Shown here in pieces: positions 1-62,616 of a DNA stretch of 62,616 nt; position 1 is the first letter of the stretch; each line of letters begins with the position of its first letter. Origin of the DNA: Synechococcus sp. AG-670-B23 (GTDB lineage: Bacteria > Cyanobacteriota > Cyanobacteriia > PCC-6307 > Cyanobiaceae); NCBI GenBank assembly GCA_003209165.1, contig QCSL01000008.1:1-62616 (forward strand). Direction: 5' to 3'. The position numbers and the translations under genes were made by a program. The notes beneath the pieces are model-generated. The model was not told where the DNA came from. It ran no database searches and was given only the letters and a program-made list of their open reading frames with translations.

Positions 1-123
1 ATCGCCGAAATATCGGGTGACGGGTGTCTCGCTGCTGAAGGAGAACTCGAGCTGATCAGAGTCAGCCTGTGGTTCATCGATGGTGAGATAACGCCGTTGG
101 ATTTCAACAACTGTAGTCGTCAT
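1..123 (-). CDS. probable phage prohead protease, N-terminal part only
   Basis: The gene starts at ATG 123 and runs off the left edge of the window after 41 codons. The visible part contains EFSFSSETPVTRYFGD (residues 26-41). This matches the N-terminal FSFSSE-P-V-R-x-F-G-x-E signature I recall from HK97-type prohead proteases, which trim the scaffold during capsid assembly. The catalytic residues would lie outside the window. It is the last visible gene of the leftward satellite-like set, separated from the helicase gene by a repeat-rich gap. The family call rests on a short motif only. Confidence 0.45.
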   Translation of the reverse strand, partial: MTTTVVEIQRRYLTIDEPQADSDQLEFSFSSETPVTRYFGD

Positions 124-435
124 AAATAACTCCCCCTGCCTCAAAAAAGGTGAGCACTTAAAACGCTAGATGTCACAAGCAATGAACATGTCGACGTCGC
201 CTAGGTTGATCTAATCAATGCAATTCCCGGGCCTTTTTAACAGAAACAGTCGTAAGCAGTCCTAAAGCCCTACAACGCAAACACTGGGGAGGTCCACGAG
301 TCCATGGACCCCTCCCCCCAAACTTTCTCCAATGCATCCCTACCTCCATATTTTTTAGAGGGGAGGGGGAAGTAGGACAGTGGACCTATGACTGCAACAA
401 CTGGCTTTTGACCCTGGACAGCACCATGGACCGAC
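124..435. repeat. gene-free gap rich in GGTCCA/TGGACC repeats
   Basis: This gap of about 310 bp between the helicase gene and the prohead-protease-like gene has no convincing reading frame. It contains repeated GGTCCA or TGGACC words at 291-296, 305-310, 381-386 and 427-432, a related CTGGACA near 414-420, and the palindrome GTCCATGGAC at 300-309. Two purine-rich runs of G and A sit at about 357-371. Short dispersed repeats directly behind a replication helicase gene suggest an origin or a regulator-binding region, by analogy with P4-type satellites. That role is inferred. Confidence 0.4.
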
Positions 436-1719
436 CTAGGACCAGCACCATCTTCGTGGACGCGTTGGGTCGCTTTTTGTCGCTGCAATCCGTTTAAGAC
501 TCCATCCGGTCCTCGTCATGTGGGACTTGACCAACATCTGTCCACGTCTGTCCGTCATCTTGCGGAAGATGTCCGATGTCCTGGCTAGCTCCGCATACAG
601 CTCAATTGGCGCGATCGGTGTGCAGTCCGGTCTGGTCCTAATAAAGCTATTGATGTGCTCCTCTAACGGGTTGTCTTCGCCAAAGTCATCATTAATTAGA
701 TCGTTTAAACGTTCATCAGACTCGTTTAAGTACGAGCTGTAGCCGTTTACGAAAAGCCGATACGCCTCAGCCCAAATGCGCGGCTTGAGGCGGACCAGAG
801 CGTCGGTGTCGATCTGGTCCTGGCGTGTGCGCGTGACCGGGATGATCCACCAACGTCGATTGCCGGTCGGATCGACCAGGAACTTCCCCTCGTTGCAGGT
901 GCCGAGGAAAACGGAATGGCGTGGGACCGGCGACACCTTTCGTCCGTAGGGGGTACAAAAGCTGTCGACGTTGGTGCTCAGAAAGTTTTTGAGATGACCA
1001 GCGTGGGTCTGGCTGGTGATCCCATCCAGCTCACCCAGCTCCAGCCCCCAGAAACGATGGACCGTGAGCATCGCGTCCTTGTTGCCGATTCGCCCTCGAA
1101 ACGTGGTGAACCAGGGGTCGAACAGCGTGCGCCAGAACGATGTCTTACGACTGCCTCCCTCCCCCTGCAGGACCAAACAGGTGTCGTGCTGACAGCCCGG
1201 CTCAAAGGCACGACCTACTGCACCGACCAAGGTTTTGACCAGCATCCGGTCGTAGATCGTCTCCGGCCCTGAGAGGTCAGAGGGCCTCAAAAACTCTGAG
1301 GCGAGACGACAAATGTCATACGGCTCGCGGTCCCTGCAGCTCAGCAACCAGTCCTGCACCGGGTGATACGCATCACCCTGCGCGGCAAGGTCCAGGGCAT
1401 CGATGGCTTCTCCTTTGGCGATGTCATATCCGCGGCTCTGACAGAGCACGTAGAAGCAATCGTGCGCCGTGGGGGAGAGGGTCATGCCCTCCACCTCCAC
1501 CTCATGGGTCATCAGGTTCCAGCGCAGCGATCCGTGCCCCTGTGCTGCGCTCTCTGACAGCACCTGCATCACCGTCGCCGCATTGGCTCTTTGTGGTGAC
1601 CGGGTTGGCAGTAGTTCGCTCAGCAGGTCATCAGGGTTCGAGCGTCGAGCGAGGGCCGCAACCTTTTTGGTTGCGGCCTGCTCCTCCTCCCAGGAGTCGT
1701 AGATCCGAGCACTTGTCAT
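436..1719 (-). CDS. VapE-type (virulence-associated E) helicase
   Basis: A 427-residue P-loop ATPase of the VapE family, which in phage satellites acts as the replicative helicase. Visible are a phosphate-binding loop (GEGGSRKTSFW, about residue 186), a Walker B-like stretch (FWGLELGELDG, about 224) and a conserved GNRRWW arginine element (about 287). There is no primase domain in front, so it is the helicase half only, unlike the longer primase-helicase in the glnA island. Its start ATG at 1719 overlaps the stop of the upstream small gene by 4 bp, indicating coupling. The C-terminus (RRWCWS) ends next to a repeat-rich gap. Family confidence is high; the replication role is inferred. Confidence 0.8.
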   Translation of the reverse strand: MTSARIYDSWEEEQAATKKVAALARRSNPDDLLSELLPTRSPQRANAATVMQVLSESAAQGHGSLRWNLMTHEVEVEGMTLSPTAHDCFYVLCQSRGYDIAKGEAIDALDLAAQGDAYHPVQDWLLSCRDREPYDICRLASEFLRPSDLSGPETIYDRMLVKTLVGAVGRAFEPGCQHDTCLVLQGEGGSRKTSFWRTLFDPWFTTFRGRIGNKDAMLTVHRFWGLELGELDGITSQTHAGHLKNFLSTNVDSFCTPYGRKVSPVPRHSVFLGTCNEGKFLVDPTGNRRWWIIPVTRTRQDQIDTDALVRLKPRIWAEAYRLFVNGYSSYLNESDERLNDLINDDFGEDNPLEEHINSFIRTRPDCTPIAPIELYAELARTSDIFRKMTDRRGQMLVKSHMTRTGWSLKRIAATKSDPTRPRRWCWS

Positions 1720-1991
1720 CGCCGAGCCCTCCTCGCCTCGCGTTCCCAGAGCAGGCAGCTCAAAGGAAAGTGATGGGCATGAAGGTCAGCGATGCGTTGG
1801 CAATGGTCAGCAGACCAGCCGCCTTCGCGCCCTTGCCGCAGCAAGGCGCTGGTGGTGGAGACATCGATGTCTTGCCAGGGCCAAGTTGTCCTGAACTCCG
1901 ACGCCACGGGCCATCCATTGCTGGATGCCGCAGGTACGTTGAAGACAGTGTTGTGTTCTTGGCCCACTGTTGCAGCAGGGGGTTTTTTCAT
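1716..1991 (-). CDS. small unknown protein of satellite operon (91 aa)
   Basis: I do not recognise this protein. The start at ATG 1991 is chosen because it overlaps the stop of the previous gene by 4 bp, and its own stop overlaps the helicase start by 4 bp. A longer frame extends upstream to 2204 but would overlap the neighbour extensively. The sequence is soluble and rich in Ser, Ala and Arg, with a C-terminal basic tail and no membrane segment. Position between a DNA-binding protein and a replication helicase suggests a replication or regulatory accessory role, which is inference. Confidence 0.5.
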   Translation of the reverse strand: MKKPPAATVGQEHNTVFNVPAASSNGWPVASEFRTTWPWQDIDVSTTSALLRQGREGGWSADHCQRIADLHAHHFPLSCLLWEREARRARR

Positions 1992-2263
1992 GGCTGTGCA
2001 CTCTCCACAGCCTCGAGGCGCTCGCTGAGGCCTGCGACGGCCACCTTGGCGGTCTCCTGAGTCAGATCTGCTTGTTGGTTGGCACGAATAACTGAGCAGA
2101 CATTCACCTGATACGCCTCCTGTAGCTGCAGGAAAGAATTGGTCAGATACGCCAGGTGATTTGCCAGCACCGTTTCCATGGCGGTGGTGCAGTGCGGCTC
2201 CCACATCCGGATCATTTTCTGAGCCTTGGCCTCAACGGCTTCGCTGGTCCACTGGACTTCCAT
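1988..2263 (-). CDS. small helical protein of satellite operon (91 aa)
   Basis: An unrecognised 91-residue protein that is mostly helix-forming, beginning MEVQWTSEAVEAKAQKM. Its start ATG at 2263 shares one base with the stop of the upstream ribbon-helix-helix gene, and its stop overlaps the next start by 4 bp. The C-terminal half (LTQETAKVAVAGLSERLEAV) has a heptad-like pattern and may form a coiled coil. It is part of the four-gene coupled operon that ends in the VapE-type helicase. No function can be assigned. Confidence 0.55.
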   Translation of the reverse strand: MEVQWTSEAVEAKAQKMIRMWEPHCTTAMETVLANHLAYLTNSFLQLQEAYQVNVCSVIRANQQADLTQETAKVAVAGLSERLEAVESAQP

Positions 2264-2436
2264 CAGCCCTGCTCCTGTTCTTGGAGATAGGCGTGGACCA
2301 AGGCGCGGATGAACTCGGCGCGGGTGCATTGCATGCGGGCGATGACGGTGCCGACGCGATCCGCAGTGGCACGATCAATGTCGGTCGTGACGCGGACGTT
2401 TGGCTTTGGCGGTCTTGTGTTCAGGGTTAGAGACAT
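2263..2436 (-). CDS. ribbon-helix-helix DNA-binding protein (57 aa)
   Basis: A tiny protein, MSLTLNTRPPKPNVRVTTDI at its start, with the layout of an Arc/MetJ-type ribbon-helix-helix regulator: a basic/proline lead, a beta strand (NVRVTTDID, about residues 13-21), then two helices (ATADRVGTVIARMQ and TRAEFIRALVHAYLQEQ). It is the first gene of the leftward operon and probably represses or regulates it. The spacing to rsmA, which is transcribed the other way, leaves about 90 bp for a divergent promoter region. Family call is good; target unknown. Confidence 0.65.
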   Translation of the reverse strand: MSLTLNTRPPKPNVRVTTDIDRATADRVGTVIARMQCTRAEFIRALVHAYLQEQEQG

Positions 2437-2528
2437 GAATCAATTCCGGATTCCTAACCACCTTGTGACCTATCCAAAACGACTGCAGCGCAGTTAATTT
2501 GCGCATACGCGACCCTGACAACTAACCC

Positions 2529-3353
2529 ATGGGTTTCTCCGGACATCACGCCCGCAAGCGTTTCGGTCAGCACTGGTTGCGTGACGACTCCGTGCTGCAG
2601 CGGATTGTTGAAGCTGCTGATCTACAGCCCACCGATCGGGTGCTGGAAGTGGGGCCCGGTCGGGGTGCCTTAACCGAGCGTTTGCTGGCTGCAGGGGTGA
2701 GGGCATTGCACGCTATCGAGCTCGATCGCAATCTCGTAGATGGTCTTCAAGAACGTTTTGAAGCTCACCCAGAGTTCAGCCTCCATCAAGGGGATGTACT
2801 TGAGGCTCCACTCGAATTGAGCGATGGCCGCATCGCCAACAAGGTGGTGGCCAATATCCCTTACAACATCACCGGGCCGCTGCTGGAGCGGTTGGTTGGC
2901 CGACTGGACCGGCCGGTGGATCCGCCTTACCAACGGCTGGTGTTGCTGGTGCAAAAGGAAGTGGCGGAACGGATCCGTGCCCTGCCTGGTCAAAGCAGCT
3001 TCAGCGCCCTGAGTGTGCGCATGCAGTTGCTGGCCCGATGTCATTCGGTGTGTCCGGTGCCGCCGCGCTGTTTTCAGCCCCCACCGAAGGTGCAGTCAGA
3101 AGTGATCTGTCTGGAGCCCATTCCGGCCTCCGAGCGGGTGGAGCCCGCTTTGGCTGCTCGGGTGGAATACTTGCTGAAGCAGGCATTTCTGGCGAGGCGC
3201 AAGATGCTGCGCAACACCCTGGCGAATATGGCTGAGCCAGACCGCTTGCAGGATCTAGCGGCCTCTTCAGGGTTCAGCCTGCAGCAGCGCCCCCAGGAAC
3301 TAGCCCCGGACATCTGGGTTGCCCTGGCCAGGGGTTTGAATCGGGGCGACTGA
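2529..3353 (+). CDS. rsmA: 16S rRNA dimethyladenosine transferase (KsgA)
   Basis: Dimethylates two adjacent adenines near the 3' end of 16S rRNA using S-adenosylmethionine, a late checkpoint in small-subunit assembly. The SAM-binding motif VLEVGPGRG sits at residues 38-46, and the catalytic NIPYNI motif of rRNA N6-adenine methylases at 109-114. The length (274 aa) is normal for the family. It is the first core gene right of the satellite-like element and is followed after 9 bp by ispE, so the two are probably co-transcribed. The rsmA-ispE pairing is common in bacteria. Confidence 0.95.
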   Translation: MGFSGHHARKRFGQHWLRDDSVLQRIVEAADLQPTDRVLEVGPGRGALTERLLAAGVRALHAIELDRNLVDGLQERFEAHPEFSLHQGDVLEAPLELSDGRIANKVVANIPYNITGPLLERLVGRLDRPVDPPYQRLVLLVQKEVAERIRALPGQSSFSALSVRMQLLARCHSVCPVPPRCFQPPPKVQSEVICLEPIPASERVEPALAARVEYLLKQAFLARRKMLRNTLANMAEPDRLQDLAASSGFSLQQRPQELAPDIWVALARGLNRGD

Positions 3354-3362
3354 ACGACCACC

Positions 3363-4286
3363 ATGATCACGGTGACGGCTCCGGCCAAAGTCAATCTGCA
3401 CCTGGAGGTCCTGGGGCTGCGGTCGGACGGTTTCCATGAGCTGGCAATGGTGATGCAGAGCATCGACTTGGAGGATCGGCTGCGCTTTCAAAACACGGCC
3501 GATGCTCAACTCAGTCTCACTTGCGATGACGCCAGCCTCAGTGTCGGCGACGACAACTTGATCCTCAGGGCGGCCCAGTTGCTGCGGGACCGTTCCGGTT
3601 TCAGTGAATTGGGGGCTTCGATTCATCTGGAGAAGCGCATCCCCATCGGTGCTGGTCTCGCTGGTGGCTCCAGCGACGGCGCTGCTGCACTGGTTGGTCT
3701 TAATGCCATTTGGGGATTGGGCCACAGCCCTGCGGATCTGGAGCGGATGGCCGCTGAGCTCGGCTCAGACATGCCCTTCTGTGTGGCCGGAGGATGTCAG
3801 CTCTGTTTCGGACGAGGAGAAAAATTGGAAGCTGTGCCGCCAATAACCCAACCCCTGGCGGTGCTGTTGGTCAAAGACCCCACAGTGAGCGTCTCAACGC
3901 CCTGGGCCTACAAGCGTTGCCGCGAGCTGAATCAGTCCAACTATCTCGCCGATGAGGCTGAATTTGAACAACGCCGTCAGGCCCTGCGCAGAGTTGATTG
4001 GCTCAATCCATTGCGCAGCGAACTTCCACCTCCCTTGCACAACGACCTGCAGGAGGTGGTCGCTCCCGAAACATCTGCCGTGCGTCTGGCGCTGGACCTA
4101 TTAAACAACGTTCCGCACCGTCTGGCGGTGGCCATGAGTGGCTCCGGCCCCAGTTGCTTCGCGCTGTTCCCTGATCTGGAGTCATGCTGCCAGGCGCAGG
4201 ATCAGCTCAGCCCCCAGCTAGACCGTGCCGGATTGAAGGCTTGGTCTTGCGCCCTTCGCCACGATGGCGTGAGGATCGAAGCATGA
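3363..4286 (+). CDS. ispE: 4-diphosphocytidyl-2-C-methyl-D-erythritol kinase
   Basis: Phosphorylates CDP-methylerythritol in the plastid-type MEP pathway that supplies isoprenoids for carotenoids, phytol and quinones. It is a GHMP kinase: the N-terminal substrate-binding Lys is in [11 protein letters not shown] (residues 6-16) and the ATP-binding glycine/serine loop [15 protein letters not shown] is at 96-110. The length (307 aa) is typical. The stop codon overlaps the start of the next gene (ATGA at 4283), so translation is coupled. Confidence 0.95.
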
Positions 4287-4588
4287 CTGAAGCCACCACT
4301 CCTGAGAGCCCCGAACCAAGGGATCCGCGCAAAGGTCCGCTCAGTTTTCTTTCCGGAGCGCTGACTGCTGGTCTGTTGGCCTGGCTTGCTCTGGGCCTGA
4401 GCAGGAGGATGGTGGTGTATTTCGCCGTTCACCCCCCGCACTACAGCTCGCCGATTGCCCAAAACATCGCAGTCACGCTGAAGACCTTGCTAGTGGGTTT
4501 GTCTTTTCTGGCCACCTTCAGCAGCGGGTTTGTGGCCCTTGGTTTGACCCTGGTGTTTCTTCGCAGTCTCTTCACGGCTGCCGAATAG
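4283..4588 (+). CDS. DUF3082-like membrane protein (101 aa)
   Basis: Small cyanobacterial membrane protein with a proline- and acid-rich N-terminus, then two hydrophobic stretches: about residues 20-45 ([18 protein letters not shown]) and 65-95 ([20 protein letters not shown]). This layout matches the conserved cyanobacterial DUF3082 family as I recall it. ATG 4283 overlaps the ispE stop. Function unknown. Confidence 0.65.
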
Positions 4589-4623
4589 AACCCTGCCTAC
4601 GTTCTACCCATTGCTGGGTTTGG

Positions 4624-4719
4624 ATGACGCCCCACGACCTCGGCCAGCTTGCGTTGCTGCTGTCTCCGGCCATGCTGCTTTCTGTTTTGTTGTTGTTCAC
4701 CTTTGCTGCGGGCGGTTGA
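4624..4719 (+). CDS. possible single-span membrane micropeptide (31 aa)
   Basis: An ATG-started frame encoding MTPHDLGQLALLLSPAMLLS followed by further hydrophobic residues and a Gly-Gly end. Almost the whole peptide is one membrane-spanning segment, the shape of many cyanobacterial photosynthetic or respiratory micropeptides. It fills the gap between the DUF3082-like gene and pdhB. No family is recognised, and conservation in related strains would be needed to be sure. Confidence 0.4.
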   Translation: MTPHDLGQLALLLSPAMLLSVLLLFTFAAGG

Positions 4720-4782
4720 CCCTGCGCTGACTGAGATAGCTTGGCCTCACCACCCGGGATTGGCCGGGATCACTGTGAAGCC

Positions 4783-5766
4783 GTGGCAGGAACACTTCTC
4801 TTCAACGCCCTACGGGAAGCCATAGACGAGGAGATGGGGAGAGATCCCCACGTCTGTGTGATGGGGGAGGACGTCGGCCATTACGGCGGCAGTTACAAGG
4901 TCACCAAAGATCTGGCAGAGAAATACGGCGACCTCAGGGTGCTCGACACCCCGATTGCTGAGAACGGCTTCACGGGAATGGCTGTTGGTGCCGCGATGAC
5001 CGGCCTACGGCCGATTGTTGAGGGCATGAACATGGGCTTCCTTCTCCTGGCCTTCAACCAGATCTCCAACAACATGGGGATGCTCCGTTACACCAGCGGT
5101 GGCAACTTCACAATCCCCACAGTGGTTCGCGGCCCAGGTGGTGTGGGTCGGCAGTTGGGAGCTGAGCACAGCCAACGTCTTGAGGCCTACTTCCATGCCG
5201 TGCCCGGCATCAAGATTGTTGCCTGCAGCACGCCCACCAATGCCAAAGGCCTAATGAAGGCCGCGATTCGCGACAACAACCCCGTGCTCTTCTTCGAGCA
5301 TGTTCTGCTTTACAACCTCACCGAGGAGCTCCCGGAAGGTGATTACACCTGTGCTCTGGATCAGGCTGATCTGGTGCAAGAAGGCAATGATGTGACAATC
5401 CTCACTTACTCCAGGATGCGTCATCACTGCCTCAAGGCGGTGGAGCAGTTGGAGGCCGAGCGAGTGAGTGTTGAGTTGATAGACCTTATCAGTCTCAAGC
5501 CCTTTGACATGGAGACGATCAGCCGCTCCATCCGAAAGACCAACAAGGTAATTGTGGTGGAGGAGTGCATGAAGACCGGTGGCATCGGTGCCGAGCTGAT
5601 CGCGCTGATCACCGAGCAATGCTTCGATGATCTGGATGCCCGACCTGTGCGTCTCTCCAGCCAGGACATCCCCACCCCCTACAACGGTTCACTTGAGAAC
5701 CTCACGATCATTCAGCCGCATCAGATCGTTGAGGCAGCACAGGCATTGGTCAACAAGGGCATCTGA
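4783..5766 (+). CDS. pdhB: pyruvate dehydrogenase E1 component, beta subunit
   Basis: Beta subunit of the thiamine-diphosphate-dependent E1 enzyme that feeds acetyl-CoA synthesis. The N-terminal [15 protein letters not shown] and the [17 protein letters not shown] and [18 protein letters not shown] blocks are hallmark E1-beta sequences. I chose GTG 4783, since the protein then begins M-A-G-T-L-L-F-N, as homologues do; an in-frame TTG at 4741 would add an unusual 14-residue leader. The length is then 327 aa, normal for the family. It is followed after 5 bp by secD. Confidence 0.93.
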
Positions 5767-5771
5767 CGTTG

Positions 5772-7253
5772 ATGGCGCGTTATCAGGGTTGGTTTGCCCT
5801 TGTTCTTGCCCTGGCGATCGCAGCTGGGATGTTTTTGGTTCGTACGCCACTGGAACTGGGCCTCGATCTACGGGGTGGCAGTCAGCTCACGGTTGAAGTG
5901 AAGCCGGCCGGGGAGATCACCCGGGTTGGCTCCGATGAAATGGAAGCGGTGAAAGCGGTGCTTGATCGTCGGGTGAACGGCCTCGGTGTGGCCGAGTCCA
6001 TCCTTCAGACGGTGGGTGAGTCGCAGCTGGTGTTGCAACTCCCCGGTGAACAGGATCCAACCGCCGCCGCAAGGGTGCTTGGCGACACGGCACTTCTGGA
6101 GTTTCGTGCACAAAAGCCCGACACTGAAGCTGAGTTCCGTAGTCTGAGGCAGGTCCGCTCCCAGGTTGAAGCGATTCTCAGGTTGCGTGCGGATCAGATT
6201 CGCCGCGGCGAGACCCCAGCGCCATTGGACTTGGATCAGTTGAAGTCAACCCAGGAGACTCTGGGGCTTGAGGGGCAGGCCAGCTCACAGGAAGAACAGC
6301 TCCGCGAGCTTCTCAAGAAGGTCGATGCCGATCTGCTCACGATGCTCGAGCCTGCGTCTCTGACGGGCAAGCAGCTGGTGACGGCGGGCCGTCAACCCCT
6401 GCAGAACAACCCGAACAGCTGGGAGGTGACTCTCAACTTCGACGTAGAGGGTGCAGAGGCTTTCGCTGATCTCACCAAGTCGATCGCCGGTACCGACCGG
6501 TTGCTGGCCATCACCTTGGATGATCAACTGATCAGTGCTGCCAGTGTTGGGCAACAATTTAAGAGCGCTGGAATCTCCGGTGGAGCGGCCACCATCAGCG
6601 GCAATTTCAGTGCGGAAACGGCTCGTGAGCTGGAGGTGAAGTTGCGCGGTGGCTCCCTGCCTCTCCCAGTTGAGGTGATCGAGGTCCGCACCATCGGGCC
6701 CACGCTTGGGGCAGAGAACATCCGCCGTAGCCTCGTGGCCGCCCTCTCGGGCCTGGCCCTGGTGGCGATGTTCATGGTGGTGGCCTATCGCCTGCCTGGG
6801 GCGGTGGCTGTGATGGCCCTCAGCTTGTATGCCCTGTTCAACCTGGCGGTATATGCCTTGATTCCGGTCACCCTCACCCTGCCTGGAATCGCCGGATTCA
6901 TTCTCTCGATCGGCATGGCTGTGGATGCCAATGTCTTGATCTTTGAGCGGATCAAAGACGAATTGCGCCGAGGAAACACTTTGATTCGCTCGATTGATAC
7001 CGGCTTTTCCGAGGCCTTCTCATCGATCGTTGATGGTCACTTGACCACGCTGATCAGCTGCGCGGCTCTCTTCTTCCTTGGCACCGGACTGGTCAAAGGC
7101 TTCGCCGCAACCCTGGGCATCGGTGTTCTGCTGAGTTTGTTTACGGCTCTCACCTGCACCCGCACCCTGCTGCGCTTCCTGATGGGTTACGCCGGCTTGC
7201 GTCGTGCCAGCAATTTCCTGCCCAATCGGCAGCTTTCTTCCCCCACCGCCTGA
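5772..7253 (+). CDS. secD: protein translocase subunit SecD
   Basis: SecD uses the proton motive force to help pull proteins across the membrane after SecA/SecYEG. Visible features are an N-terminal membrane segment, the LGLDLRGGSQLTVEV signature (about residues 30-45), a large extracytoplasmic domain and a C-terminal multi-span domain with SIGMAVDANVLIFERIKDEL (about 378-397). The start ATG 5772 gives MARYQGWFALVLAL. The length is 493 aa. It lies 2 bp upstream of secF, the usual operon order. Confidence 0.95.
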   Translation: MARYQGWFALVLALAIAAGMFLVRTPLELGLDLRGGSQLTVEVKPAGEITRVGSDEMEAVKAVLDRRVNGLGVAESILQTVGESQLVLQLPGEQDPTAAARVLGDTALLEFRAQKPDTEAEFRSLRQVRSQVEAILRLRADQIRRGETPAPLDLDQLKSTQETLGLEGQASSQEEQLRELLKKVDADLLTMLEPASLTGKQLVTAGRQPLQNNPNSWEVTLNFDVEGAEAFADLTKSIAGTDRLLAITLDDQLISAASVGQQFKSAGISGGAATISGNFSAETARELEVKLRGGSLPLPVEVIEVRTIGPTLGAENIRRSLVAALSGLALVAMFMVVAYRLPGAVAVMALSLYALFNLAVYALIPVTLTLPGIAGFILSIGMAVDANVLIFERIKDELRRGNTLIRSIDTGFSEAFSSIVDGHLTTLISCAALFFLGTGLVKGFAATLGIGVLLSLFTALTCTRTLLRFLMGYAGLRRASNFLPNRQLSSPTA

Positions 7254-7255
7254 CA

Positions 7256-8245
7256 ATGACTGAAGCTTCGTCATCGGCAACGGCGGGCGAGGTCCGCAGC
7301 CTGCGTTGGTCCCTCAGCAGCATGCGCCGCAAGGTGTGGCTGATCTCCGGCCTTGTGGTGCTGATCAGCCTTCTTGGATTGCTGCTCAGCTGGCTGGATC
7401 CTGCGATTCGAGCCCCTCTTCGTCCTGGCCTGGATTTCACCGGAGGTACGCAGATTCAACTGGAGCGCCGTTGTGATGATTCTTGCTACGAGCTCAAGGC
7501 GATTGTGGTCTCCGATGTGATCCGTGCCATGGAGCTGCCTCAGCAGGAGGGCCAACCTCTCCCCAACCTGGGAGCACCCCGGGTTCAGCTCCTGGATGGC
7601 GGTCAGTCGTTGTTGTTGCGCCTGCCAACGTTGTCGGCTGCCCAGGGACAGGCGGTGATCCAGGCGGTTGAACCTGTGGCAGGACCGTTCCTCTCTGGTG
7701 GTCAATCGGTCGACACCATCGGGCCGAGCCTGGGCAAGCAGTTGCTGCGCAGCAGCCTGATTTCTCTGCTGGTGGCCTTCAGCGGTATCGCGGCCTACAT
7801 CAGCTTCCGCTACGACCGCCGCTATGCCTTTCTCGCCTTGGTTGCGCTAGCCCATGACGTAGCGATTGTCTGTGGTGTCTTCGCTTGGCTTGGAGTTGTG
7901 GTGCATCTGGAGGTGGACAGCCTCTTTGCTGTGTCGCTGCTGACGATTGCCGGTTATTCGGTGAACGACACAGTGGTGGTTTTCGATCGCATCCGGGAAC
8001 GCAGCAAGGATGCCGCCGACCTACCGCTCCCATTGCAGGTAGATCAAGCGGTGTCGGCCACGCTGACCCGCACGCTCTACACCAGTGGAACCACGTTGTT
8101 GCCTTTATTGGCACTTGTAATCTTTGGCGGGGCAACGCTGTATTGGTTTGCGATCGCCCTTGCCCTCGGTGTTGTGGTGGGCTCTTGGTCGAGCATTGCC
8201 CTGGCACCGTCGCTGCTCACGCTTTGGTACCGCTCCGGTGACTAA
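7256..8245 (+). CDS. secF: protein translocase subunit SecF
   Basis: Partner of SecD. The DFTGGTQIQLE signature lies near residue 60, and the SecD/SecF family membrane block appears as TIAGYSVNDTVVVFDRIRER (about 231-250). About six membrane spans are predicted by eye. The length of 329 aa is typical. A small membrane gene starts at GTG 8238 inside its last codons. Confidence 0.95.
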   Translation: MTEASSSATAGEVRSLRWSLSSMRRKVWLISGLVVLISLLGLLLSWLDPAIRAPLRPGLDFTGGTQIQLERRCDDSCYELKAIVVSDVIRAMELPQQEGQPLPNLGAPRVQLLDGGQSLLLRLPTLSAAQGQAVIQAVEPVAGPFLSGGQSVDTIGPSLGKQLLRSSLISLLVAFSGIAAYISFRYDRRYAFLALVALAHDVAIVCGVFAWLGVVVHLEVDSLFAVSLLTIAGYSVNDTVVVFDRIRERSKDAADLPLPLQVDQAVSATLTRTLYTSGTTLLPLLALVIFGGATLYWFAIALALGVVVGSWSSIALAPSLLTLWYRSGD

Positions 8246-8459
8246 GCGCAGCGGCTATTCAGTGCGGCGTCGCCATCACGCTACGGCCCGTTGGTTTCCG
8301 GTTCTGCTGATCCTTTTGGCTCTTGGTGATCTGCGCACCGAAGTGCAGTTGCTTAGCGATCAGTTCACCGTCACCGGTCTTGGGTATGCCATCCGGCATC
8401 ATCAGCTTGCTGTGGTGGTTTTGCTGGGTTCAGGTTCCCTATGGCGTCGCTTCGGCTAG
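8238..8459 (+). CDS. small hydrophobic protein (73 aa)
   Basis: Starts at GTG 8238, overlapping the end of secF, so it may be coupled to it. A basic N-terminus (VTKRSGYSVRRRHH) is followed by hydrophobic segments around residues 18-30 and 55-68, suggesting two short membrane passes with the N-terminus inside. I do not recognise the family. The start is uncertain because upstream codons in this frame are also open. Confidence 0.5.
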   Translation: MTKRSGYSVRRRHHATARWFPVLLILLALGDLRTEVQLLSDQFTVTGLGYAIRHHQLAVVVLLGSGSLWRRFG

Positions 8460-8692
8460 CGCTTGGGGCTGTTGCCGAATTCACGCCAGATCGAATCCCA
8501 GGTGCGTTGTTTGACCTCGGCATTCCACTGTCCCTGGCTGTGGGTGGAGGACCACCACGATTCGAACAGATCGTGGGCTTCCTCGTGCAATAAATCAGGA
8601 TCGAGGTTCTCGCGAACCAGCTGCATCACAGCCTGCCTCAGTTCCTCGTAACGGGAGAAATTGAAGATGACGTCCAAGCCCGCTTGTCTCAA
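8456..8692 (-). CDS. conserved-looking unknown protein (78 aa)
   Basis: A soluble, acidic protein rich in Trp and Glu (ESWWSSTHSQGQWNAEVK in the middle), convergent with and overlapping the preceding gene by 4 bp. Balanced amino-acid composition and a clean ATG support coding. I do not recognise a family. Confidence 0.5.
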   Translation of the reverse strand: MRQAGLDVIFNFSRYEELRQAVMQLVRENLDPDLLHEEAHDLFESWWSSTHSQGQWNAEVKQRTWDSIWREFGNSPKR

Positions 8693-8804
8693 GACATATT
8701 GGACACGGTATTGGATTGAAGGCGGTGCAAGGGGGGTTTGGTATCAAGCTGAACGCCATAGCCCGTGGAGCCTGAGCTACGACTCAACTGGTTGCTCAGG
8801 TCCC

Positions 8805-8984
8805 ATGGAGTTGAATCCTGGTATCAGTGAGGTGGTGTTCGGTTTGCGTGCCGAGGTCGAGGCCCTGAAGGCTAGGTTGAACAAAATTGAGCGTGGTCAG
8901 GAAGTTGCCGTCTCCGCAGCTTATTGGCAGGCGGTGGAGCGGGAGCGTGATTCGAGCGAAAAAAAGAAGCGCCAGCTCCTCTGA
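8805..8984 (+). CDS. small coiled-coil protein (59 aa)
   Basis: Starts MELNPGISEVVFGLRAEVEA and continues with a heptad-patterned helix (VFGLRAEVEALKARLNKIER), then a basic Lys-rich tail. The open frame extends upstream to 8661 but would then overlap the opposing gene, so ATG 8805 is preferred. No family recognised; the predicted coiled coil suggests an oligomer or a scaffolding role. Confidence 0.45.
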   Translation: MELNPGISEVVFGLRAEVEALKARLNKIERGQEVAVSAAYWQAVERERDSSEKKKRQLL

Positions 8985-8998
8985 GGGGGGCTAAAAAT

Positions 8999-9015
8999 TT
9001 GGGACACTGTCCCAA
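8999..9015. promoter_or_regulatory. 8-bp inverted repeat, operator-like
   Basis: TTGGGACA-C-TGTCCCAA is a perfect palindrome with one central base, in the gap between the coiled-coil gene and the leftward permease gene. It has no T-tract, so it reads more like a protein-binding site or a weak hairpin than a terminator. Nothing else is visible in 8985-9134. Confidence 0.3.
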
Positions 9016-9134
9016 GAGTCCCAACAATCAACGGGTCGTTCTCATGGACTAGTAAAAACACTCAGTCAATACTGGTCTCAGGTGTGACGTTTGCGACAGG
9101 ATGTTCCGGTGGCTACAAAGTTCCGGCGTTCATC

Positions 9135-10124
9135 TCAGGCCCAGCGGTCCATGATTTGCTGAACCACCACGCGCTGCATCAACACCTGAATCACCACCAC
9201 TAAGGGAAGGGCCAGCAGCACGCCCGGAAGACCCAGAAGAGCACCAAGGCTGAGCTGGGCCGTTAAAGCCACTGTGGGAAGCAGATTCACGGTTTTCCGC
9301 AGTAACAAGGGTGTGAGCAGAAAAGCCTCCAGGTTCTGCAGCACCAGCCGGAACACCAGCACAGACACCACTAATTGCAGCGACTGCAGCAGAGCTAACC
9401 CTGTGGGCAGCAGTGTGGCTGCAGTTGGGCCGATGGTCGGCACGAACGTGAGCAGGCCGCAGACCAGGGCACTCAATAGGGCCAGAGGGGCCTTCAGCAG
9501 CAACAGGCCACCCCAGGTCAGCAGAAACACGGTGGTGGCGGAGAGGGTCATGCCACTGAGCCACCCCCCCAACGCTTGCCGGCATTCATCCAGCAAATGC
9601 TCCATCTGCTGTCGGGCCGGCCGGGGCGTCATGGCCACCATCATGCGCCGATGGGCGCTTGGATCGAGGGCCAGCAGGATGGCGAGCAGCACCATGAGGA
9701 ACAGTTGAATCAGCGAATTCGCTGCACCTCCTGCAAAACCCAGCAACGGCTGAAGGCCTCTTAGGTTGAGGCCCTCACCTAAAGCTTCATTCAGTTGCGC
9801 CAGGCGTGGCTCACTATTCAGTAGGTCGGACACCTTGCTGACCAACTGCGGCAGATCCCGTCCCAGTTGCTGGAACTGGCTGATCAGTTCTGGGACCAGC
9901 AGCTGCCCCAGCAGCCCCCCGGCCAAGATCAACGTCCCCAGCACGGCCCCCAGGGCCTGGGGTCGCTCCAGTGGGGTGCGCTTTTGAACCTGCACAATCA
10001 GCACATCCAGGGCAACAGCCAGCACCACGGCGCCGAACAGAACCAGCAGCACCCAACGCAGGTGCCAGAGCAACAGCACCAGCACCACCAAGGTGAGTGC
10101 AACGAGAAACGTCCCGGCGGTCAT
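9135..10124 (-). CDS. AI-2E family transporter (PerM-like permease)
   Basis: A membrane protein of 329 aa with paired hydrophobic segments at both ends and a central amphipathic region, the layout of the AI-2E/PerM family (roughly eight spans). Members export small molecules or ions, and substrates are usually unknown. The segment GLLTFVPTIGPTAATLLPTG (about residues 223-242) is the conserved family block. Its start overlaps the stop of the upstream paralogue by 4 bp, so the two are translationally coupled and probably arose by tandem duplication. Confidence 0.85.
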   Translation of the reverse strand: MTAGTFLVALTLVVLVLLLWHLRWVLLVLFGAVVLAVALDVLIVQVQKRTPLERPQALGAVLGTLILAGGLLGQLLVPELISQFQQLGRDLPQLVSKVSDLLNSEPRLAQLNEALGEGLNLRGLQPLLGFAGGAANSLIQLFLMVLLAILLALDPSAHRRMMVAMTPRPARQQMEHLLDECRQALGGWLSGMTLSATTVFLLTWGGLLLLKAPLALLSALVCGLLTFVPTIGPTAATLLPTGLALLQSLQLVVSVLVFRLVLQNLEAFLLTPLLLRKTVNLLPTVALTAQLSLGALLGLPGVLLALPLVVVIQVLMQRVVVQQIMDRWA

Positions 10125-11200
10125 CTAACCGGCTCAAGACGTTTCCAGCGATCCAAGACATCCTCAATCAGCACCTCACGGATGATCACCTGCAGCACCA
10201 CCGCCAGCGGCAGAGCCATCAGCAGACCAAGGGGGCCAAACAGGAGTGTGAAGAGGAACTGTGCTGCCAGGGTCAACCCCGGCAGCAGCTTCACTTGGTG
10301 GTGCATCACCGATGGGGTGATCACGTAACTCTCAATGTTCTGGATCACCACGTAGACACCCAGCACAGCCGCCGCCTTCCAGGGGACATCCAGAAGCGCC
10401 ACCGCCATCGGGAAGATCGTGCTGATCGTTGGTCCCACATTGGGGATCACGTTCAACAGGCCCGCTAGCAGCGCATTGGCTAGAACAAGCTTCACCCCTA
10501 AAAGCGTTAAGGCGATGCTGCACAGCACAAACACGGCCAGGGAGCTGATCAGCACACCCACCATCCAGCTGCTCAAGGCAGCTCCGCACTGATCCAGGAT
10601 GCGATGCCCCCTACGTCGATAGAAGGAGGGAATTAGCTGAAGGCCAACACTCCGATAGGCCTGGGGCTGAATGCTGATCATCAGAGCAACCGCCACCACG
10701 AACAACAGGCGCAAAACGCCGTTGCCTAGGTTGCCAGCTAGGCCGAGCAGACTGAGTAAGCCATTGCCTACACCAGCGGCGATTGAAGAACCGTCGGGCA
10801 CAAGCTGGCGTGGGCCATTCAGCCCCAGTTCATCGAGGTCGGGGAATGCTTTAGCGCCATAAATGGCCTCACTGATGCTCTCGATCCAACCAACGCCCAG
10901 CCTCATCAGGGTCTGTCCTGCTTCTGGCAGCTTCTGCAACAACAGTGCAAATTCCTCGAGGAAAGGGGGGACAACAACCCCTGCAGCACCTGCTAGCACC
11001 AAGATCAGCCCAACGATGCAGAGCAGTAGGGCCAGGGGCCTTTGCATCGGTCTCCGTTCCCGGAGGATGCCCACCAGCGTGCACAGGGCCATGGCAAGAA
11101 CTACTGCTGCAAAAAGCAGCAGCAGCAGCTCACGCAACGACCACAGCAGGAGGATTGCTGCAATGAGGGCTGTCAATGACAGCCACTGGGGCAGTCTCAA
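10121..11200 (-). CDS. AI-2E family transporter (second copy)
   Basis: A 359-residue paralogue of the downstream gene with the same topology and the family block [20 protein letters not shown] (about residues 247-266). Its own start overlaps the psb28 stop by 4 bp, so psb28 and the two permeases form one coupled leftward operon. Substrate unknown. The two copies have diverged enough that both are probably functional. Confidence 0.85.
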
Positions 11201-11580
11201 GCTTGTCGATCACTGGCTGAGTCAGTCTGATCGGAATCCTGGCTTTGTGAATAACCCAAGCCGTTCGCATCGGCATAGCGCTGTGCAAAGCGCATGAACC
11301 GTTCGAAGTCCTGCTCGGACTTCCATGAGTAAACGGCTTCAAGGGCACTCGCTGTGCCGTTGACAAATTTGCCATTCACTTCCCTGGTGACCATCTCACC
11401 TTCTTCGTCCACCATCCACATGCCAGTGATGTCACCCATCGTCTCGGGAGCAATCGCAGCGGGCTTTTCGAAGCGGAAGGTTGCTTGACCTGTGCGGCCG
11501 TCACGGCTGCGAGTCAGACGGATATCGGGAACTACCGGCTCGTTGACTCCCCGAAAGAACTGAATCGCTGCTTTGCTCAC
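11197..11580 (-). CDS. psb28: photosystem II assembly protein Psb28
   Basis: Psb28 binds photosystem II assembly intermediates on the cytoplasmic side of the thylakoid and protects them during biogenesis. The N-terminal [20 protein letters not shown] and the [14 protein letters not shown] and [20 protein letters not shown] blocks are characteristic. The protein is 127 aa, slightly longer than the roughly 110-aa norm because of a Ser/Asp-rich C-terminal tail. It leads an operon with two permeases. Confidence 0.93.
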
Positions 11581-11610
11581 GTCGTTCGGGAACTGTCGGT
11601 AGGTGCGATC

Positions 11611-12645
11611 TTAATCGGGGATTTCAACGAATCCTTGTGCGATCAAGTTCTGGGCGGCCGCATCAGCGCTGAGCCCCGATAAATCGATCGCGTCGCGTTT
11701 GGGCGATCGCGACAATTCATGGTCGTAACAGCGGTCGTAATAGTCGAGTGTGGCGCGGCAAGCGCTTGCCCAGTCTTCCCTGGCAATCGCTTCGAGAGCT
11801 TCCTTGGTGCGCTGGGGACCCAGTCGTCGACCGATCCGTTCGGTCGCCTCAGCCAGAGCCGCTCCCCCCTGTTGGCCGTACACCTGCACCAGTTGGTGCA
11901 CCCGTTCTTTTGTGTCGCGCTGAATCTCCAGAACGGGAGCCTGTTGCATCTGATCGAACAAAGCCTTGGGTATGCGACACCTCCCGACCTGAATGCTTTC
12001 AGCTTCTAACCAGATCGCCGTCGCTCCTTGGCGATGGTGTTGATCGAGAGCCTCAGCCAATTTGTTCTCGTAGTGCTCGGTGCTGGGTTGGTCAGGCAGG
12101 CCCAGGCCGCCGAAACTGCTGCCGCGGTGGTGGGCAAGCCCTTCCAGATCAACCACGGCGGCACCACGCGCCGCCATCGCCAAGAGGAGATCGGTTTTCC
12201 CTGTTCCGGTGCGTCCGCCCATCAAATGCAGGGGCCAGGTCTGTTCAAATCGGCTCTGAGCCCAATGCCGATAGCTCTTGTATCCCCCTTGAAGGAGATT
12301 TGGCTTGAGGTCGATCTGCTGGGCAAGCCAGGCCATGCTGGCCGAGCGCATTCCGCCCCTCAAACAGTAGATCCGTGGATCCCCTTGGTTGCTGATGCTC
12401 TCCAGTTGGCGGGCCAGGCTGCTGAGTTTGGGACCTGTGAGTTCAAGCCCCAGGTGAATGGCTGGCGTTCGTCCCTGCTGCTTGTATGCGGTGCCAACCG
12501 CGGCGCGTTCCTCATCGTCGAAAAGAGGCACGTTGATGGCCCCGGGCCAGTGGCCCTTTGCAAATTCGCTGGGGCTGCGCACATCCACCAGCTGACCTTT
12601 CAGCTCGCGAAGTCGCTGGATCTCGATTGAACGTGTTTCGCCCAT
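11611..12645 (-). CDS. selU: tRNA 2-selenouridine synthase (rhodanese + P-loop)
   Basis: SelU/MnmH replaces sulfur by selenium in the wobble 2-thiouridine of certain tRNAs, and can also handle geranylated intermediates. The N-terminal rhodanese domain shows VDVRSPSEFAKGHWPGAINV and the active-site Cys in YCLRGGMRS (about residue 100). A P-loop domain follows with GGRTGTGKTDLL (about 142-153). I prefer the ATG at 12645 (MGETRSIEIQRL); in-frame ATGs lie slightly upstream. Length about 344 aa. It is divergent from gun4. No selD is visible here. Confidence 0.88.
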   Translation of the reverse strand: MGETRSIEIQRLRELKGQLVDVRSPSEFAKGHWPGAINVPLFDDEERAAVGTAYKQQGRTPAIHLGLELTGPKLSSLARQLESISNQGDPRIYCLRGGMRSASMAWLAQQIDLKPNLLQGGYKSYRHWAQSRFEQTWPLHLMGGRTGTGKTDLLLAMAARGAAVVDLEGLAHHRGSSFGGLGLPDQPSTEHYENKLAEALDQHHRQGATAIWLEAESIQVGRCRIPKALFDQMQQAPVLEIQRDTKERVHQLVQVYGQQGGAALAEATERIGRRLGPQRTKEALEAIAREDWASACRATLDYYDRCYDHELSRSPKRDAIDLSGLSADAAAQNLIAQGFVEIPD

Positions 12646-12693
12646 GCCTGACATAGTGGCCATCACCGAGCCAGTTGGGGCAGGTTGCGACTC

Positions 12694-13413
12694 ATGCTCT
12701 CCGGTTCAACACCTTCCACCAAACTCAGCGTTGACCAGCTGCTTGATCGTTTCGCGAAGGGAACTCCTCGCCAGAGACGTCCGCTGATCAAGCAGATCGA
12801 GACCCGTGTCGAGGAGCTGGCTGTTTTTGGACCAGAGCTTCTCTCTGGCTTCGACCCAGCTGGTGATGACTGGGCTGCTGGTTGGATTCTGCAGGTGTTG
12901 CAGCGCCATCAGCCCGAGGCTCTTTCCGCTTTGATCAAATCGTCTGGACAAGGTTGGCTCACAACCGTTTCAGGCGTTGGACTGGATTACGGGCCGCTGC
13001 AGCGAGAGCTGCTCCACCAGAACTTTGAGGAGGCAGATCGCGTCACCAGTCAGTTCCTGCGGGAATTAGCTGGCGATGCCGCAGTGAAACGGGGCTACGT
13101 CTACTTCACGGAAGTGGCGCCCATATCAGGAGTTGATCTCGTCAGTCTCGATCGGCTCTGGACGGTGTATTCCCAAGGCCGCTTTGGCTTCACGGCTCAG
13201 TTCCAGCTGTTGTCAGCCCTCGATGGGCGTTACGAACGCCTTTGGCCTCGCATCGGCTGGAAATGCGATGGGGTCTGGACGCGTTATCCGGGTGCCTTCA
13301 CCTGGTCGATCGAGGCCCCAGAGGGGCACATGCCGTTGATCAATCAGCTGCGTGGTGTTCGCCTGATGGATTCCCTGCTGAATCACCCCGCACTTGTTGC
13401 CCGGAGATCCTGA
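12694..13413 (+). CDS. gun4: GUN4 family tetrapyrrole-binding protein
   Basis: GUN4 binds protoporphyrin IX and Mg-protoporphyrin and stimulates Mg-chelatase, controlling flux into chlorophyll. The N-terminal half is helical, and the GUN4 core follows with YGPLQRELLHQNFEEADRVT (about residues 104-123) and FTAQFQLLSALDGRYERLWP. I choose ATG 12694; a TTG nine bases upstream is also open. Length 239 aa matches cyanobacterial GUN4. Confidence 0.9.
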   Translation: MLSGSTPSTKLSVDQLLDRFAKGTPRQRRPLIKQIETRVEELAVFGPELLSGFDPAGDDWAAGWILQVLQRHQPEALSALIKSSGQGWLTTVSGVGLDYGPLQRELLHQNFEEADRVTSQFLRELAGDAAVKRGYVYFTEVAPISGVDLVSLDRLWTVYSQGRFGFTAQFQLLSALDGRYERLWPRIGWKCDGVWTRYPGAFTWSIEAPEGHMPLINQLRGVRLMDSLLNHPALVARRS

Positions 13414-13466
13414 CGGGGCTTCCCATCAGCGGTAAGTTCGAAAGATAGACGTCAACCTGCCCCACT

Positions 13467-13904
13467 GTGCCGTCCAAGAGGTTTCGCTGGGCTGAGTTCA
13501 CTTTGCCGTCCACCCTGCAGCTGGCCCCTTTGCTGGAGCTTCTCACCGAGCCAGTTGGTTGTGTTCTAACCAGTCAGCGGATCGAGCTGGGGTTGCACGA
13601 GGCCTTGGTCAACGCCGTTCGCCATGGGAATGCTGAGAACCCCGCCAAGAAGCTGCGCGTTCGCCGCATCCTTACGCCCAATTGGTTGGTTTGGCAGGTT
13701 CAAGATGAGGGCTGCGGTCTTCCCCAGCAGTCCCGCACCACCACACTGCCGCCGGCCCTTGATGCCGCCAGTGGCCGAGGACTGTTCCTGATCCACCAGT
13801 GTTTTGACGATGTGCGCTGGAGCCGGAGGGGCAACCGCCTGCAACTGGCCTGCCGCCGGCCTGTCAGTGACGCGGACAGCCGGGATCCTTCAACTCACCT
13901 TTAA
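13467..13904 (+). CDS. anti-sigma-factor type ATPase (HATPase_c)
   Basis: A 145-residue single-domain GHKL ATPase resembling the anti-sigma kinases RsbW and SpoIIAB. The N-box is ELGLHEALVNAVRHGN (about residues 39-54), followed by the G1 box VQDEGCGLP (about 82) and the G2-like ASGRGLFLIHQCFDD (about 104). Such proteins control sigma factors or partner switches. No cognate antagonist is next to it. It starts at GTG 13467 and its 3' end overlaps the convergent neighbour by about 40 bp. Confidence 0.8.
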   Translation: MPSKRFRWAEFTLPSTLQLAPLLELLTEPVGCVLTSQRIELGLHEALVNAVRHGNAENPAKKLRVRRILTPNWLVWQVQDEGCGLPQQSRTTTLPPALDAASGRGLFLIHQCFDDVRWSRRGNRLQLACRRPVSDADSRDPSTHL

Positions 13905-14118
13905 TCCAACCGAGCGCCTGCTGGGTCAGGTTCTCAACGTCGGAGTTGTCTCCTTGACGGAGCAGTTGCACCAACGCCGCCGTCAATAACTCAGCTCCAC
14001 GTCGCTGTCGGTTGCTTTTCAGCTGGTGCCATTCTCGATCGCTGATGCTGAGCAACTGGTGTAGCTCTTCCGCCTTGGCTGTGGCGGTATCTGGCCATGG
14101 TGAGTCGGTTGATGTCAT
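13864..14118 (-). CDS. small cyanobacterial unknown protein (84 aa)
   Basis: A soluble helical protein beginning MTSTDSPWPDTATAKAEELH, with DREWHQLKSNRQRRGAELL in its middle. The start at ATG 14118 avoids an awkward basic leader in the longer frame. It resembles small cyanobacteria-specific proteins I have seen, but I cannot name a family. Convergent with the anti-sigma-type gene. Confidence 0.55.
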   Translation of the reverse strand: MTSTDSPWPDTATAKAEELHQLLSISDREWHQLKSNRQRRGAELLTAALVQLLRQGDNSDVENLTQQALGWIKGELKDPGCPRH

Positions 14119-14167
14119 CCCTGGATTTGCAGATCGATCTAGTTTCGGAGCACGTGGGTGCAACGGC

Positions 14168-14437
14168 TTGGAACAGCGCAAAAGCAAACGTCTCGCTAAA
14201 GAACTACGTTGGCTACACCATGCGTCGCGCCTTCTACTGCAAGGCCAATGTCAGGCCCGTGCCAGGGCGGGTGTTGCGGCGCGGCGATGGCTCCAGCGCG
14301 GCAAAATTGGTATTAACCTCATCAGCGAGCCGCCCGTGGGCTGGACTCTTCCACCGACTTCAGGCGAGAGCTTCTGGAGAGCACTGCGCTTCGGTGGTGC
14401 AGGCTTTGCTCTGGCTTGGGTGCTAGCGCAGCTATGA
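14168..14437 (+). CDS. small basic protein with C-terminal hydrophobic segment (89 aa)
   Basis: Preferred start is TTG 14168, giving a very basic N-terminal half (EQRKSKRLAKELRWLHHASR) and a C-terminal hydrophobic stretch (FGGAGFALAWVLAQL) that could be a membrane anchor. A competing frame (14097-14426) is open but has a poorer composition. Family not recognised; the start is uncertain because no ATG is available. Confidence 0.4.
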   Translation: MEQRKSKRLAKELRWLHHASRLLLQGQCQARARAGVAARRWLQRGKIGINLISEPPVGWTLPPTSGESFWRALRFGGAGFALAWVLAQL

Positions 14438-14474
14438 GTAGAGCAGGCGATCAGGGCAACCCGTTGGGATGGGC

Positions 14475-14765
14475 TTACCCCACCACCACCAGCGAGTTTG
14501 AGGCAGGAGCGTTCTCTTTCGTAGATGAAACCCCTGTGGGTTGATGCATGTCCTGACCACGAAGCCAGGCATTGTGCAGGGCTCGTCTGCGTCGATCTTC
14601 AGCAAGAACAAGACGATCGGCTGCTCCCTGGGGACTTTCCCCCGACAAAAGGGCTGTTCGGAGACAGATGCCGAAACCATGGGCTTCCACCTGTACATGG
14701 CCTTCCATCAGCACCACCTGAAACGTCCAGCCCTGAAGCCAACGCAACCGGAAGGGATTGGTCAT
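14475..14765 (-). CDS. unknown protein (96 aa)
   Basis: Starts MTNPFRLRWLQGWTFQVVLM. The first half alternates hydrophobic residues like a beta-rich fold, the second is basic and helical (DRRRRALHNAWLRGQDMHQP). I do not recognise it. Convergent with the basic small gene upstream. Confidence 0.5.
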   Translation of the reverse strand: MTNPFRLRWLQGWTFQVVLMEGHVQVEAHGFGICLRTALLSGESPQGAADRLVLAEDRRRRALHNAWLRGQDMHQPTGVSSTKENAPASNSLVVVG

Positions 14766-14839
14766 GAAGTTCCCTTCAGAATCAATCACACCCTATGGTT
14801 CGAAGGCTTTCTTGCAAGGGAGGCTGTCAGGGAATCCCC

Positions 14840-15913
14840 TCAGCAGACCCCCGCTCTGGGTTTGCGTGCCGACCAAACCCTCGTCATGAAGTGGGTTTCT
14901 GCGGTGATTCCTTCGAACCCTGCTGCTGAGAGGCGTACGTCGATGTCGTCACCGATGTAATCGCGGTAATAAGGCTCATGGAAGACGCGCCGGAAGTTCT
15001 CCATCACGGCGGCGAACTTGGCTGAATCGGCCATCTGAGCAGAGTCGGCCAGCACGAAGACACCGCCAGGCTCGAGCACCCGCCAGGCTTCGTTCAGCAC
15101 GTTCTGGCGTGCCTCTGCCGGCAGTTCGTGCAGCAGAAAGACACTTGTGACGGCTTGAACCGATCCATCCGCCAACGGCAGGGATTCCCCATTGGCACGG
15201 ATCAGCTGAACCAGCGATGCATCGCTGTCATTCAGCCAGCGGTTGGCTTGGCGCAGGTACGACTCGGAGAGATCGGTTCCGATCAGTTGCGCATGAGGAA
15301 CGGCGGCTCGGATCTGGTGTAGTGTCCGTCCCGTGCCGGTGGCCACATCGAGAATCTTCAGGGAGCCTGGTGCCCGGTCTGCGAAGTGCTTCAAACCACG
15401 TTTCAGCGGAGCCAACACCCGCCGGCGCATGGCATCTGCGGTGCCATTGAACAGGATTTCAACCTGCAGGTCGTAGAGACCGGCGGAATGGTCACTTAGA
15501 TATCCGTCGGTTTGATGGTGAAAATTCTGGAGGTAGTAATCGGGGTAAAGCGCTGTATCCGTCTCCTCGGGAAGATCACGCACCTTGCGTTCACGACGTC
15601 GATCCCAAGTGGAGGGAAGATCTATCCACACCTGTGGATAGCGGCTAACCCAGTCGAGCCAGGGCGCATCGAAAAGCAGCTGCTCGGGATAGATCCCCTG
15701 TTCGGCATCCTGCCAATCTTGTTCTTGCAGCTTGTTCATGTCCAGGCGGAGCTGTTCAAGAACTTCGGCGGGTACAGGTTCAGTCTTTGGAACGGCATCG
15801 GGTGCCACCAGTTCCATCAGCTTGGTGCTCAGCTCTTTGTGAGCCAAGCCCGCGATGCTTTTGCCTTGCTGAAGCGTTTGGTACGCAAGCTTGCTCAGGG
15901 GCGTTGACGCCAT
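14840..15913 (-). CDS. class I SAM-dependent methyltransferase
   Basis: A 357-residue protein with a helical N-terminal region of about 150 residues and a C-terminal methyltransferase fold. Motif I is ILDVATGTGRTL, with LIGTDLSESYL, SLPLADGSVQAVTSVFLLHE and the post-motif LEPGGVFVLADSAQ following. It resembles UbiE/COQ5-type enzymes of cyanobacteria; substrate unknown. Starts at 15913 (MASTPLSKLAY) and 15937 are both possible. This gene was the neighbour of glnA before the island inserted. Confidence 0.82.
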   Translation of the reverse strand: MASTPLSKLAYQTLQQGKSIAGLAHKELSTKLMELVAPDAVPKTEPVPAEVLEQLRLDMNKLQEQDWQDAEQGIYPEQLLFDAPWLDWVSRYPQVWIDLPSTWDRRRERKVRDLPEETDTALYPDYYLQNFHHQTDGYLSDHSAGLYDLQVEILFNGTADAMRRRVLAPLKRGLKHFADRAPGSLKILDVATGTGRTLHQIRAAVPHAQLIGTDLSESYLRQANRWLNDSDASLVQLIRANGESLPLADGSVQAVTSVFLLHELPAEARQNVLNEAWRVLEPGGVFVLADSAQMADSAKFAAVMENFRRVFHEPYYRDYIGDDIDVRLSAAGFEGITAETHFMTRVWSARKPRAGVC

Positions 15914-15978
15914 CGCGAATCCAGACAACAGATCCATTCCAGCGAATGTGACGAGCAATCGCGGGCTAAGCAGTCCAC

Positions 15979-16006
15979 AAAAAAACCCGCCTCCAGAGAG
16001 GCGGGT
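15979..16006 (-). terminator. intrinsic terminator, originally that of glnA
   Basis: On the minus strand an ACCCGCCT/AGGCGGGT stem with a 6-base loop is followed by seven T residues. It sits just downstream of the duplicated glnA 3' end (16025-16052). It is therefore most simply the native glnA terminator, now left on the far side of the inserted island. Confidence 0.8.
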
Positions 16007-16024
16007 CGTGGGGTGAACGCACGC

Positions 16025-16052
16025 TGATCAAGCGTCGTAGTACATGGTGAAT
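16025..16052. repeat. attachment-site repeat, left copy (duplicated glnA 3' end)
   Basis: A 28-bp stretch identical, apart from one base at 16031, to 27748-27775 at the end of glnA. Read on the minus strand it spells the last residues of glutamine synthetase, F-T-M-Y-Y-D-A, and a TGA stop, outside any glutamine synthetase gene. It marks the distal end of the island. Confidence 0.88.
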
Positions 16053-16122
16053 GAACAGGGCGCCTTTTTGTTTGCTGAGATTTCCTGCAATGACTGGGTT
16101 TCTTGCGACCTGGCTGTTGGGT

Positions 16123-16157
16123 TTTTGGGGACAATTTTGGGGACGTTTTTTGGGGTC
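16123..16157 (+). repeat. TTTTGGGGAC repeats near left att (candidate arm sites)
   Basis: Three tandem copies start at 16123, 16135 and 16148 (the third ends GGGGTC), spaced 12-13 bp. The same two-copy block with 12-bp spacing occurs near the right att at 27682-27703. The rest of 16053-16445 has no convincing gene; a weak frame at 16051-16323 has a poor composition. Confidence 0.6.
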
Positions 16158-16445
16158 ATTTTCTGATGTTTTATCTGCTTTAATTTTTGGCTCTGCTCTC
16201 ACAAGACAGTTCCAAAAAAGTGCGACGCCTAAAATCGAAAATTCCCGCAATCTTGTTTTGCCGGGTTGCACGAAGGACCGCAATCCTTCAGAATTGCTTC
16301 ATAAACTAGTAAAGCTCAATTAGTGCAATTATTTTCAGTAGATTTGCCTGTTGTTTTGCAATCCGTGGCAGAATTTGGGCTCGCAACTAAAACAGCTACG
16401 TAAAAAGTACGGTACGTTGAATTTAGTTGCTAAATCATTAGGTTT

Positions 16446-16607
16446 ATGAGTGATCCTAGTTGCTTGAAAGACGCCCGTTTAGAGATTTGCTGTTCCAAGC
16501 AATTCCTCTCGGAACTTCGTCAGGTTGCTCGCCAGCGTGAACAGAGTGTTAGTGGACTGGTTCGTCAGATCGCAATTCAGCACCTGCCCCTTCAGCTCAA
16601 CAAATAA
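16446..16607 (+). CDS. ribbon-helix-helix DNA-binding protein (53 aa)
   Basis: Starts MSDPSCLKDARLEICCSKQF. The pattern of a beta strand (RLEICCSKQ) followed by two helices (FLSELRQVARQREQ and VSGLVRQIAIQHL) matches small ribbon-helix-helix repressors. It lies 50 bp upstream of the primase-helicase gene in the same direction, mirroring the regulator-helicase order of the element at the left edge of the window. The upstream AT-rich segment 16380-16445 probably holds its promoter and operator (GTACGGTACG near 16408). Confidence 0.6.
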   Translation: MSDPSCLKDARLEICCSKQFLSELRQVARQREQSVSGLVRQIAIQHLPLQLNK

Positions 16608-16657
16608 AAAGCACAGCTGGACCAACAGCTGCGCTAATAAATTTACCTGAATCAAAA

Positions 16658-17950
16658 ATGTTTGAAGCTAGTCAGCAGGCGGATTGTCCTGTTCAATTTT
16701 ATCCTAACGAGACGGCTGAAGTCTGTAGTGCCAACTGTTTTGACGATTTAAGTGCCTGTCCAGAAGAGTGGCGCTATGTCCCAGTCAAGTGCAACAAAGT
16801 TCCGTGGAACTACGAAACAAACCGTGCACTCGAATGGGATGCACACAAGGAATTCAAGGGTTATACGGCAAAGCAGATTCAACAGATACAGCCAAAAGCT
16901 GTTGGATTGATCCTCGGTGAAAGATCTATAGGGGTTGGTGCGATTGACTTTGACGGTCCAGGTTCAGAAGAGGAATTCCAGCGGCAGTTTGGGCGACCTT
17001 CCTCTGATTTGCCTCACTCCGTCGCTTGGACAAGTGGCAAGGCGGACAGGCGTCAGGTTGCTTTTTCAGTTCCATCTGTGTGGCGGGACAAGCTCAGACA
17101 CAGGAAGTGGAAGCAAGGCGGATCCGTTGTTCTAGAGGCCCGCTTACCCGCTCAAGGATCAAACCTGCAGAGCGTCATTGCTGGGCAGCATCCAGAAACA
17201 GATGGATACCGCTGGGTAAAGGGCTGCTCACCAAAAGAAGTAGCCGTTGCAGAAGCTCCTGACTGGCTGTTGGAACGTCTCTTGGAGGCTGACTCTTATC
17301 TCCCGAAGACCTTCCACAAGCTTCAGAAAGATCTTTCAGATGCAGAGCAGGAGCACAACAAAGACAAGGCCCTGGAGGCTTTGAGGTGTCTTCCTGCTGC
17401 TGACTTTGAGGACTACGAAAGCTGGCTCAAGATTGGGATGGCGCTGCACAGCGTCGATGAAGGTCTGCTCAATGACTGGGTCGAGTGGAGCAGCTCCATG
17501 AGCAACTTCGATGAAGGGGAATGTCTCCAGAAGTGGGACAGCTTCAGCGAGAAGTCGCCGGGCGAAGGCGTCGGCATTGGAACGCTGATTAAAGAGGCCA
17601 AGAACCATGGCTACAAAGAACCAGTCAGGGCAATAGCTCCACCAGAACGGGCTGGACTGCCTGGGTTGATCGAGACGGTTGGTTCCTTTATCCAGGAGCT
17701 GGATGAGAACGGTGAACAGAGACCAGCTCCACGGATGAATGCTGGTGCCGTCATGACTCTGCTGGAGAAGCGCTTAGGAAGCCATCTCAAGTTGAACGAT
17801 TTGGCGCGTGTTTATGAATTCGATGGCGTTGCGCTTCCAGAAGATGAAACGATGGTTTCTTATGCAGACATGCAGCAGCAAGGTTGGAACATTGAACAAA
17901 AGGCGTGGCTCGATGGTTTGCTGAGAGAGTGCTCAGAAGCACCGCTATGA
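16658..17950 (+). CDS. primase-helicase, N-terminal part (prim-pol + PriCT)
   Basis: The N-terminal region (about residues 30-200) resembles bifunctional primase-polymerases: VGAIDFDGPGSEEEF carries the metal-binding D-x-D-like acidic pair. It is followed by a PriCT-type domain (about 235-315; DYESWLKIGMALHSVDEG) and the beginning of a VapE domain (EKRLGSHLKLNDLARVYEFD). The frame ends at 17950, where homologues continue into the helicase; the rest is present in another frame from 17925. A 2-bp loss in a GA repeat at 17923-17929 (or a 1-bp gain) would explain the break. It is probably a disrupted gene rather than two real proteins. Confidence 0.75.
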   Translation: MFEASQQADCPVQFYPNETAEVCSANCFDDLSACPEEWRYVPVKCNKVPWNYETNRALEWDAHKEFKGYTAKQIQQIQPKAVGLILGERSIGVGAIDFDGPGSEEEFQRQFGRPSSDLPHSVAWTSGKADRRQVAFSVPSVWRDKLRHRKWKQGGSVVLEARLPAQGSNLQSVIAGQHPETDGYRWVKGCSPKEVAVAEAPDWLLERLLEADSYLPKTFHKLQKDLSDAEQEHNKDKALEALRCLPAADFEDYESWLKIGMALHSVDEGLLNDWVEWSSSMSNFDEGECLQKWDSFSEKSPGEGVGIGTLIKEAKNHGYKEPVRAIAPPERAGLPGLIETVGSFIQELDENGEQRPAPRMNAGAVMTLLEKRLGSHLKLNDLARVYEFDGVALPEDETMVSYADMQQQGWNIEQKAWLDGLLRECSEAPL

Positions 17951-17966
17951 CCCCGTACTCGATTAT

Positions 17967-18893
17967 TTGAAATATCTAGAAAAGGCGGATGATGTAGAGC
18001 CTCTCGATATAAACAAAATTGCGACTAATTACCTGGATACTGACTCTGATCTGAGTGATCAGATGATGAAGGTAGCATTGCTGGGTGCAGTTGCAAGGCG
18101 GTTTGAGCCTGGGTGTCAGTTTGACAGTGTTGTGGTTCTCAAGGGCGATCAAGGTATTCGAAAATCTACATTCTGGAAAACATTGTGCAGCCCTTTGTGG
18201 TTCTGTGACTCAACTCCAAAGGACAGCAAAGAGATGATCATGAATATGCACAGCTGCTGGATCTTTGAACTTGCAGAGCTAGAAAATGTCACCAGCAAAA
18301 AAGGTGTGGGCGAATTGAAAGCCCTGATTACTACTGCGTCGGACATGATCAAGAAACCCTATGGACGAAACATTGAGCGTGACGATCGTCGCAGCATTAT
18401 GGTTTCGAGCGTCAATGGAGATGACTTTCTACGCGATCCAAGCGGCAACAGACGCTTCCAAGTTATCTCTCTTCCTCAGAAGGCCCAGAGAAAAGAATTC
18501 ATTCCTGTTGAGCTCGTAGCGAGAGACAGAGATCGCATCTGGAAGGCTGCGATTGATGCCTACCTTGCTGGTGAAAAGCCCATGCTGTCGTTAGAGCATC
18601 AGGAGCTATCCAACCAACAGAACAAAGGCTATTTACCTGAAGATTTGTGGAGTAGAAAGCTCGATAAATGGTTGTCAGGAAAGAGTGATTATGGCCAGGA
18701 CAAGGAACCAAATGAATTTTTCACTACCCTGGATGCATTGAAAGGAATTGGATTTCTTGGCTTTGAAGAAAAGTTAGGGCGAAGGGAGGAGATGCGAATG
18801 GCCGCTTTGTTGCAAACCAAGGGGTTCCTCAAAGATGAACAGCAGAAGACAATCAATGGCATTTGTGGTTATTACTGGCACAAAGTGGACTGA
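17967..18893 (+). CDS. primase-helicase, C-terminal part (VapE helicase)
   Basis: Continuation of the preceding frame. Sequence similarity to VapE starts at about 17925 (AQKHRYDPVLDYL), before the nominal start, which lacks a good initiation codon (TTG 17967). The P-loop is KGDQGIRKSTFWKTL (about residue 57), the Walker B-like stretch SCWIFELAELENV, and the arginine element DPSGNRRF. It is clearly related to the helicase at 436-1719. Whether both halves are expressed, by frameshifting or reinitiation, cannot be told from the sequence. Confidence 0.75.
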   Translation: MKYLEKADDVEPLDINKIATNYLDTDSDLSDQMMKVALLGAVARRFEPGCQFDSVVVLKGDQGIRKSTFWKTLCSPLWFCDSTPKDSKEMIMNMHSCWIFELAELENVTSKKGVGELKALITTASDMIKKPYGRNIERDDRRSIMVSSVNGDDFLRDPSGNRRFQVISLPQKAQRKEFIPVELVARDRDRIWKAAIDAYLAGEKPMLSLEHQELSNQQNKGYLPEDLWSRKLDKWLSGKSDYGQDKEPNEFFTTLDALKGIGFLGFEEKLGRREEMRMAALLQTKGFLKDEQQKTINGICGYYWHKVD

Positions 18894-18901
18894 ATGGCGC
18901 T

Positions 18902-19203
18902 CTTAACCTCCTGCTCAACCTTCATCTCAACCTGCGTGACTGTTAAAGGTTAAGATGCCTTCCACTCACAGTCGGACCCGCTTGATGCCTTTTTAGGTGA
19001 GGTTGATGTGAGGTTGAGACACTAGGTTGAGATGCCCTTGATCCATTGGTGTGACAGATTTTTAGCCCGTCCTTCTTAACCTGATCAACCTTTTTAAGAA
19101 AAAGAAGCTAGAGAGAGAAAGGAGGGAAAAAGCCTCGATTGGGGCGTCGAATCAGCATCTCTGGCGTAAAAATGTCCACACCCGAAAAATGGTTGAGGTT
19201 GAG
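18902..19203. repeat. iteron-like array of AGGTTNAG repeats (candidate origin)
   Basis: About ten copies of an 8-mer close to AGGTTGAG or AGGTTAAG lie directly after the helicase gene. Minus-orientation copies are at 18902, 18914, 18926, 19075 and 19084; plus-orientation copies at 18947, 19000, 19011, 19024, 19190 and 19196. No gene covers this stretch. A cluster of short repeats in both orientations beside a primase-helicase is the usual arrangement of a satellite or plasmid replication origin, though repressor operators are an alternative. Confidence 0.6.
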
Positions 19204-19213
19204 ACATTTGATC

Positions 19214-19300
19214 GCTTGGTTCAAATAACTGGGAGCGCACCCACCCTCCAGTGCGATTATACGAATCTGAGCAAGGCTGTGACAGTTGAGGATTGATACA
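19214..19300. repeat. diverged repeat B, copy 1 (decayed small-gene start)
   Basis: This 87-bp stretch resembles 20887-20973 (roughly two thirds identical by eye). Both, read leftward, encode an I-L-N-x-H ... P-S-Y-x-N-Q peptide pattern. Copy 2 starts with a proper ATG; copy 1 has lost it. It looks like a decayed paralogue of the small gene at 20732-20972. Confidence 0.4.
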
Positions 19301-19315
19301 CTCTGACTTTCGGTC

Positions 19316-19370
19316 AAAAACCCCGCCATTGCTGTCGGGGTGAATGTTTTGTCGATAGATGGATAGCGAC
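19316..19370 (-). terminator. repeat A copy 1: leftward terminator hairpin
   Basis: On the minus strand a CCCCG/CGGGG stem is followed by GTTTTT; the whole 55-bp unit recurs at 20598-20652 with three mismatches. It lies about 70 bp beyond the stop of the leftward small membrane gene 19439-19615 and would terminate it. Confidence 0.6.
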
Positions 19371-19438
19371 TCATTTTCCACCAACTTGGTGTGATTACGG
19401 GCTATCTCTAATGGCAGAAGAAGCTCCTCTACTCAATA

Positions 19439-19615
19439 TCAATATCCGCCAATTCGCAGAACCATCTCAAGAGCACTCAAGCCAAAGATGAAGGTGCCGC
19501 CTAGCAGCGCAAGTTCCTTCTTGGATGAAGCCATTGGAAGCAGGGCAGAGCCCATGATGAGCGACGCGAAGAATATTAAGGGATTCTGTAATTCCAAATA
19601 AGTGTCTAACGGCAC
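19439..19615 (-). CDS. small two-span membrane protein (58 aa)
   Basis: Starts at GTG 19615 with MPLDTYLELQNPLIFFASLI, a first hydrophobic helix, then a short Ser-Ser-Lys-Lys turn and a second hydrophobic helix (LALLGGTFIFGLSALEMVL), ending I-G-G-Y. The regular hydrophobic pattern, the positive turn and the downstream terminator support a real gene. Function unknown; small membrane proteins are common satellite cargo. Confidence 0.45.
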   Translation of the reverse strand: MPLDTYLELQNPLIFFASLIMGSALLPMASSKKELALLGGTFIFGLSALEMVLRIGGY

Positions 19616-20082
19616 AGAAGCCAGTCTCTCACTGAATGTAACGGAAACTTCATGTACTTGAGTTCAAGTACCTACAGATATCGATACACTTTTCATATAA
19701 CTTTAATTCTCTGGTGAGAGTAAAACCAGGAGTGTTATCGCTCGATACACCACAAGTAGGTCCCGAATTCCTGGGTGTTCCTTTTGGCATCGAAAGGCTG
19801 GATAGGAATAGAGCAATGCGGGTGTCTTGAGGCATAGGCCAGGCGTGACTGCCTTGGGTATTCCCCGCTGTTGCGCTGGTGATGCATTGGCAACGCAAGA
19901 CAGGCGTTTTGGCCTGTTGTATGCCATGTCTCGTTATCGCCCAAAGCCAGACGAACACTCGGAGAAACCAGGTACATAGCAGCGAACTTCTCGTTTCGCG
20001 TGTTCGGTCCCTTGGCGGTTTTCACCGTCACGGCCAGGTCTGTTGGCTGGCGATGGTTGTTTCGTCTTCAATTCAGCCTTAA
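19616..20082. other. stretch without a convincing gene
   Basis: Several overlapping frames are open on the minus strand (for example 19735-20031, 98 codons) and none shows a recognisable domain or convincing composition. The segment probably contains the promoter for the small-protein cassette that begins at 20083 and for the leftward membrane protein. Confidence 0.4.
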
Positions 20083-20247
20083 ATGTCTACCGAAGTTCGT
20101 AACTGGGCCATCGTCGCCAAGGCAATGGAAGCAGCTGGTGCCACATCAAGTCAGATGTATGTCCGCGCCAAAGCATTGGCACAAGGCAAGCTCGACCCCA
20201 TGCCCACCAGCGCCCCTGAAGCTCCATACAGCATTTCTGCAGCCTGA
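20083..20247 (+). CDS. cassette protein A, copy 1 (54 aa)
   Basis: Begins MSTEVRNWAIVAKAMEAAGA, then SSQMYVRAKALAQGK and a Pro-rich tail ending PYSISAA. It is about 70 percent identical by eye to the 54-residue protein at 62091-62255, with the same length and the same neighbour on its 3' side. The conservation shows it is a real gene. No known domain is recognised. Confidence 0.7.
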   Translation: MSTEVRNWAIVAKAMEAAGATSSQMYVRAKALAQGKLDPMPTSAPEAPYSISAA

Positions 20248-20312
20248 GTCATCACCGACTGATCAGCAGCCTTGCCATATCAGCAGGGCTGTAACTCCTT
20301 TACTTATCTCTA

Positions 20313-20537
20313 ATGACCAATCATCACTTGTCAGTTGAGCAAAGGTTTCATTTGGAAGCAGCCTTCAGAGAGATCGATGGCTGCGAGGACATTGAAAAGC
20401 TCCGTGCTCTTACGAAGCAGATCATTACTGCACAGGAGAATGAAAAGGCATTTGCTCGCGAAGCGATGCAGCAGATCCGCAAGGAGATGGAAGCATCTGC
20501 CCAGCAGCGGTTCGGATTCAACTGGGGCCAGAAGTAA
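20313..20537 (+). CDS. cassette protein B, copy 1; weakly NblA-like (74 aa)
   Basis: A helical protein starting MTNHHLSVEQRFHLEAAFRE, nearly identical over its first 60 residues to 62310-62535. The LS-x-EQ-x-F-x-L start followed by a helix and a second charged helix (QENEKAFAREAM) aligns without gaps to the short phycobilisome-degradation adaptor NblA as I remember it. That likeness is weak and needs a profile search. The C-terminal FGFNWGQ is shared by both copies. Spacing of 65 bp after protein A suggests one transcript. Confidence 0.7.
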   Translation: MTNHHLSVEQRFHLEAAFREIDGCEDIEKLRALTKQIITAQENEKAFAREAMQQIRKEMEASAQQRFGFNWGQK

Positions 20538-20597
20538 AAGCTTGGATTCGCTTGATCAAGTCAGTGACTTTCGCCAGCTTCCTTGGTGGTCCATATA

Positions 20598-20652
20598 AAA
20601 AACCCCGCCATTGCTGACGGGGTGAGTGTTTTGTCGGTAGATGGATAGCGAC
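20598..20652 (-). terminator. repeat A copy 2: terminator hairpin
   Basis: The same 55-bp unit as 19316-19370. The CCCCG/CGGGG stem is followed on the minus strand by six T residues. It lies between the convergent cassette protein B gene and the leftward gene 20732-20972, and can end transcription of the latter; on the plus strand the run GTGTTTTG follows the stem, so it may work both ways. Confidence 0.6.
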
Positions 20653-20731
20653 AATCACAACGCCCCCTGCTTTCCCCTTGCGGGTCTTGTATAGCTTTCA
20701 GCCTTAAGGCATCAGGCTTCCCGACGTTGCA

Positions 20732-20972
20732 TCAATCAACCGACTGAAGACGAACACGCTCTTTGGTGGCCATGTCTGGATTAAATTCAGCCCACTGCTT
20801 CATTGCAGGATTGGCATCCAGATAAGTGTTGTAGCTGCAGTAAACGGCACGGTTTCAAATACTCAATCAGGCCTGAAATTCCAGTCGATTGGTTGAAATA
20901 GCTGGGCCAGCTCTGGCGCTCCAGTGTGGTTTCAGGGACCAGGAGAGGGGTGTGATAGTTGAGGATTGGCAT
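20732..20972 (-). pseudogene. small gene with a frameshift, unknown family
   Basis: Reading leftward from ATG 20972 gives MPILNYHTPLLVPETTLERQ and continues through PSYFNQSTGISGLIEY. The frame then turns poor, while another frame continues convincingly (YNTYLDANPAMKQWAEFNPD) to a stop at 20732. One indel near 20850 would join them into a protein of about 79 residues. A decayed paralogue of its first part lies at 19214-19300. Confidence 0.45.
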
Positions 20973-21091
20973 ACTTGCTGCCTGTTTTGGCGCTTGTCTG
21001 GCCGCCCGGGCACATCTGGGACATGATCAAGGGTCTTTGATAGTTGCCCCGCCTCAGCTTATTGTCTGGGACAAGTTCAACCCTTTTGATT

Positions 21092-21775
21092 GTGGCTGAA
21101 CAGTTCGTGACCTACTTCCGTGTTTCGACTGAGGAGCAGGGCGACAGCGGACTGGGCATCGAGGCACAGCAGGAGAAGGTCCGTTCCTTGGTGGAGTCGA
21201 GAGGCGGTGAGGTCATCGATGAGTTCACTGAGATTGAAAGCGGCCGCAAAAGCCAACGACCTGTTCTTGCTCAGGCGCTCGAGGCTGCACGCGAAGCGAA
21301 GGCGGTTTTGGTGGTCGCCAAGTTGGATCGCCTCGCCAGAGATGCAGAGCTGGTCAATCGCCTGTCGAAGGAAGTCGCCAGCAACGGCTTTCTCGGTCTT
21401 TCATTTGCTGATTTGCCTGACGTAGACGCAACCAACGCTGCTGGTCGGATGATCCTTGGAGTGATGGCGCAAGTGGCCCAGTTCGAAGCAGAGCGGATCG
21501 GCGAGAGAACCCGAGAAGCATTGGCCGCTGCCAAAGCCAGAGGCGTGAAGCTAGGAGGCCGCAGAGAGGAAGCTGTCAAAGCAGCTCAAGCCCGGAAAGG
21601 GGAGGCGCTGGAAAGAGCTGAGGCGCTGCGTGGATTGATTGCACCGTTCGTCGAGGCAGGTCAATCACAGCGAGCGATTGCAGCTGCTCTGAATGACGCC
21701 GGACACCGGACTGAGCGTGGCTCGCTCTGGAATCACAAGACGATTGGACGTGTGATTTACAGGCTCTGCTTATGA
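21092..21775 (+). CDS. serine recombinase / resolvase
   Basis: A 227-residue resolvase-family recombinase. The catalytic serine is in YFRVSTEEQGDSG (about residue 12), followed by the KLDRLARDA element (about 85) and the ILGVMAQVAQFEAERIGERT helix. A C-terminal helix-turn-helix is suggested by GQSQRAIAAALNDAGHRTER. I chose GTG 21092; an upstream ATG-less extension would add 16 unlikely residues. It may resolve element dimers or invert DNA. It is the second recombinase in the island, alongside the tyrosine recombinase. Confidence 0.85.
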   Translation: MAEQFVTYFRVSTEEQGDSGLGIEAQQEKVRSLVESRGGEVIDEFTEIESGRKSQRPVLAQALEAAREAKAVLVVAKLDRLARDAELVNRLSKEVASNGFLGLSFADLPDVDATNAAGRMILGVMAQVAQFEAERIGERTREALAAAKARGVKLGGRREEAVKAAQARKGEALERAEALRGLIAPFVEAGQSQRAIAAALNDAGHRTERGSLWNHKTIGRVIYRLCL

Positions 21776-21892
21776 AGGGGTAGTGGGGAAGGGCGCCTTC
21801 CAGCGATTGATCGATCAACCAACAGCAGAGTTACCCAATTTTTGAAATATCAGTTTTCAAAGATCTCAGGTGTTGCAGCGCCTAAAACGCTG

Positions 21893-22075
21893 ACTATGGC
21901 CTCGACGATTGGCCCAGATCTGCTTCGCGTCAGGAGTGGTTTCGCATCACGCGTGAACTGGTCGCCAGCACCATTGCCGAGATGGATCTGGACCTTGCCG
22001 CCTTGGCTGAAGTCGAGGAGGCGTTCATCGGAGCTGGCCTGCTGCGATGCCCTCAAAGCCTCTCGAAGCATTGAA
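21893..22075 (+). pseudogene. possible gene remnant
   Basis: A frame without a start codon reads DYGLDDWPRSASRQEWFRIT, RELVASTIAEMDLDLAALAE and VEEAFIGAGLLRCPQSLSKH before a stop at 22073-22075. Its composition looks like real protein but no family is recognised. It may be the 3' end of a gene truncated when the resolvase region arrived. Confidence 0.25.
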
Positions 22076-22322
22076 ATTTGCGCCAGCCCTTACGGAAGCC
22101 GACGTCTTCTACCTCAGTCCATTTCTCTCCTGCATCGACGCACCCCTGCATCGTCGGCATGGAAAACGTCACCTTGTTGATTACGTCAGAGTTCATCGCA
22201 CCCGAGGCGTAGACGCCATTAACGCCAGAGATCAGCACCAGCTGTGCCTGATCTTCTGTTTGGGCCTGAACCGGAACGGTGGCAAGCGTAAGTACGGCCA
22301 CAGCAACCAAAGCCGTCTTCAT
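22053..22322 (-). CDS. small exported protein (89 aa)
   Basis: A classical signal peptide is visible (MKTALVAVAVLTLATVPVQA, cleavage before QTEDQ). The mature part of about 69 residues has two Cys (GCVDAG near residue 65 and FQCFERL at the end) that could form a disulfide. No family recognised. It sits among other exported proteins of the island. Confidence 0.6.
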   Translation of the reverse strand: MKTALVAVAVLTLATVPVQAQTEDQAQLVLISGVNGVYASGAMNSDVINKVTFSMPTMQGCVDAGEKWTEVEDVGFRKGWRKFQCFERL

Positions 22323-22354
22323 CACCAATCAGTCGTTGCAACCCAGGGTTAGCC

Positions 22355-22738
22355 ATGACCCGCAAGAGAATCACTGCCAGCCAGAAGAAACAACGCCATG
22401 AATGGGCCGTTGCTCAGATCGACAAGGGTGTCGGCTTCTCGGAATTAACTTCCCTTACTTCCGAAACATGGGGGGTCACCCGCCGACAGGCCCGTACTGT
22501 CGTGAAGGAAGCCAATAAAGAGTGGCTGGACGCTTTCAACGACGAAGACATCAACCAACGTGATCTGTTGTTCCAGTGCCTCGGACGCCTTGAGCGCACA
22601 GCGCGCAAGGCGGAAGAGAGCGGCAACTTTGCCTGTGTGATCGGTGCGGTTCAGCTGATGAATCGAATGATGGCTTTGGGTGCTGATCAGGCTGGGTTCC
22701 GCGGTCATCGAACCAACGGGCACTGCTACCGGCGCTGA
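22355..22738 (+). CDS. possible terminase small subunit-like HTH protein (127 aa)
   Basis: The N-terminal region (about residues 8-50; EWAVAQIDKGVGFSELTSLT and TWGVTRRQARTVVKEA) reads like a helix-turn-helix, and the helical region RLERTARKAEESGNFACVIG resembles the oligomerisation helices of phage terminase small subunits. Satellites often carry such a protein to redirect DNA packaging. The last 20 residues look out of frame: another frame (SAVIEPTGTATGAD) fits better, so the 3' end may be frameshifted. Family call is tentative. Confidence 0.4.
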   Translation: MTRKRITASQKKQRHEWAVAQIDKGVGFSELTSLTSETWGVTRRQARTVVKEANKEWLDAFNDEDINQRDLLFQCLGRLERTARKAEESGNFACVIGAVQLMNRMMALGADQAGFRGHRTNGHCYRR

Positions 22739-22835
22739 CCGTCGCAAGTGGAATTGCGATGGGAGGTTCCCACAATCGTTACGGCGATTGTCTTTGGTAT
22801 TGAGTCAGGTGGGTTGCGCATTTCTTGTAGGGAAC

Positions 22836-23450
22836 TCATCTGAGTGATTCACAAGCTTCTCCATCGCCGTCACCATCGAGATAGCGGTGGCCTCTAGCCA
22901 AGAGTTGTTGAGCGCGACTCCAAGAGCCAATGTCCTTGCAGCGGTATTTACGGGTGCTGCCTGAGCTTGATGAACTTCTCCGTCTCCCCCGCCGGTAGTC
23001 CCAGGGCCGTGTGATGCCTGATGGCCCAACGGACCAGACGCCGATGCCCTGACGCTTTGCCTCAGCCTCAAGCTGGAGATATCTCTGTGCATCGCACTGA
23101 CGGAGATACCGCCGATAGGCAAATGCTTGGCCTCCTTCAACCATCAGCTGATTCACATTTCCCCGATGGTTGAGCAATTCCGCCACGGTCCTGCCGTAGC
23201 GGTCCGTGGTTTGCACCCTCAACGTCACTTCTGAACCAACCGGCGTTAGCTGCTTCAGCAATGCCGTAGATCTGGCTTCCCAAGGTCGCTGGGATGATTC
23301 CGGTGCATCAATGCAGGCGAGGCGAACAGTGATTCGTTTGCTGCCTTCAGATACGCGAATTGTGTCCCCGTCCCCCACAGAAACCACTGTTGCTGCGTTG
23401 ACGGTTGTCGTGAAGCAAAGCGCGAGCAGAAATGCAGCGGCTGCTTTCAT
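22836..23450 (-). CDS. secreted thermonuclease-like protein with Excalibur domain
   Basis: A signal peptide (MKAAAAFLLALCFTTTVNAA) precedes a staphylococcal-nuclease fold: VVSVGDGDTIRV, RLACIDAPESSQRPW, TTDRYGRTVAELL and the C-terminal helix region. Catalytic Arg and Glu equivalents appear in RLACIDAPE and RYGRTVAE. After a Ser/Arg linker comes an Excalibur calcium-binding domain (DGDGDGEACESL). It probably degrades extracellular or periplasmic nucleic acid. Its start overlaps the stop of the upstream Excalibur gene by 4 bp. Confidence 0.85.
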   Translation of the reverse strand: MKAAAAFLLALCFTTTVNAATVVSVGDGDTIRVSEGSKRITVRLACIDAPESSQRPWEARSTALLKQLTPVGSEVTLRVQTTDRYGRTVAELLNHRGNVNQLMVEGGQAFAYRRYLRQCDAQRYLQLEAEAKRQGIGVWSVGPSGITRPWDYRRGRRRSSSSSGSTRKYRCKDIGSWSRAQQLLARGHRYLDGDGDGEACESLR

Positions 23451-23638
23451 CGCATCCTTTCCCCGTTCTTACCGCAGAGGCTTTCGCAGGGGACACCATC
23501 CTTGTCGCGATCAAGCTTCGAGTTCCCCGACCGATAAGACCTGACGGCTTCCTCGCAGGAGTTGAAGGACTTGCAGGTCTGGGCGTTAGCAACAGGTGCA
23601 ATCAGCACAGTTGCGGCCAGAAGGATCGCGAAGCGCAT
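23447..23638 (-). CDS. small exported Excalibur-domain protein (63 aa)
   Basis: A signal peptide (MRFAILLAATVLIAPVANAQ) is followed by one Excalibur calcium-binding domain with the D-x-D-x-D-G loop (KLDRDKDGVPCESLC) and four Cys. A start eight codons upstream at 23662 is also possible. It is translationally coupled to the secreted nuclease gene, so the two exported proteins probably act together. Confidence 0.75.
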   Translation of the reverse strand: MRFAILLAATVLIAPVANAQTCKSFNSCEEAVRSYRSGNSKLDRDKDGVPCESLCGKNGERMR

Positions 23639-23832
23639 CAGCTGGGTAGTCGCCTTATCCACTGTTTAGTCACCATGAAACCCAAAAGCACCTGAGCGGC
23701 CTGGAAAAGGGGGGCTTTCAGAGCAGTCACCCTTAACTAGTGACCAGCGACACCCGAATTGCCTTTTTTTGATGCGGGAACTCGGTGCTGTTCTTCACGC
23801 CACAGTGACCTATGCCAGGATTCCAATAGCTT

Positions 23833-24957
23833 TTGGCACAATTGTTGGCTAAATGCATTTCGATAAAGCATCGAATCATTGCTAGCCGCTACGCCAAGCC
23901 TGATAGAACAAATATACGCCTAATCAAATTACGAGATAAAAACTCTGGTTTTACTATATTGGAGCTTATTTTTGTAGTTGCTGTATTGGGGATATTGGCA
24001 TCTTTGGCGATCCCTCGTTTTAGGTGCATTGTCCCGCTGTCGAGAGCAACAGCCGCACATTATTTGCTGAGGCAAGTCATGAGTGAATGCCAAATTCGAA
24101 AAGTGGCAGGGCAAAATTATCGATTTACAGGTGACAATTTAGATGGCTACCAGATCGATTCTGGAGTGCCAAATGATTGCAAGGGAGATCCTGTTACTGG
24201 ATTAATAAGTGCCGTTCCAGTCAGTACAAATGAGTATCCAAGATTTGATTTAAGCAATTCAAGTGGTTCTTTTACGTGCACCTTCAAGGGTACGACCTAT
24301 CAAAAACCGAAGCAATGCCTGGACATGATTTGCGGCAATGCTTCTGCCACCAGTTCTTCACAATCTAATACATCTACCGCCACTCCCTCGCCACCTAATA
24401 CATCTTCTTTATTCCCGAATGACTCCGGCTTTGCTTGCAGGACTGTTGATAGTAATCAAATGAGTTTTGGGTATGGTTATGTTTATCTAGATGGCAGAGA
24501 TAGCGTTGAGCTAGAAATACAACCGGTTACAATTGCGGCCGGTCAAGAGACCTGGGATATCAGTGGAGTGAAGACAACGATTGAGCGCGAGCCCTGTTAT
24601 GCAACGAATGACAGGTGCAGCGACAGTCAGTGGCTTGTTGATTTTGCCAATGCTGTAGTAGACACTGTAAACAGCTCTGATTCCAATTACAGTGCCGAAT
24701 TGGATCCAAGTGGCAATGGTCAAATTATTTTCTACTCTCCAACAGGTGAAGTAGATAATTCCATCTCAATGGAGGTCAGCAGGCAGGTAATCAATTCTCC
24801 CTGGAACTCTGCAGCCAATGGGACAAATCCTTGGGCTTATCCAAGCCTGGGTGGAGATGTGATGACAGACAGAACATATTATGGCAATCGAACATTTAAT
24901 TCAGGTCAGTCTTCGGTTAATGCGACTTCGACAACTATCTGCGATGGAAAGGGATAG
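23833..24957 (+). CDS. type IV pilin-like protein, AT-rich
   Basis: A prepilin-type N-methylation motif, SGFTILELIFVVAVLGILAS, is clear at about residues 38-57, with the conserved Glu five residues after the Gly. A long leader of about 38 residues precedes it, and a Cys-containing, Ser/Thr/Asn-rich domain of about 300 residues follows. No ATG is available in frame; TTG 23833 or a nearby TTG must start it. The gene is much more AT-rich than the core, suggesting recent transfer. It may be a minor pilin or a pseudopilin that needs host PilD for cleavage. Confidence 0.65.
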   Translation: MAQLLAKCISIKHRIIASRYAKPDRTNIRLIKLRDKNSGFTILELIFVVAVLGILASLAIPRFRCIVPLSRATAAHYLLRQVMSECQIRKVAGQNYRFTGDNLDGYQIDSGVPNDCKGDPVTGLISAVPVSTNEYPRFDLSNSSGSFTCTFKGTTYQKPKQCLDMICGNASATSSSQSNTSTATPSPPNTSSLFPNDSGFACRTVDSNQMSFGYGYVYLDGRDSVELEIQPVTIAAGQETWDISGVKTTIEREPCYATNDRCSDSQWLVDFANAVVDTVNSSDSNYSAELDPSGNGQIIFYSPTGEVDNSISMEVSRQVINSPWNSAANGTNPWAYPSLGGDVMTDRTYYGNRTFNSGQSSVNATSTTICDGKG

Positions 24958-25304
24958 GTTGAGCTGACTTTTTGGCATTTAATGCTCTTAAGGAGCTGCA
25001 TTTTTACCGCGGAGTCAACGGGTCCTTCTCGCCGCAATGTGGGCCACCACAAGGCATCGTGCCTGAGTTGAAACAAATTTGTAGGGAAGTTTGTTGGCTT
25101 AAAGCTATGTAAAAACTCTCGTAACCTTGACACAATCGCGATACCAGCTACTGCAAGAGGATGTAGTATCAAATCACTAATAAACGTCTCCCAGAATTGT
25201 CGACCATGTCTAACATCAAATTTATCTGTAACAACGCGATAATTGCCCTCGATATTGTTCTCTCCGGTAGCTGCTATAGCGCAGACAGTTGATGGAGTCC
25301 TCAA
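24906..25304 (-). other. possible coding fragment, unknown
   Basis: A leftward frame contains NYRVVTDKFDVRHGRQFWET and a hydrophobic stretch, LILHPLAVAGIAIVSRL. The composition is protein-like from about 25000 to 25250, but it overlaps the ends of both flanking rightward genes and no family is recognised. It may be a gene fragment. Confidence 0.22.
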
Positions 25305-25735
25305 TAATGACGGTATTTCTAATAACGAAGCGCATCAGAAATGTCTCGCCGCTGTCGACTATGAAGGATGCATAAGAGTACAGCGCGGATTGGTAAAAAA
25401 CTGTGATTGCTGATAGCCCCTATGGATATGATCCTGATTCCATAAGACAAGTCATTCTTCGAGGAAGGGTTGGAAGATATCTCAGATTCACTGGACGTAC
25501 TACTGGTTTATATGGGGGTAAGATTCTGCCTCCGATAGGTGATGTCATGCAGAGAGAATTTGTTTATACGGTCGATTGCGAGGACAAAACCTTTGATCGT
25601 AAAGGCGAAAAACGTGAGCCAATGATTATTAAGGGTGTCGGCTGGAAACCTCTTACCGATGATCCCTCGGCTAAGGAGGTGTACTCGAAATACTGCCCAC
25701 ATATCGATAAAATCAAACTCTTAGATTCAAATTAA
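25243..25735 (+). pseudogene. secreted unknown protein, probably frameshifted
   Basis: A frame from TTG 25243 (MPSILFSPVAAIAQTVDGVL) reads a short signal-like lead and then NNEAHQKCLAAVDYEGCIRV before stopping at 25413. A second frame from GTG 25403 continues with VILRGRVGRYLRFTGRTTGL, a Cys-containing middle (YTVDCEDKTFDRKGEKREP) and a Cys-containing end to 25735. The C-x-A-x-x-D-Y-x-G-C signature and the domain order suggest one exported protein broken by an indel near 25400. Function unknown. Confidence 0.5.
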
Positions 25736-25863
25736 AAATTTTAAAATTAATTGTTCAGGAGAAAAGACTGCATCAACGACACAAGTTCACGGCGCTCAGA
25801 ATTCGGTCATGCAGTGCCCAACGGTGAAGAGCCGCATCAGCTTGAAGCCCTGTGATCACAAGT

Positions 25864-25992
25864 GTGCCGAATCCAAACAGCCTGGGCATGTTGGAGATGC
25901 GCCAGCGGGGTGATGGCTACGGCACTATTGCCGCAGCTATGGGGATGAACGCCTCAACGGTTCGCCGGATCATCAACGCAGCTGCGGGGTGA
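25864..25992 (+). CDS. tiny helix-turn-helix protein (42 aa)
   Basis: From GTG 25864 the frame reads MPNPNSLGMLEMRQRGDGYG followed by TIAAAMGMNASTVRRIINAA. The second part is a typical helix-turn-helix of the resolvase or transposase kind. It lies just beyond the 3' end of the tyrosine recombinase gene and could be a recombination directionality factor or a leftover DNA-binding tail; both are guesses. Confidence 0.4.
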   Translation: MPNPNSLGMLEMRQRGDGYGTIAAAMGMNASTVRRIINAAAG

Positions 25993-26000
25993 AGGGAGGT

Positions 26001-27668
26001 TCAAATAGGCGGCGTGCTCATCAATCGCATTCTGCATTGAGGTAGATCGTCTGATGTGTACTGGTTCAACGGCGTGTGGCCTGTCTTGCCTGTCAGCATT
26101 TCAACGATGCGGTTTGAATAACCCGCATTCACCAGGTGGTTGATGAGTGTCTCTCGCCAGGAGTGTGTTCCCTGAAACGCAGGGATTTTGTCTCGCATCC
26201 GACGAGCCAGCCGATCTCCCCAGAGCTGCTTGTCGTTTCTTGGCTCCTCCTGAGGAAAGGCAGGATCTGTATTGGTTGGATCGGCGTGCTTCTTCCAGAT
26301 CTTGAGCGCCGCATCAGGCAGCGGAATAACTCGTTCTGACTGGGCTGTTTTAATTCCGCCTCGATCGCCCATCACTGAGAAGCCTCGGCCGCTCCACGGC
26401 CTGATTTCAATGCAGTGGTAGTGCTTTCCATTGATGGAACGCTTCGTGAAATCACACTTACGCAATCCTGCAACCTCCTGAATTCGCGTTCCTGTCACCG
26501 CTTGAATGAAGAAAACATCGAAGGCTGGGTCTTGTTTCCCCTTGCTGTCGGCCTTCATTCGTCTATAGATCTCAGCCACCTTCTCGGGCGAGAGGATTTT
26601 GTTGGCATCAGGGGTCTTCCTCGCGTCCAGGCGCACCTGCATTGACGTTCGCCTGTTCTTTGGAAGGCTCGTCCAAGGGTTGGCGTCAATCAACTGTTGT
26701 CGTTCGGCAGACGCCCAAACCGAGCTCAAATACCGGATTTCCTTGCTTGCAGTGCTGTGCTTCAGGCCGTTTTCTTCGCCAAATAGGAAGCTTCTGTAAG
26801 CAATTGCCAGCTCAACGTCCAAACCTGTTGGAAGGCTGAGCTGATGCTTGTGGCTCATCCATCGCTTCAGCCGCTCAAGGGCACGGCCGATCTCCTTCAT
26901 CGAGCCATCTGCCATTCCCTCGCTCCCCTTCGCCTCCATCAAGCTCTGCCAGCTAAATCCCTTGCCTTCTGCCTTGGGTGATGGTGGAACTAGCAGACCC
27001 TCTGCTTTTTCCCTTTGTGCCGTTCCGGCGTGCTCGCTTGCAAGCGTTGAGAAGCGGGAAAGAATCTGCAGCAAGTCATCTCGTGACGGTCTGAAACCTT
27101 CTTGCCAGCACAGCTTCTGGAGCTTGTCAGCCTCTTCAGTTATTTCTGTGCCTCTGATTAGTGGATATTTCGCCGGCCCGCTTTGGTCTCCTTCCTCGTC
27201 TTCCCCCCAGCTGTTCCACCAGGCGAAAGCTTCTGCCCAGTTTGTTGTGCCGTGCAAGTTGCTCATAACAGCAGCTTTTGCGAGCTCTTCCATCCGGTCC
27301 ACGTTCAGAGCTTGCAGGTTCAGGCCTCGCTGCTTCCCTTCGATCCATTTCTCTGCAAGCGTTGAAGCAATGCCTTCAAGATCGCTCCCTGAGTAGCTGA
27401 TGGTTTCACCTTTCAGGCTCAGCAGCATCTCCTGAATTTCTGCGTTCCGGCGATGGCAGTAGGCCTCAGCAGCCTTCTGAGCCGTTATCAGCTGACCGGT
27501 GGGGGATTTGATCCACTCATCGAGGTAGATGGGCTTGATGCGCCCTGGATACTTCTTGGCCTGAGCGGCCAGGTTCTTGACGAAGAAGAAGCCTTCTCTG
27601 CCCTCACGTCGGTAAAGACCTAGCCCTCGTGGTGCGGATGAGACCCTTTTCGCCCTATCTCGGCCCAC
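26001..27668 (-). CDS. tyrosine recombinase (island integrase)
   Basis: A 555-residue integrase, probably the enzyme that inserted the island at glnA. Catalytic residues are visible in the C-terminal domain: Arg in AVTGTRIQEVAGL, His and Arg in GTHSWRETLINH, a second His in GKTGHTPLNQYTS and the nucleophile Tyr in the same motif. The N-terminal third (GLGLYRREGREGFFFVKN) and middle helical core-binding region are extra long, as in picocyanobacterial satellite integrases. GTG 27668 is the start; it directly follows the T-tract of a terminator. The gene is co-directional with glnA. Confidence 0.92.
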   Translation of the reverse strand: MGRDRAKRVSSAPRGLGLYRREGREGFFFVKNLAAQAKKYPGRIKPIYLDEWIKSPTGQLITAQKAAEAYCHRRNAEIQEMLLSLKGETISYSGSDLEGIASTLAEKWIEGKQRGLNLQALNVDRMEELAKAAVMSNLHGTTNWAEAFAWWNSWGEDEEGDQSGPAKYPLIRGTEITEEADKLQKLCWQEGFRPSRDDLLQILSRFSTLASEHAGTAQREKAEGLLVPPSPKAEGKGFSWQSLMEAKGSEGMADGSMKEIGRALERLKRWMSHKHQLSLPTGLDVELAIAYRSFLFGEENGLKHSTASKEIRYLSSVWASAERQQLIDANPWTSLPKNRRTSMQVRLDARKTPDANKILSPEKVAEIYRRMKADSKGKQDPAFDVFFIQAVTGTRIQEVAGLRKCDFTKRSINGKHYHCIEIRPWSGRGFSVMGDRGGIKTAQSERVIPLPDAALKIWKKHADPTNTDPAFPQEEPRNDKQLWGDRLARRMRDKIPAFQGTHSWRETLINHLVNAGYSNRIVEMLTGKTGHTPLNQYTSDDLPQCRMRLMSTPPI

Positions 27669-27691
27669 AAAAAAGTCCCCGTTTTGGGGAC
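27669..27691 (-). terminator. island-supplied terminator for glnA
   Basis: On the minus strand a GTCCCC/GGGGAC stem with a 5-base loop is followed by six T residues that run straight into the recombinase GTG start. It lies about 60 bp after the glnA stop and replaces the native terminator, which was displaced to 15979-16006. One arm belongs to the TTTTGGGGAC repeat, so the same bases may serve as terminator and recombinase arm site. Confidence 0.75.
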
Positions 27692-27703
27692 CATTTTGGG
27701 GAC
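27682..27703 (+). repeat. TTTTGGGGAC repeats near right att (candidate arm sites)
   Basis: Two copies start at 27682 and 27694 with 12-bp spacing. They are identical in sequence, spacing and orientation to the first two copies at 16123-16144, apart from the two bases between units. Both clusters lie inside the element within about 110 bp of the core repeat. Confidence 0.6.
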
Positions 27704-27747
27704 AATTCCAATCGTTTGTCCAGTCTTGGGTTTATGACTGGACTAAT

Positions 27748-27775
27748 TGATCAGGCGTCGTAGTACATGGTGAAT
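27748..27775. repeat. attachment-site repeat, glnA copy
   Basis: Overlaps the last glnA codons and stop. It matches 16025-16052 over 28 bp with one mismatch (27754), a third-position change in the last Ala codon. Because the island carries a copy of the 3' end, glnA stays intact after integration. Confidence 0.88.
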
Positions 27776-29172
27776 TCGTGGGGGTGAGGACGCTGGCGCA
27801 ACTGCTGAACCTCTTCGTATTTGAGGTCAATCCAGTTGTCGATGAAGTCGTCACTGAAAACGCCGCCAGCGGTGAGGAAGCCGCGATCAGTGTTCAAAGC
27901 CTCCAGGGCACCGTTGAGAGATGCAGGAACCGTGGCGATCTTCGAAAGCTCTTCAGACGGAAGTTCGAACAAGTCGCGATCTTCGCCGTCGCCAGGATCA
28001 ATTTGGTTCTTGATGCCATCGAGGCCAGCCATCATCATCGCGCTGAAGGCCAGATAAGGGTTGGCCAGCGCATCACCCGAGCGGAATTCAAGTCGCTTGG
28101 CCTTCGGGCTTGGACCGGTGAGCGGGATTCGCACGGCGGCAGAGCGGTTGCCCTCGGAGTAGACGAGGTTCACCGGTGCTTCGAAACCGGGAACCAGACG
28201 CTTGTAGCTGTTGGTGGTGGGGTTGGTGAAGGCCAGGAAGGCCGGAGCGTGCTTAAGAATGCCGCCGATGTACCAGCGGGCGGTCTGCGACAGGTTCGCG
28301 TAGGTGCCTTCGCCAAAGAATAGCGGCTGTCCTCCCTTCCAGAGGCTCTGGTGCACGTGCATGCCGGTGCCGTTGTCGTTGAAGACTGGCTTGGGCATGA
28401 AGGTGGCTGTCTTGCCGTACTTCTTCGCCACGTTCCGCACAACGTACTTGTAAGTCATGACGTTGTCGGCTGCCTGGATCAGCTCAGCAAATTTCATGCC
28501 GAGCTCGTGCTGACCTGCGCCGGCCACCTCGTGGTGATGCTTCTCGGTGGGGATGCCCAGCTGACCCATCAGCAGGAGCATCTCGGAGCGGATGTCCTGA
28601 GCGGTGTCGTTCGGAGCTACAGGGAAGTAGCCCTCTTTAACCTGAATTTTGTAAGCGAGGTTGCCTCCTTCCTCAATGCGTCCGGTGTTCCAGCCAGCTT
28701 CGATGGTATCGACGTTATAAAAGGATCCACCTTCGGCCGAGTTGTACCGAACGTCGTCGAAGAGGAAAAACTCAGGCTCAGGTCCGAAAAAGGCCATGTC
28801 GGCCAGACCGGTGTTTGCCAGGTGATTCAGAGCCCGCTGGGCCAGGGCGCGGGGGCAGCGCTCGTAGGGCTGACCGGTGCGCGGCTCCTGAATTGAGCAA
28901 ATCATGCTAAGGGTTTTGTGCCGGTAGAAGGGATCCACCCAAGCGGTGTTGGCATCCGGCACCATGGCCATGTCGGAGGCCTGGATTCCCTTCCAACCAC
29001 GGATGGATGAGCCGTCAAAGGCGAGACCCTCTGTGAAGGACTCTTCCTCCAGCAAATCGGTGCAAACCGTCAGGTGCTGCCATTTGCCGTGTAGGTCTGT
29101 GAATTTTAGGTCGATCAGTTCGATGCCTTCGTCCTTGATCTGGCGCAGGACGTCCTGGGGGGATTTCGACAT
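27751..29172 (-). CDS. glnA: glutamine synthetase type I
   Basis: Joins ammonium and glutamate with ATP, the entry step of nitrogen assimilation. The protein is 473 aa from ATG 29172 ([19 protein letters not shown]), normal for GlnA. Visible motifs are the Mg/substrate signature [17 protein letters not shown], the ATP-binding region [18 protein letters not shown] and the [17 protein letters not shown]-type block here reading [15 protein letters not shown]. Residues near the adenylylation loop match ([17 protein letters not shown] precedes them). The 3' end doubles as the integration target of the island. A frame continues upstream to 29292 but the extra residues are not conserved-looking. Confidence 0.96.
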
Positions 29173-29212
29173 AAGAGGGACTGCTCGACTGAATTGTGCT
29201 GTGATGTGACCG

Positions 29213-29250
29213 TATATAGCCACAAGACACCATTTTGTATCAAGAGGTAC
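29213..29250 (-). promoter_or_regulatory. NtcA-activated promoter of glnA
   Basis: A perfect NtcA box, GTA-N8-TAC, lies at 29237-29250. On the minus strand it is followed after about 18 bp by TATATA (29213-29218), a good -10 element, about 40 bp before the glnA ATG. This is the classical class II arrangement by which NtcA and 2-oxoglutarate activate nitrogen genes. The box is palindromic and could also influence apcF on the other side. Confidence 0.8.
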
Positions 29251-29377
29251 GTTCCTTCTGCTAGGCGGCGACTGCGTAACCGTTTCTGTCAACTTGGCTG
29301 AAATGCAGGCCTGCCAAAGGATTTGCCCGCCTCAACGGTGTTAGCTTCCGCTGGGGATCCTCTGGAGATTCAGGGAC

Positions 29378-29902
29378 ATGCGCGATGCAATCAGCGGTCT
29401 GATCGGTCGCTACGACCAACTGGGTAGTTATTTTGATCGTCCAGCGATCGACAGCATCAATGCGTATCTGGATGAATCCACGATGCGGATTCAGGCCGTT
29501 GAGCTGATCAACGGTTCTGCTGCCGAAATTGTGCGTGAGGCCAGCCAGCGCCTGTTCCGCGATGAACCCGATCTGTTGCTGCCCGGCGGCAACGCTTACA
29601 CCACCCGCCGGCTCGCTGCCTGCCTGCGGGACATGGATTATTTTCTACGTTATGCCAGCTACGCCCTGGTGGCAGGTGATAGCACGATCCTCAACGAGCG
29701 TGTGCTGAACGGTCTCGACGACACTTACAAGAGTCTCGGCGTTCCCACAGGCCCAACGGTTCGCAGCATTGTTCTGTTGGGGGAAGTCGTTTCCGAGATG
29801 CTTCTGGCAAATGGCGCTGCCTCCAATCAGCTCGCCACCGTCCTTCAGCCATTCGACCACCTCGCCAAAGGCCTCGGCGAAACCAATGTGCGCCAGCGCT
29901 GA
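29378..29902 (+). CDS. apcF: allophycocyanin beta-18-type core subunit
   Basis: A phycobiliprotein subunit of the phycobilisome core. The MRDAISGLIGRYDQLGSYFD start distinguishes ApcF-like sequences from ApcB. The chromophore-binding Cys is in RRLAACLRDMDYFLRYASYA (about residue 81). Length 174 aa. ApcF helps pass energy from the core to photosystem II. It is divergent from glnA and alone in its direction until the aminotransferase gene 100 bp on. Confidence 0.9.
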   Translation: MRDAISGLIGRYDQLGSYFDRPAIDSINAYLDESTMRIQAVELINGSAAEIVREASQRLFRDEPDLLLPGGNAYTTRRLAACLRDMDYFLRYASYALVAGDSTILNERVLNGLDDTYKSLGVPTGPTVRSIVLLGEVVSEMLLANGAASNQLATVLQPFDHLAKGLGETNVRQR

Positions 29903-30002
29903 CCCGTAATGTTCAGCACAAAATTCGAACTGATTGCAATCGAGCTCCTCTAAATCCGTTTGGAGAAGCTTGATGACTGCGTAGGCTCATCACCACGAAC
30001 CA

Positions 30003-31199
30003 ATGATCAGAGCTTTGGCGACGACGAACTCACTTCTCTCTGTTGACAATCGTCACCGCAAAGCCTTTGCACCGATCGGCACCCCCGACCGCCTCCTGCT
30101 TGGACCTGGCCCGTCAAACGCCCATCCAAAGGTTCTGAAGGCTCTGTCGAGAACGCCGATTGGTCACCTTGATCCGCTGTATGTGGAGTTGATGGGTGAG
30201 GTGCAGGAACTGCTGCGTTACGCCTGGCAGACCGACAACCGCCTCACGCTTCCGATGAGCGGCACTGGCAGTGCCGCCATGGAGGCAACCCTGGCCAATA
30301 CGGTGGAGCATGGAGACACCGTATTGGTGGCGGTGAAGGGATATTTCGGCCTGCGGTTGGCGGACATGGCCGGTCGCTATCACGCTGAGGTCAAAACTAT
30401 TGAGAAGCCTTGGGGTGAGTGGTTCTCCCTTGAGGAGCTGGAAGCGGCCCTGATCGAACACAAGCCCGCCATCCTGGCGATGGTGCATGCCGAAACCTCG
30501 ACGGGTGTTTGCCAGCCCATGGAGGGCGTTGGCGACCTCTGCCGGAAGCACGATTGCCTTCTGTTGCTCGACACCGTCACGTCCCTGGGGGGGGTGCCGC
30601 TGTACATCGATAACTGGAAGGTTGATCTCGCCTACAGCTGCAGTCAGAAGGGCCTGAGCTGCCCTCCCGGACTCGGACCCTTCACGATGGGACCTCGGGC
30701 CGAGGCCAAGATGAAGGCGCGTCAGGGAAAGGTTCCCAACTGGTATTTGGATGTCTCCCTGTTGAACCAGTACTGGGGCAGCGACCGCGTCTATCACCAC
30801 ACTGCGCCGGTCAACATGAACTTCGGCATGCGTGAGGCCCTGCGTCTACTTGCTGAGGAAGGTCTCGACCAGGCCTGGGCCCGCCATCGCCGCAACGCAG
30901 AGATGCTTTGGAGCGGTCTTGAAAGCCTAGGTCTGTCGATGCATGTGCCAGCTGATCGCCGACTGCCAACCCTCACCACGGTTCGTATCCCTGAAGGTGT
31001 GGATGGCAAGGCCTTCAGCCAGCACCTGCTCAACAACCATGGCATTGAGGTTGGTGGCGGACTTGGCACCCTTGTTGGAAAAATTTGGCGCATCGGTTTG
31101 ATGGGTTACAACTCAACCCCTGAAAACGTGAACCGTCTGCTCAACCTGTTTGAGACTGAGCTACCTCGCTTCAGCGATTCGCCCGCCGCCGCTGCTTGA
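30003..31199 (+). CDS. alanine/serine-glyoxylate aminotransferase family
   Basis: A class V PLP aminotransferase of 398 aa. The N-terminal LLGPGPSNAHPKVL is characteristic of serine- or alanine-glyoxylate aminotransferases, with SGTGSAAMEATLAN, LLLDTVTSLGGVPL and the PLP lysine in SCSQKGLSCPPGLG (about residue 215). In cyanobacteria it would recycle photorespiratory glyoxylate to glycine. Its 3' end overlaps the convergent tadA by 29 bp. Confidence 0.9.
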   Translation: MIRALATTNSLLSVDNRHRKAFAPIGTPDRLLLGPGPSNAHPKVLKALSRTPIGHLDPLYVELMGEVQELLRYAWQTDNRLTLPMSGTGSAAMEATLANTVEHGDTVLVAVKGYFGLRLADMAGRYHAEVKTIEKPWGEWFSLEELEAALIEHKPAILAMVHAETSTGVCQPMEGVGDLCRKHDCLLLLDTVTSLGGVPLYIDNWKVDLAYSCSQKGLSCPPGLGPFTMGPRAEAKMKARQGKVPNWYLDVSLLNQYWGSDRVYHHTAPVNMNFGMREALRLLAEEGLDQAWARHRRNAEMLWSGLESLGLSMHVPADRRLPTLTTVRIPEGVDGKAFSQHLLNNHGIEVGGGLGTLVGKIWRIGLMGYNSTPENVNRLLNLFETELPRFSDSPAAAA

Positions 31200-31695
31200 A
31201 CCAGCGTTCCAGCTTCTCCCTGGACTCGGTTTCCCTTATGCCATGAATCACCTTCATGTGGTGGTGAGCACTGGCATGGGTGGAGAGATCAAGGCTTCCC
31301 CCTAGGCCACCTCGTTTGGGATCCGTTGCCGCAAAAACCACTTTTCCCATGCGGGCTTGCACTAACGCCCCTGCACACATGGGGCAGGGTTCGAGGGTGA
31401 CGATCAGGGTGCAGTCGTTGAATCTCCAGTCGTTTTGAACGATCGACGCCTGTCGCAAGGCCACCAGTTCGGCATGTCCGAGAGGATCCCTTTGGTTTTG
31501 GCGGCGGTTGCGTCCATGGCCGATAGCTCGTCCCTGTCCATCGAGGATTACTGCGGCCACTGGAACCTCTCCTTCAACTCCAGCCTCTTCCGCCCGCTGG
31601 AGCAGAACGTCCATCCAGCGAGTGAACTCATCCCGCTGATCCACCTTTGTTTCACGCTGTCTTTTGAGCACCTTCCCACGAGACGCGAAGATCAC
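31171..31695 (-). CDS. tadA: tRNA-specific adenosine deaminase
   Basis: Converts A34 to inosine in tRNA-Arg so that it reads several codons. The zinc-binding catalytic motifs are visible: HAELVALRQA (His and the proton-shuttling Glu) and LEPCPMCAGALVQAR (two Cys). Length 174 aa with a basic N-terminal extension; a GTG at 31644 would give a more usual start and remove the overlap with the divergent decarboxylase gene. Confidence 0.92.
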   Translation of the reverse strand: MIFASRGKVLKRQRETKVDQRDEFTRWMDVLLQRAEEAGVEGEVPVAAVILDGQGRAIGHGRNRRQNQRDPLGHAELVALRQASIVQNDWRFNDCTLIVTLEPCPMCAGALVQARMGKVVFAATDPKRGGLGGSLDLSTHASAHHHMKVIHGIRETESREKLERWFKQRRRANR

Positions 31696-33124
31696 TGCAG
31701 TTCACGGGTCTCCGTTGCAAGCCTGTTCCGAGTCTCAGCACCCACCGGATCGGCTTGCTCCGTTCGCCATCCCCTCGACCGAAGACCCGGTGCTGAGGGA
31801 CTTTCTGCACCGCAGTTCAGATCTGCTCTGCCGTTGGATCGGATCCGCTGATCGATCAAGCCCGGTGCCAGTCATGCGCCCCTTGCCTGATGTAGCCCCT
31901 GGTGCTGAGGGGGCCAGCGTGGAATCTCTTCTCAGTGACCTTCAGCAGGTGATCGACGGGGCGTATCAGCCGTCCCATCCCGGTGCCCTCGCCCATCTCG
32001 ATCCGCCTCCTTTGACAGCGTCCATTGCGGCGGAATTGGTTTGTGCGGGTCTCAATAACAACCTGCTGGCTGAGGAGCTCTCGCCTGGTCTGACCGGCCT
32101 TGAACACGATCTCTGCCGCTGGTTCTGCCACAGGATTGGCTTGCCCCGGGGTTCTGGAGGTGTTCTGGCTAGCGGTGGAACTCTTAGCAATCTCATGGCC
32201 CTGGTTGCGGCACGTGCGGCCTTGGGGGCCACGCATCGGGATCCTGTGCTGCTGTGCAGCCAAGACGCCCACGTTTCGATCAACAAGGCAGCCAAGGTGA
32301 TGGGGCTTGCGGATGATGCTCTCCAGATGCTTCCCGTGGCCACAGACGGTGGCCTGTGCCTCGAGGCTTTGGCAGACCGTTTGAGATCCCTGCAAGCCGA
32401 GGGTCGCCCGTGTCTGGCGGTGGTGGCCACGGCCGGAACTACGGTGCGCGGTGCCATCGATCCCCTGTCGGATTTGGCAAACCTCTGCCGTGATGCAGAG
32501 GTTTGGTTGCATATTGATGCCGCCATAGGCGGTGTTTTCGCCTTGAGTTCAAGCCATGCATCCCTGATGCGCGGCATGGAACAGGCGGATTCGATCACGC
32601 TGAATCCCCAGAAATTGCTGGGCATCACCAAGGCTTCGTCACTGCTGTTGTTGCGGGATCGAATCCATCTCCGTCAGGCCTTTTCAACGGGATTGCCCTA
32701 CATGGAGGCGCCCAGGGGAATGGACCATGGCGGGGAGATTGGCCTGCAGGGCACTCGGCCTGCGGAAATCCTCAAGCTCTGGCTTGGGCTGCGTCAGTTG
32801 GGTGAGGCGGGCATCGAAGCGACACTCAGTGGAGCTTTGCAACGGCGAGCTGCCTTTGCAGCTCTGTTGGATCCAGGGAAGTTCACGCTGTTGTCGGGTG
32901 ACCTCCACCTGTTGGCGTTTCACGACAACAAAGAGAGCATTGATGCAGCTGGCCGTTGGAGTGAAGACACCCGACAGATGCTTCTCTCCAATGGCTACAT
33001 GCTTTCGAGACCCTTTTACGGGGATCGTTTCTGTCTCAAGGCGGTCTTTGGTAACCCCCACACCACGGCGCAGCATCTCCGCGAGCTGTCTGCTCGACTG
33101 AACGAATCGCTGGCTCCAGCCTGA
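31664..33124 (+). CDS. group II PLP-dependent decarboxylase
   Basis: A 486-residue enzyme of the glutamate/diaminobutyrate/aromatic amino acid decarboxylase fold. Visible are ASGGTLSNLMALVAARAALG, the His and Asp positions in WLHIDAAIGG, and the PLP lysine in TLNPQKLLGITKASS (about residue 312). Substrate cannot be decided; cyanobacterial relatives are annotated as diaminobutyrate or aspartate decarboxylases. The first 30-40 residues look non-conserved and the start (GTG 31664) overlaps divergent tadA, so the true start may lie downstream. Confidence 0.82.
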   Translation: MSTFPRDAKITAVHGSPLQACSESQHPPDRLAPFAIPSTEDPVLRDFLHRSSDLLCRWIGSADRSSPVPVMRPLPDVAPGAEGASVESLLSDLQQVIDGAYQPSHPGALAHLDPPPLTASIAAELVCAGLNNNLLAEELSPGLTGLEHDLCRWFCHRIGLPRGSGGVLASGGTLSNLMALVAARAALGATHRDPVLLCSQDAHVSINKAAKVMGLADDALQMLPVATDGGLCLEALADRLRSLQAEGRPCLAVVATAGTTVRGAIDPLSDLANLCRDAEVWLHIDAAIGGVFALSSSHASLMRGMEQADSITLNPQKLLGITKASSLLLLRDRIHLRQAFSTGLPYMEAPRGMDHGGEIGLQGTRPAEILKLWLGLRQLGEAGIEATLSGALQRRAAFAALLDPGKFTLLSGDLHLLAFHDNKESIDAAGRWSEDTRQMLLSNGYMLSRPFYGDRFCLKAVFGNPHTTAQHLRELSARLNESLAPA

Positions 33125-33157
33125 TCGTCCACAATCGCCATCGTTTGAGAAGCTCCC

Positions 33158-33400
33158 ATGCCGGAACAGCAGAAGGGTTCACGCTGGGTTGCCATCGTCA
33201 CGGGGGCGATCTCGGTGGCGATTGGCGTGCTTTATCTGCTGTTGATCACCTTTCTGGATGCCCGGGGGCCGATGCTCCCCCCTCCTGCCGAGGCTCTGGC
33301 CGGGGGGGAAGCCGCCCCGCCGCAGACTTCTGAAGCGGTTCAACCACTTGCCGCATGGCACTGGCCAGAAAGCGCTGCAAAGAGATTTCCCGGCGGTTGA
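33158..33400 (+). CDS. small membrane protein (80 aa)
   Basis: Starts MPEQQKGSRWVAIVTGAISV with one clear membrane span (residues 11-32) and then a Pro/Ala-rich tail. The first 45 residues look genuine. The last half overlaps the convergent GTPase gene on the other strand by 155 bp, an unusually long overlap, so the 3' end may be a recent run-on. Family not recognised. Confidence 0.55.
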   Translation: MPEQQKGSRWVAIVTGAISVAIGVLYLLLITFLDARGPMLPPPAEALAGGEAAPPQTSEAVQPLAAWHWPESAAKRFPGG

Positions 33401-34835
33401 GTTCAAAGGCCTGTTGGACGACGCTCTGCATTCCGCCGTCGCCCCAGTCCTGGTCCTGCTCGAAATAGCGCATGAAGCTGGTTCCGGCGATTCGGGTGAG
33501 CCATGCGGTCACCACCCCCTGGAGCACCTGACCCAGGACCAAGGTGGGCAAGCTCAAGCTCAGGCTGGTCCCGAGCAAGCTCATAGCACCTTTGACAATT
33601 CCCAACTTGCCCAGGGTCTGTCCAAGGGACAGGGCAAGATCCTTGGCGCGATCACGGGACATCTCGACCCCGTAAATCTTCGCCATCTCCAGGATCATCT
33701 GGGCATTCACCGCCGCGGTGCTCAATAGATCCACACCTGGCAGCGGGTTGGCAGCCACGATCCCTGCGACCATCCAGCTGTAGCGGTCGACGCACCGTTT
33801 AGCTTCCCGGGACCGCTGGTCGTTTAACAGGTCGCGCCCAAGGCTGTCGAGCGAGCGGCACTGCAGAAGGATGTTGTCGGCAATCAATTCCTCCCCCTCA
33901 GCGTGAAGCACGCTGGCGAGTCGCTGAAGCAGATCGCTCACGTCAGGCATTGGCTGCAGAGGGCGACGCCCGGGCTGAGGAATCGATTGAGGCGATGCAC
34001 TGCAGGCCAGCACATCAGCAGCATTTAGTTGTCCCTGGCAACGGGAGCGAAGCACCTGTAGGAGCCGTTTTTCCTCATCAACGCCGCGTAAATCCCGCTT
34101 GTTCAGCACCAAGAGAAGCCGTTTGCCGAGCCCGGCCAGGGATTTCACAACGGTGAATTCCGAGGCTCTGAGGTCCCCATCCACCACAACGATCAACAGG
34201 TCGGCACGAACAGCCCGACGACGGGCCGTTTCCTCCCGGCTGAGGCCCTCCTCGCCTGCTTCCAAAATTCCTGGAGTGTCCACGAGCTGAAGACCACGCT
34301 CCAAACCTTTCAAACGCAGGCGGTAGGCGCGGCTGGTTTTGGTCACGCCCATGGGTGCTCCCACATCGCCGACCATCTCATTGAGCAGGGCACGGATAAG
34401 CGACGTCTTGCCGCTGGATCCAGTACCAAAGACCACAACCACCAGATCTCCTCGCTTCAGCTCCTCGGCGACCCGATCGCGTTCTTTCTGAAGGCTGTGG
34501 CGGCTGATGTCATCCTCTATGCGCTCGATGAGACGATCCACGTGGCCGAGGCTGGTGGTGGCGGCATCCCGGCGGTTCTGGGGAGCTGCGCTGGGCTGAC
34601 GTTGGCGTTGGGCTGGGCGTGATTTCCAGCGTTTCCACAACGGCCAACCCACTTGCACCGCCACCGTGGACACCAGCACGAACCCCAGAAGCAGCACCGG
34701 AGTGAGCAGCCAGGGAGGCATGAAGTAACTCAAGTCCCATAGCAGGCTGCGGATGGTCTGAACGGCAACACCGACCAGCACTAGAGCCACAAAGGCAACG
34801 GCGAGACCGATCAACAACCTGGTTTGGCGTTTCAT
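33246..34835 (-). CDS. membrane-associated GTPase with DUF697-like domain
   Basis: Two N-terminal membrane spans (residues 5-30 and 38-65), then a GTPase domain: P-loop FGTGSSGKTSLIRAL (about 136), LVDTPGILEAG (G3), and VLNKRDL (G4). The C-terminal region with NPLPGVDLLSTAAVNAQMIL is typical of the DUF697 family linked to YcjF-like proteins. Length 529 aa. Likely a membrane or envelope stress GTPase; the exact role is unknown. Confidence 0.8.
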   Translation of the reverse strand: MKRQTRLLIGLAVAFVALVLVGVAVQTIRSLLWDLSYFMPPWLLTPVLLLGFVLVSTVAVQVGWPLWKRWKSRPAQRQRQPSAAPQNRRDAATTSLGHVDRLIERIEDDISRHSLQKERDRVAEELKRGDLVVVVFGTGSSGKTSLIRALLNEMVGDVGAPMGVTKTSRAYRLRLKGLERGLQLVDTPGILEAGEEGLSREETARRRAVRADLLIVVVDGDLRASEFTVVKSLAGLGKRLLLVLNKRDLRGVDEEKRLLQVLRSRCQGQLNAADVLACSASPQSIPQPGRRPLQPMPDVSDLLQRLASVLHAEGEELIADNILLQCRSLDSLGRDLLNDQRSREAKRCVDRYSWMVAGIVAANPLPGVDLLSTAAVNAQMILEMAKIYGVEMSRDRAKDLALSLGQTLGKLGIVKGAMSLLGTSLSLSLPTLVLGQVLQGVVTAWLTRIAGTSFMRYFEQDQDWGDGGMQSVVQQAFELNRREISLQRFLASAMRQVVEPLQKSAAGRLPPRPEPRQEGGASAPGHPER

Positions 34836-34869
34836 GCCTCCGTCACACCAGCCTCAGGGCAAGTTTGGG

Positions 34870-35346
34870 TCAGCCACGGCTTCTGTCATCCCGGCGTGTC
34901 ATGAGGTCGATGGCAAAGAACAGCACCGCCATATTTATTGCGACATCAGCGCCGTTGAAGATTGGGAAATCGATCGGTTCGAGCGCCAGAAAATCCACCA
35001 CATGACCAAGGCGCCACCGATCGAGCCCGTTGCCAAGGGTGCCGCCCAGAAGTGCCGCAGAAGCGAGGGCCTGCCAAAACGGTAGGACCCGTTCACGCCC
35101 GATCCACAGGATCAGCCCGATGCCCACCCCCAAGCTGAGCAGTCCAAGCAGGGGTGTGGAGTTCTGAAGCACGCTGAAGGCAGCGCCGGTGTTGTGCACC
35201 AATTGCAGCGAGAGCAGATTCGGCAGCAGGGGAAGTGATTGCCCCCCCTGCAACGCGCTGGAGGCCGCCGCCTTGCTCAACTGGTCAACCACCACGATGA
35301 ATTGGGCAATCAGCAGGGTGGAACGACGCGCAAGTGTTCTTTTCAT
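34870..35346 (-). CDS. lspA: prolipoprotein signal peptidase
   Basis: Cleaves signal peptides of lipoproteins after diacylglyceryl modification. Four membrane spans are visible. Catalytic Asp residues lie in GNGLDRWRLGHVVDF and IFNGADVAINMAV; VVDQLSKAAA and VHNTGAAFSVL are the other family blocks. ATG 35346 (MKRTLARRSTLLIA) overlaps the bioY stop by 4 bp. Length 158 aa is normal. Confidence 0.94.
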   Translation of the reverse strand: MKRTLARRSTLLIAQFIVVVDQLSKAAASSALQGGQSLPLLPNLLSLQLVHNTGAAFSVLQNSTPLLGLLSLGVGIGLILWIGRERVLPFWQALASAALLGGTLGNGLDRWRLGHVVDFLALEPIDFPIFNGADVAINMAVLFFAIDLMTRRDDRSRG

Positions 35347-35912
35347 GGCTCGATGATCAACAACCGGCGCAACACAACCGAGAGCAGTCCTGCACCGATG
35401 CAGAGCAGCATCTGAGCCGGTAGCGGACCGATGGAAAACTGCATCAGCAGCTCCAGTAACCCAAGAGCCCATCGCCCCAAGACCGCTCCGAGGGCGAGAT
35501 TGAGCACACCACAGATCTGGAGAACGAGCAGTCCTGCAAGGGCGCAAAGCGCTTGTCTGGGCAGATCATCCATTCCGTCCTGTTGCGCTAGTCGACCGGT
35601 GAGCCAGGCTGCGGGGATGAAGCCCGCCAAATAACCGAAACCAGGTTCGAGCACGTAGCTCAGCCCGCCACCGCCATGGAAGACCGGCAGACTGAAGAGC
35701 CCCAGGGTCAAATAGCCAACAGCGGCCATGACACCGGCACGCGGGCCACTGACCATGGCGGAGAGGAACAGCGCAGGAACCTGCCAGGTGACGGGCAGAG
35801 GAAGAATGATCGGTTCAGGAGCCGGCAAGAACAACGCAGCCGGTACGAGACCACCAATAAGGATGGCTAGCAGACCTGCCAGGGCACCACACCAGGAGGC
35901 GAGAGCCCTCAC
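35343..35912 (-). CDS. bioY: biotin transporter BioY
   Basis: The substrate-binding membrane subunit of an ECF-type biotin importer, 189 aa with about six spans. The family blocks GPRAGVMAAVGYLTLGLFSL and GGGGLSYVLEPGFGYLAGF are visible. No energising ATPase genes are next to it, as in other solitary BioY proteins. Coupled to lspA. Confidence 0.92.
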   Translation of the reverse strand: MRALASWCGALAGLLAILIGGLVPAALFLPAPEPIILPLPVTWQVPALFLSAMVSGPRAGVMAAVGYLTLGLFSLPVFHGGGGLSYVLEPGFGYLAGFIPAAWLTGRLAQQDGMDDLPRQALCALAGLLVLQICGVLNLALGAVLGRWALGLLELLMQFSIGPLPAQMLLCIGAGLLSVVLRRLLIIEP

Positions 35913-35968
35913 ATCAATCAGTCAACTCGGCCCATCCTGCTCGACAATGCAGATCCTGCCTAGTTCAG

Positions 35969-36196
35969 ATGACGGTATCTATTGGTGATCGCCTGCTCTT
36001 GAAGCAGCAGCTTCCTTTCCTGAAATCCGCTGATCCGATGCCAATGTTGCGTCCCCCTGATCTGGTGGCGGCCGGTGAAGTGGGTGAGGTGGTTGCGCTC
36101 CATCCGATGGACACGGTCGCCGTCCGCTTCCGTCGGGGCACGTTTCTAATTCCGCTCGACCGACTGGATGCTGCGGATGCTTCTGAGGCGGACTAA
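35969..36196 (+). CDS. sipA: regulatory protein SipA (NblS-interacting)
   Basis: A 75-residue beta-rich protein. The block LKSADPMPMLRPPDLVAAGE (about residues 18-37) and VAVRFRRGTFLIPLDRL are diagnostic of SipA, which binds the histidine kinase NblS and tunes light and nutrient stress responses. Its 3' end overlaps the convergent peptidase gene by 4 bp. Confidence 0.88.
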   Translation: MTVSIGDRLLLKQQLPFLKSADPMPMLRPPDLVAAGEVGEVVALHPMDTVAVRFRRGTFLIPLDRLDAADASEAD

Positions 36197-37449
36197 GCAG
36201 TGGCCCGGCGCTGCCAGCGCCGGGCAAGCTGCTCCAGTGCTCTGGATGTTCCGCACAGGCTGAGTCGCGGCTCGCTCAGCCAACGCTTTGCGGCCTGGCG
36301 CACATCCATCGGTGTCAGCCCCGCGAGAGCCTCCACACAGCGCTGGTCATGATCGTCGGGGAGCCCCTGTGACTTCAGCTGAACGCGTCTCTCCGCCCGT
36401 TGAGAGCAGGTCTGCAGGCCCTGGGCGAGCTGGCCGATGTACTTGGCCCGTGCAAGCTCGAGTGCGGCCTCACTGAGGGCTTGCTCCCGAAGCTCGTCCC
36501 AGATGTTTATTAGTAGGTCCAGGGCGAGCTCCGCTCGTTCCTCGACGCTGGACGCCATCAGCACGAACGGTGCTGGCCCAGCAAGAGCAGGGAAGTGTGC
36601 AGCTACGTCGTAGGCCACGCCATGGTCTTCACGCAGGCGTTGGAACAGCAGGCTCGACATGCCCACCCCCAGATGGCACTGCAACAGACGTAGCGCCAGT
36701 TCATCCGGGTGGCCATGCCCCAGCGTCGCCTGTCCCAGCATCAGCACTACCTGTTCGGTGTCCATCGGCTCCAGCTGAATCGTTTCGGTCCCGACCGCTT
36801 CGGCGTAAGGGCGGCGGCCAGAGGGATCCTTGCCGCACCCCCGTGGCCAGTCTCGAAAGTCTTCAATCGAACGCAACTTATCGATTATTTGCGGCGGGAC
36901 GCTCCCCACTAGGGCGAGAACGCTCGATGCCTTCGGTAGCCGTTCGGCTAGGGGCAGCAGGGTTTGTCGATCCAGATCAACAAGCTCTTCAGCGATGCCC
37001 ATAGGGTCGTGGCCGTAGCCACCACTGCCGTAGGTCAGCTGCCTCCATCCAGTAGTGGCGCAATGAAAGGGGTCCTCCCGTTGCCGTTGCAGGGCCTGAA
37101 TCGTGAGCGAGCGTTCGAGGGACACCTGTCCAGGCTCAAGAAGAGGGGACCGAACCATCTGCGCCAGCAGGGGCAGGAGCTGCCCTGCGTCTTCCACCGT
37201 GCAGCGCAGGCTCAGCACGAGCGCGTCCTCCTGCGCATCACAGCGCAGACCTGCTCCGCATCCCTCGACAAGGTCCGCCAGGTCCACATGGTTGTGTTGG
37301 CCGCAGCCTCGGCTAAGCAGGGATGCCAGTAGGTCATGGGCCCCTCGGGTCCCGGCAGGGTCGTCTGCGCTTCCGATAGGAAGCAGCAGTTTCGCGGCCA
37401 GAATTCCCGGGGTGGAAACCGGTTCGACCAGCAGTACGGGGTTGCTCAT
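36193..37449 (-). CDS. M16-family peptidase homologue, non-catalytic partner
   Basis: A 418-residue insulinase-fold protein from ATG 37449 ([13 protein letters not shown]). In place of the inverted zinc motif H-x-x-E-H the corresponding region reads GAHDLLASLLSRG, so it cannot bind zinc in the normal way. The C-terminal M16 domain (FQRLREDHGVAYDV) carries the conserved Arg/Tyr element. It overlaps the catalytic partner gene by 4 bp, giving a PqqF/MPP-like pair that probably acts as a heterodimer. Confidence 0.88.
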   Translation of the reverse strand: MSNPVLLVEPVSTPGILAAKLLLPIGSADDPAGTRGAHDLLASLLSRGCGQHNHVDLADLVEGCGAGLRCDAQEDALVLSLRCTVEDAGQLLPLLAQMVRSPLLEPGQVSLERSLTIQALQRQREDPFHCATTGWRQLTYGSGGYGHDPMGIAEELVDLDRQTLLPLAERLPKASSVLALVGSVPPQIIDKLRSIEDFRDWPRGCGKDPSGRRPYAEAVGTETIQLEPMDTEQVVLMLGQATLGHGHPDELALRLLQCHLGVGMSSLLFQRLREDHGVAYDVAAHFPALAGPAPFVLMASSVEERAELALDLLINIWDELREQALSEAALELARAKYIGQLAQGLQTCSQRAERRVQLKSQGLPDDHDQRCVEALAGLTPMDVRQAAKRWLSEPRLSLCGTSRALEQLARRWQRRATA

Positions 37450-38729
37450 CCGTTCTCCGTCTTGGCTTGGGCGGTCAGGACAAAAGCTTGTTCGGGTTGA
37501 AGCCTGGGAAACAGCTCTGAGCGCAGCCGCTCTGCCGTCCATGGCGGCAGGAAGGACAGGGGATAGAGCAGATCCTGTTGACGGCCCCAGAGGGTCTGGC
37601 TGGCGCTGAGTCCTGACACCTGACCCGTTGATTCCAATCCGTAGCGCAGGCCGTTGCTCACCAGTTGCTGGCCCCGTTTCAATTCCTGATCGCTAACGAG
37701 CTCGCGCGTCATGGCGCGCAGCTGCAAGTTCACTTCCTCTTCAACAGCGTCTAGATGCTCGTCCGGGCAGATCACCTCTAGCGTGATGAGGCTTCCCTGT
37801 TCCAGAACCGAGAGGTCCATCGACACACTTTCAACGATTTGAAGTTCCTCCCTCAAACGGTTGACGAGACGACTGCGTCGTCCTTCCCCTAGCAGAGTTG
37901 TGGCGAGATCAGCCGCCATTACCCCGCCCTGATCCTGGGCCTGGGGTGCTTCCCAGAGCATCAGCAGTCGGGCTGATTCCAGCCGGTCCACAGCAAAGCA
38001 CTGGCGTCCAGGGCGCACGTTCAGAGGGGTTGAAGGTGATGCCGGACATGAGGCATCCAGTAGTCCTGCTAGAGCCGAGGACCCCAGAGCACTGCGCAGC
38101 TCAGCAGATGCGGGCCCGGCCACCGCTAAACAACAATTTGAGCCGCGGTACTGCCGCTTGTGAAACGCTCGCATGGCCTCAGGAGTCATGGCCTTAAGGC
38201 TGCGGGGCGTTCCCAAGATGGGCCGGCCATACGGATGTTGCTCACAGCCCTTGCTCAGCAGCAGTTGCACCACTTGCTCGTTGGGTTGATCGGCGTATTG
38301 GGCGATCTCCTCGAGAACAACACCCCGTTCCGTGTTGAACCCGTCTAGATCGAGGCTCGGCAACAGCACCAGTTCCAGCAATAGATCCAACGCTTCGCGG
38401 GCTCGATCCGGTGGTGTCAATACGTGGAAGTGAACGTCGTCAAATCCTGTGGCTGCATTGCTGCTGCCTCCCAGGGCTTCGATGGCCTCGTCGAAAGCTC
38501 CTGCGGCCAGACTTTGACTTCCTTTAAACACCATGTGCTCAAGGAAATGGGCCATGCCCTCTTCCCCTGGCTGCTCACTGGCACTGCCTGCGCGGCACCA
38601 GAGATCAAGACACGTCAGGGGTGCATCCGGCATGTCCGCCGTCACGCAGCGCACTCCGTTGAGGAGGGTCCAATGGTCCAGTGGGGGAGCGGAGAACGGA
38701 AGGTTCAGAACTGCGTGGCAAAGTTCCAT
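37446..38729 (-). CDS. M16-family zinc peptidase, catalytic subunit
   Basis: A 427-residue insulinase/MPP-type peptidase. The inverted zinc motif is intact as [14 protein letters not shown] (about residues 58-71), with the downstream Glu in [16 protein letters not shown]. It likely forms a clamshell dimer with the coupled downstream protein and degrades peptides. Divergent from pcyA with only a few base pairs between starts. Confidence 0.92.
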
Positions 38730-38747
38730 TCTGTGCCTGCTCCTCCG

Positions 38748-39491
38748 ATGCAGCCCAAGCCGCTGGCGACACCGTCAGGACAGCATCCCCTCGTGCAGGC
38801 CTTGGCGGCGTCGATCCGTAGTGCTTGGGCGGGTTTGCCCGGATTGGAGATCCTTCCCTGCGATGACGATTTGCGCTTCATCCAGGGGCAACTCGATGGC
38901 GAAGGCTTATCGATCGGGAATGAGCTCTTTCGTTGCGTCGGCCTTCGCAAACTGCATCTCGAAGTCGCGCGACTCGGCAATGGACTTCAAATCCTCCACA
39001 GCGTCTGGTTTCCTAATCCGCACTACGACCTGCCGATCTTCGGAGCCGACATCGTGGCAGGACCTGCGGGCATCTCCGCTGCGATTGTCGATCTGTCTCC
39101 CACCTCCGATGCCTTACCTGAGCGTCTGATGAACCGGCTTGACGCGAAGCCCTGGCCGGCGTTCCGTCAGGTTCGGGACCTGCCGGCCTGGGGTTCAGCC
39201 ATCTTTTCCAACAAGGTGTGCTTCATCCGACCCGATGGTGCTGACGAGGAAGCGGCCTTCCAGGAGCTGGTAAGCCACTACCTGCAGGTGATGGCCACCA
39301 GCGTGATTGAAGCGACTCCCGAACCGTCGACTGCTCTCACTACAGTCCGTCGTTACCAGGGGCAGCTGAACTATTGCCTACAGCAGAAACGCAACGACAA
39401 GACCCGCCGCGTGCTCGAGAAGGCCTTCGATTCCGCCTGGGCCGATCGATACATCGACATGCTTCTGTTCGACAACCCACCAGAACTGTGA
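38748..39491 (+). CDS. pcyA: phycocyanobilin:ferredoxin oxidoreductase
   Basis: Reduces biliverdin IX-alpha by four electrons to phycocyanobilin, the phycobilisome chromophore. The FDBR family blocks are clear: [20 protein letters not shown] (containing substrate-contacting residues) and [20 protein letters not shown] near the C-terminus. From ATG 38748 the protein has 247 aa; a GTG at 38733 is a second possible start, and far-upstream extension would run across the divergent peptidase gene. It leads a coupled set with the exporter genes. Confidence 0.92.
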
Positions 39492-40387
39492 TGACCCCCA
39501 AGCGCTGGTCAGTTCTGGCTGGAAGTTTGGTCATCGCGGTTGTCGGCGGCTGGTTGCTTCGGCCCACGCCCGCCCCCCAGCCCGTTGAACCAGCGCCCCC
39601 CCGCACGATTCGTCCTGAAGCAGTCGCTGCTCTGGGGCAGCTGGAGCCCGCTGGGGAAATCCGCAGTTTGGCGGCCCCCAATGCGGGGATGGCGGGGACG
39701 CCGAGGGTGGCTGCGCTCAAGGTGAATCAGGGTGATCTGATCAAGCGGGGCCAGGTGTTGGCGTCCTTTGATCACCGTGAAGGCCTCCTCGCCGATCTTG
39801 AACGTGTTGACGCGGAGCTGCGCAGCCTGGACCAGGAGATTCGGCTGCAGACGATTGAGGTGGAGCGCTTCTCCAAAGCTGCGGATTGGGGTGCTGCCGA
39901 GTTGGTTCTAGTAGACAACAAGCGTGAAGAACTGGTGCGCCTCCAGGGAAGGCGAGATCAGGCCCAGGCCGAGCGCAAAGGGCTCAAGGCAGATCTCGCC
40001 TTGAGCCAGCTGATCTCTCCACTTGATGGGGTCGTGCTCAAGCTGCACGCCCGTGAAGGAGAGCGCCCGGGTGCAGATGGGGTGATGGATGTTGGGGCCA
40101 ACCAGGCCATGCAGGCCAGTATCGAGGTCTATGAATCCGACATCGCTCGGATCAGCCACGACCAGTCCGTTCGCCTCACCAGTGAAAACGGTGGTTTCCG
40201 CGGAGAACTTGTCGGGCGTGTCCTGCGCATCAGCCCGCAGGTCGAACAACGGTCCGTTCTCTCTACTGATCCCACCGGCGATGCGGATGCCCGAGTTGTC
40301 GTGGTTGATGTGGCGCTCACCCCCGAAGATGCCGCCAAAGTCAGCCGTCTGGCTGGTTTGAAGGTGATCGCACGCTTTGATCCATGA
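39491..40387 (+). CDS. DevB-type membrane fusion protein
   Basis: Periplasmic adaptor of an ABC exporter, 298 aa. It has one N-terminal membrane anchor (SVLAGSLVIAVVGGWLL), paired lipoyl/beta-barrel halves (VNQGDLIKRGQVLASFDHRE) and a coiled-coil hairpin between them. ATG 39491 shares a base with the pcyA stop. DevB-type proteins serve glycolipid or other exports; the substrate here is unknown. Confidence 0.87.
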   Translation: MTPKRWSVLAGSLVIAVVGGWLLRPTPAPQPVEPAPPRTIRPEAVAALGQLEPAGEIRSLAAPNAGMAGTPRVAALKVNQGDLIKRGQVLASFDHREGLLADLERVDAELRSLDQEIRLQTIEVERFSKAADWGAAELVLVDNKREELVRLQGRRDQAQAERKGLKADLALSQLISPLDGVVLKLHAREGERPGADGVMDVGANQAMQASIEVYESDIARISHDQSVRLTSENGGFRGELVGRVLRISPQVEQRSVLSTDPTGDADARVVVVDVALTPEDAAKVSRLAGLKVIARFDP

Positions 40388-41553
40388 ATCGGTTCTGGCG
40401 GGGCCGTCGGATTCCACTGTCTTGGCTGCTGCTGACGCGCCAGCCCGTTCGCTTGCTGGTGGCGCTCGCTGGCATCAGCTTCGCGGGAATCCTGATGTTC
40501 ATGCAGCTCGGATTTCGTGATGGTCTCTTCGATGCGAGCGTCACGGTGCACCGTCTGTTCGATGCCGATGTTGTTCTGATTAGTCCCCGTTCCGCCAGCT
40601 CCGTGCGCATGGCGGGATTTCCGAGGCGGCGGCTGGTCCAGACCCTGGCCGATCCAGACGTAGAGGGTGTGACTCCGGTGCATTGGGGGCTGATGCTCTG
40701 GCGGAACCCTGAAACGCGCCGCAACAGAGCGATCCTGGCGTTGGGCTTCAATCCCGACGATCCTTTTTTTGTCGATCCCACTCTCGCTGAGAAAACCGAC
40801 GTTCTTAAACAGAAAGGCCGGATCCTGTTTGATCAGCTGTCCCGACCTGAATTCGGACCCATTGCCGATTGGTATCGCGATGGCCGGGTGGTGGAAACCG
40901 AGATCGCCGGCAACCGTGTTCGGGTTGCGGGTTTGGTGAGTCTGGGCACCAGCTTCGGGGCCGACGGCAACCTGCTCACAAGCACCGAGACTTTCCTCGA
41001 TCTTCTGCCTCAGAAGCCGCCCGGGGCGATCGAAGTGGGTCTGGTGCGGTTGACGCCAGGAGCGGATCCAGAGCAGGTGGTGTCTCGTTTGCGCAAGCGA
41101 CTGCCCAAGGATGTTTCGGTGCTGACTAAGCAGGGCTTCATCGATTTCGAGCAGAACTACTGGAAGAGCAGCACCTCAATCGGTTTCATCTTCACCCTTG
41201 GCGCAGCCATGGGCTTCGTTGTCGGTTGCGTGATCGTTTATCAGGTGCTGTACACCGATGTGAGTGATCATCTACCGGAGTACGCCACCTTGATGGCGAT
41301 GGGCTATCGCCTCAGCAATCTGTTGGGGGTGGTGGTCCGTGAGGGCTTCTATCTGGCGGCGATGGGTTATGTCCCCGCCTACCTGGCAGGTCAGGGTTTG
41401 TACTGGTTCGTTCGTGATGCCACCAAGCTGCCCGTGGGTATGGATCTTTCGCGGGCGCTCACCGTGATGGTGATGATTCTGGTCATGTGCATGTTGTCGT
41501 CGCTCCTTGCCATGCGTCGTCTTATCGATGCCGACCCAGCAGAGATCTTCTGA
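40384..41553 (+). CDS. DevC-type ABC exporter permease
   Basis: A FtsX-fold permease of 389 aa with an N-terminal span (LLVALAGISFAGILMFMQLG), a large periplasmic domain and three C-terminal spans (FIFTLGAAMGFVVGCVIVYQ onward). The FMQLGFRDGLFDA segment is typical for DevC. It overlaps the fusion protein stop by 4 bp and the ATPase start by 1 bp. Confidence 0.9.
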   Translation: MNRFWRGRRIPLSWLLLTRQPVRLLVALAGISFAGILMFMQLGFRDGLFDASVTVHRLFDADVVLISPRSASSVRMAGFPRRRLVQTLADPDVEGVTPVHWGLMLWRNPETRRNRAILALGFNPDDPFFVDPTLAEKTDVLKQKGRILFDQLSRPEFGPIADWYRDGRVVETEIAGNRVRVAGLVSLGTSFGADGNLLTSTETFLDLLPQKPPGAIEVGLVRLTPGADPEQVVSRLRKRLPKDVSVLTKQGFIDFEQNYWKSSTSIGFIFTLGAAMGFVVGCVIVYQVLYTDVSDHLPEYATLMAMGYRLSNLLGVVVREGFYLAAMGYVPAYLAGQGLYWFVRDATKLPVGMDLSRALTVMVMILVMCMLSSLLAMRRLIDADPAEIF

Positions 41554-42233
41554 TGACAGCTGTCGTTGTCGACAAGCTCTTCCATGCCTTCGGCCAAGGG
41601 GAGATGCGCCGTGAGGTTCTTCAGAACATCAGCTTCACCATCGAGCCTGGCGAAGTGGTTTTGCTGACAGGTCCCTCAGGATGTGGCAAGACAACGCTGC
41701 TGACTTTGATCGGCGCCTTGCGGACGGTTCAGCAGGGTCAGGTGTCGGTGCTCGGTCAATCCCTCCAAGGCGCCGGCCGCCGTCGCCGCCAACAGGTGCG
41801 CCGGCGCATTGGAATGATTTTTCAGGGTCACAACCTTCTGCGCTGCCTCACCGCTGAACAGAACGTGCAGATGGGAGCCGACCTTTTGCCCGATCTCAGT
41901 TACAGGTCTCGCCGGGATGAAGCCCGTCAGTGGTTGCGTGCCGTGGGTTTGGAAGACCATATGGGTAAAGTCCCGCAGGACTTGTCCGGAGGGCAGAAGC
42001 AACGGGTCGCCATTGCCCGTGCCCTTGCGGCAAACCCGCGGCTGCTGCTCGCGGATGAACCCACCGCTGCCCTGGACAGCCGCACGGGCCGTGAGGTGGT
42101 GGAGCTGCTTCGTCGACTGGCCCGCGAACAGTCCTGCGCTGTGCTGATGGTGACCCACGATCCGCGCATCGATGATGTCGCCGATCGCTTGCTCCAGATG
42201 GAAGATGGAAGACTAATGAACGCGGTTCAGTAA
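41553..42233 (+). CDS. DevA-type ABC exporter ATPase
   Basis: A 226-residue ABC ATPase. Walker A is LTGPSGCGKTTLLTL (about residue 35), the signature LSGGQKQRVAIARALA (about 140), Walker B LLLADEPTAALDS and the switch His in MVTHDPRID. Its order after the fusion protein and permease completes a MacB/DevBCA-like exporter. ATG 41553 is preferred; upstream residues in frame lie within the permease gene. Confidence 0.92.
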   Translation: MTAVVVDKLFHAFGQGEMRREVLQNISFTIEPGEVVLLTGPSGCGKTTLLTLIGALRTVQQGQVSVLGQSLQGAGRRRRQQVRRRIGMIFQGHNLLRCLTAEQNVQMGADLLPDLSYRSRRDEARQWLRAVGLEDHMGKVPQDLSGGQKQRVAIARALAANPRLLLADEPTAALDSRTGREVVELLRRLAREQSCAVLMVTHDPRIDDVADRLLQMEDGRLMNAVQ

Positions 42234-42266
42234 GATGAAAGATGACATCAGAGCCCGCATTTCCGC

Positions 42267-42422
42267 ATGGCCAAGCGCAGAAACCTGAAGAAAGAAAAGC
42301 AGGAGCGGAACCGCGCATACGCGCGCAAGTTCAAGAAGCGCAAGATGCGGAACGATGGCCGCGGTGAAGGCGCCGGCAATGGTGTGACCGGCACCGCCAA
42401 CAACGGCGGTGCCGCCGACTGA
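42267..42422 (+). CDS. small very basic protein (51 aa)
   Basis: Starts MAKRRNLKKEKQERNRAYAR, continues with FKKRKMRN and ends in a Gly/Asn-rich tail. The charge suggests RNA or ribosome binding. It lies 33 bp after the exporter ATPase and is followed by a strong terminator. I have seen similar small basic proteins in marine Synechococcus but cannot name a family. Confidence 0.7.
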   Translation: MAKRRNLKKEKQERNRAYARKFKKRKMRNDGRGEGAGNGVTGTANNGGAAD

Positions 42423-42445
42423 TCAGCGGATCAATTCCCTCTTAC

Positions 42446-42473
42446 AAAAGGGGCCCTTGGGGCCCCTTTTTTG
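42446..42473 (+). terminator. intrinsic terminator
   Basis: AAAAGGGGCCC and GGGGCCCCTTTT form a strong GC stem with a short loop, followed by TTTTTTG and more T residues. It ends the pcyA/exporter/basic-protein transcript. Confidence 0.85.
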
Positions 42474-42513
42474 TTTTTCGTAGGGTGGGTCTCCTTTTGC
42501 ATCGGCCGTCGCG

Positions 42514-43446
42514 ATGTTCGTCAGTGTCGTTATTCCGACCTACAACCGGCGACCGATTTTAGAGAAATGCCTCTCGGCACTGGAAGATCAGCAGCTCGCG
42601 GGAGTTCTTCAGGACTACGAGGTTGTTGTGGTCGACGATGGTTCCACCGATGGAACGCCGTCGTGGCTGCGGCAGCAGGCTCATCGTTTCCCCCATGTGC
42701 GTCTTATTGAGCAGGAACACGGTGGTCCTGCAGAGGGGCGGAACCGCGGCGTGGATCACGCCCGTGGTGATGTGATCGTTTTCATCGACAGTGACCTGGT
42801 GGTCAGAGAGACCTTTCTGGCGACCCATGCACGGGCCCTGAAGCAGTGTTGGCAACGCCGGGGTGATCGGCTCTGTTTTACCTACGGCGCTGTGATAAAC
42901 ACCGCCAACTTCGAAGCACCTCGCTCGGAACGCCACAAGTTAAGGGACTTGTCGTGGGCTTATTTCGCTACCGGGAATGTGGCCATCGATCGGGACTTGC
43001 TGGAGCGTTCAGGCCTTTTCGATACCGGTTTCCGCCTCTACGGCTGGGAGGACCTGGAACTGGGTGAACGCCTGCGGCGGATGGGGGTTGAGTTGGTGAA
43101 GTGTCCGGATGCAGTCGGTTACCACTGGCACCCTGCCCTGAGCCTCGACCAGATCCCCCGCCTTGTGGAAGTGGAGGGAGAACGGGCTCGCATGGGGCTG
43201 GTCTTCTACCGCAAACATCCAACGCGACGGGTGCGCCTGATCATCCAGTTCACCTGGTTCCATCGCATCCTTTGGGAAGTGCTCACCCTCGGCGGAATGA
43301 TCAATCCATCCAGCCTCCGACCGCTGCTCCGCTGGTTGATCCGGCATGGCTATCAGGGAACGGCGATGGAGTTGCTTCGTTTGCCTCTCAATCGCATCGG
43401 TGTGCGTGCTCTCTTCCGCGAAGCCAGAGAGGCGGGACTTCGCTGA
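42514..43446 (+). CDS. glycosyltransferase family 2
   Basis: A GT-A fold enzyme of 310 aa: SVVIPTYNRRPILEKCL, VVVVDDGSTDGTP and the metal-binding VFIDSDLVV are visible, with a GWEDLELGERLRRMG element that is typical of galactosyl-type GT2 enzymes. The C-terminal part is basic and may associate with membrane. Probably acts in polysaccharide or lipopolysaccharide synthesis; acceptor unknown. Confidence 0.85.
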   Translation: MFVSVVIPTYNRRPILEKCLSALEDQQLAGVLQDYEVVVVDDGSTDGTPSWLRQQAHRFPHVRLIEQEHGGPAEGRNRGVDHARGDVIVFIDSDLVVRETFLATHARALKQCWQRRGDRLCFTYGAVINTANFEAPRSERHKLRDLSWAYFATGNVAIDRDLLERSGLFDTGFRLYGWEDLELGERLRRMGVELVKCPDAVGYHWHPALSLDQIPRLVEVEGERARMGLVFYRKHPTRRVRLIIQFTWFHRILWEVLTLGGMINPSSLRPLLRWLIRHGYQGTAMELLRLPLNRIGVRALFREAREAGLR

Positions 43447-43576
43447 TCAACGTTTTGATACCTTCTAAAGGTCCTTTCACTCCGCACACCTGCCCGTTTC
43501 GGGTGCACCGTGAGACCAGCTTCTGTTGGTTGTTCAGGTCCCTGGCAGGTGGAGGCGAACCCGAAACCCTCAATCC

Positions 43577-44293
43577 ATGGCTGTCGTAACCCTCGCCGAG
43601 ATGATGGAGGCTGGTGCTCACTTTGGGCACCAGACCCGTCGTTGGAACCCCAAGATGTCGCGCTACATCTATTGCGCGCGCAACGGCGTTCACATTATTG
43701 ACCTTGTGCAGACCGCCGTCTGCATGAACAACGCCTACAAGTGGACCCGTTCTGCTGCTCGCAGCGGCAAGCGATTCCTCTTCGTGGGCACCAAGAAGCA
43801 AGCCTCTGAAGTTGTGGCACTTGAAGCAGCCCGCTGCGGAGCGTCTTACGTGAACCAGCGCTGGTTGGGCGGCATGCTCACCAACTGGACCACCATGAAG
43901 GCCCGGATCGACCGTCTCAAGGATCTGGAGCGGATGGAGTCCAGTGGCGCCATCGCCATGCGCCCCAAGAAAGAGGGTGCAGTACTTCGTCGTGAACTCG
44001 AGCGCCTCCAAAAGTATCTGGGTGGCCTCAAAAACATGCGTCGCCTGCCCGATGTGGTGGTCCTGGTGGACCAACGCCGTGAGTCCAATGCTGTGCTCGA
44101 AGCCCGCAAGCTCGACATCCCACTGGTCTCCATGCTGGACACCAACTGCGATCCGGACCTCTGTGAGGTGCCGATTCCCTGCAACGATGACGCAGTTCGT
44201 TCTGTGCAGCTAATTCTGGGTCGTTTGGCCGACGCGATTAATGAGGGTCGCCACGGCTCCAACGATCAGCGCGGTGGCGACAGCGAAGGCTGA
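43577..44293 (+). CDS. rpsB: 30S ribosomal protein S2
   Basis: Ribosomal protein S2, 238 aa. The [18 protein letters not shown] start, the [12 protein letters not shown] block and DTNCDP (about residue 188) are diagnostic. ATG 43577 fits the conserved N-terminus. It is followed by tsf, the usual order; the 130-bp leader upstream may hold its promoter and regulatory region. Confidence 0.96.
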
Positions 44294-44377
44294 CCTCCTC
44301 TGACCGCTAAGTTCACGCCGCAAATTCCACACAGAGGATCTGCGGCTATTTAATTTCCCTTCTCACTTCTCCGACTG

Positions 44378-45040
44378 ATGGCTGCTGCAGTATCCGCCAA
44401 GCTTGTCAAAGAACTGCGCGACAAGACCGGCGCGGGGATGATGGACTGCAAAAAGGCCCTGGCTGCCACTGAAGGTGACGCCAACAAGGCCGTTGAGTGG
44501 CTCCGGCAGAAAGGCATTGCCAGCGCTGAAAAGAAATCTGGACGCACCGCCGCCGAGGGTGCCATCGGCAGCTACATCCACACCGGTGCACGGGTGGGTG
44601 TGCTTGTTGAGGTGAACTGCGAAACCGACTTCGTGGCTCGGGGCGACATGTTCCAGTCGCTTCTTCGTGATGTTTCCATGCAGGTCGCGGCATGCCCCAA
44701 CGTGGAGTACGTCACCACCGATGAGATTCCCGATGAGATCCGTCAGCGGGAAAAGGCGATCGAGATGGGCCGTGACGATCTCGAAGGCAAGCCGGAACAG
44801 ATGAAGGAAAAAATCGTTCAAGGTCGCATTGGCAAACGCCTTAAGGAACTCGCCCTGATGGAGCAGCCTTTCATCAAGGACAGCTCCATCACCGTTGCCG
44901 ACCTGGTGAAGCAAACCGCCGGCAAGATTGGCGAGAACGTGAAAGTTCGTCGCTTCACCCGTTACACCCTGGGTGAGGGCATCGAGGTGGAAGAGAACGA
45001 TTTCGCTGCTGAAGTGGCGTCCATGCAGAACGCCGGCTGA
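44378..45040 (+). CDS. tsf: elongation factor Ts
   Basis: Nucleotide exchange factor for EF-Tu. The N-terminal UBA-like domain contains [19 protein letters not shown], and the core has [18 protein letters not shown]. Length 220 aa, typical for the short bacterial form. It is downstream of rpsB after 84 bp. Confidence 0.96.
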
Positions 45041-45045
45041 TTCCC

Positions 45046-46167
45046 TTGTCCGACTCGGACTTCAGGCCCGCTTACGACCCGGCAGAACAGCTGGCACTCC
45101 TCCAACGGTTGTGCCGGCTACGGGCCATCGCCCTTTACAGAGAGCAGGCTCTCTATCTTCAAGTTCTACGGGAGCTACTAGCCGGAGCCACCCGTCAGGC
45201 ACTGTTCAATCTTCTCGGCGAGGTTGATCCATCCCGCTTCAGTCGGTTTCCGCAGTCGACCCGTCAGAATTTCCATGCGTCGGTCAACGACCTGATCGAT
45301 CGCTGCAATGTCTTGCTCACGGTGGAGCAGTTGATGCAGCTGGTGCGGCAAATGCAGGAGGAGCAGCGGCGGCAGCAGGCCCATGCAAGCCGAAGCATGC
45401 TTCAGCAGCTCAGTCGCCAGAGCCTCAACGGCGAGCCTGAGCCCGAGCCTTCAACACCTTCTCCCCAACGGGAGGAACCCAGCGGTTCCATTCAGTTGAG
45501 CCTGGCTTCACCGATTGACTCCCCCCAGGACAACGCTGCTCCAGATCCCGTCGCTGAATCCGTCCCTGACTCCGCAGAAGACAAATCGTCAGGAGACCTC
45601 GATGTGCTTCGCTCACTGTTCGAGCTTGCTGGTGATGCGATGCAGCAAGCCCAACAGCCCATTGAGCCCCACGGTGCGCTTGATCATTCGGTTGAAAGCG
45701 ACGACCACTTCCTTCCCCGTGAGCCGGATGCGCTGTTGCACTGGATCAATGCAATGGATCAAGCGCTAGAGCGACGCTTGCGCAATCTGTCCCATGCTGT
45801 AAATGTGCAGATGCTGCGGTCAGGTCTGGCCCAGACCCTCTTGCCCATCAGCCTCCTGGATGCTGTCTTGAGGGGACAGGTCGAAACACAGCCAACTGCA
45901 ACGAACGTGCTTCGTTTGCGACTTCCTCTGGCTGTCGGCGAGCTCGACCAAGATATGGATGTGCTCTGTGTGCTCTTACGCAGCAACGATTTGGAGTTCG
46001 ACAGCCCCCGTCTGCGTCAGTGCCGCAAACGATTGCGCGCTCATCACCATGCTCTGCTCACAATGGTGCGACAGCAGCGTCATTGGCAGCGTCGCTCCCT
46101 GGATCGTGAGGCCCGGACCCATTGGCAGACCCCATCCGATTCAACGCAGCAGCTGAGCGGGGACTAA
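45046..46167 (+). CDS. conserved unknown protein (373 aa)
   Basis: Starts at TTG 45046 (MSDSDFRPAYDPAEQLALLQ), 5 bp after tsf. The N-terminal 120 residues are helical, a Pro/Glu/Ser-rich low-complexity linker covers about 125-190, and a second helical domain follows. Its end overlaps recG by 46 bp. I do not recognise a functional domain; position suggests a cyanobacterium-specific gene in the tsf-recG transcript. Confidence 0.72.
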   Translation: MSDSDFRPAYDPAEQLALLQRLCRLRAIALYREQALYLQVLRELLAGATRQALFNLLGEVDPSRFSRFPQSTRQNFHASVNDLIDRCNVLLTVEQLMQLVRQMQEEQRRQQAHASRSMLQQLSRQSLNGEPEPEPSTPSPQREEPSGSIQLSLASPIDSPQDNAAPDPVAESVPDSAEDKSSGDLDVLRSLFELAGDAMQQAQQPIEPHGALDHSVESDDHFLPREPDALLHWINAMDQALERRLRNLSHAVNVQMLRSGLAQTLLPISLLDAVLRGQVETQPTATNVLRLRLPLAVGELDQDMDVLCVLLRSNDLEFDSPRLRQCRKRLRAHHHALLTMVRQQRHWQRRSLDREARTHWQTPSDSTQQLSGD

Positions 46168-48638
46168 CCGGCGAGCAGCTTTCGCTGTTGCTGGCTTGGA
46201 TGCTTCCAATTCAACGCTCACTGGGGTTGGAGGCGGACCGTGGTTTTCGGAATCTGCAGGGTCGCCAGCAGCGTTTTCACACCTTTCTTCAGCAGCAACT
46301 CGCAACGCCACCGGCAGTGCCCTTCCCCCATGGGGTCACTGAGCGGATGACCAAGCTCAGCGCAGGTTTTGCCAATTATCCGGAGCTGGCTGATCCTGCC
46401 CGCCGCCGCCTTGTAACCGATGTTCGTCAGTGGCTGCATGAGCTGCGTCATCGCGTGGAACCCTCGGCCCCCATGGCACCGCCACGCCTGAAGGTGCAGG
46501 CGGCTCCCAAGAAACTGACCAGCTCACCGTTGCAACTTGACAGTCCCATCACCCAGATCCGTGGTGTGGGGCCGAAATTCGCTGCTCGGCTGGCCTCAAT
46601 CGGCCTGCTTCTGGTGCGCGACCTTCTGCGTTACTACCCCCGTGACCATGTCGATTACTCCGCAATGCGCCGCATTGAGGCGCTGGTTTCGGGAGAAACA
46701 GCAACGATCGTGGCCACGATTCGCCGTTGCAATGGATTTGTAAGTCCGAGGAACACCAACCTCGCCATCATCGAACTCCAGCTGCAGGATGCGACGGGTC
46801 GCCTGAAGGTGAGCCGTTTCTTGGCCGGCAAACGCTTCAGTTCCCCGGCGTACCTCAAAGGTCAGCAGCGCCTCTACCCCGTTGGTGCCACGGTGGCAGT
46901 AAGTGGTCTGGTTAAAGACGGCCCTTTCGGCATCACGTTCCAGGATCCCTTTATCGAGGTGCTTGACAGCCCCTTGTCTCCTGTGAAGTCCACAAGCATC
47001 GGACGGCTTCTGTCGGTGTATCCCCTCACAGAAGGAGTTGGACCCGACCGTTTTCGCAGCCTGATCGATCAGGTCTTGCCCCTCGCGGCCACCTGGCCTG
47101 ATCCCCTGCCCGCTGCGCTGCAGCGGCATTTCGAGCTGCCAACGTTGGCCGATGCTTTGCAAGCCCTGCATGCGCCCAAGGACCGCGAGAGCCTCCATAA
47201 GGCACGGCGCCGGCTCGTGTTCGATGAGTTTCTGTTCCTGCAGCTTGGCCTGTTGCGCCGCCGCCAGGTGCTCCGTTCCAGGACGGGACCTGATCTGGAT
47301 CTCCAGTCCAGTGCCGATGGTCTTGTGGGCGAGTTCATGGATCTCCTGCCCTTCCGCTTCACCGCAGCCCAGCAACGGGTGTTCAAGGAGATCGAGGCCG
47401 ACCTCGTGCGCACCGAACCCATGGCTCGTCTGGTGCAGGGGGATGTGGGCTCGGGAAAGACGGTGGTTGCCATTGCAGCGTTGCTCAGCACCATCGGCTC
47501 CGGTTGGCAGGGGGCCCTGATGGCTCCAACGGAGGTGCTGGCCGAGCAGCACTACCGCAACCTTTGCCAGTGGCTGCCGCAGCTCCACGTCACCGTCGCG
47601 TTGCTGACGGGATCCACGCCGAGGCCCCGCCGCCGGGAGCTGCTGGATGACCTGGCCAACGGCTCGCTGAAAGTGCTTGTTGGCACCCATGCCCTGCTGG
47701 AGGATCCGGTCGTTTTCAACCGGCTTGGGCTGGTGGTGGTGGATGAACAGCACCGCTTCGGTGTGCATCAACGGGATCGCCTGCTCAACAAGGGCCTGCA
47801 GCCGCATCTGCTCACCATGACGGCGACGCCGATCCCACGTACCCTGGCGCTCTCAATGCATGGGGATCTGGATGTGAGCCAGATCGATGAACTGCCTCCA
47901 GGCCGAACACCGATTCGCACCCGCTTGCTCACGGCCGGACAGCGGGAGAAGGCCTACGAAGTGATCCGTGAAGAGGTGCAGCTGGGTCAGCGGGCCTATG
48001 TCGTTCTGCCTCTGGTGGATGAGTCGGAAAAGCTAGAGCTTCGCTCGGCCGTTGAGGTTCACGCTGAGTTGGCCTCGGAAGTTTTTCCCGACCTGAAGCT
48101 CGGTCTGTTGCACGGGCGTCTCTCCAGTGCCGACAAGCAGGCGGTGCTTACTGATTTCGCTACGGGCAAGACCCAGGTGTTGGTATCGACCACAGTGGTG
48201 GAAGTGGGGGTGGATGTGCCTGAAGCCAGCGTGATGGTGATCGACCATGCCGAGCGCTTTGGCCTGGCCCAGCTGCATCAGTTGCGGGGGCGCGTCGGAC
48301 GTGGCGCCGCTGCCTCCCATTGCCTGCTGATTAATGGCAGCTCCAACCCCCTAGCCCGCCAACGTCTGGATGTGCTGGTGCGCTCCACCGATGGCTTCGA
48401 GATCTCCGAGATGGATCTGCGCTTTCGCGGCCCTGGACAGGTGCTGGGGACTCGTCAGTCGGGCCTACCCGATCTTGCCCTGGCCAGCCTCGCCGATGAT
48501 GGAGCCGTTCTTGAGGATGCACGATCAGCCGCCCAGGAGCTGTTGAACCACGATCCCGACCTAGATCAGCACCCATTGCTACGCAAGACCCTGGAGGTGC
48601 AGCAGCGTCGCCTCAGCGGCGGTACCCCCTTGAACTGA
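46122..48638 (+). CDS. recG: ATP-dependent DNA helicase RecG
   Basis: Remodels stalled replication forks and Holliday junctions. The 838-residue protein has an N-terminal extension of about 130 residues, an OB-fold wedge domain (RLKVSRFLAGKRFSS), then a superfamily 2 motor: Walker A QGDVGSGKTVVAIAAL, DEQH box VVDEQHRFGVHQR, TMTATPIPRTLALS, and motif VI HQLRGRVGRGAAAS. The RecG wedge-to-motor order is intact. Probably coupled to the preceding gene. Confidence 0.95.
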   Translation: MADPIRFNAAAERGLTGEQLSLLLAWMLPIQRSLGLEADRGFRNLQGRQQRFHTFLQQQLATPPAVPFPHGVTERMTKLSAGFANYPELADPARRRLVTDVRQWLHELRHRVEPSAPMAPPRLKVQAAPKKLTSSPLQLDSPITQIRGVGPKFAARLASIGLLLVRDLLRYYPRDHVDYSAMRRIEALVSGETATIVATIRRCNGFVSPRNTNLAIIELQLQDATGRLKVSRFLAGKRFSSPAYLKGQQRLYPVGATVAVSGLVKDGPFGITFQDPFIEVLDSPLSPVKSTSIGRLLSVYPLTEGVGPDRFRSLIDQVLPLAATWPDPLPAALQRHFELPTLADALQALHAPKDRESLHKARRRLVFDEFLFLQLGLLRRRQVLRSRTGPDLDLQSSADGLVGEFMDLLPFRFTAAQQRVFKEIEADLVRTEPMARLVQGDVGSGKTVVAIAALLSTIGSGWQGALMAPTEVLAEQHYRNLCQWLPQLHVTVALLTGSTPRPRRRELLDDLANGSLKVLVGTHALLEDPVVFNRLGLVVVDEQHRFGVHQRDRLLNKGLQPHLLTMTATPIPRTLALSMHGDLDVSQIDELPPGRTPIRTRLLTAGQREKAYEVIREEVQLGQRAYVVLPLVDESEKLELRSAVEVHAELASEVFPDLKLGLLHGRLSSADKQAVLTDFATGKTQVLVSTTVVEVGVDVPEASVMVIDHAERFGLAQLHQLRGRVGRGAAASHCLLINGSSNPLARQRLDVLVRSTDGFEISEMDLRFRGPGQVLGTRQSGLPDLALASLADDGAVLEDARSAAQELLNHDPDLDQHPLLRKTLEVQQRRLSGGTPLN

Positions 48639-48660
48639 TCCATCCCGTTGCAGCGATTCG

Positions 48661-49362
48661 ATGCGCCCCTGGAGCCCGATTCTGATCGAAGACTGCGGAG
48701 AGCCTCTGCGACCCCTCCCCGGCACTTTATTGCGGATGGAACCCCATCCCTACATGGCACTTGGAGCTCCCTACGGGGCTTCGGGGAATCCCTTTCAACT
48801 GCGCCAGGGGGTTGTTCAGCGCCTCATGGACGCTCAGCAGCGGTTGATAGAGCACGACCCAAGCCTGCGCTTCGGCATTTTTGATGCGTGGCGGCCGATC
48901 GCCGTGCAGGCCTTCATGGTGGACCACAGCATTGCGGAGCTCTGCCTCGAACGCGGGGTTAAAGCGCGTTCGGGGGATGCCTTTGATCGGGTGGTGGCTG
49001 ATGTGGAGCGGTTCTGGGCGGCCCCCAGTCGTGATCCCTCGACACCACCACCTCACAGCACCGGTGCTGCTGTCGACCTCACACTTAGCAGCAGCGATGG
49101 AACGCCGCTGGCTATGGGTGGAGAGATTGATGCCATTGGTGCGGTGTCCGAACCGCAGCACTACTCAGGTCGGGAAGATTCCGATTCCCGTTGCTGGCAT
49201 CAACGCCGCCAATTGTTGGCCGACGTGATGGAAGAGGCCGGTTTCGCTCAGCATCCGAACGAGTGGTGGCACTACTCGTTCGGCGATCAGCTCTGGGCTT
49301 GGAGAAAAGGTGCAACTGTGGCGCGCTATGCCGAGGCCGTCAGCAGCGCTCTCACTTCCTGA
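48661..49362 (+). CDS. VanX-like D-Ala-D-Ala dipeptidase (M15D)
   Basis: A 233-residue zinc peptidase of the VanX/DdpX type. The zinc ligands are in HSTGAAVDLTLSS (His, Asp) and EWWHYSFGD (His), with the catalytic Glu in the same motif. FDAWRPIAVQAFM is the upstream conserved Arg block. It could recycle peptidoglycan dipeptides; a resistance role is not implied. Its 3' end overlaps sir by 37 bp. A second, VanY-like M15 peptidase occurs at 56176. Confidence 0.85.
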   Translation: MRPWSPILIEDCGEPLRPLPGTLLRMEPHPYMALGAPYGASGNPFQLRQGVVQRLMDAQQRLIEHDPSLRFGIFDAWRPIAVQAFMVDHSIAELCLERGVKARSGDAFDRVVADVERFWAAPSRDPSTPPPHSTGAAVDLTLSSSDGTPLAMGGEIDAIGAVSEPQHYSGREDSDSRCWHQRRQLLADVMEEAGFAQHPNEWWHYSFGDQLWAWRKGATVARYAEAVSSALTS

Positions 49363-51083
49363 TCACCGAGCTTCTCGATGTGGTCCCCGAAGCTGCGTCG
49401 GCCTCCGGCGGCTTTCCAGCTCAGGAGCAACGGTTCGATCGTATTTTCTAGATCTTCCAAGGGCATTTTCTCCATGTAAGGGCGCGCCAGACGCTGCAGG
49501 TTGGGGGTGCCGCCGAGCCATAGCTGGTACTGGTTGACTCCGTTGCCCACCAACCCCAGCTCGGCCATGTAGGGACGTGCACAGCCGTTGGGGCATCCGG
49601 TCATGCGAACCAGAAGCGACTTCTCGATCTCAAGGCGCCGCAGCTGGGAATCGAGCCGATCCAGCACATTCGGGAGGATGCGCTCCGATTCGGTGATGGC
49701 GAGCCCGCAGGTGGGCAAAGCGGGGCAAGCTATCGCATGCCTGGCCAGGGGGGCTGGTGCATCAGGCACCTCAAACCCGAGGGCTTCCAGCTGGGTTCGG
49801 ATGCTGGACCGTTGGGAGGTGCCGATGTTGCAGAGGAGTAGGTCCTGATTAGCGGTGAGACGGATCTCCAGCTGGTAGGTCTCCACGAGTTGTCTGAGCC
49901 CTGCCTTCAGATCACCGTTCAGGCGTCCGCATAGCAAGGGCAGTCCCACGAACCACATCCCCGCCTTCTGCCGATGCCAGCCGAGATAGTCCAAAAGCTT
50001 GGCCTTCGGCTCATTGCGCAGCTCCTTGAGACTTCCCTGGAAGTAGCTCGCGCAAAGGGTGTCGCGGAACCATTGAATGCCCATGTCATGCAGCAAGTAC
50101 TTCATGCGGGCGTGTTTGCGCACCTCACGATCCCCGTGGTCCCTTTGCAGCGCCAGGATCGCCTGAACGACATCAAGAACGTCAGCGGCATCGACGTAGC
50201 CCAGCGGATCCGCAGTGCGGGCGAAGGTCTCCTCCTTGTTGTGGGTGCGGCCCATGCCACCACCCACGTAAATATTGCACCCCCGTAGTTCGCCGGATGG
50301 ATAGGTGAAGGCCACCAGACCGATGTCCTGGGTAAGCAGGTCAACTGAGTTGTCACCTGGAACGGTGACGGCCACCTTGAACTTCCTGGGCAGGTAAGTG
50401 TCCCCGTAGAGAGGTTCCTCCGTGCTGCCAGAGAAGATGCTGGCCTCGCTCTGGCGCTTTCTGGCCTTCTGAACGGCGCGGCTGGGCTTGAAGCGATAAC
50501 TCAGGTCACCATCCACCCAGAGATCGAGGTACGCTCCCTCGGCTGCATCAGGGCTGAGCAGATCGGCAATTTCATCGGCTAGCTGCCGTGCTATGGGATA
50601 GCCGCCTTTTTCAAAGGGAGCTGGCGGTGCCATCACATTGCGGTTGATGTCTCCGCAGGCCGCCAGGGTTGAGCCCATATTGCGAACAATGGTGCCGATC
50701 ACCTCTTTCAGATCAGCCTTGGCTATGCCATGCATCTGGAAGGCCTGACGGGTCGTGGCCCGCAGGGTTCCGTCCCCTAGGCGATTGGAAAGGTCATCGA
50801 GGGCGAGGAAAAGTCTTGCTGGAATGCGTCCTCCTGGACTTCGCAGCCGCAGCATCATTTGCCAGCTGCGGACCTTGTCGGTCTTGCGCAGTTCACGGTG
50901 GTGCTGTTGGTAGCTGCCGTGGAACTTCAGCAGTTGAACAGCGTCTTCCGTGAACCGAACATCGTCATTGCTGAGTTCGCTCAGCAATGGGTCGCGCAGA
51001 TAGTCGCTGTCCAGCTTCCGCTGCTCTGCCTTGGAGAGCGTTTGATTCACGGTTTCCGCCACTGCCAAGGAGCCTTCCCCCAC
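49326..51083 (-). CDS. sir: ferredoxin-sulfite reductase
   Basis: Reduces sulfite to sulfide with six electrons from ferredoxin. The siroheme/4Fe-4S cysteines are in IACPALPTCGLAIT and RMTGCPNGCARPYMAE, and the siroheme-binding Arg/Lys-rich N-terminal half contains TTRQAFQMHG. Start is uncertain: GTG 51083 gives 585 aa; TTG 51128 is an alternative. Codons further upstream in frame would overlap divergent glyS. Confidence 0.93.
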   Translation of the reverse strand: MGEGSLAVAETVNQTLSKAEQRKLDSDYLRDPLLSELSNDDVRFTEDAVQLLKFHGSYQQHHRELRKTDKVRSWQMMLRLRSPGGRIPARLFLALDDLSNRLGDGTLRATTRQAFQMHGIAKADLKEVIGTIVRNMGSTLAACGDINRNVMAPPAPFEKGGYPIARQLADEIADLLSPDAAEGAYLDLWVDGDLSYRFKPSRAVQKARKRQSEASIFSGSTEEPLYGDTYLPRKFKVAVTVPGDNSVDLLTQDIGLVAFTYPSGELRGCNIYVGGGMGRTHNKEETFARTADPLGYVDAADVLDVVQAILALQRDHGDREVRKHARMKYLLHDMGIQWFRDTLCASYFQGSLKELRNEPKAKLLDYLGWHRQKAGMWFVGLPLLCGRLNGDLKAGLRQLVETYQLEIRLTANQDLLLCNIGTSQRSSIRTQLEALGFEVPDAPAPLARHAIACPALPTCGLAITESERILPNVLDRLDSQLRRLEIEKSLLVRMTGCPNGCARPYMAELGLVGNGVNQYQLWLGGTPNLQRLARPYMEKMPLEDLENTIEPLLLSWKAAGGRRSFGDHIEKLGDQEVRALLTASA

Positions 51084-51156
51084 CCCGAAAAGGATTTCTT
51101 GATTTGAACGTAGCGAAACGGCTTCCAATACAGTCGCTTTCGGCTTTGACCTAGGC

Positions 51157-53328
51157 GTGACGGCAACCTTTCTTCTGGAAATCGGCACCGAGGAACTTCC
51201 TGCCGATTTCGTCAAGCAAGCGCTTGAACAGCTGCAGCAACGGGTCAGCCGTGATCTGCGTGAGGCAAGGCTTGGCCATGGGGCGGTGTCTGTGTTCGGC
51301 ACTCCCCGGCGACTGGTTGTCTCTGTTGCTGAGCTGGAGGACCGGCAACCCGATTTACAAGAAGACCGCAAAGGCCCTCCTGTGGCTCAGGCCTTCAAGG
51401 ACGGCATCCCCGGACCTGCGGCGATCGGTTTCGCCAAGCGCTGCGGTGTTGATCCCTCAGCCCTTGAACAGCGTGAAACCCCCAAGGGGCCTTGTGTCTT
51501 CGCAACGGTGCTCACCCCCGGCCAAGCATCTGTTGATCTGCTCCAGGGGCTGATTCCCCAATGGATTGATGCTCTTCAGGGCCGGCGGTTTATGCGCTGG
51601 GGGACTGGAGCCCAGCGCTTCAGCCGCCCAATCCGCTGGCTGCTGGTTCTCAAGGGTTCAGAGGTGATCCCTGTGGTGTTGGATGGAGCTGACCCTGAGG
51701 TCCGCAGCGATCGCTACAGCCGTGCCCACCGTCTCCATGGTGACCAGCCGCTCTCGATCGCATCGGCTGAGGTGTTTGGAGCAACCCTTGCAGCCGCTGG
51801 CGTTGTTATAGATCGCGGTGAGCGGGCCAAGCGGATTCGCACCAGCCTTGACCTGTCAGCTGAAGCCGCCAACGGGACACCCGACTGTCCTGAGCCTTTA
51901 TTCGAAGAACTGGTGGATCTCGTTGAAGACCCCATGATCCTCGAGGGAACCATCGCTGAGCGTTTCCTGCAACTTCCTCCGGAGGTGATCAGCACAGTGA
52001 TGCAGGCCCATCAGCGTTATGTGCCGCTGCAGGTGCTTGGTCTGGAGGCTGACCCGCTCCGACTTACCGCCGAGTCTGTTCTTCGGCCTCAGTTCCTGTT
52101 GGTGGGCAACGGTCTGGCCACGGCGTCATCCCTGATCGTTCGCGGCAACGAGCGCGTGCTTGGAGCACGTTTGGCGGATGCCGAATTTTTTCTTGATGTC
52201 GATCGACGTCAATCCAGCGCATCACGGCGCGAAGCCCTTGACCATGTCACCTTCGCTGAAGGCCTGGGCAGTCTTCTGGACCGCTCCAAGCGAATCGAGC
52301 AGCTCACAGGCCTGCTGTTGAAGCAACTCGGTCTTGATCAAAGCGTGCTTGACGCGGCCCAGCGTGCCGCTCATTACTGCAAGAACGATCTGGTCAGCCA
52401 GATGGTGGGCGAGTTCCCTGAACTTCAAGGCCTGATGGGGGGCAAATATCTCCTTGAGGAGGGCGAAAGCCGCGATGTCGCTATCGCTGTGGTGGAGCAC
52501 TACCTGCCCCGTGGGGCCGGTGATGACCTGCCCGCAACACCCGCTGGAGCGGTGGTGGCCGTCGCGGAACGGCTAGAACTACTGCTCAGTATCTTTGCCA
52601 AGGGAGAGCGGCCCACCGGTTCCTCTGACCCCTATGCACTTCGGCGGGCCGGAAATGGTGTTGTGCAGATTCTCTGGGGGATGGGCTGGCGCCTTGATCT
52701 CATGAATTTCCTGAGCAACGCTGTCGCGGAGTGGGCTGACCTGTTCCCTGCCTTTGGGGTGGACGCCGGCAAACTGCATAACGACCTCTGCCAGCTAATG
52801 CGCCAGCGGATTGAGTCTCAACTGGAAGACGACGGCTTCGCTGCGGATCTGGTGAAGGCGGTTGCTGGTGACGCCGTTGCCAACGAGCGTCTGCTGAGTG
52901 ATCCCCTTGATGTGAAACAGCGGATCCAGCTGTTGCGTGATCTTCGGGACAACGGTCAGCTGGACGCCATCCAAGGGGTGGTGCAACGGGCCGCCAAGCT
53001 GGCCGAGAAAGGTGATCTGGCGCGGGACCAGCTTGTGGCAGGCGATGTGATTCAGCCCAAACTGTTCGAGTCAGCTAGTGAGCACGATCTGTTCGCCGCT
53101 CTTGAGCAGCTGCAGCCGTTGGCTCAGCAGGGGTCGTATCAAGCCCTCACTGATGCGCTTGTGGCCGCGACCCCAGCTCTTCAGGCCTTTTTTGACGGTG
53201 ACACCAGCGTCATGGTGATGGTCAATGATCCAGCGCTTCGGCTCAATCGCCTCAACTTGTTGGCCGTCCTTCGTAATCAAGCGTCAGTGTTGGCTGAATT
53301 TGAATCGATTCAAAAAGCAGAGGGCTAA
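51157..53328 (+). CDS. glyS: glycine-tRNA ligase, beta subunit
   Basis: The 723-residue tRNA-recognition subunit of the bacterial tetrameric glycyl-tRNA synthetase. The N-terminal ATFLLEIGTEELPADFV, the middle MQAHQRYVPLQ and FAKGERPTGSSDPYALRRA blocks are diagnostic. It starts at GTG 51157, 73 bp from the preferred sir start on the opposite strand. The alpha subunit gene is elsewhere. Confidence 0.96.
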   Translation: MTATFLLEIGTEELPADFVKQALEQLQQRVSRDLREARLGHGAVSVFGTPRRLVVSVAELEDRQPDLQEDRKGPPVAQAFKDGIPGPAAIGFAKRCGVDPSALEQRETPKGPCVFATVLTPGQASVDLLQGLIPQWIDALQGRRFMRWGTGAQRFSRPIRWLLVLKGSEVIPVVLDGADPEVRSDRYSRAHRLHGDQPLSIASAEVFGATLAAAGVVIDRGERAKRIRTSLDLSAEAANGTPDCPEPLFEELVDLVEDPMILEGTIAERFLQLPPEVISTVMQAHQRYVPLQVLGLEADPLRLTAESVLRPQFLLVGNGLATASSLIVRGNERVLGARLADAEFFLDVDRRQSSASRREALDHVTFAEGLGSLLDRSKRIEQLTGLLLKQLGLDQSVLDAAQRAAHYCKNDLVSQMVGEFPELQGLMGGKYLLEEGESRDVAIAVVEHYLPRGAGDDLPATPAGAVVAVAERLELLLSIFAKGERPTGSSDPYALRRAGNGVVQILWGMGWRLDLMNFLSNAVAEWADLFPAFGVDAGKLHNDLCQLMRQRIESQLEDDGFAADLVKAVAGDAVANERLLSDPLDVKQRIQLLRDLRDNGQLDAIQGVVQRAAKLAEKGDLARDQLVAGDVIQPKLFESASEHDLFAALEQLQPLAQQGSYQALTDALVAATPALQAFFDGDTSVMVMVNDPALRLNRLNLLAVLRNQASVLAEFESIQKAEG

Positions 53329-53570
53329 ACCCCAGAAAACTTTTGAGATCAAGGGATCTTGGTTCAGCTGTGGGGCTTGCAAACTGGGCATAGGCTGAAC
53401 GAATAAGGGTGGGGCTGGCTTCAGCTTCCAGCGCCATGACCTACCGGCTCTAATAACACAATCAGCTGTGCCATATTGAGACATGAGGCAGGGGTAAAAC
53501 GCTGACTTGACGCTCGCATGCCGCACTTAATGACCTTTACTTTTAAGTACGTATTGCTGCAGAAATCAAA
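53329..53570. other. gap after glyS without a gene
   Basis: No convincing frame on either strand. The segment probably contains remnants of the missing N-terminal half of the amine oxidase, too decayed to read. Confidence 0.35.
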
Positions 53571-54259
53571 TTGGTTGCAGCTTTTCAGGAGACTACCGAC
53601 GGCAAAGACGCAATAGAGACTTGTTATGGGTTTGGAGTCAATAAAGCTGTCAGCAGCCGTGCTGTCATTGTTGCTATCCCACTGGCCTTGCTCCAAAAAA
53701 TTACATTTACTCCAGGCCTCAATGGTGAATACCGGCAACTTCTGTGGCGTTCGCCAATGGGTTCGAAATTCAAGGTATTTGAAGTGTATGCCTAGGCCTT
53801 TTGGCGAGACGAGGGTTACTGCGGTATGGGACGAGGAAATCTTCAAATTCTTAAAGAAATCGCTGAAGGTGGTCCAGTTGAGAGCAACCCGGGCATCATG
53901 GTTTCGTCTGTAGTAGGTAATAAAGCCGCAGCACTAAATCGTTTTTCATATACAGAGCAACGTCGCTTTTCCTTGAGGATTTCTTTCGTTACCTAGGTCC
54001 AAAGGCCGCCGAACCCCTCGAACTTGTCGTCCAGCGTTGGATAGATGAACAGTGGACCACCGGTGGCTACACCGCTTTCCGCACGCCTGGAGCATGGACT
54101 GGATTCGGCACAAACTGGCAGCAGCTTCACGGCAGGATTTTCTGGGCTGGCACGGAAGAATCCACCCGCTGGCCAGGTGAATTCGAAGGGGCCATTTAAG
54201 TGGGTATCCAAGGCGTAGATCGCGCTGCAGCCGCTTTGGATGGAGGAGGAAAGAGCTAA
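53571..54259 (+). pseudogene. flavin amine oxidase, 5'-truncated and broken
   Basis: Three pieces fit one monoamine-oxidase-type protein. From 53571 the frame reads AVIVAIPLALLQKITFTPGL and PMGSKFKVFEVYA, then TAG (53793-53795), then AFWRDEGYCGMGRGNLQIL and NPGIMVSSVVGNKAAALNRF. A frameshift near 53965 leads to DFFRYLGPKAAEPLELVVQR, WIDEQWTTGGYTAFRTPGA and the FAD-contacting GRIFWAGTEESTRWPGEFEG, which ends at TAA and continues as VGIQGVDRAAAAL. Homologues read the same order. The N-terminal FAD-binding half is missing. In the opposite direction a 72-codon frame (53993-54211) is only the shadow. Confidence 0.75.
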
Positions 54260-54426
54260 GAGTTACTGAACGACACCAGGAGGTGTTTGAGGCCATAAAG
54301 CCCCCCCATTTGGGGACTATTTCTCAGGAAATATAGGCTTACATCGTGGATTAAAACAGCCTGCCAAACCCAATGTATTCATTGAGGTCTGAGCACACTT
54401 CCAGTTTGAATAGATTCAATCCAAAA

Positions 54427-54475
54427 GAATGTCAGCACTGGCCCTGATTAGCCGCTGAGGCCAGGGCTGACATTC
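54427..54475. repeat. large inverted repeat (about 49 bp)
   Basis: The outer arms GAATGTCAGC and GCTGACATTC pair perfectly and the inner CTGGCC/GGCCAG extend the stem, leaving a 15-17 base loop. No T-tract follows, so it is not an ordinary terminator. It stands between the amine oxidase pseudogene and a small frameshifted gene and could be part of an RNA or a remnant of a mobile repeat. Confidence 0.5.
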
Positions 54476-54482
54476 AGCCGGG

Positions 54483-54679
54483 ATGCCAGATCAAGACACG
54501 AACACCACCCAGCAGCCTGTGGTGATTCGCCAAGGGGGCAATGGTCTAGAACCGTGATTGCGGACGTGATTCTGGCCGCCGTGGCTGTCTATGCCATCAA
54601 CGTTTGGTTGACGACCATGAAAAAGTCCCCCGCCAAGAACATTGAGAAGGGGATTGAAAGGATCAAGAATGCTGCCTAA
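54483..54679 (+). pseudogene. small membrane protein gene with a frameshift
   Basis: The first frame (54483-54557) encodes MPDQDTNTTQQPVVIRQGGN and a stop; the second (from GTG 54554) continues with MIADVILAAVAVYAINVWLT and a basic Lys-rich tail to 54679. Joined by one indel near 54553 they form a protein with a short polar lead and one membrane span, a pattern I recall from marine Synechococcus small proteins. Either it is broken or the second part is expressed alone. Confidence 0.45.
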
Positions 54680-54738
54680 AAAGCGATCGAGTCAGGCAAC
54701 TAGTCAACGTTTTCAGCAATTTTGTGGGCCTGTCGCCC

Positions 54739-56121
54739 TCAAGAGACGCCGGCCTTTTCCTTTGACTCGGTTTCCTTGGAATTGGACCCTTTTGACTCGC
54801 CAGCTTGAGCCTTGATCTGCTGGGCAGCCTCCTCCGCTAGAAAATCTCCGTCCGAACGGCCAACGGCAGAAGGAACAGGGTTGTAGACGGAGGGAGCGAG
54901 GGCCTCTCCCCGGATAAGACTGCCCAGGGTGCGGAGTGTGAGCTTGATCTGTTGCCAAGGGTTCATCATCACAACCCGCTTGTAGAGGTAGCTGTCGAAG
55001 GTCAGCTTCTGAACGTCCTTGTCGTCGCACATCTCGACGAAAGCTTCACGGGCAGCGTCGTTGCGATAGAAGATCCGTTGCAGGATGTCGAGCACCGCAT
55101 AGGTGGCGCCGTATTTGCGGTCCCAGCGCTTGAGATACGTCGACTTGATCTGTTTCTCGGTGGGGATGAAGGCTCCGTTTTTGGAGATTTCCACGATCGC
55201 TTCGGCACACATCCGGCCGCTCTTAGCAGCGAAATAAATGCCCTCTCCAGAACTCTTGGTGACATAGCCCGCTGCGTCGCCCACAAGCGCCATGCGGCCC
55301 ACTACCCGCCGAGGGCGGGGGTGCTCAGGAATCGGGTGAGCTTCCACTTTGATCACTTCGCCCTGGAACAGGCGTTTGTTAGCCCGTTCGCGGATGCCCT
55401 TCTGCAGTCCCTTGATGAGGCTCTGATTCTGTTGCATCGTTCCCGTTCCAACGGCCACGTGGTCGTACTTGGGGAACACCCAGGCATAGAAGTCAGGAGA
55501 GACGTCCGTACCGACGTACATCTCTGCCAGATCCTCGTAGTAGGTCATCTCCTCTGCAGGGAGCTTGATCCTTTCCTGGAAGGCGATGGCCACGTTGTAG
55601 TCACCGGCGTCCATGGCTTTCGCCACCCGGGAGTTGGCACCATCGGCACCAATGATTAGGTCGACAGCAAGAGTCTTCCGCTCGCCGGTAGGTCCACCGC
55701 CGCTGTAGTCGGCGTAATGAATCGTGTACGGGCCCTGACGGTCGCTGCCGGTATCGATCTTCTGCACCAAGCCATTGATCAGGGTTGTGCCCAGATCGGC
55801 GGCCCTGTTGCGCAGGAAGGCATCGAAAACCTCGCGACGACACATGCCGATGTAGGCGTTTTGGTCGTAGCCAAGGGGGTCCAGCTTGATGTCCACCTCC
55901 CTGTTAGAGGGGGAGATCATCTTCATGTTGCGGACCTTGCGGTCGATGATCTCGTCGGGGAGGTCGAATTCTTCGACCATGCAGAGAGGTATGGCCCCAC
56001 CACAGGGTTTGGCGTTGTCGAGTTTGCGCTCGAACAGCCAAGTTTCAATTCCCGCCTTGGCCAGAATTTCGGCAGCACATGAGCCACTAGGGCCACCGCC
56101 GATAACCGCAACTCGCAACAT
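54739..56121 (-). CDS. chlP: geranylgeranyl reductase
   Basis: Reduces the geranylgeranyl chain to phytyl for chlorophyll and tocopherol. The N-terminal FAD-binding motif is AVIGGGPSGSCAAEIL (residues 5-20), followed by AKPCGGAIPLCMVEEF and the GDAAGYVTKSSGEGIYFAAK block. Length 460 aa includes a Lys/Ser-rich C-terminal tail. Start ATG 56121 matches homologues (MLRVAVIGGG). Confidence 0.95.
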   Translation of the reverse strand: MLRVAVIGGGPSGSCAAEILAKAGIETWLFERKLDNAKPCGGAIPLCMVEEFDLPDEIIDRKVRNMKMISPSNREVDIKLDPLGYDQNAYIGMCRREVFDAFLRNRAADLGTTLINGLVQKIDTGSDRQGPYTIHYADYSGGGPTGERKTLAVDLIIGADGANSRVAKAMDAGDYNVAIAFQERIKLPAEEMTYYEDLAEMYVGTDVSPDFYAWVFPKYDHVAVGTGTMQQNQSLIKGLQKGIRERANKRLFQGEVIKVEAHPIPEHPRPRRVVGRMALVGDAAGYVTKSSGEGIYFAAKSGRMCAEAIVEISKNGAFIPTEKQIKSTYLKRWDRKYGATYAVLDILQRIFYRNDAAREAFVEMCDDKDVQKLTFDSYLYKRVVMMNPWQQIKLTLRTLGSLIRGEALAPSVYNPVPSAVGRSDGDFLAEEAAQQIKAQAGESKGSNSKETESKEKAGVS

Positions 56122-56175
56122 CTCAGCCCGTCTCCGCTGGATTGTTTTTTGAAGCTATCACTGTGAGAACAACCT

Positions 56176-56985
56176 TTGTGGGTCGACCTGGCTGCTGCCT
56201 TTACGATCGAAACAACACGCATTAGCGCTTTGGTTCGGGCCTCCTCTGCGCGACGCACCGAGAGGGAGGACATTCCAGTCGCCCGTCGGACACAAGAACC
56301 GCGTCAACGCAAGGAAAAAAATGGCGCTGCTGGCTTGATATTCGGGCTGATTCTCGTTTGCGCTGGAACCCTGGTCGTTGTGGTGATTGCTCCCACACTG
56401 CTGTCCCGCCGTCAGCTCACGCAGAGCCTCGTGATTTCCGGTTTTCGTGAACGTCCCGATGCTGATGGTCGTCTATTAGGACACTTTCCCTATGGAGAAG
56501 CAGAAGCTGATCAGCTCATCGTGTTTCAACCGGGAATTGAGCTGAATGTTGAGGCCGCCGAAGCCCTTGACACGATGATGCGTTCCGCCTCGGCTGACGG
56601 GGTTGATCTCCGTCTGCTCAGTGGTTTCCGCTCTTTGGCCCTCCAGGAATCCATCTTTTTTGATGTGGCCTCAGAACGGAACCAAACCGCTGAAGAGCGT
56701 GCCCAGGTGTCGGCTCCGCCTGGCTACTCCGAGCACAGCACCGGCTATGCCGTCGATCTCGGCGATGGCCTTTTCCCTGAGACAAACCTCTCCCAGAGCT
56801 TTCAAGACACCGACTCTTTTCGCTGGCTGCAAGACCATGCTGCCCGTTATCACTTTGTGCTTTCTTTCCCCGATGGCAACAAACAGGGTGTGATGTACGA
56901 ACCCTGGCACTGGCGCTACCAAGGCAATGCGGATGCACTGCGGTTGTTTGAGCCGGCTAGTCGGTTCTCCAGACGCGACCTTTGA
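56176..56985 (+). CDS. VanY-like D-Ala-D-Ala carboxypeptidase (M15B)
   Basis: A membrane-anchored zinc peptidase: a basic N-terminus, one span (FGLILVCAGTLVVVVIAPTL), then an M15 domain with LLSGFRSLALQESIF, the zinc motif SEHSTGYAVDLGDG and the final YEPWHWRYQG. It trims peptidoglycan stem peptides. Length 269 aa counted from TTG 56176; this start is doubtful, since the first 35 residues look non-conserved and no ATG is in frame. The 3' end overlaps the U32 gene by 4 bp. Confidence 0.85.
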   Translation: MWVDLAAAFTIETTRISALVRASSARRTEREDIPVARRTQEPRQRKEKNGAAGLIFGLILVCAGTLVVVVIAPTLLSRRQLTQSLVISGFRERPDADGRLLGHFPYGEAEADQLIVFQPGIELNVEAAEALDTMMRSASADGVDLRLLSGFRSLALQESIFFDVASERNQTAEERAQVSAPPGYSEHSTGYAVDLGDGLFPETNLSQSFQDTDSFRWLQDHAARYHFVLSFPDGNKQGVMYEPWHWRYQGNADALRLFEPASRFSRRDL

Positions 56986-59519
56986 ACATCCCTGAACTGC
57001 TGTCTCCGGCCGGCGACTGGGCTGCGATGAAGGCAGCCGTCGCAGGCGGTGCCGATGCGGTCTATTTCGGCGTTGATGCATTCAACGCCCGTCAGCGGGC
57101 TGAAAATTTTAAACTGGATGACTTGCCCGAGGTGATGCAGTGGTTGCATCAGCGGGGCGTAAAGGGCTTCCTCACCTTCAACGTGTTGGTGTTTAGCGAT
57201 GAACTGCAGTCGGCAGCTCAGTTGCTGATCGCTGCAGACCATGCGGCTGTGGATGCGGTGATCGTTCAGGACGTGGGGCTTTGCCGCTTGGCTCAGCGGC
57301 TGGTGCCGAACCTCTGCGTGCATGGCTCGACCCAGATGTCGATCACCAGCGCAGCGGGGATTGCTCAAGCTGCCGCGCTTGGTTGTCAGCGGGTGGTCTT
57401 GGCCAGGGAGCTGGCACTTCGTGATCTCGAGCGCCTGCAGACACAACTGGCGCGGCGGAACCTTGAGATGCCGTTGGAGGTGTTCGTGCATGGCGCCCTT
57501 TGCGTCGCCTATTCCGGTCAGTGTCTGACCAGTGAATCCCTTGGTCAGCGCAGTGCCAACCGAGGTGAATGCGCCCAGGCCTGTCGCCTTCCTTACGAGA
57601 TGGTTGTGGATGGTGAAGCTCACGCATTGGAAGATCAGCGCTATCTCCTGTCGCCCCAGGATCTGGCTGCCTGGGAGCTGCTGCCGGAGTTGCAACGGAT
57701 CGGTGTGGCCAGCCTCAAGATCGAAGGGCGTCTGAAGGACGCGGCTTACGTGGCTGCTGTCACTGACGCTTATCGGCAGCGCCTTGATAAAACACCTGCA
57801 TTGGTTCCGCAGGTGCAGCGCCAGCTCGAACTGGCGTTTTCGCGGGGCTTGTCCACCGGATGGCTGGAAGGTGTAAACCATCGCCGCTTGGTGCATGGCC
57901 GCTGGAGCAAGAAGCGTGGCCCGCTGCTGGGACAACTGCTTCGGGTTGAGCGGGGCGGATGGTTGCATTTGCGCAGCCGAGAGCAGCTGCGCCCCGGTCA
58001 AGGCCTTGTACTGGAACAGCTGTCTTCAGACCCCCTGCTGCCACCTCGGGAAATCGGTGGCCGGATCATGGTGTGCGAGCGGATTGGCGACGAACGCTGG
58101 AAGCTTCGCCTCGGGCCGGATCGCGTGGATGGTTCTGGCTTGCGCCGTGGCGCCTCTGTTTGGCTTACCAGTGACCCCGACTGGCAGTCCCGTTGGCAGC
58201 GTGCTGCGCGCCGAACGGTGGAGGCTCGGTCTCGAAATTTGGCGCTGCGGGTGTCGGGTCGCCTGGATGCACCGCTTGAGGTGCAACTGCTTTCGCCGCA
58301 GGGTTTGGATCTGACGCTGAGCAGCACCGTGCCGCTGCAGACCGCTTGCCAGCGCCCCCTTGATCGTGAACGGCTCCAGGAGCAACTGGGACGGCTGGGG
58401 GGAACCGGTTGGTTCCTTCAGCATCTGGAGATCCAGCTGCAGGGGGATCTTTTCCTTCCAGTTGCGGAACTGAACAGCATGCGCAGGGCCCTGCTCGAGC
58501 TGTTGGAGGGCTCGCTGCACGACAACAAAGATTTAAGCCAGGAACATTTACCTTCCGAACCGGCTGATCCCAAATCGCTGTTGGCCCGGATGTGTCCCCT
58601 CCCTGCCGCGCCCCTCGGCGGGACCAAGCCAGGCTTGGTGGTTCTGGTACGCAACTTGGAGCAGTTACGGGCATTGGTGGATCTTTCCAGCGAGGGTTCA
58701 CCGATTCGCTCGGTGGTGGCGGATCTCGAGCAGCCCCGGGAGTTGCGCGAAGCGGTGGCGATCGGTCGAGGTTGCTGGCCCGAAGGTGTTTGGTTGGCCG
58801 GTGCACGAATTACACGTCCGGATGAACGCTGGAGTCTTGAGCCTCTGATCCGCGCGCGCCCCGATGGCTTTTTGGTGCGCAATGCCGATCAGCTGGAGGT
58901 GTTGACGCCGCTGGCCCCTTGCATTGGCGATTTTTCCCTCAACACCGCCAATCCCCTGAGTTTCCATTGGTATCGCGACCACTGGAAGCTGCAGCGGCTC
59001 ACGGCCAGTTATGACCTCAACCTTCAGCAATTGTTGGATCTGGCTGCTGCCGTTGATCCAGCACTGTTGGAGGTCACCCTGCATCAGCACATGCCACTTT
59101 TCCACATGGAGCATTGCCTGTTCTGTGCGTTCCTCTCCAACGGCAAGGACCACACCGATTGCGGTCGTCCTTGTGAGAAGCACCACGTCACCCTTCGGGA
59201 TCGCAGCGGCGTCGAACATCTCTTGCGTGCCGATCTGGGTTGTCGCAACACCCTCTTCAATGGAACGGCCCAATCCGGTGTGGAGGCGTTGCCGTCACTT
59301 CTGCGGGCGGGTGTGCGCAGGATTCGGCTTGAACTTCTCGATGAGGATGCCGCCGCAACGCGCCGGCGCGTCAGCCTTTATGCCGAGGTTCTGGCAGGTC
59401 GGATGGCAACCCAGGACGTCTGGTCCCAGGAGCGGATCCACCATCAGCTTGGCGTCACCCGCGGCAGCATGAAAGTGACAAATGGGCGTAAGGAGCCAAA
59501 TCGCCCATCGAGTCACTGA
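56982..59519 (+). CDS. U32 family peptidase / RlhA-like
   Basis: An 845-residue U32 protein. The N-terminal domain has ELLSPAGDWAAMKAAVAGGA and the signature VFVHGALCVAYSGQCLTSES with the conserved Cys residues; CNG-type Cys continue in NRGECAQACRLPYE. The long C-terminal extension resembles the RlhA/DUF3656 form that hydroxylates 23S rRNA in other bacteria, rather than a classic collagenase. Starts at TTG 56982. Role inferred from family. Confidence 0.85.
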   Translation: MNIPELLSPAGDWAAMKAAVAGGADAVYFGVDAFNARQRAENFKLDDLPEVMQWLHQRGVKGFLTFNVLVFSDELQSAAQLLIAADHAAVDAVIVQDVGLCRLAQRLVPNLCVHGSTQMSITSAAGIAQAAALGCQRVVLARELALRDLERLQTQLARRNLEMPLEVFVHGALCVAYSGQCLTSESLGQRSANRGECAQACRLPYEMVVDGEAHALEDQRYLLSPQDLAAWELLPELQRIGVASLKIEGRLKDAAYVAAVTDAYRQRLDKTPALVPQVQRQLELAFSRGLSTGWLEGVNHRRLVHGRWSKKRGPLLGQLLRVERGGWLHLRSREQLRPGQGLVLEQLSSDPLLPPREIGGRIMVCERIGDERWKLRLGPDRVDGSGLRRGASVWLTSDPDWQSRWQRAARRTVEARSRNLALRVSGRLDAPLEVQLLSPQGLDLTLSSTVPLQTACQRPLDRERLQEQLGRLGGTGWFLQHLEIQLQGDLFLPVAELNSMRRALLELLEGSLHDNKDLSQEHLPSEPADPKSLLARMCPLPAAPLGGTKPGLVVLVRNLEQLRALVDLSSEGSPIRSVVADLEQPRELREAVAIGRGCWPEGVWLAGARITRPDERWSLEPLIRARPDGFLVRNADQLEVLTPLAPCIGDFSLNTANPLSFHWYRDHWKLQRLTASYDLNLQQLLDLAAAVDPALLEVTLHQHMPLFHMEHCLFCAFLSNGKDHTDCGRPCEKHHVTLRDRSGVEHLLRADLGCRNTLFNGTAQSGVEALPSLLRAGVRRIRLELLDEDAAATRRRVSLYAEVLAGRMATQDVWSQERIHHQLGVTRGSMKVTNGRKEPNRPSSH

Positions 59520-59609
59520 GATCGCATTCTTGGACAAGAGTCTCATCCGTTGTCAGAACCATGTCGTCTCTCGTTATGACGGCATGACAATTCACATTCA
59601 TGGCGATCC

Positions 59610-59801
59610 TCAGCAGCTGGTTTCTTTCAAAGCACCCAGCGATTTGGTGGAGAGGATCGATAGTGCATCCATAGCTTTAACTGCACCAATAGCAGCCTGA
59701 TCCGGCAAATACTTCACCACGGGCTGAAACAACTTCCACAAACCCCAACGCCGGTTGAGCAGATCGAGACCTTCGCTGCGGTACAGGAGTGATGACTTCA
59801 A
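59610..59801 (-). CDS. small unknown protein (63 aa), doubtful
   Basis: A leftward frame starts MKSSLLYRSEGLDLLNRRWG and includes WKLFQPVVKYLPDQAAIGAV. The composition is protein-like but no family is recognised, and its start overlaps the opposed primase pseudogene by 10 bp. The rest of 59520-59791 shows no tRNA and no clear gene. Confidence 0.3.
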   Translation of the reverse strand: MKSSLLYRSEGLDLLNRRWGLWKLFQPVVKYLPDQAAIGAVKAMDALSILSTKSLGALKETSC

Positions 59802-61628
59802 CCCTTAACGGGGGTGGAACCACAAATTTCACTTCCTCCAATAGGCGCAGCGCTTGCCCGATTTGCGGTCGAGTCAAAGACGAAGACTGAAGGATCAGTC
59901 CTGACCTGGTCCTCTGCCACAAGAATACTGATCACAAGGTCGGTGATGTCATCGTTGGCTGGTCCTTCACCGGTATGTCCAGCGACGGTCGGACTGGCAA
60001 GTTCACGCCGCACAAGCCGCTCGAAAAGCAGCCGGAAATCTTCTACGGCTACTCCGATACCCAACGCTCCAAGCGTTACTACAAGAACGGGAAAAAACTG
60101 CATGCTGTTCAGCACCTGGTCGGACAGCGATGGGCTCCCGGTGCGGGGGACCAGCCATGGCCGTTGTTCTTTGAGAACGAGGCCCTAGAGAGGTTGGGCG
60201 ACCTCGACTCCGATGGTTTCGTCTGGGATTTCGAAGGCGAGAAGTGTTGCGAGTTGGCTGTGCAGGGTGGCTTGCTGGCAGTCAGCCAGCCCGGCCATGC
60301 TCACAAGCCAGAACAGCGGGTGCCCCGTTATCAGCGGCTTAAGGCGGGGGGTTGTACTCGCCTGATTTATGTCTCTTACTACGACAAAACAGGCGAACAG
60401 AAGGCGGCAGAAGCCGTGGCAGGGGCTCTAAACGCTGGGCTCGCCAAAGGGGTTATTCCTGCCGAGAACGTATGGCCAAATTTGGGACCGGCGGCTCAAT
60501 CGATGATGCACCCGGCACCGTCCAAGAACGGGTTGCATCGCTCAAGAAACATCTTGCAAAGCCTGACCCTGTTGGAGACGTAGAAGATGTAGAGAAGGTC
60601 CACCCCCTTGGGGATGTAGGGAAAGTCCCCAGCGGGGCAGCACTGCTCAAGGTCAAAGAACCAGACGATTGGTTGATTGATCAATTAGGCATGCGCGGCT
60701 CACCTCTCGTCCTTGGCGGGGCAACTGTAGCCAGCAAAAGCACGTTGGTTTACGGGATGCCTCAAGTCATCAGTGAGGGCAGCGTTTGGGGCGGTCAGCT
60801 CCGCTGCAAGCAAGGCAAGGCTCTGTTGATTCAGAGCGATGAGAGCGAGAGAAACTTCCAGCGCAAGCTGCAAGTGATGGACATGGATCCGAGCTTTGAC
60901 CTGATCACCAACATGCCTGAGCTGGACTTTGCTCGCTTGGAATCGTTTCAGCAGGCCAACGGCTACGACGCGGTCTTCATGAACTCAATCGCCACCCTGC
61001 TTGGCATGTGTGGTAACGGGCCAAAAAAGACTGACGTGGAATTTGGTCGCGTCATCTACAAGCTCAACAGTTGGGCTGATGAAGCGAACGTCTTGCTGGT
61101 CATTACTTGCCATCTGCGCAAGCAGGCCAGAGACGCCACAAACAACAACGTCAGGATTGGCGACATCTACGGCTCTGGCGTGCAGACATGAGCTGCCAGT
61201 GATGTGTGGGCTCTTGGGAGAGTTGAGGACAACGCGCGAGCTACGACACCCACTTGATATTTCGCTGCCTCAAGGGGAGGTTTTGCGAGACCGACACCGC
61301 TTGGAACCTTGATGGCTGCAAGGAGGATTTTTCGCACCGTGTCGTCAGTGTTGTTGATCCTTCAGACCTGCTGCCGCTGAAAGCGATTGAGATCAAGGAA
61401 CAGGCTCTCTCCCTGATCGTGGGCAGTGGCAAGGAATGGACCTGTAAGGACATCAGCCAACAAACAGGCTGCAATCAGGAGCATGCACGTCGCATGTCGC
61501 AATCTCTGCTGACTGAAAACCAAATCGCAAGACACAAGTTGACATCTACTGGCAGTCGCCCTCTCTATGCCTACGCAGAGTTGGTTTTTTCCTACACCCC
61601 CAACACCCCCACCCCAACTTATCGGTAA
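59792..61628 (+). pseudogene. zinc-finger primase / RepA-type ATPase, broken
   Basis: Four frames tile one long protein. ATG 59792 reads MTSTLNGGGTTNFTSSN and a zinc-ribbon-like SACPICGRVKDED, then TGA (59888-59890), then RISPDLVLCHKNTDHKVGDV with another Cys-His, and the Toprim-like region (YYDKTGEQKAAEAVAGAL). A frameshift near 60490 leads to the ATPase core: P-loop-like GGATVASKSTLVYGM, ALLIQSDESERNF and VLLVITCHLRKQARD. TGA at 61189-61191 interrupts GSGVQT-AASDVWALGR and a second frameshift near 61250 leads into the helix-turn-helix-like C-terminus (ISQQTGCNQEHARRMSQSLL). P-loop Gly/Lys spacing is unusual. Confidence 0.72.
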
Positions 61629-61682
61629 CAACAGCGCCAGTTGTAAGTGAGTGGCTAGAAGTAACTCACTAGTCAGATACCC

Positions 61683-61790
61683 ATGGATACTTCTCAGATG
61701 CTGATCGCATTTCTTGCGTTCGGTGCTTCTGCAAGTTCTATAGTTGCATGGCGTTTTGCTACGTCACGACTATGGAGGAACGAGCCATGA
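61683..61790 (+). CDS. tiny membrane protein (35 aa)
   Basis: Starts MDTSQMLIAFLAFGASASSI with one hydrophobic segment and a basic tail (WRFATSRLWRNEP). Its stop overlaps the next start (ATGA at 61787), so the two are coupled. No family recognised. Confidence 0.45.
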   Translation: MDTSQMLIAFLAFGASASSIVAWRFATSRLWRNEP

Positions 61791-61918
61791 TTCCTGTCTC
61801 GACCTCTGTGCTGATGGTGCTTCTCAAGCCATTGCGAGTTCTTTCCGCCGTGCAGCGTGTGTTTAGCTTCGGACCACGCAAAGGCAATAGTAATGAATCT
61901 GCGAAGCCTAAGCTTTAA
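61787..61918 (+). CDS. tiny protein coupled to preceding (43 aa)
   Basis: Starts MIPVSTSVLMVLLKPLRVLS, an amphipathic or membrane-associated helix, and ends with a basic tail. Coupled by a 4-bp overlap to the preceding tiny membrane protein. Function unknown. Confidence 0.42.
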   Translation: MIPVSTSVLMVLLKPLRVLSAVQRVFSFGPRKGNSNESAKPKL

Positions 61919-62090
61919 CGATTCTTGGTTCACTTCTGATGCAGTAACTTGTCTGCGCTTCTCTGATGCTTGATTGGCTTCTTGCTTACCGCTTTTGATT
62001 TTTGTCAGTTGTTCGGTTGCGGTTCTGTTATCTCACTCACGTAGTGCTTCTAAGGCTGGCGAAAGTTGTTGAGTCATTTCAATCAATCCA

Positions 62091-62255
62091 ATGACTACCG
62101 AAATTCGTAACTGGGCTGTTGTTGCTGCCTCGATGGAAGCTCAAGGTGCAACTAATAGTCAAATGTATATCCGTGCCAAAGCACTTGCAGAAGGTAAGTC
62201 AGACCCTATGCCTACTAGCTCCCCGGCGGCTCCTTTCAGCATTTCGGCTGTTTGA
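62091..62255 (+). CDS. cassette protein A, copy 2 (54 aa)
   Basis: Begins MTTEIRNWAVVAASMEAQGA, then SQMYIRAKALAEGKSDPMPT and ends PFSISAV. Same length, start and neighbour as the copy at 20083-20247, with changes mostly at third positions and a few conservative replacements. Codon usage here is more AT-rich than in the core. Confidence 0.7.
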   Translation: MTTEIRNWAVVAASMEAQGATNSQMYIRAKALAEGKSDPMPTSSPAAPFSISAV

Positions 62256-62309
62256 AACCAAAGCAACTTTTGGCCTGATTAACCACCAGGCCCTTCTCTC
62301 CGATATTTT

Positions 62310-62535
62310 CATGACAAATCACCATCTTTCGGTTGAGCAGAGATTCCATCTCGAAGCTGCATTTCGCGAGATCGACGCCTGCCAAGACTTAGAGAAGCTT
62401 CGTGAGATAACTAAACAGATCATCACCGCACAGGAGAATGAGAAGGCCTTTGCTCGAGAGGCGATGTCTCAGATACGGAAAGAAATAGAGTTCGTAGCCA
62501 CAAAAAAAATTGGTTTTAACTGGGGTCAGAGCTGA
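62310..62535 (+). CDS. cassette protein B, copy 2; weakly NblA-like (74 aa)
   Basis: From the ATG at about 62311 the protein reads MTNHHLSVEQRFHLEAAFRE, then IDACQDLEKLREITKQIITA and QENEKAFAREAMSQIRKEIE, ending IGFNWGQS. It is nearly identical to the copy at 20313-20537 over the first 60 residues and diverges only near the C-terminus. It follows cassette protein A by 55 bp. See that copy for the tentative NblA resemblance. Nothing further is visible from 62536 to the end. Confidence 0.7.
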
Positions 62536-62616
62536 ATTGTTCTTAAATTGGTTGAATCGCATAAGCCTTGAGAAAGGTCTGCAATGGTGGACTCTTTAAT
62601 GGGTCCTTTATGGCTA

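Follow-up and report, generated by a model that had tools for sequence, protein, structure and literature searches.

An 11.7-kb island directly downstream of glnA in Synechococcus sp. AG-670-B23 is very probably an integrative element that was inserted at this gene by its own recombinase and regenerated the gene end. Sequence comparisons support a recurrent integrase lineage tied to glnA in several genera, not a single case. Given that relatives in other genera occupy the identical spot, glnA, an important gene, appears to serve as a docking site, which would place a conserved gene of nitrogen assimilation among the sites where mobile DNA docks in picocyanobacteria. Below, the window denotes the whole stretch of DNA that was analysed, 62,616 nucleotides of contig QCSL01000008.1.

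A duplicated glnA end bounds the island

The locus comprises the following features:

27751..29172, minus strand: glnA, type I glutamine synthetase, 473 aa (TIGR00653, 4.3e-197), whose last codons form the proposed attachment site
27748..27775, minus strand: attL-type core, the repeat copy forming the present glnA end (27/28 repeat)
26001..27668, minus strand: tyrosine recombinase (integrase), 555 aa (PF13102, 6.9e-7; phrog_1, 1.7e-21; PF00589, 4.1e-5, under the curated cut-off)
16025..16052, minus strand: attR-type core, the far repeat copy, which adjoins the old glnA terminator and has host-side sequence resembling empty sites
15984..16007, minus strand: probable native glnA terminator, a hairpin now 11.7 kb from glnA and positioned as in empty sites
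14840..15958, minus strand: methyltransferase-like gene (below-cut-off matches to methyltransferase models), the host neighbour directly 3' of glnA in empty sites

The original prediction had described an island of about 11.7 kb between direct 28-bp repeats with one mismatch, each recreating F-T-M-Y-Y-D-A-stop of glutamine synthetase, and both points were confirmed with unchanged boundaries. The copies of the repeat, TGATCA[A/G]GCGTCGTAGTACATGGTGAAT, at 16025-16052 and 27748-27775 are identical at 27 of 28 positions, and each encodes these residues on the minus strand. They are spaced 11,723 bp apart, giving an element of approximately 11.72 kb. With up to three mismatches allowed, the repeat matched the window twice, at the two island ends, and 100 dinucleotide shuffles of the window gave a mean of 0.00 matches and a maximum of 0 under the same tolerance. 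The glnA reading frame is intact and open from end to end, with 80.6–99.2% identity to the full-length glnA of the relatives compared. The native terminator had been placed beyond the island, and this is supported by the hairpin at 15984-16007 on the minus strand, by eye a structure of the type found directly 3' of glnA in empty-site genomes.

Empty sites in same-genus genomes

Insertion is further supported by relatives that lack the island. The same-genus set held 34 genomes, the window's own included; glnA was matched in 29 and not in the other five, and all 29 matches were inspected. An empty site, running from the glnA stop through a hairpin (identified by eye) to the methyltransferase with no insert, was present in 21 of the 29, as expected if glnA had once been joined directly to its terminator. 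One of the relatives, G223, is collinear with the window on either flank, and its glnA adjoins the methyltransferase. An integrase lies 3' of glnA in three genomes (window, G210 and G212), approximately 0.7–1.8 kb without an integrase match separates glnA from the methyltransferase in another three (G204, G207 and G213), and a contig edge falls at the glnA locus in the last two (G221 and G222). Two outcomes that would have spoken against integration were looked for in this set. A methyltransferase and glnA that were never adjacent were not seen, the two genes being neighbours in the 21 empty sites, and a left repeat without an island occurred in none of the 34 genomes: by exact pattern, a second glnA-end copy was present only in the genome of the window (G000), G210 and G212, all of which bear the integrase.

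An integrase lineage at glnA in several genera

As predicted, the island encodes its own tyrosine recombinase (ORF 26001-27668, minus strand), which lies on the same strand as glnA and begins 82 bp past it. The integrase start falls 71–84 bp past the glnA stop in eight elements and is co-directional with glnA in all nine elements examined. R395, K440, H502, R505, and Y537, which we take to be catalytic residues, were invariant in an alignment of five integrases, and K528 occupies what we assume to be the expected His/Trp position.

A search with the window integrase alone against 201 family genomes, which preceded any glnA-based choice, matched 13 genomes, and in G165, G106, G180, and a remnant in G062 the match lay beside glnA, like that of the window. 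A profile with five rows (window, G306, G165, G180, and G106), searched in 400 family genomes, matched 13 at E 1e-15 or better. Eight of these matches were strong (E ≤1.1e-38), and all eight lay directly downstream of glnA and co-directional with it; they consist of the five profile rows plus G244, G212, and G210, of which only the last three are external to the profile. Given that G306, itself a profile row, as well as G210 and G212 were first met through glnA or its end repeat, the choice of the integrase set was not blind. Strong matches span five genera (g1, g34, g9, g30, and g45), and G062, in which just 39 integrase residues aligned (N-terminus only), adds a sixth (g5). The five weak matches (8.4e-21 to 1.1e-16; G145, G086, G218, G109, and G112) had no glnA within the 2.7–4 kb inspected around each. 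In a sample of 292 genomes across the phylum, integrase matches were limited to the window and the weak match G112. No relatives of the integrase were found in phage, plasmid, or viral-contig collections, and none of the replication gene, the small ORF, or the glnA-end core, not every query having been run in every collection; one such search returned four weak matches (E 0.3–1). Two scans of genome contigs yielded no match in the first and three loci in the second.

G306, a one-contig genome, carries a 17.1-kb island between glnA and a far repeat, beyond which come a hairpin and the methyltransferase, and G180 carries an 11.76-kb island with both ends on one contig. The ends lie on separate contigs in G165, G106, G210, and G212, and we infer that they belong together; for G244, the glnA end alone was inspected. 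The far side reaches the methyltransferase in G000, G306, G165, G106, and G062, and no methyltransferase was found on the far side of G180, G210, or G212 within the sequence fetched.

Crossover site and arm-type repeats

Differences between repeat copies help to locate the exchange. In G180, the glnA copy ends with TAG and the far copy with TGA, the stop codon of 12 of 12 other g30 genomes in the glnA-end search, which indicates that the glnA end was supplied by the element and that the stop lies beyond the point of exchange. Between the two G165 copies, mismatches fall in the Phe and Ala codons, with 18 bp separating them. Taken together, the G180 stop codons and the G165 differences place the core within the last seven codons of glnA. 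We propose that the element's own tyrosine recombinase accomplished site-specific entry into the chromosome, joining an attP core, an element-borne copy of the glnA end, with attB, the last approximately seven glnA codons. Such a crossover would swap the glnA 3' end for the element's synonymous copy and push the native end and terminator to the far side; glutamine synthetase would stay intact, given that the replacement is synonymous. The element may also be excised.

Short repeats accompany the core at both ends:

27682..27703, unstranded: putative arm-type sites on the glnA side, formed by two direct TTTTGGGGAC copies at a distance of 12 bp, similar in relatives
16123..16156, unstranded: putative arm-type sites on the far side, with two exact TTTTGGGGAC copies plus an imperfect one

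As an exact 10-mer, TTTTGGGGAC is present in four copies in the window, a pair at each island end, against an expectation of 0.14. Short GTCCCCAA repeats, 12–13 bp apart, stand beside the core at both ends in the window and in four other elements (G306, G165, G106, and G210); similarly spaced copies are present at the glnA end of G212, G244, and G062. At the far end, G062 has one motif copy, and G212 has no exact copy, only a variant. The looser motif [GT]CCCCAA had 39 hits in the available stretches of eight elements (window, G306, G165, G106, G210, G212, G244, and G180, with G062 left out), 31 of them within 160 nt of the core and eight in the interior (two each in the window, G306, G106, and G180). 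These GTCCCCAA-type repeats flanking the core on each side are probably arm-type sites for the integrase, which would bind there in a lambda-like manner; the layout of the ends, judged by sequence, looks like that of lambda-type att sites.

The motif varies among elements. CCCCAAG is used by G165, G244, and G062, whereas CCCCAAA prevails in the window, G306, G106, G210, and G212. In G180, which has the most divergent integrase (28%), both ends show by eye a repeated motif of a different kind, with CTAGCCCC. G106 and G244 belong to one genus and have GlnA proteins that are 95% identical, yet the N-terminal parts of their integrases share only 44% identity and their motifs differ. The G106 integrase is nearer that of G306 (57% and 75%, in two parts), and the GlnA proteins of these two are 84% identical. 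The motif thus tracks the clade of the integrase and not the host, which is also an argument for several independent acquisitions. The pairing of clade and motif across genera offers a natural experiment on arm-site recognition.

A putative replacement terminator and a possible nitrogen link

The innermost arm motif at the glnA end of the window lies within a further feature:

27674..27692, minus strand: hairpin GGTCCCCAAAACGGGGACT followed by a T run, a putative replacement terminator for glnA that uses the innermost arm motif

In five of nine elements (window, G306, G106, G210, and G212), the innermost motif forms one side of a hairpin that is followed by T6–T9, with hairpin energies of −7.7 to −14.9 kcal/mol and an imperfect hairpin in G306. 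The other four (G165, G244, G062, and G180) have no comparable T run. Given that a terminator scan of the whole region found no excess over shuffles (16 against a mean of 13.9), the argument for a replacement terminator is one of position and of repeated occurrence across five elements. It is possible that in this one subclade the innermost arm copy doubles as a replacement terminator of glnA. An element that may bring its own terminator need not have cost glnA its transcription termination, and an arm site with this second role would, if functional, be an economical repair of both the coding and the transcription end.

Expression of glnA is induced under nitrogen limitation. In the subclade in question, a hairpin built from an arm motif sits between glnA and the integrase, and one could imagine that the element senses the nitrogen state of its host, with read-through from glnA feeding the integrase and arm-bound integrase altering that read-through. 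We consider this improbable; if it were true, integrase expression would rise when nitrogen limitation induces glnA.

Replication module, cargo, and lifestyle

The interior of the island encodes the following:

16658..17950, plus strand: primase part of the replication gene (Prim-Pol, PriCT_2; PF08707, 9.5e-20; PF09250, 2e-11)
17967..18893, plus strand: VapE-type helicase part (PF05272, 4.3e-60), in a frame different from that of the primase part
21044..21775, plus strand: serine recombinase, resolvase type (PF00239, 6.6e-32), with a 54% relative near the G106 integrase
22355..22738, plus strand: small protein, probably all-helical, with homologues common in the genus (phrog_34910, 4.6e-7, an entry without function)
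22836..23662, minus strand: SNase/Excalibur-type nuclease and small Excalibur protein, cargo (PF00565, 3.5e-17; PF05901, 5.8e-9)
23833..24957, plus strand: protein with a type IV pilin-like N-terminus, cargo (PF07963, 1.3e-5)

A relative has the primase and helicase parts in one frame over this stretch, and in the window they are apparently a single gene split across two frames. Judging from the selected ORFs scanned in sister elements, cargo is mosaic. G306 carries TerL (phrog_38, 6.8e-39), a weakly recombinase-like protein (PF00589, under the cut-off), and leader peptides of the Nif11 type (one of them tested). In G106 there is a TerS-like protein (phrog_6299, 6.3e-14), along with ORFs that match type II restriction and modification enzymes; G180 carries an Mrr-type nuclease, and G165 a short HmaA-like helicase. 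The window ORF at 22355-22738 was suspected to be a terminase small subunit from its helix-turn-helix and helical-hairpin look. This assignment is not claimed here: PHROGs, PDB sequences, and a profile comparison with the TerS-like protein of G106 gave no support, nor did any fold match a weak structural model of the protein (mean pLDDT 63.4).

Given the terminase genes in G306 and G106, a satellite lifestyle is likely for the element family, and the window element, which carries a VapE-type primase-helicase, would probably belong among phage-dependent satellites, a reading that we favour by a modest degree. Of the features by which phage-inducible chromosomal islands (PICIs) are recognized, the replication module is present (PriCT_2, Prim-Pol, and VapE), though in two frames, and no confirmed packaging gene was found in the window element with PHROGs, PDB sequences, or profile and fold comparisons.

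It is quite possible, at a little short of an even chance, that the window island is by now a decayed and immobile relic of a former satellite or prophage, kept by drift, which is compatible with the integration account. Besides the replication gene in two frames, the integrase tail after the catalytic Tyr departs from that of relatives, with an apparent frame break in the alignment. Decay is also visible elsewhere, in that the G106 integrase is in two separated parts with transposase-like ORFs between them (identified by eye), that of G210 is interrupted, G062 retains the N-terminus only, and G291 and G156 are remnants without integrase. However, the integrases of G306, G165, and G180 have long stop-free frames with conserved catalytic residues, indicating that the decay does not extend to the entire family, and the repeats of the window element are still nearly identical. 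The window copy itself may be inactive, given its two-frame replication gene and deviant integrase tail; a frame break in one of 21 host ORFs compared with G223 means that sequence error is possible for the frames within the element as well.

Somewhat unlikely, in our view, is a phage-independent integrative element, such as a tycheposon-like cargo element with a swapped integration module specific to a protein gene. Such exchange has a parallel in the congener G162, whose replication module is 84.9% identical to that of the window over 2,671 columns and adjoins a different integrase, in this case at tRNA-Leu, where 47 bp of the tRNA are repeated; a shared module at different targets suggests that replication and integration modules are exchanged between elements. 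The window itself has no tRNA according to ARAGORN, and a search of positions 15000-29500 against Rfam returned nothing at gathering thresholds. The lack of a proven packaging gene in the window also suits phage independence, but the terminase genes of G306 and G106 point to phage packaging.

Relation to known elements

The proposed glnA-specific element resembles several described systems, all of them likened here by description. Tycheposons, found in Prochlorococcus and others and first described in a picocyanobacterium, are alike in having a tyrosine recombinase, cargo, and a fixed chromosomal position; they differ in being bordered by tRNA genes, according to the passages that describe them (PMC10872708), whereas the target here is glnA. 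Picocyanobacterial tyrosine recombinases whose islands vary in content, and which often have a small serine recombinase close by, are treated in "Large language models improve annotation of viral proteins" (PMC10187409), which places these integrases upstream of tRNA-Phe or tRNA-Cys; serine recombinases are likewise present in the window and G106 elements. PICIs, as outlined in the relevant part of PMC6092414, have an integrase, a primase or replication module, and sometimes terS. The window element shares the integrase and replication module and has no confirmed terS. Among islands at protein-coding genes, SGI1 occupies the 3' end of trmE and others the 5' end of dusA, likewise an integrase-specific use of a conserved protein-coding gene; the target gene and its function differ from glnA.

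Protein-coding genes are known as integration targets, in PMC12884075 too, the main text of which names neither glnA nor glutamine synthetase. We found no report of glnA as an integration target in the literature searched, a scope that took in few subscription papers. Papers that mention both glnA and an integrase bring in glnA for strain typing, for phylogeny, or as an entry in a gene list and not as an integration site, and among the matches listed for glutamine synthetase and att, one passage concerned a gene carried by an element and not a target. Set against the expectation that a protein-coding nitrogen gene would be an unusual target, protein-coding targets are already known, as are picocyanobacterial islands at tRNA genes, and glnA appeared as a target in no report in the text available to these searches.

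Second copies of the glnA end as a signature

Such elements can readily be recognized by a duplicated glnA end. The exact pattern occurred twice in 12 of 400 family genomes (counted from the table by reading). As an island count, this includes G301, G336, and G299, which were dropped as contig-end overlaps, and G139 and G119, in which the second glnA lies on another contig. It is very improbable that the repeats of the window reflect assembly error or chance duplication rather than site-specific integration: the contig comes from a draft genome (100 contigs, 87.69% complete) and five two-copy genomes were overlaps or second glnA genes, but full islands lie on one contig in G306 and G180, the former of which already makes assembly error unlikely, relatives have empty sites, and shuffles gave zero chance matches. 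The seven remaining two-copy genomes (G000, G210, G212, G062, G306, G291, and G156) include G291 and G156, with two tandem glnA ends and no integrase match, which are probably decayed elements. The second copies of G165, G106, and G180 were missed by the exact pattern and were recovered once a single mismatch and a broader stop-codon pattern were allowed.

Integrase relatives and related islands at other sites

Two congeners carry weak relatives of the window integrase, the tyrosine recombinase directly downstream of glnA, starting directly downstream of a gene that is presumably rpoD (G112, L134:6946-10293; G218, L115). They are the 2 genomes with this arrangement among the 28 of the genus that could be read at rpoD, and in both the integrase relative is followed by a VapE helicase. 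The rpoD stop codon is TGA in these two genomes; among the other 26 it is TGA in G147 only, and TAA or TAG elsewhere. Across the 19 kb of L134, the rpoD end does not recur over more than 14 bp, so that rpoD is only a lead as an integration target for these relatives.

A further congener, G162, has an island of ∼10.4 kb (L131:3661-14135) at tRNA-Leu(TAG), and a 47-bp repeat there copies the 5' part of this tRNA gene. Its replication module is 84.9% identical to that of the glnA island in the window. The genome of the window itself probably carries several islands: a VapE-type helicase additional to that of the glnA island is encoded near the window start, and three more matches to this helicase type are present on other contigs.

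679-1341, minus strand: additional VapE-type helicase

Content of the glnA islands and further observations

A direct repeat lies inside the glnA island of the window, near the serine recombinase, and its second copy overlaps a terminator-like hairpin.

19316-19370 and 20598-20652: 55-bp direct repeat, copies 95% identical

Homologues of the small protein encoded at 22355-22738 occur in 18 of 34 same-genus genomes (including that of the window), often with several family members per genome. The glnA island of G306 encodes several small genes with Nif11-like leaders (L086:8556-10756), a leader type also present in prochlorosin precursors; the single one tested matched PF07862 (8.3e-20).

In G062, which carries a glnA element with an integrase remnant, the two attachment ends share one orientation and are separated by 355 kb (C1:320248 and C1:675674; L021 and L095), and inspection by eye revealed two near-identical transposase-like ORFs near the second. 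Near position 4750, the window has a host ORF split over two frames, which is open in the empty-site congener G223; the split reflects either a real mutation or a sequence error.
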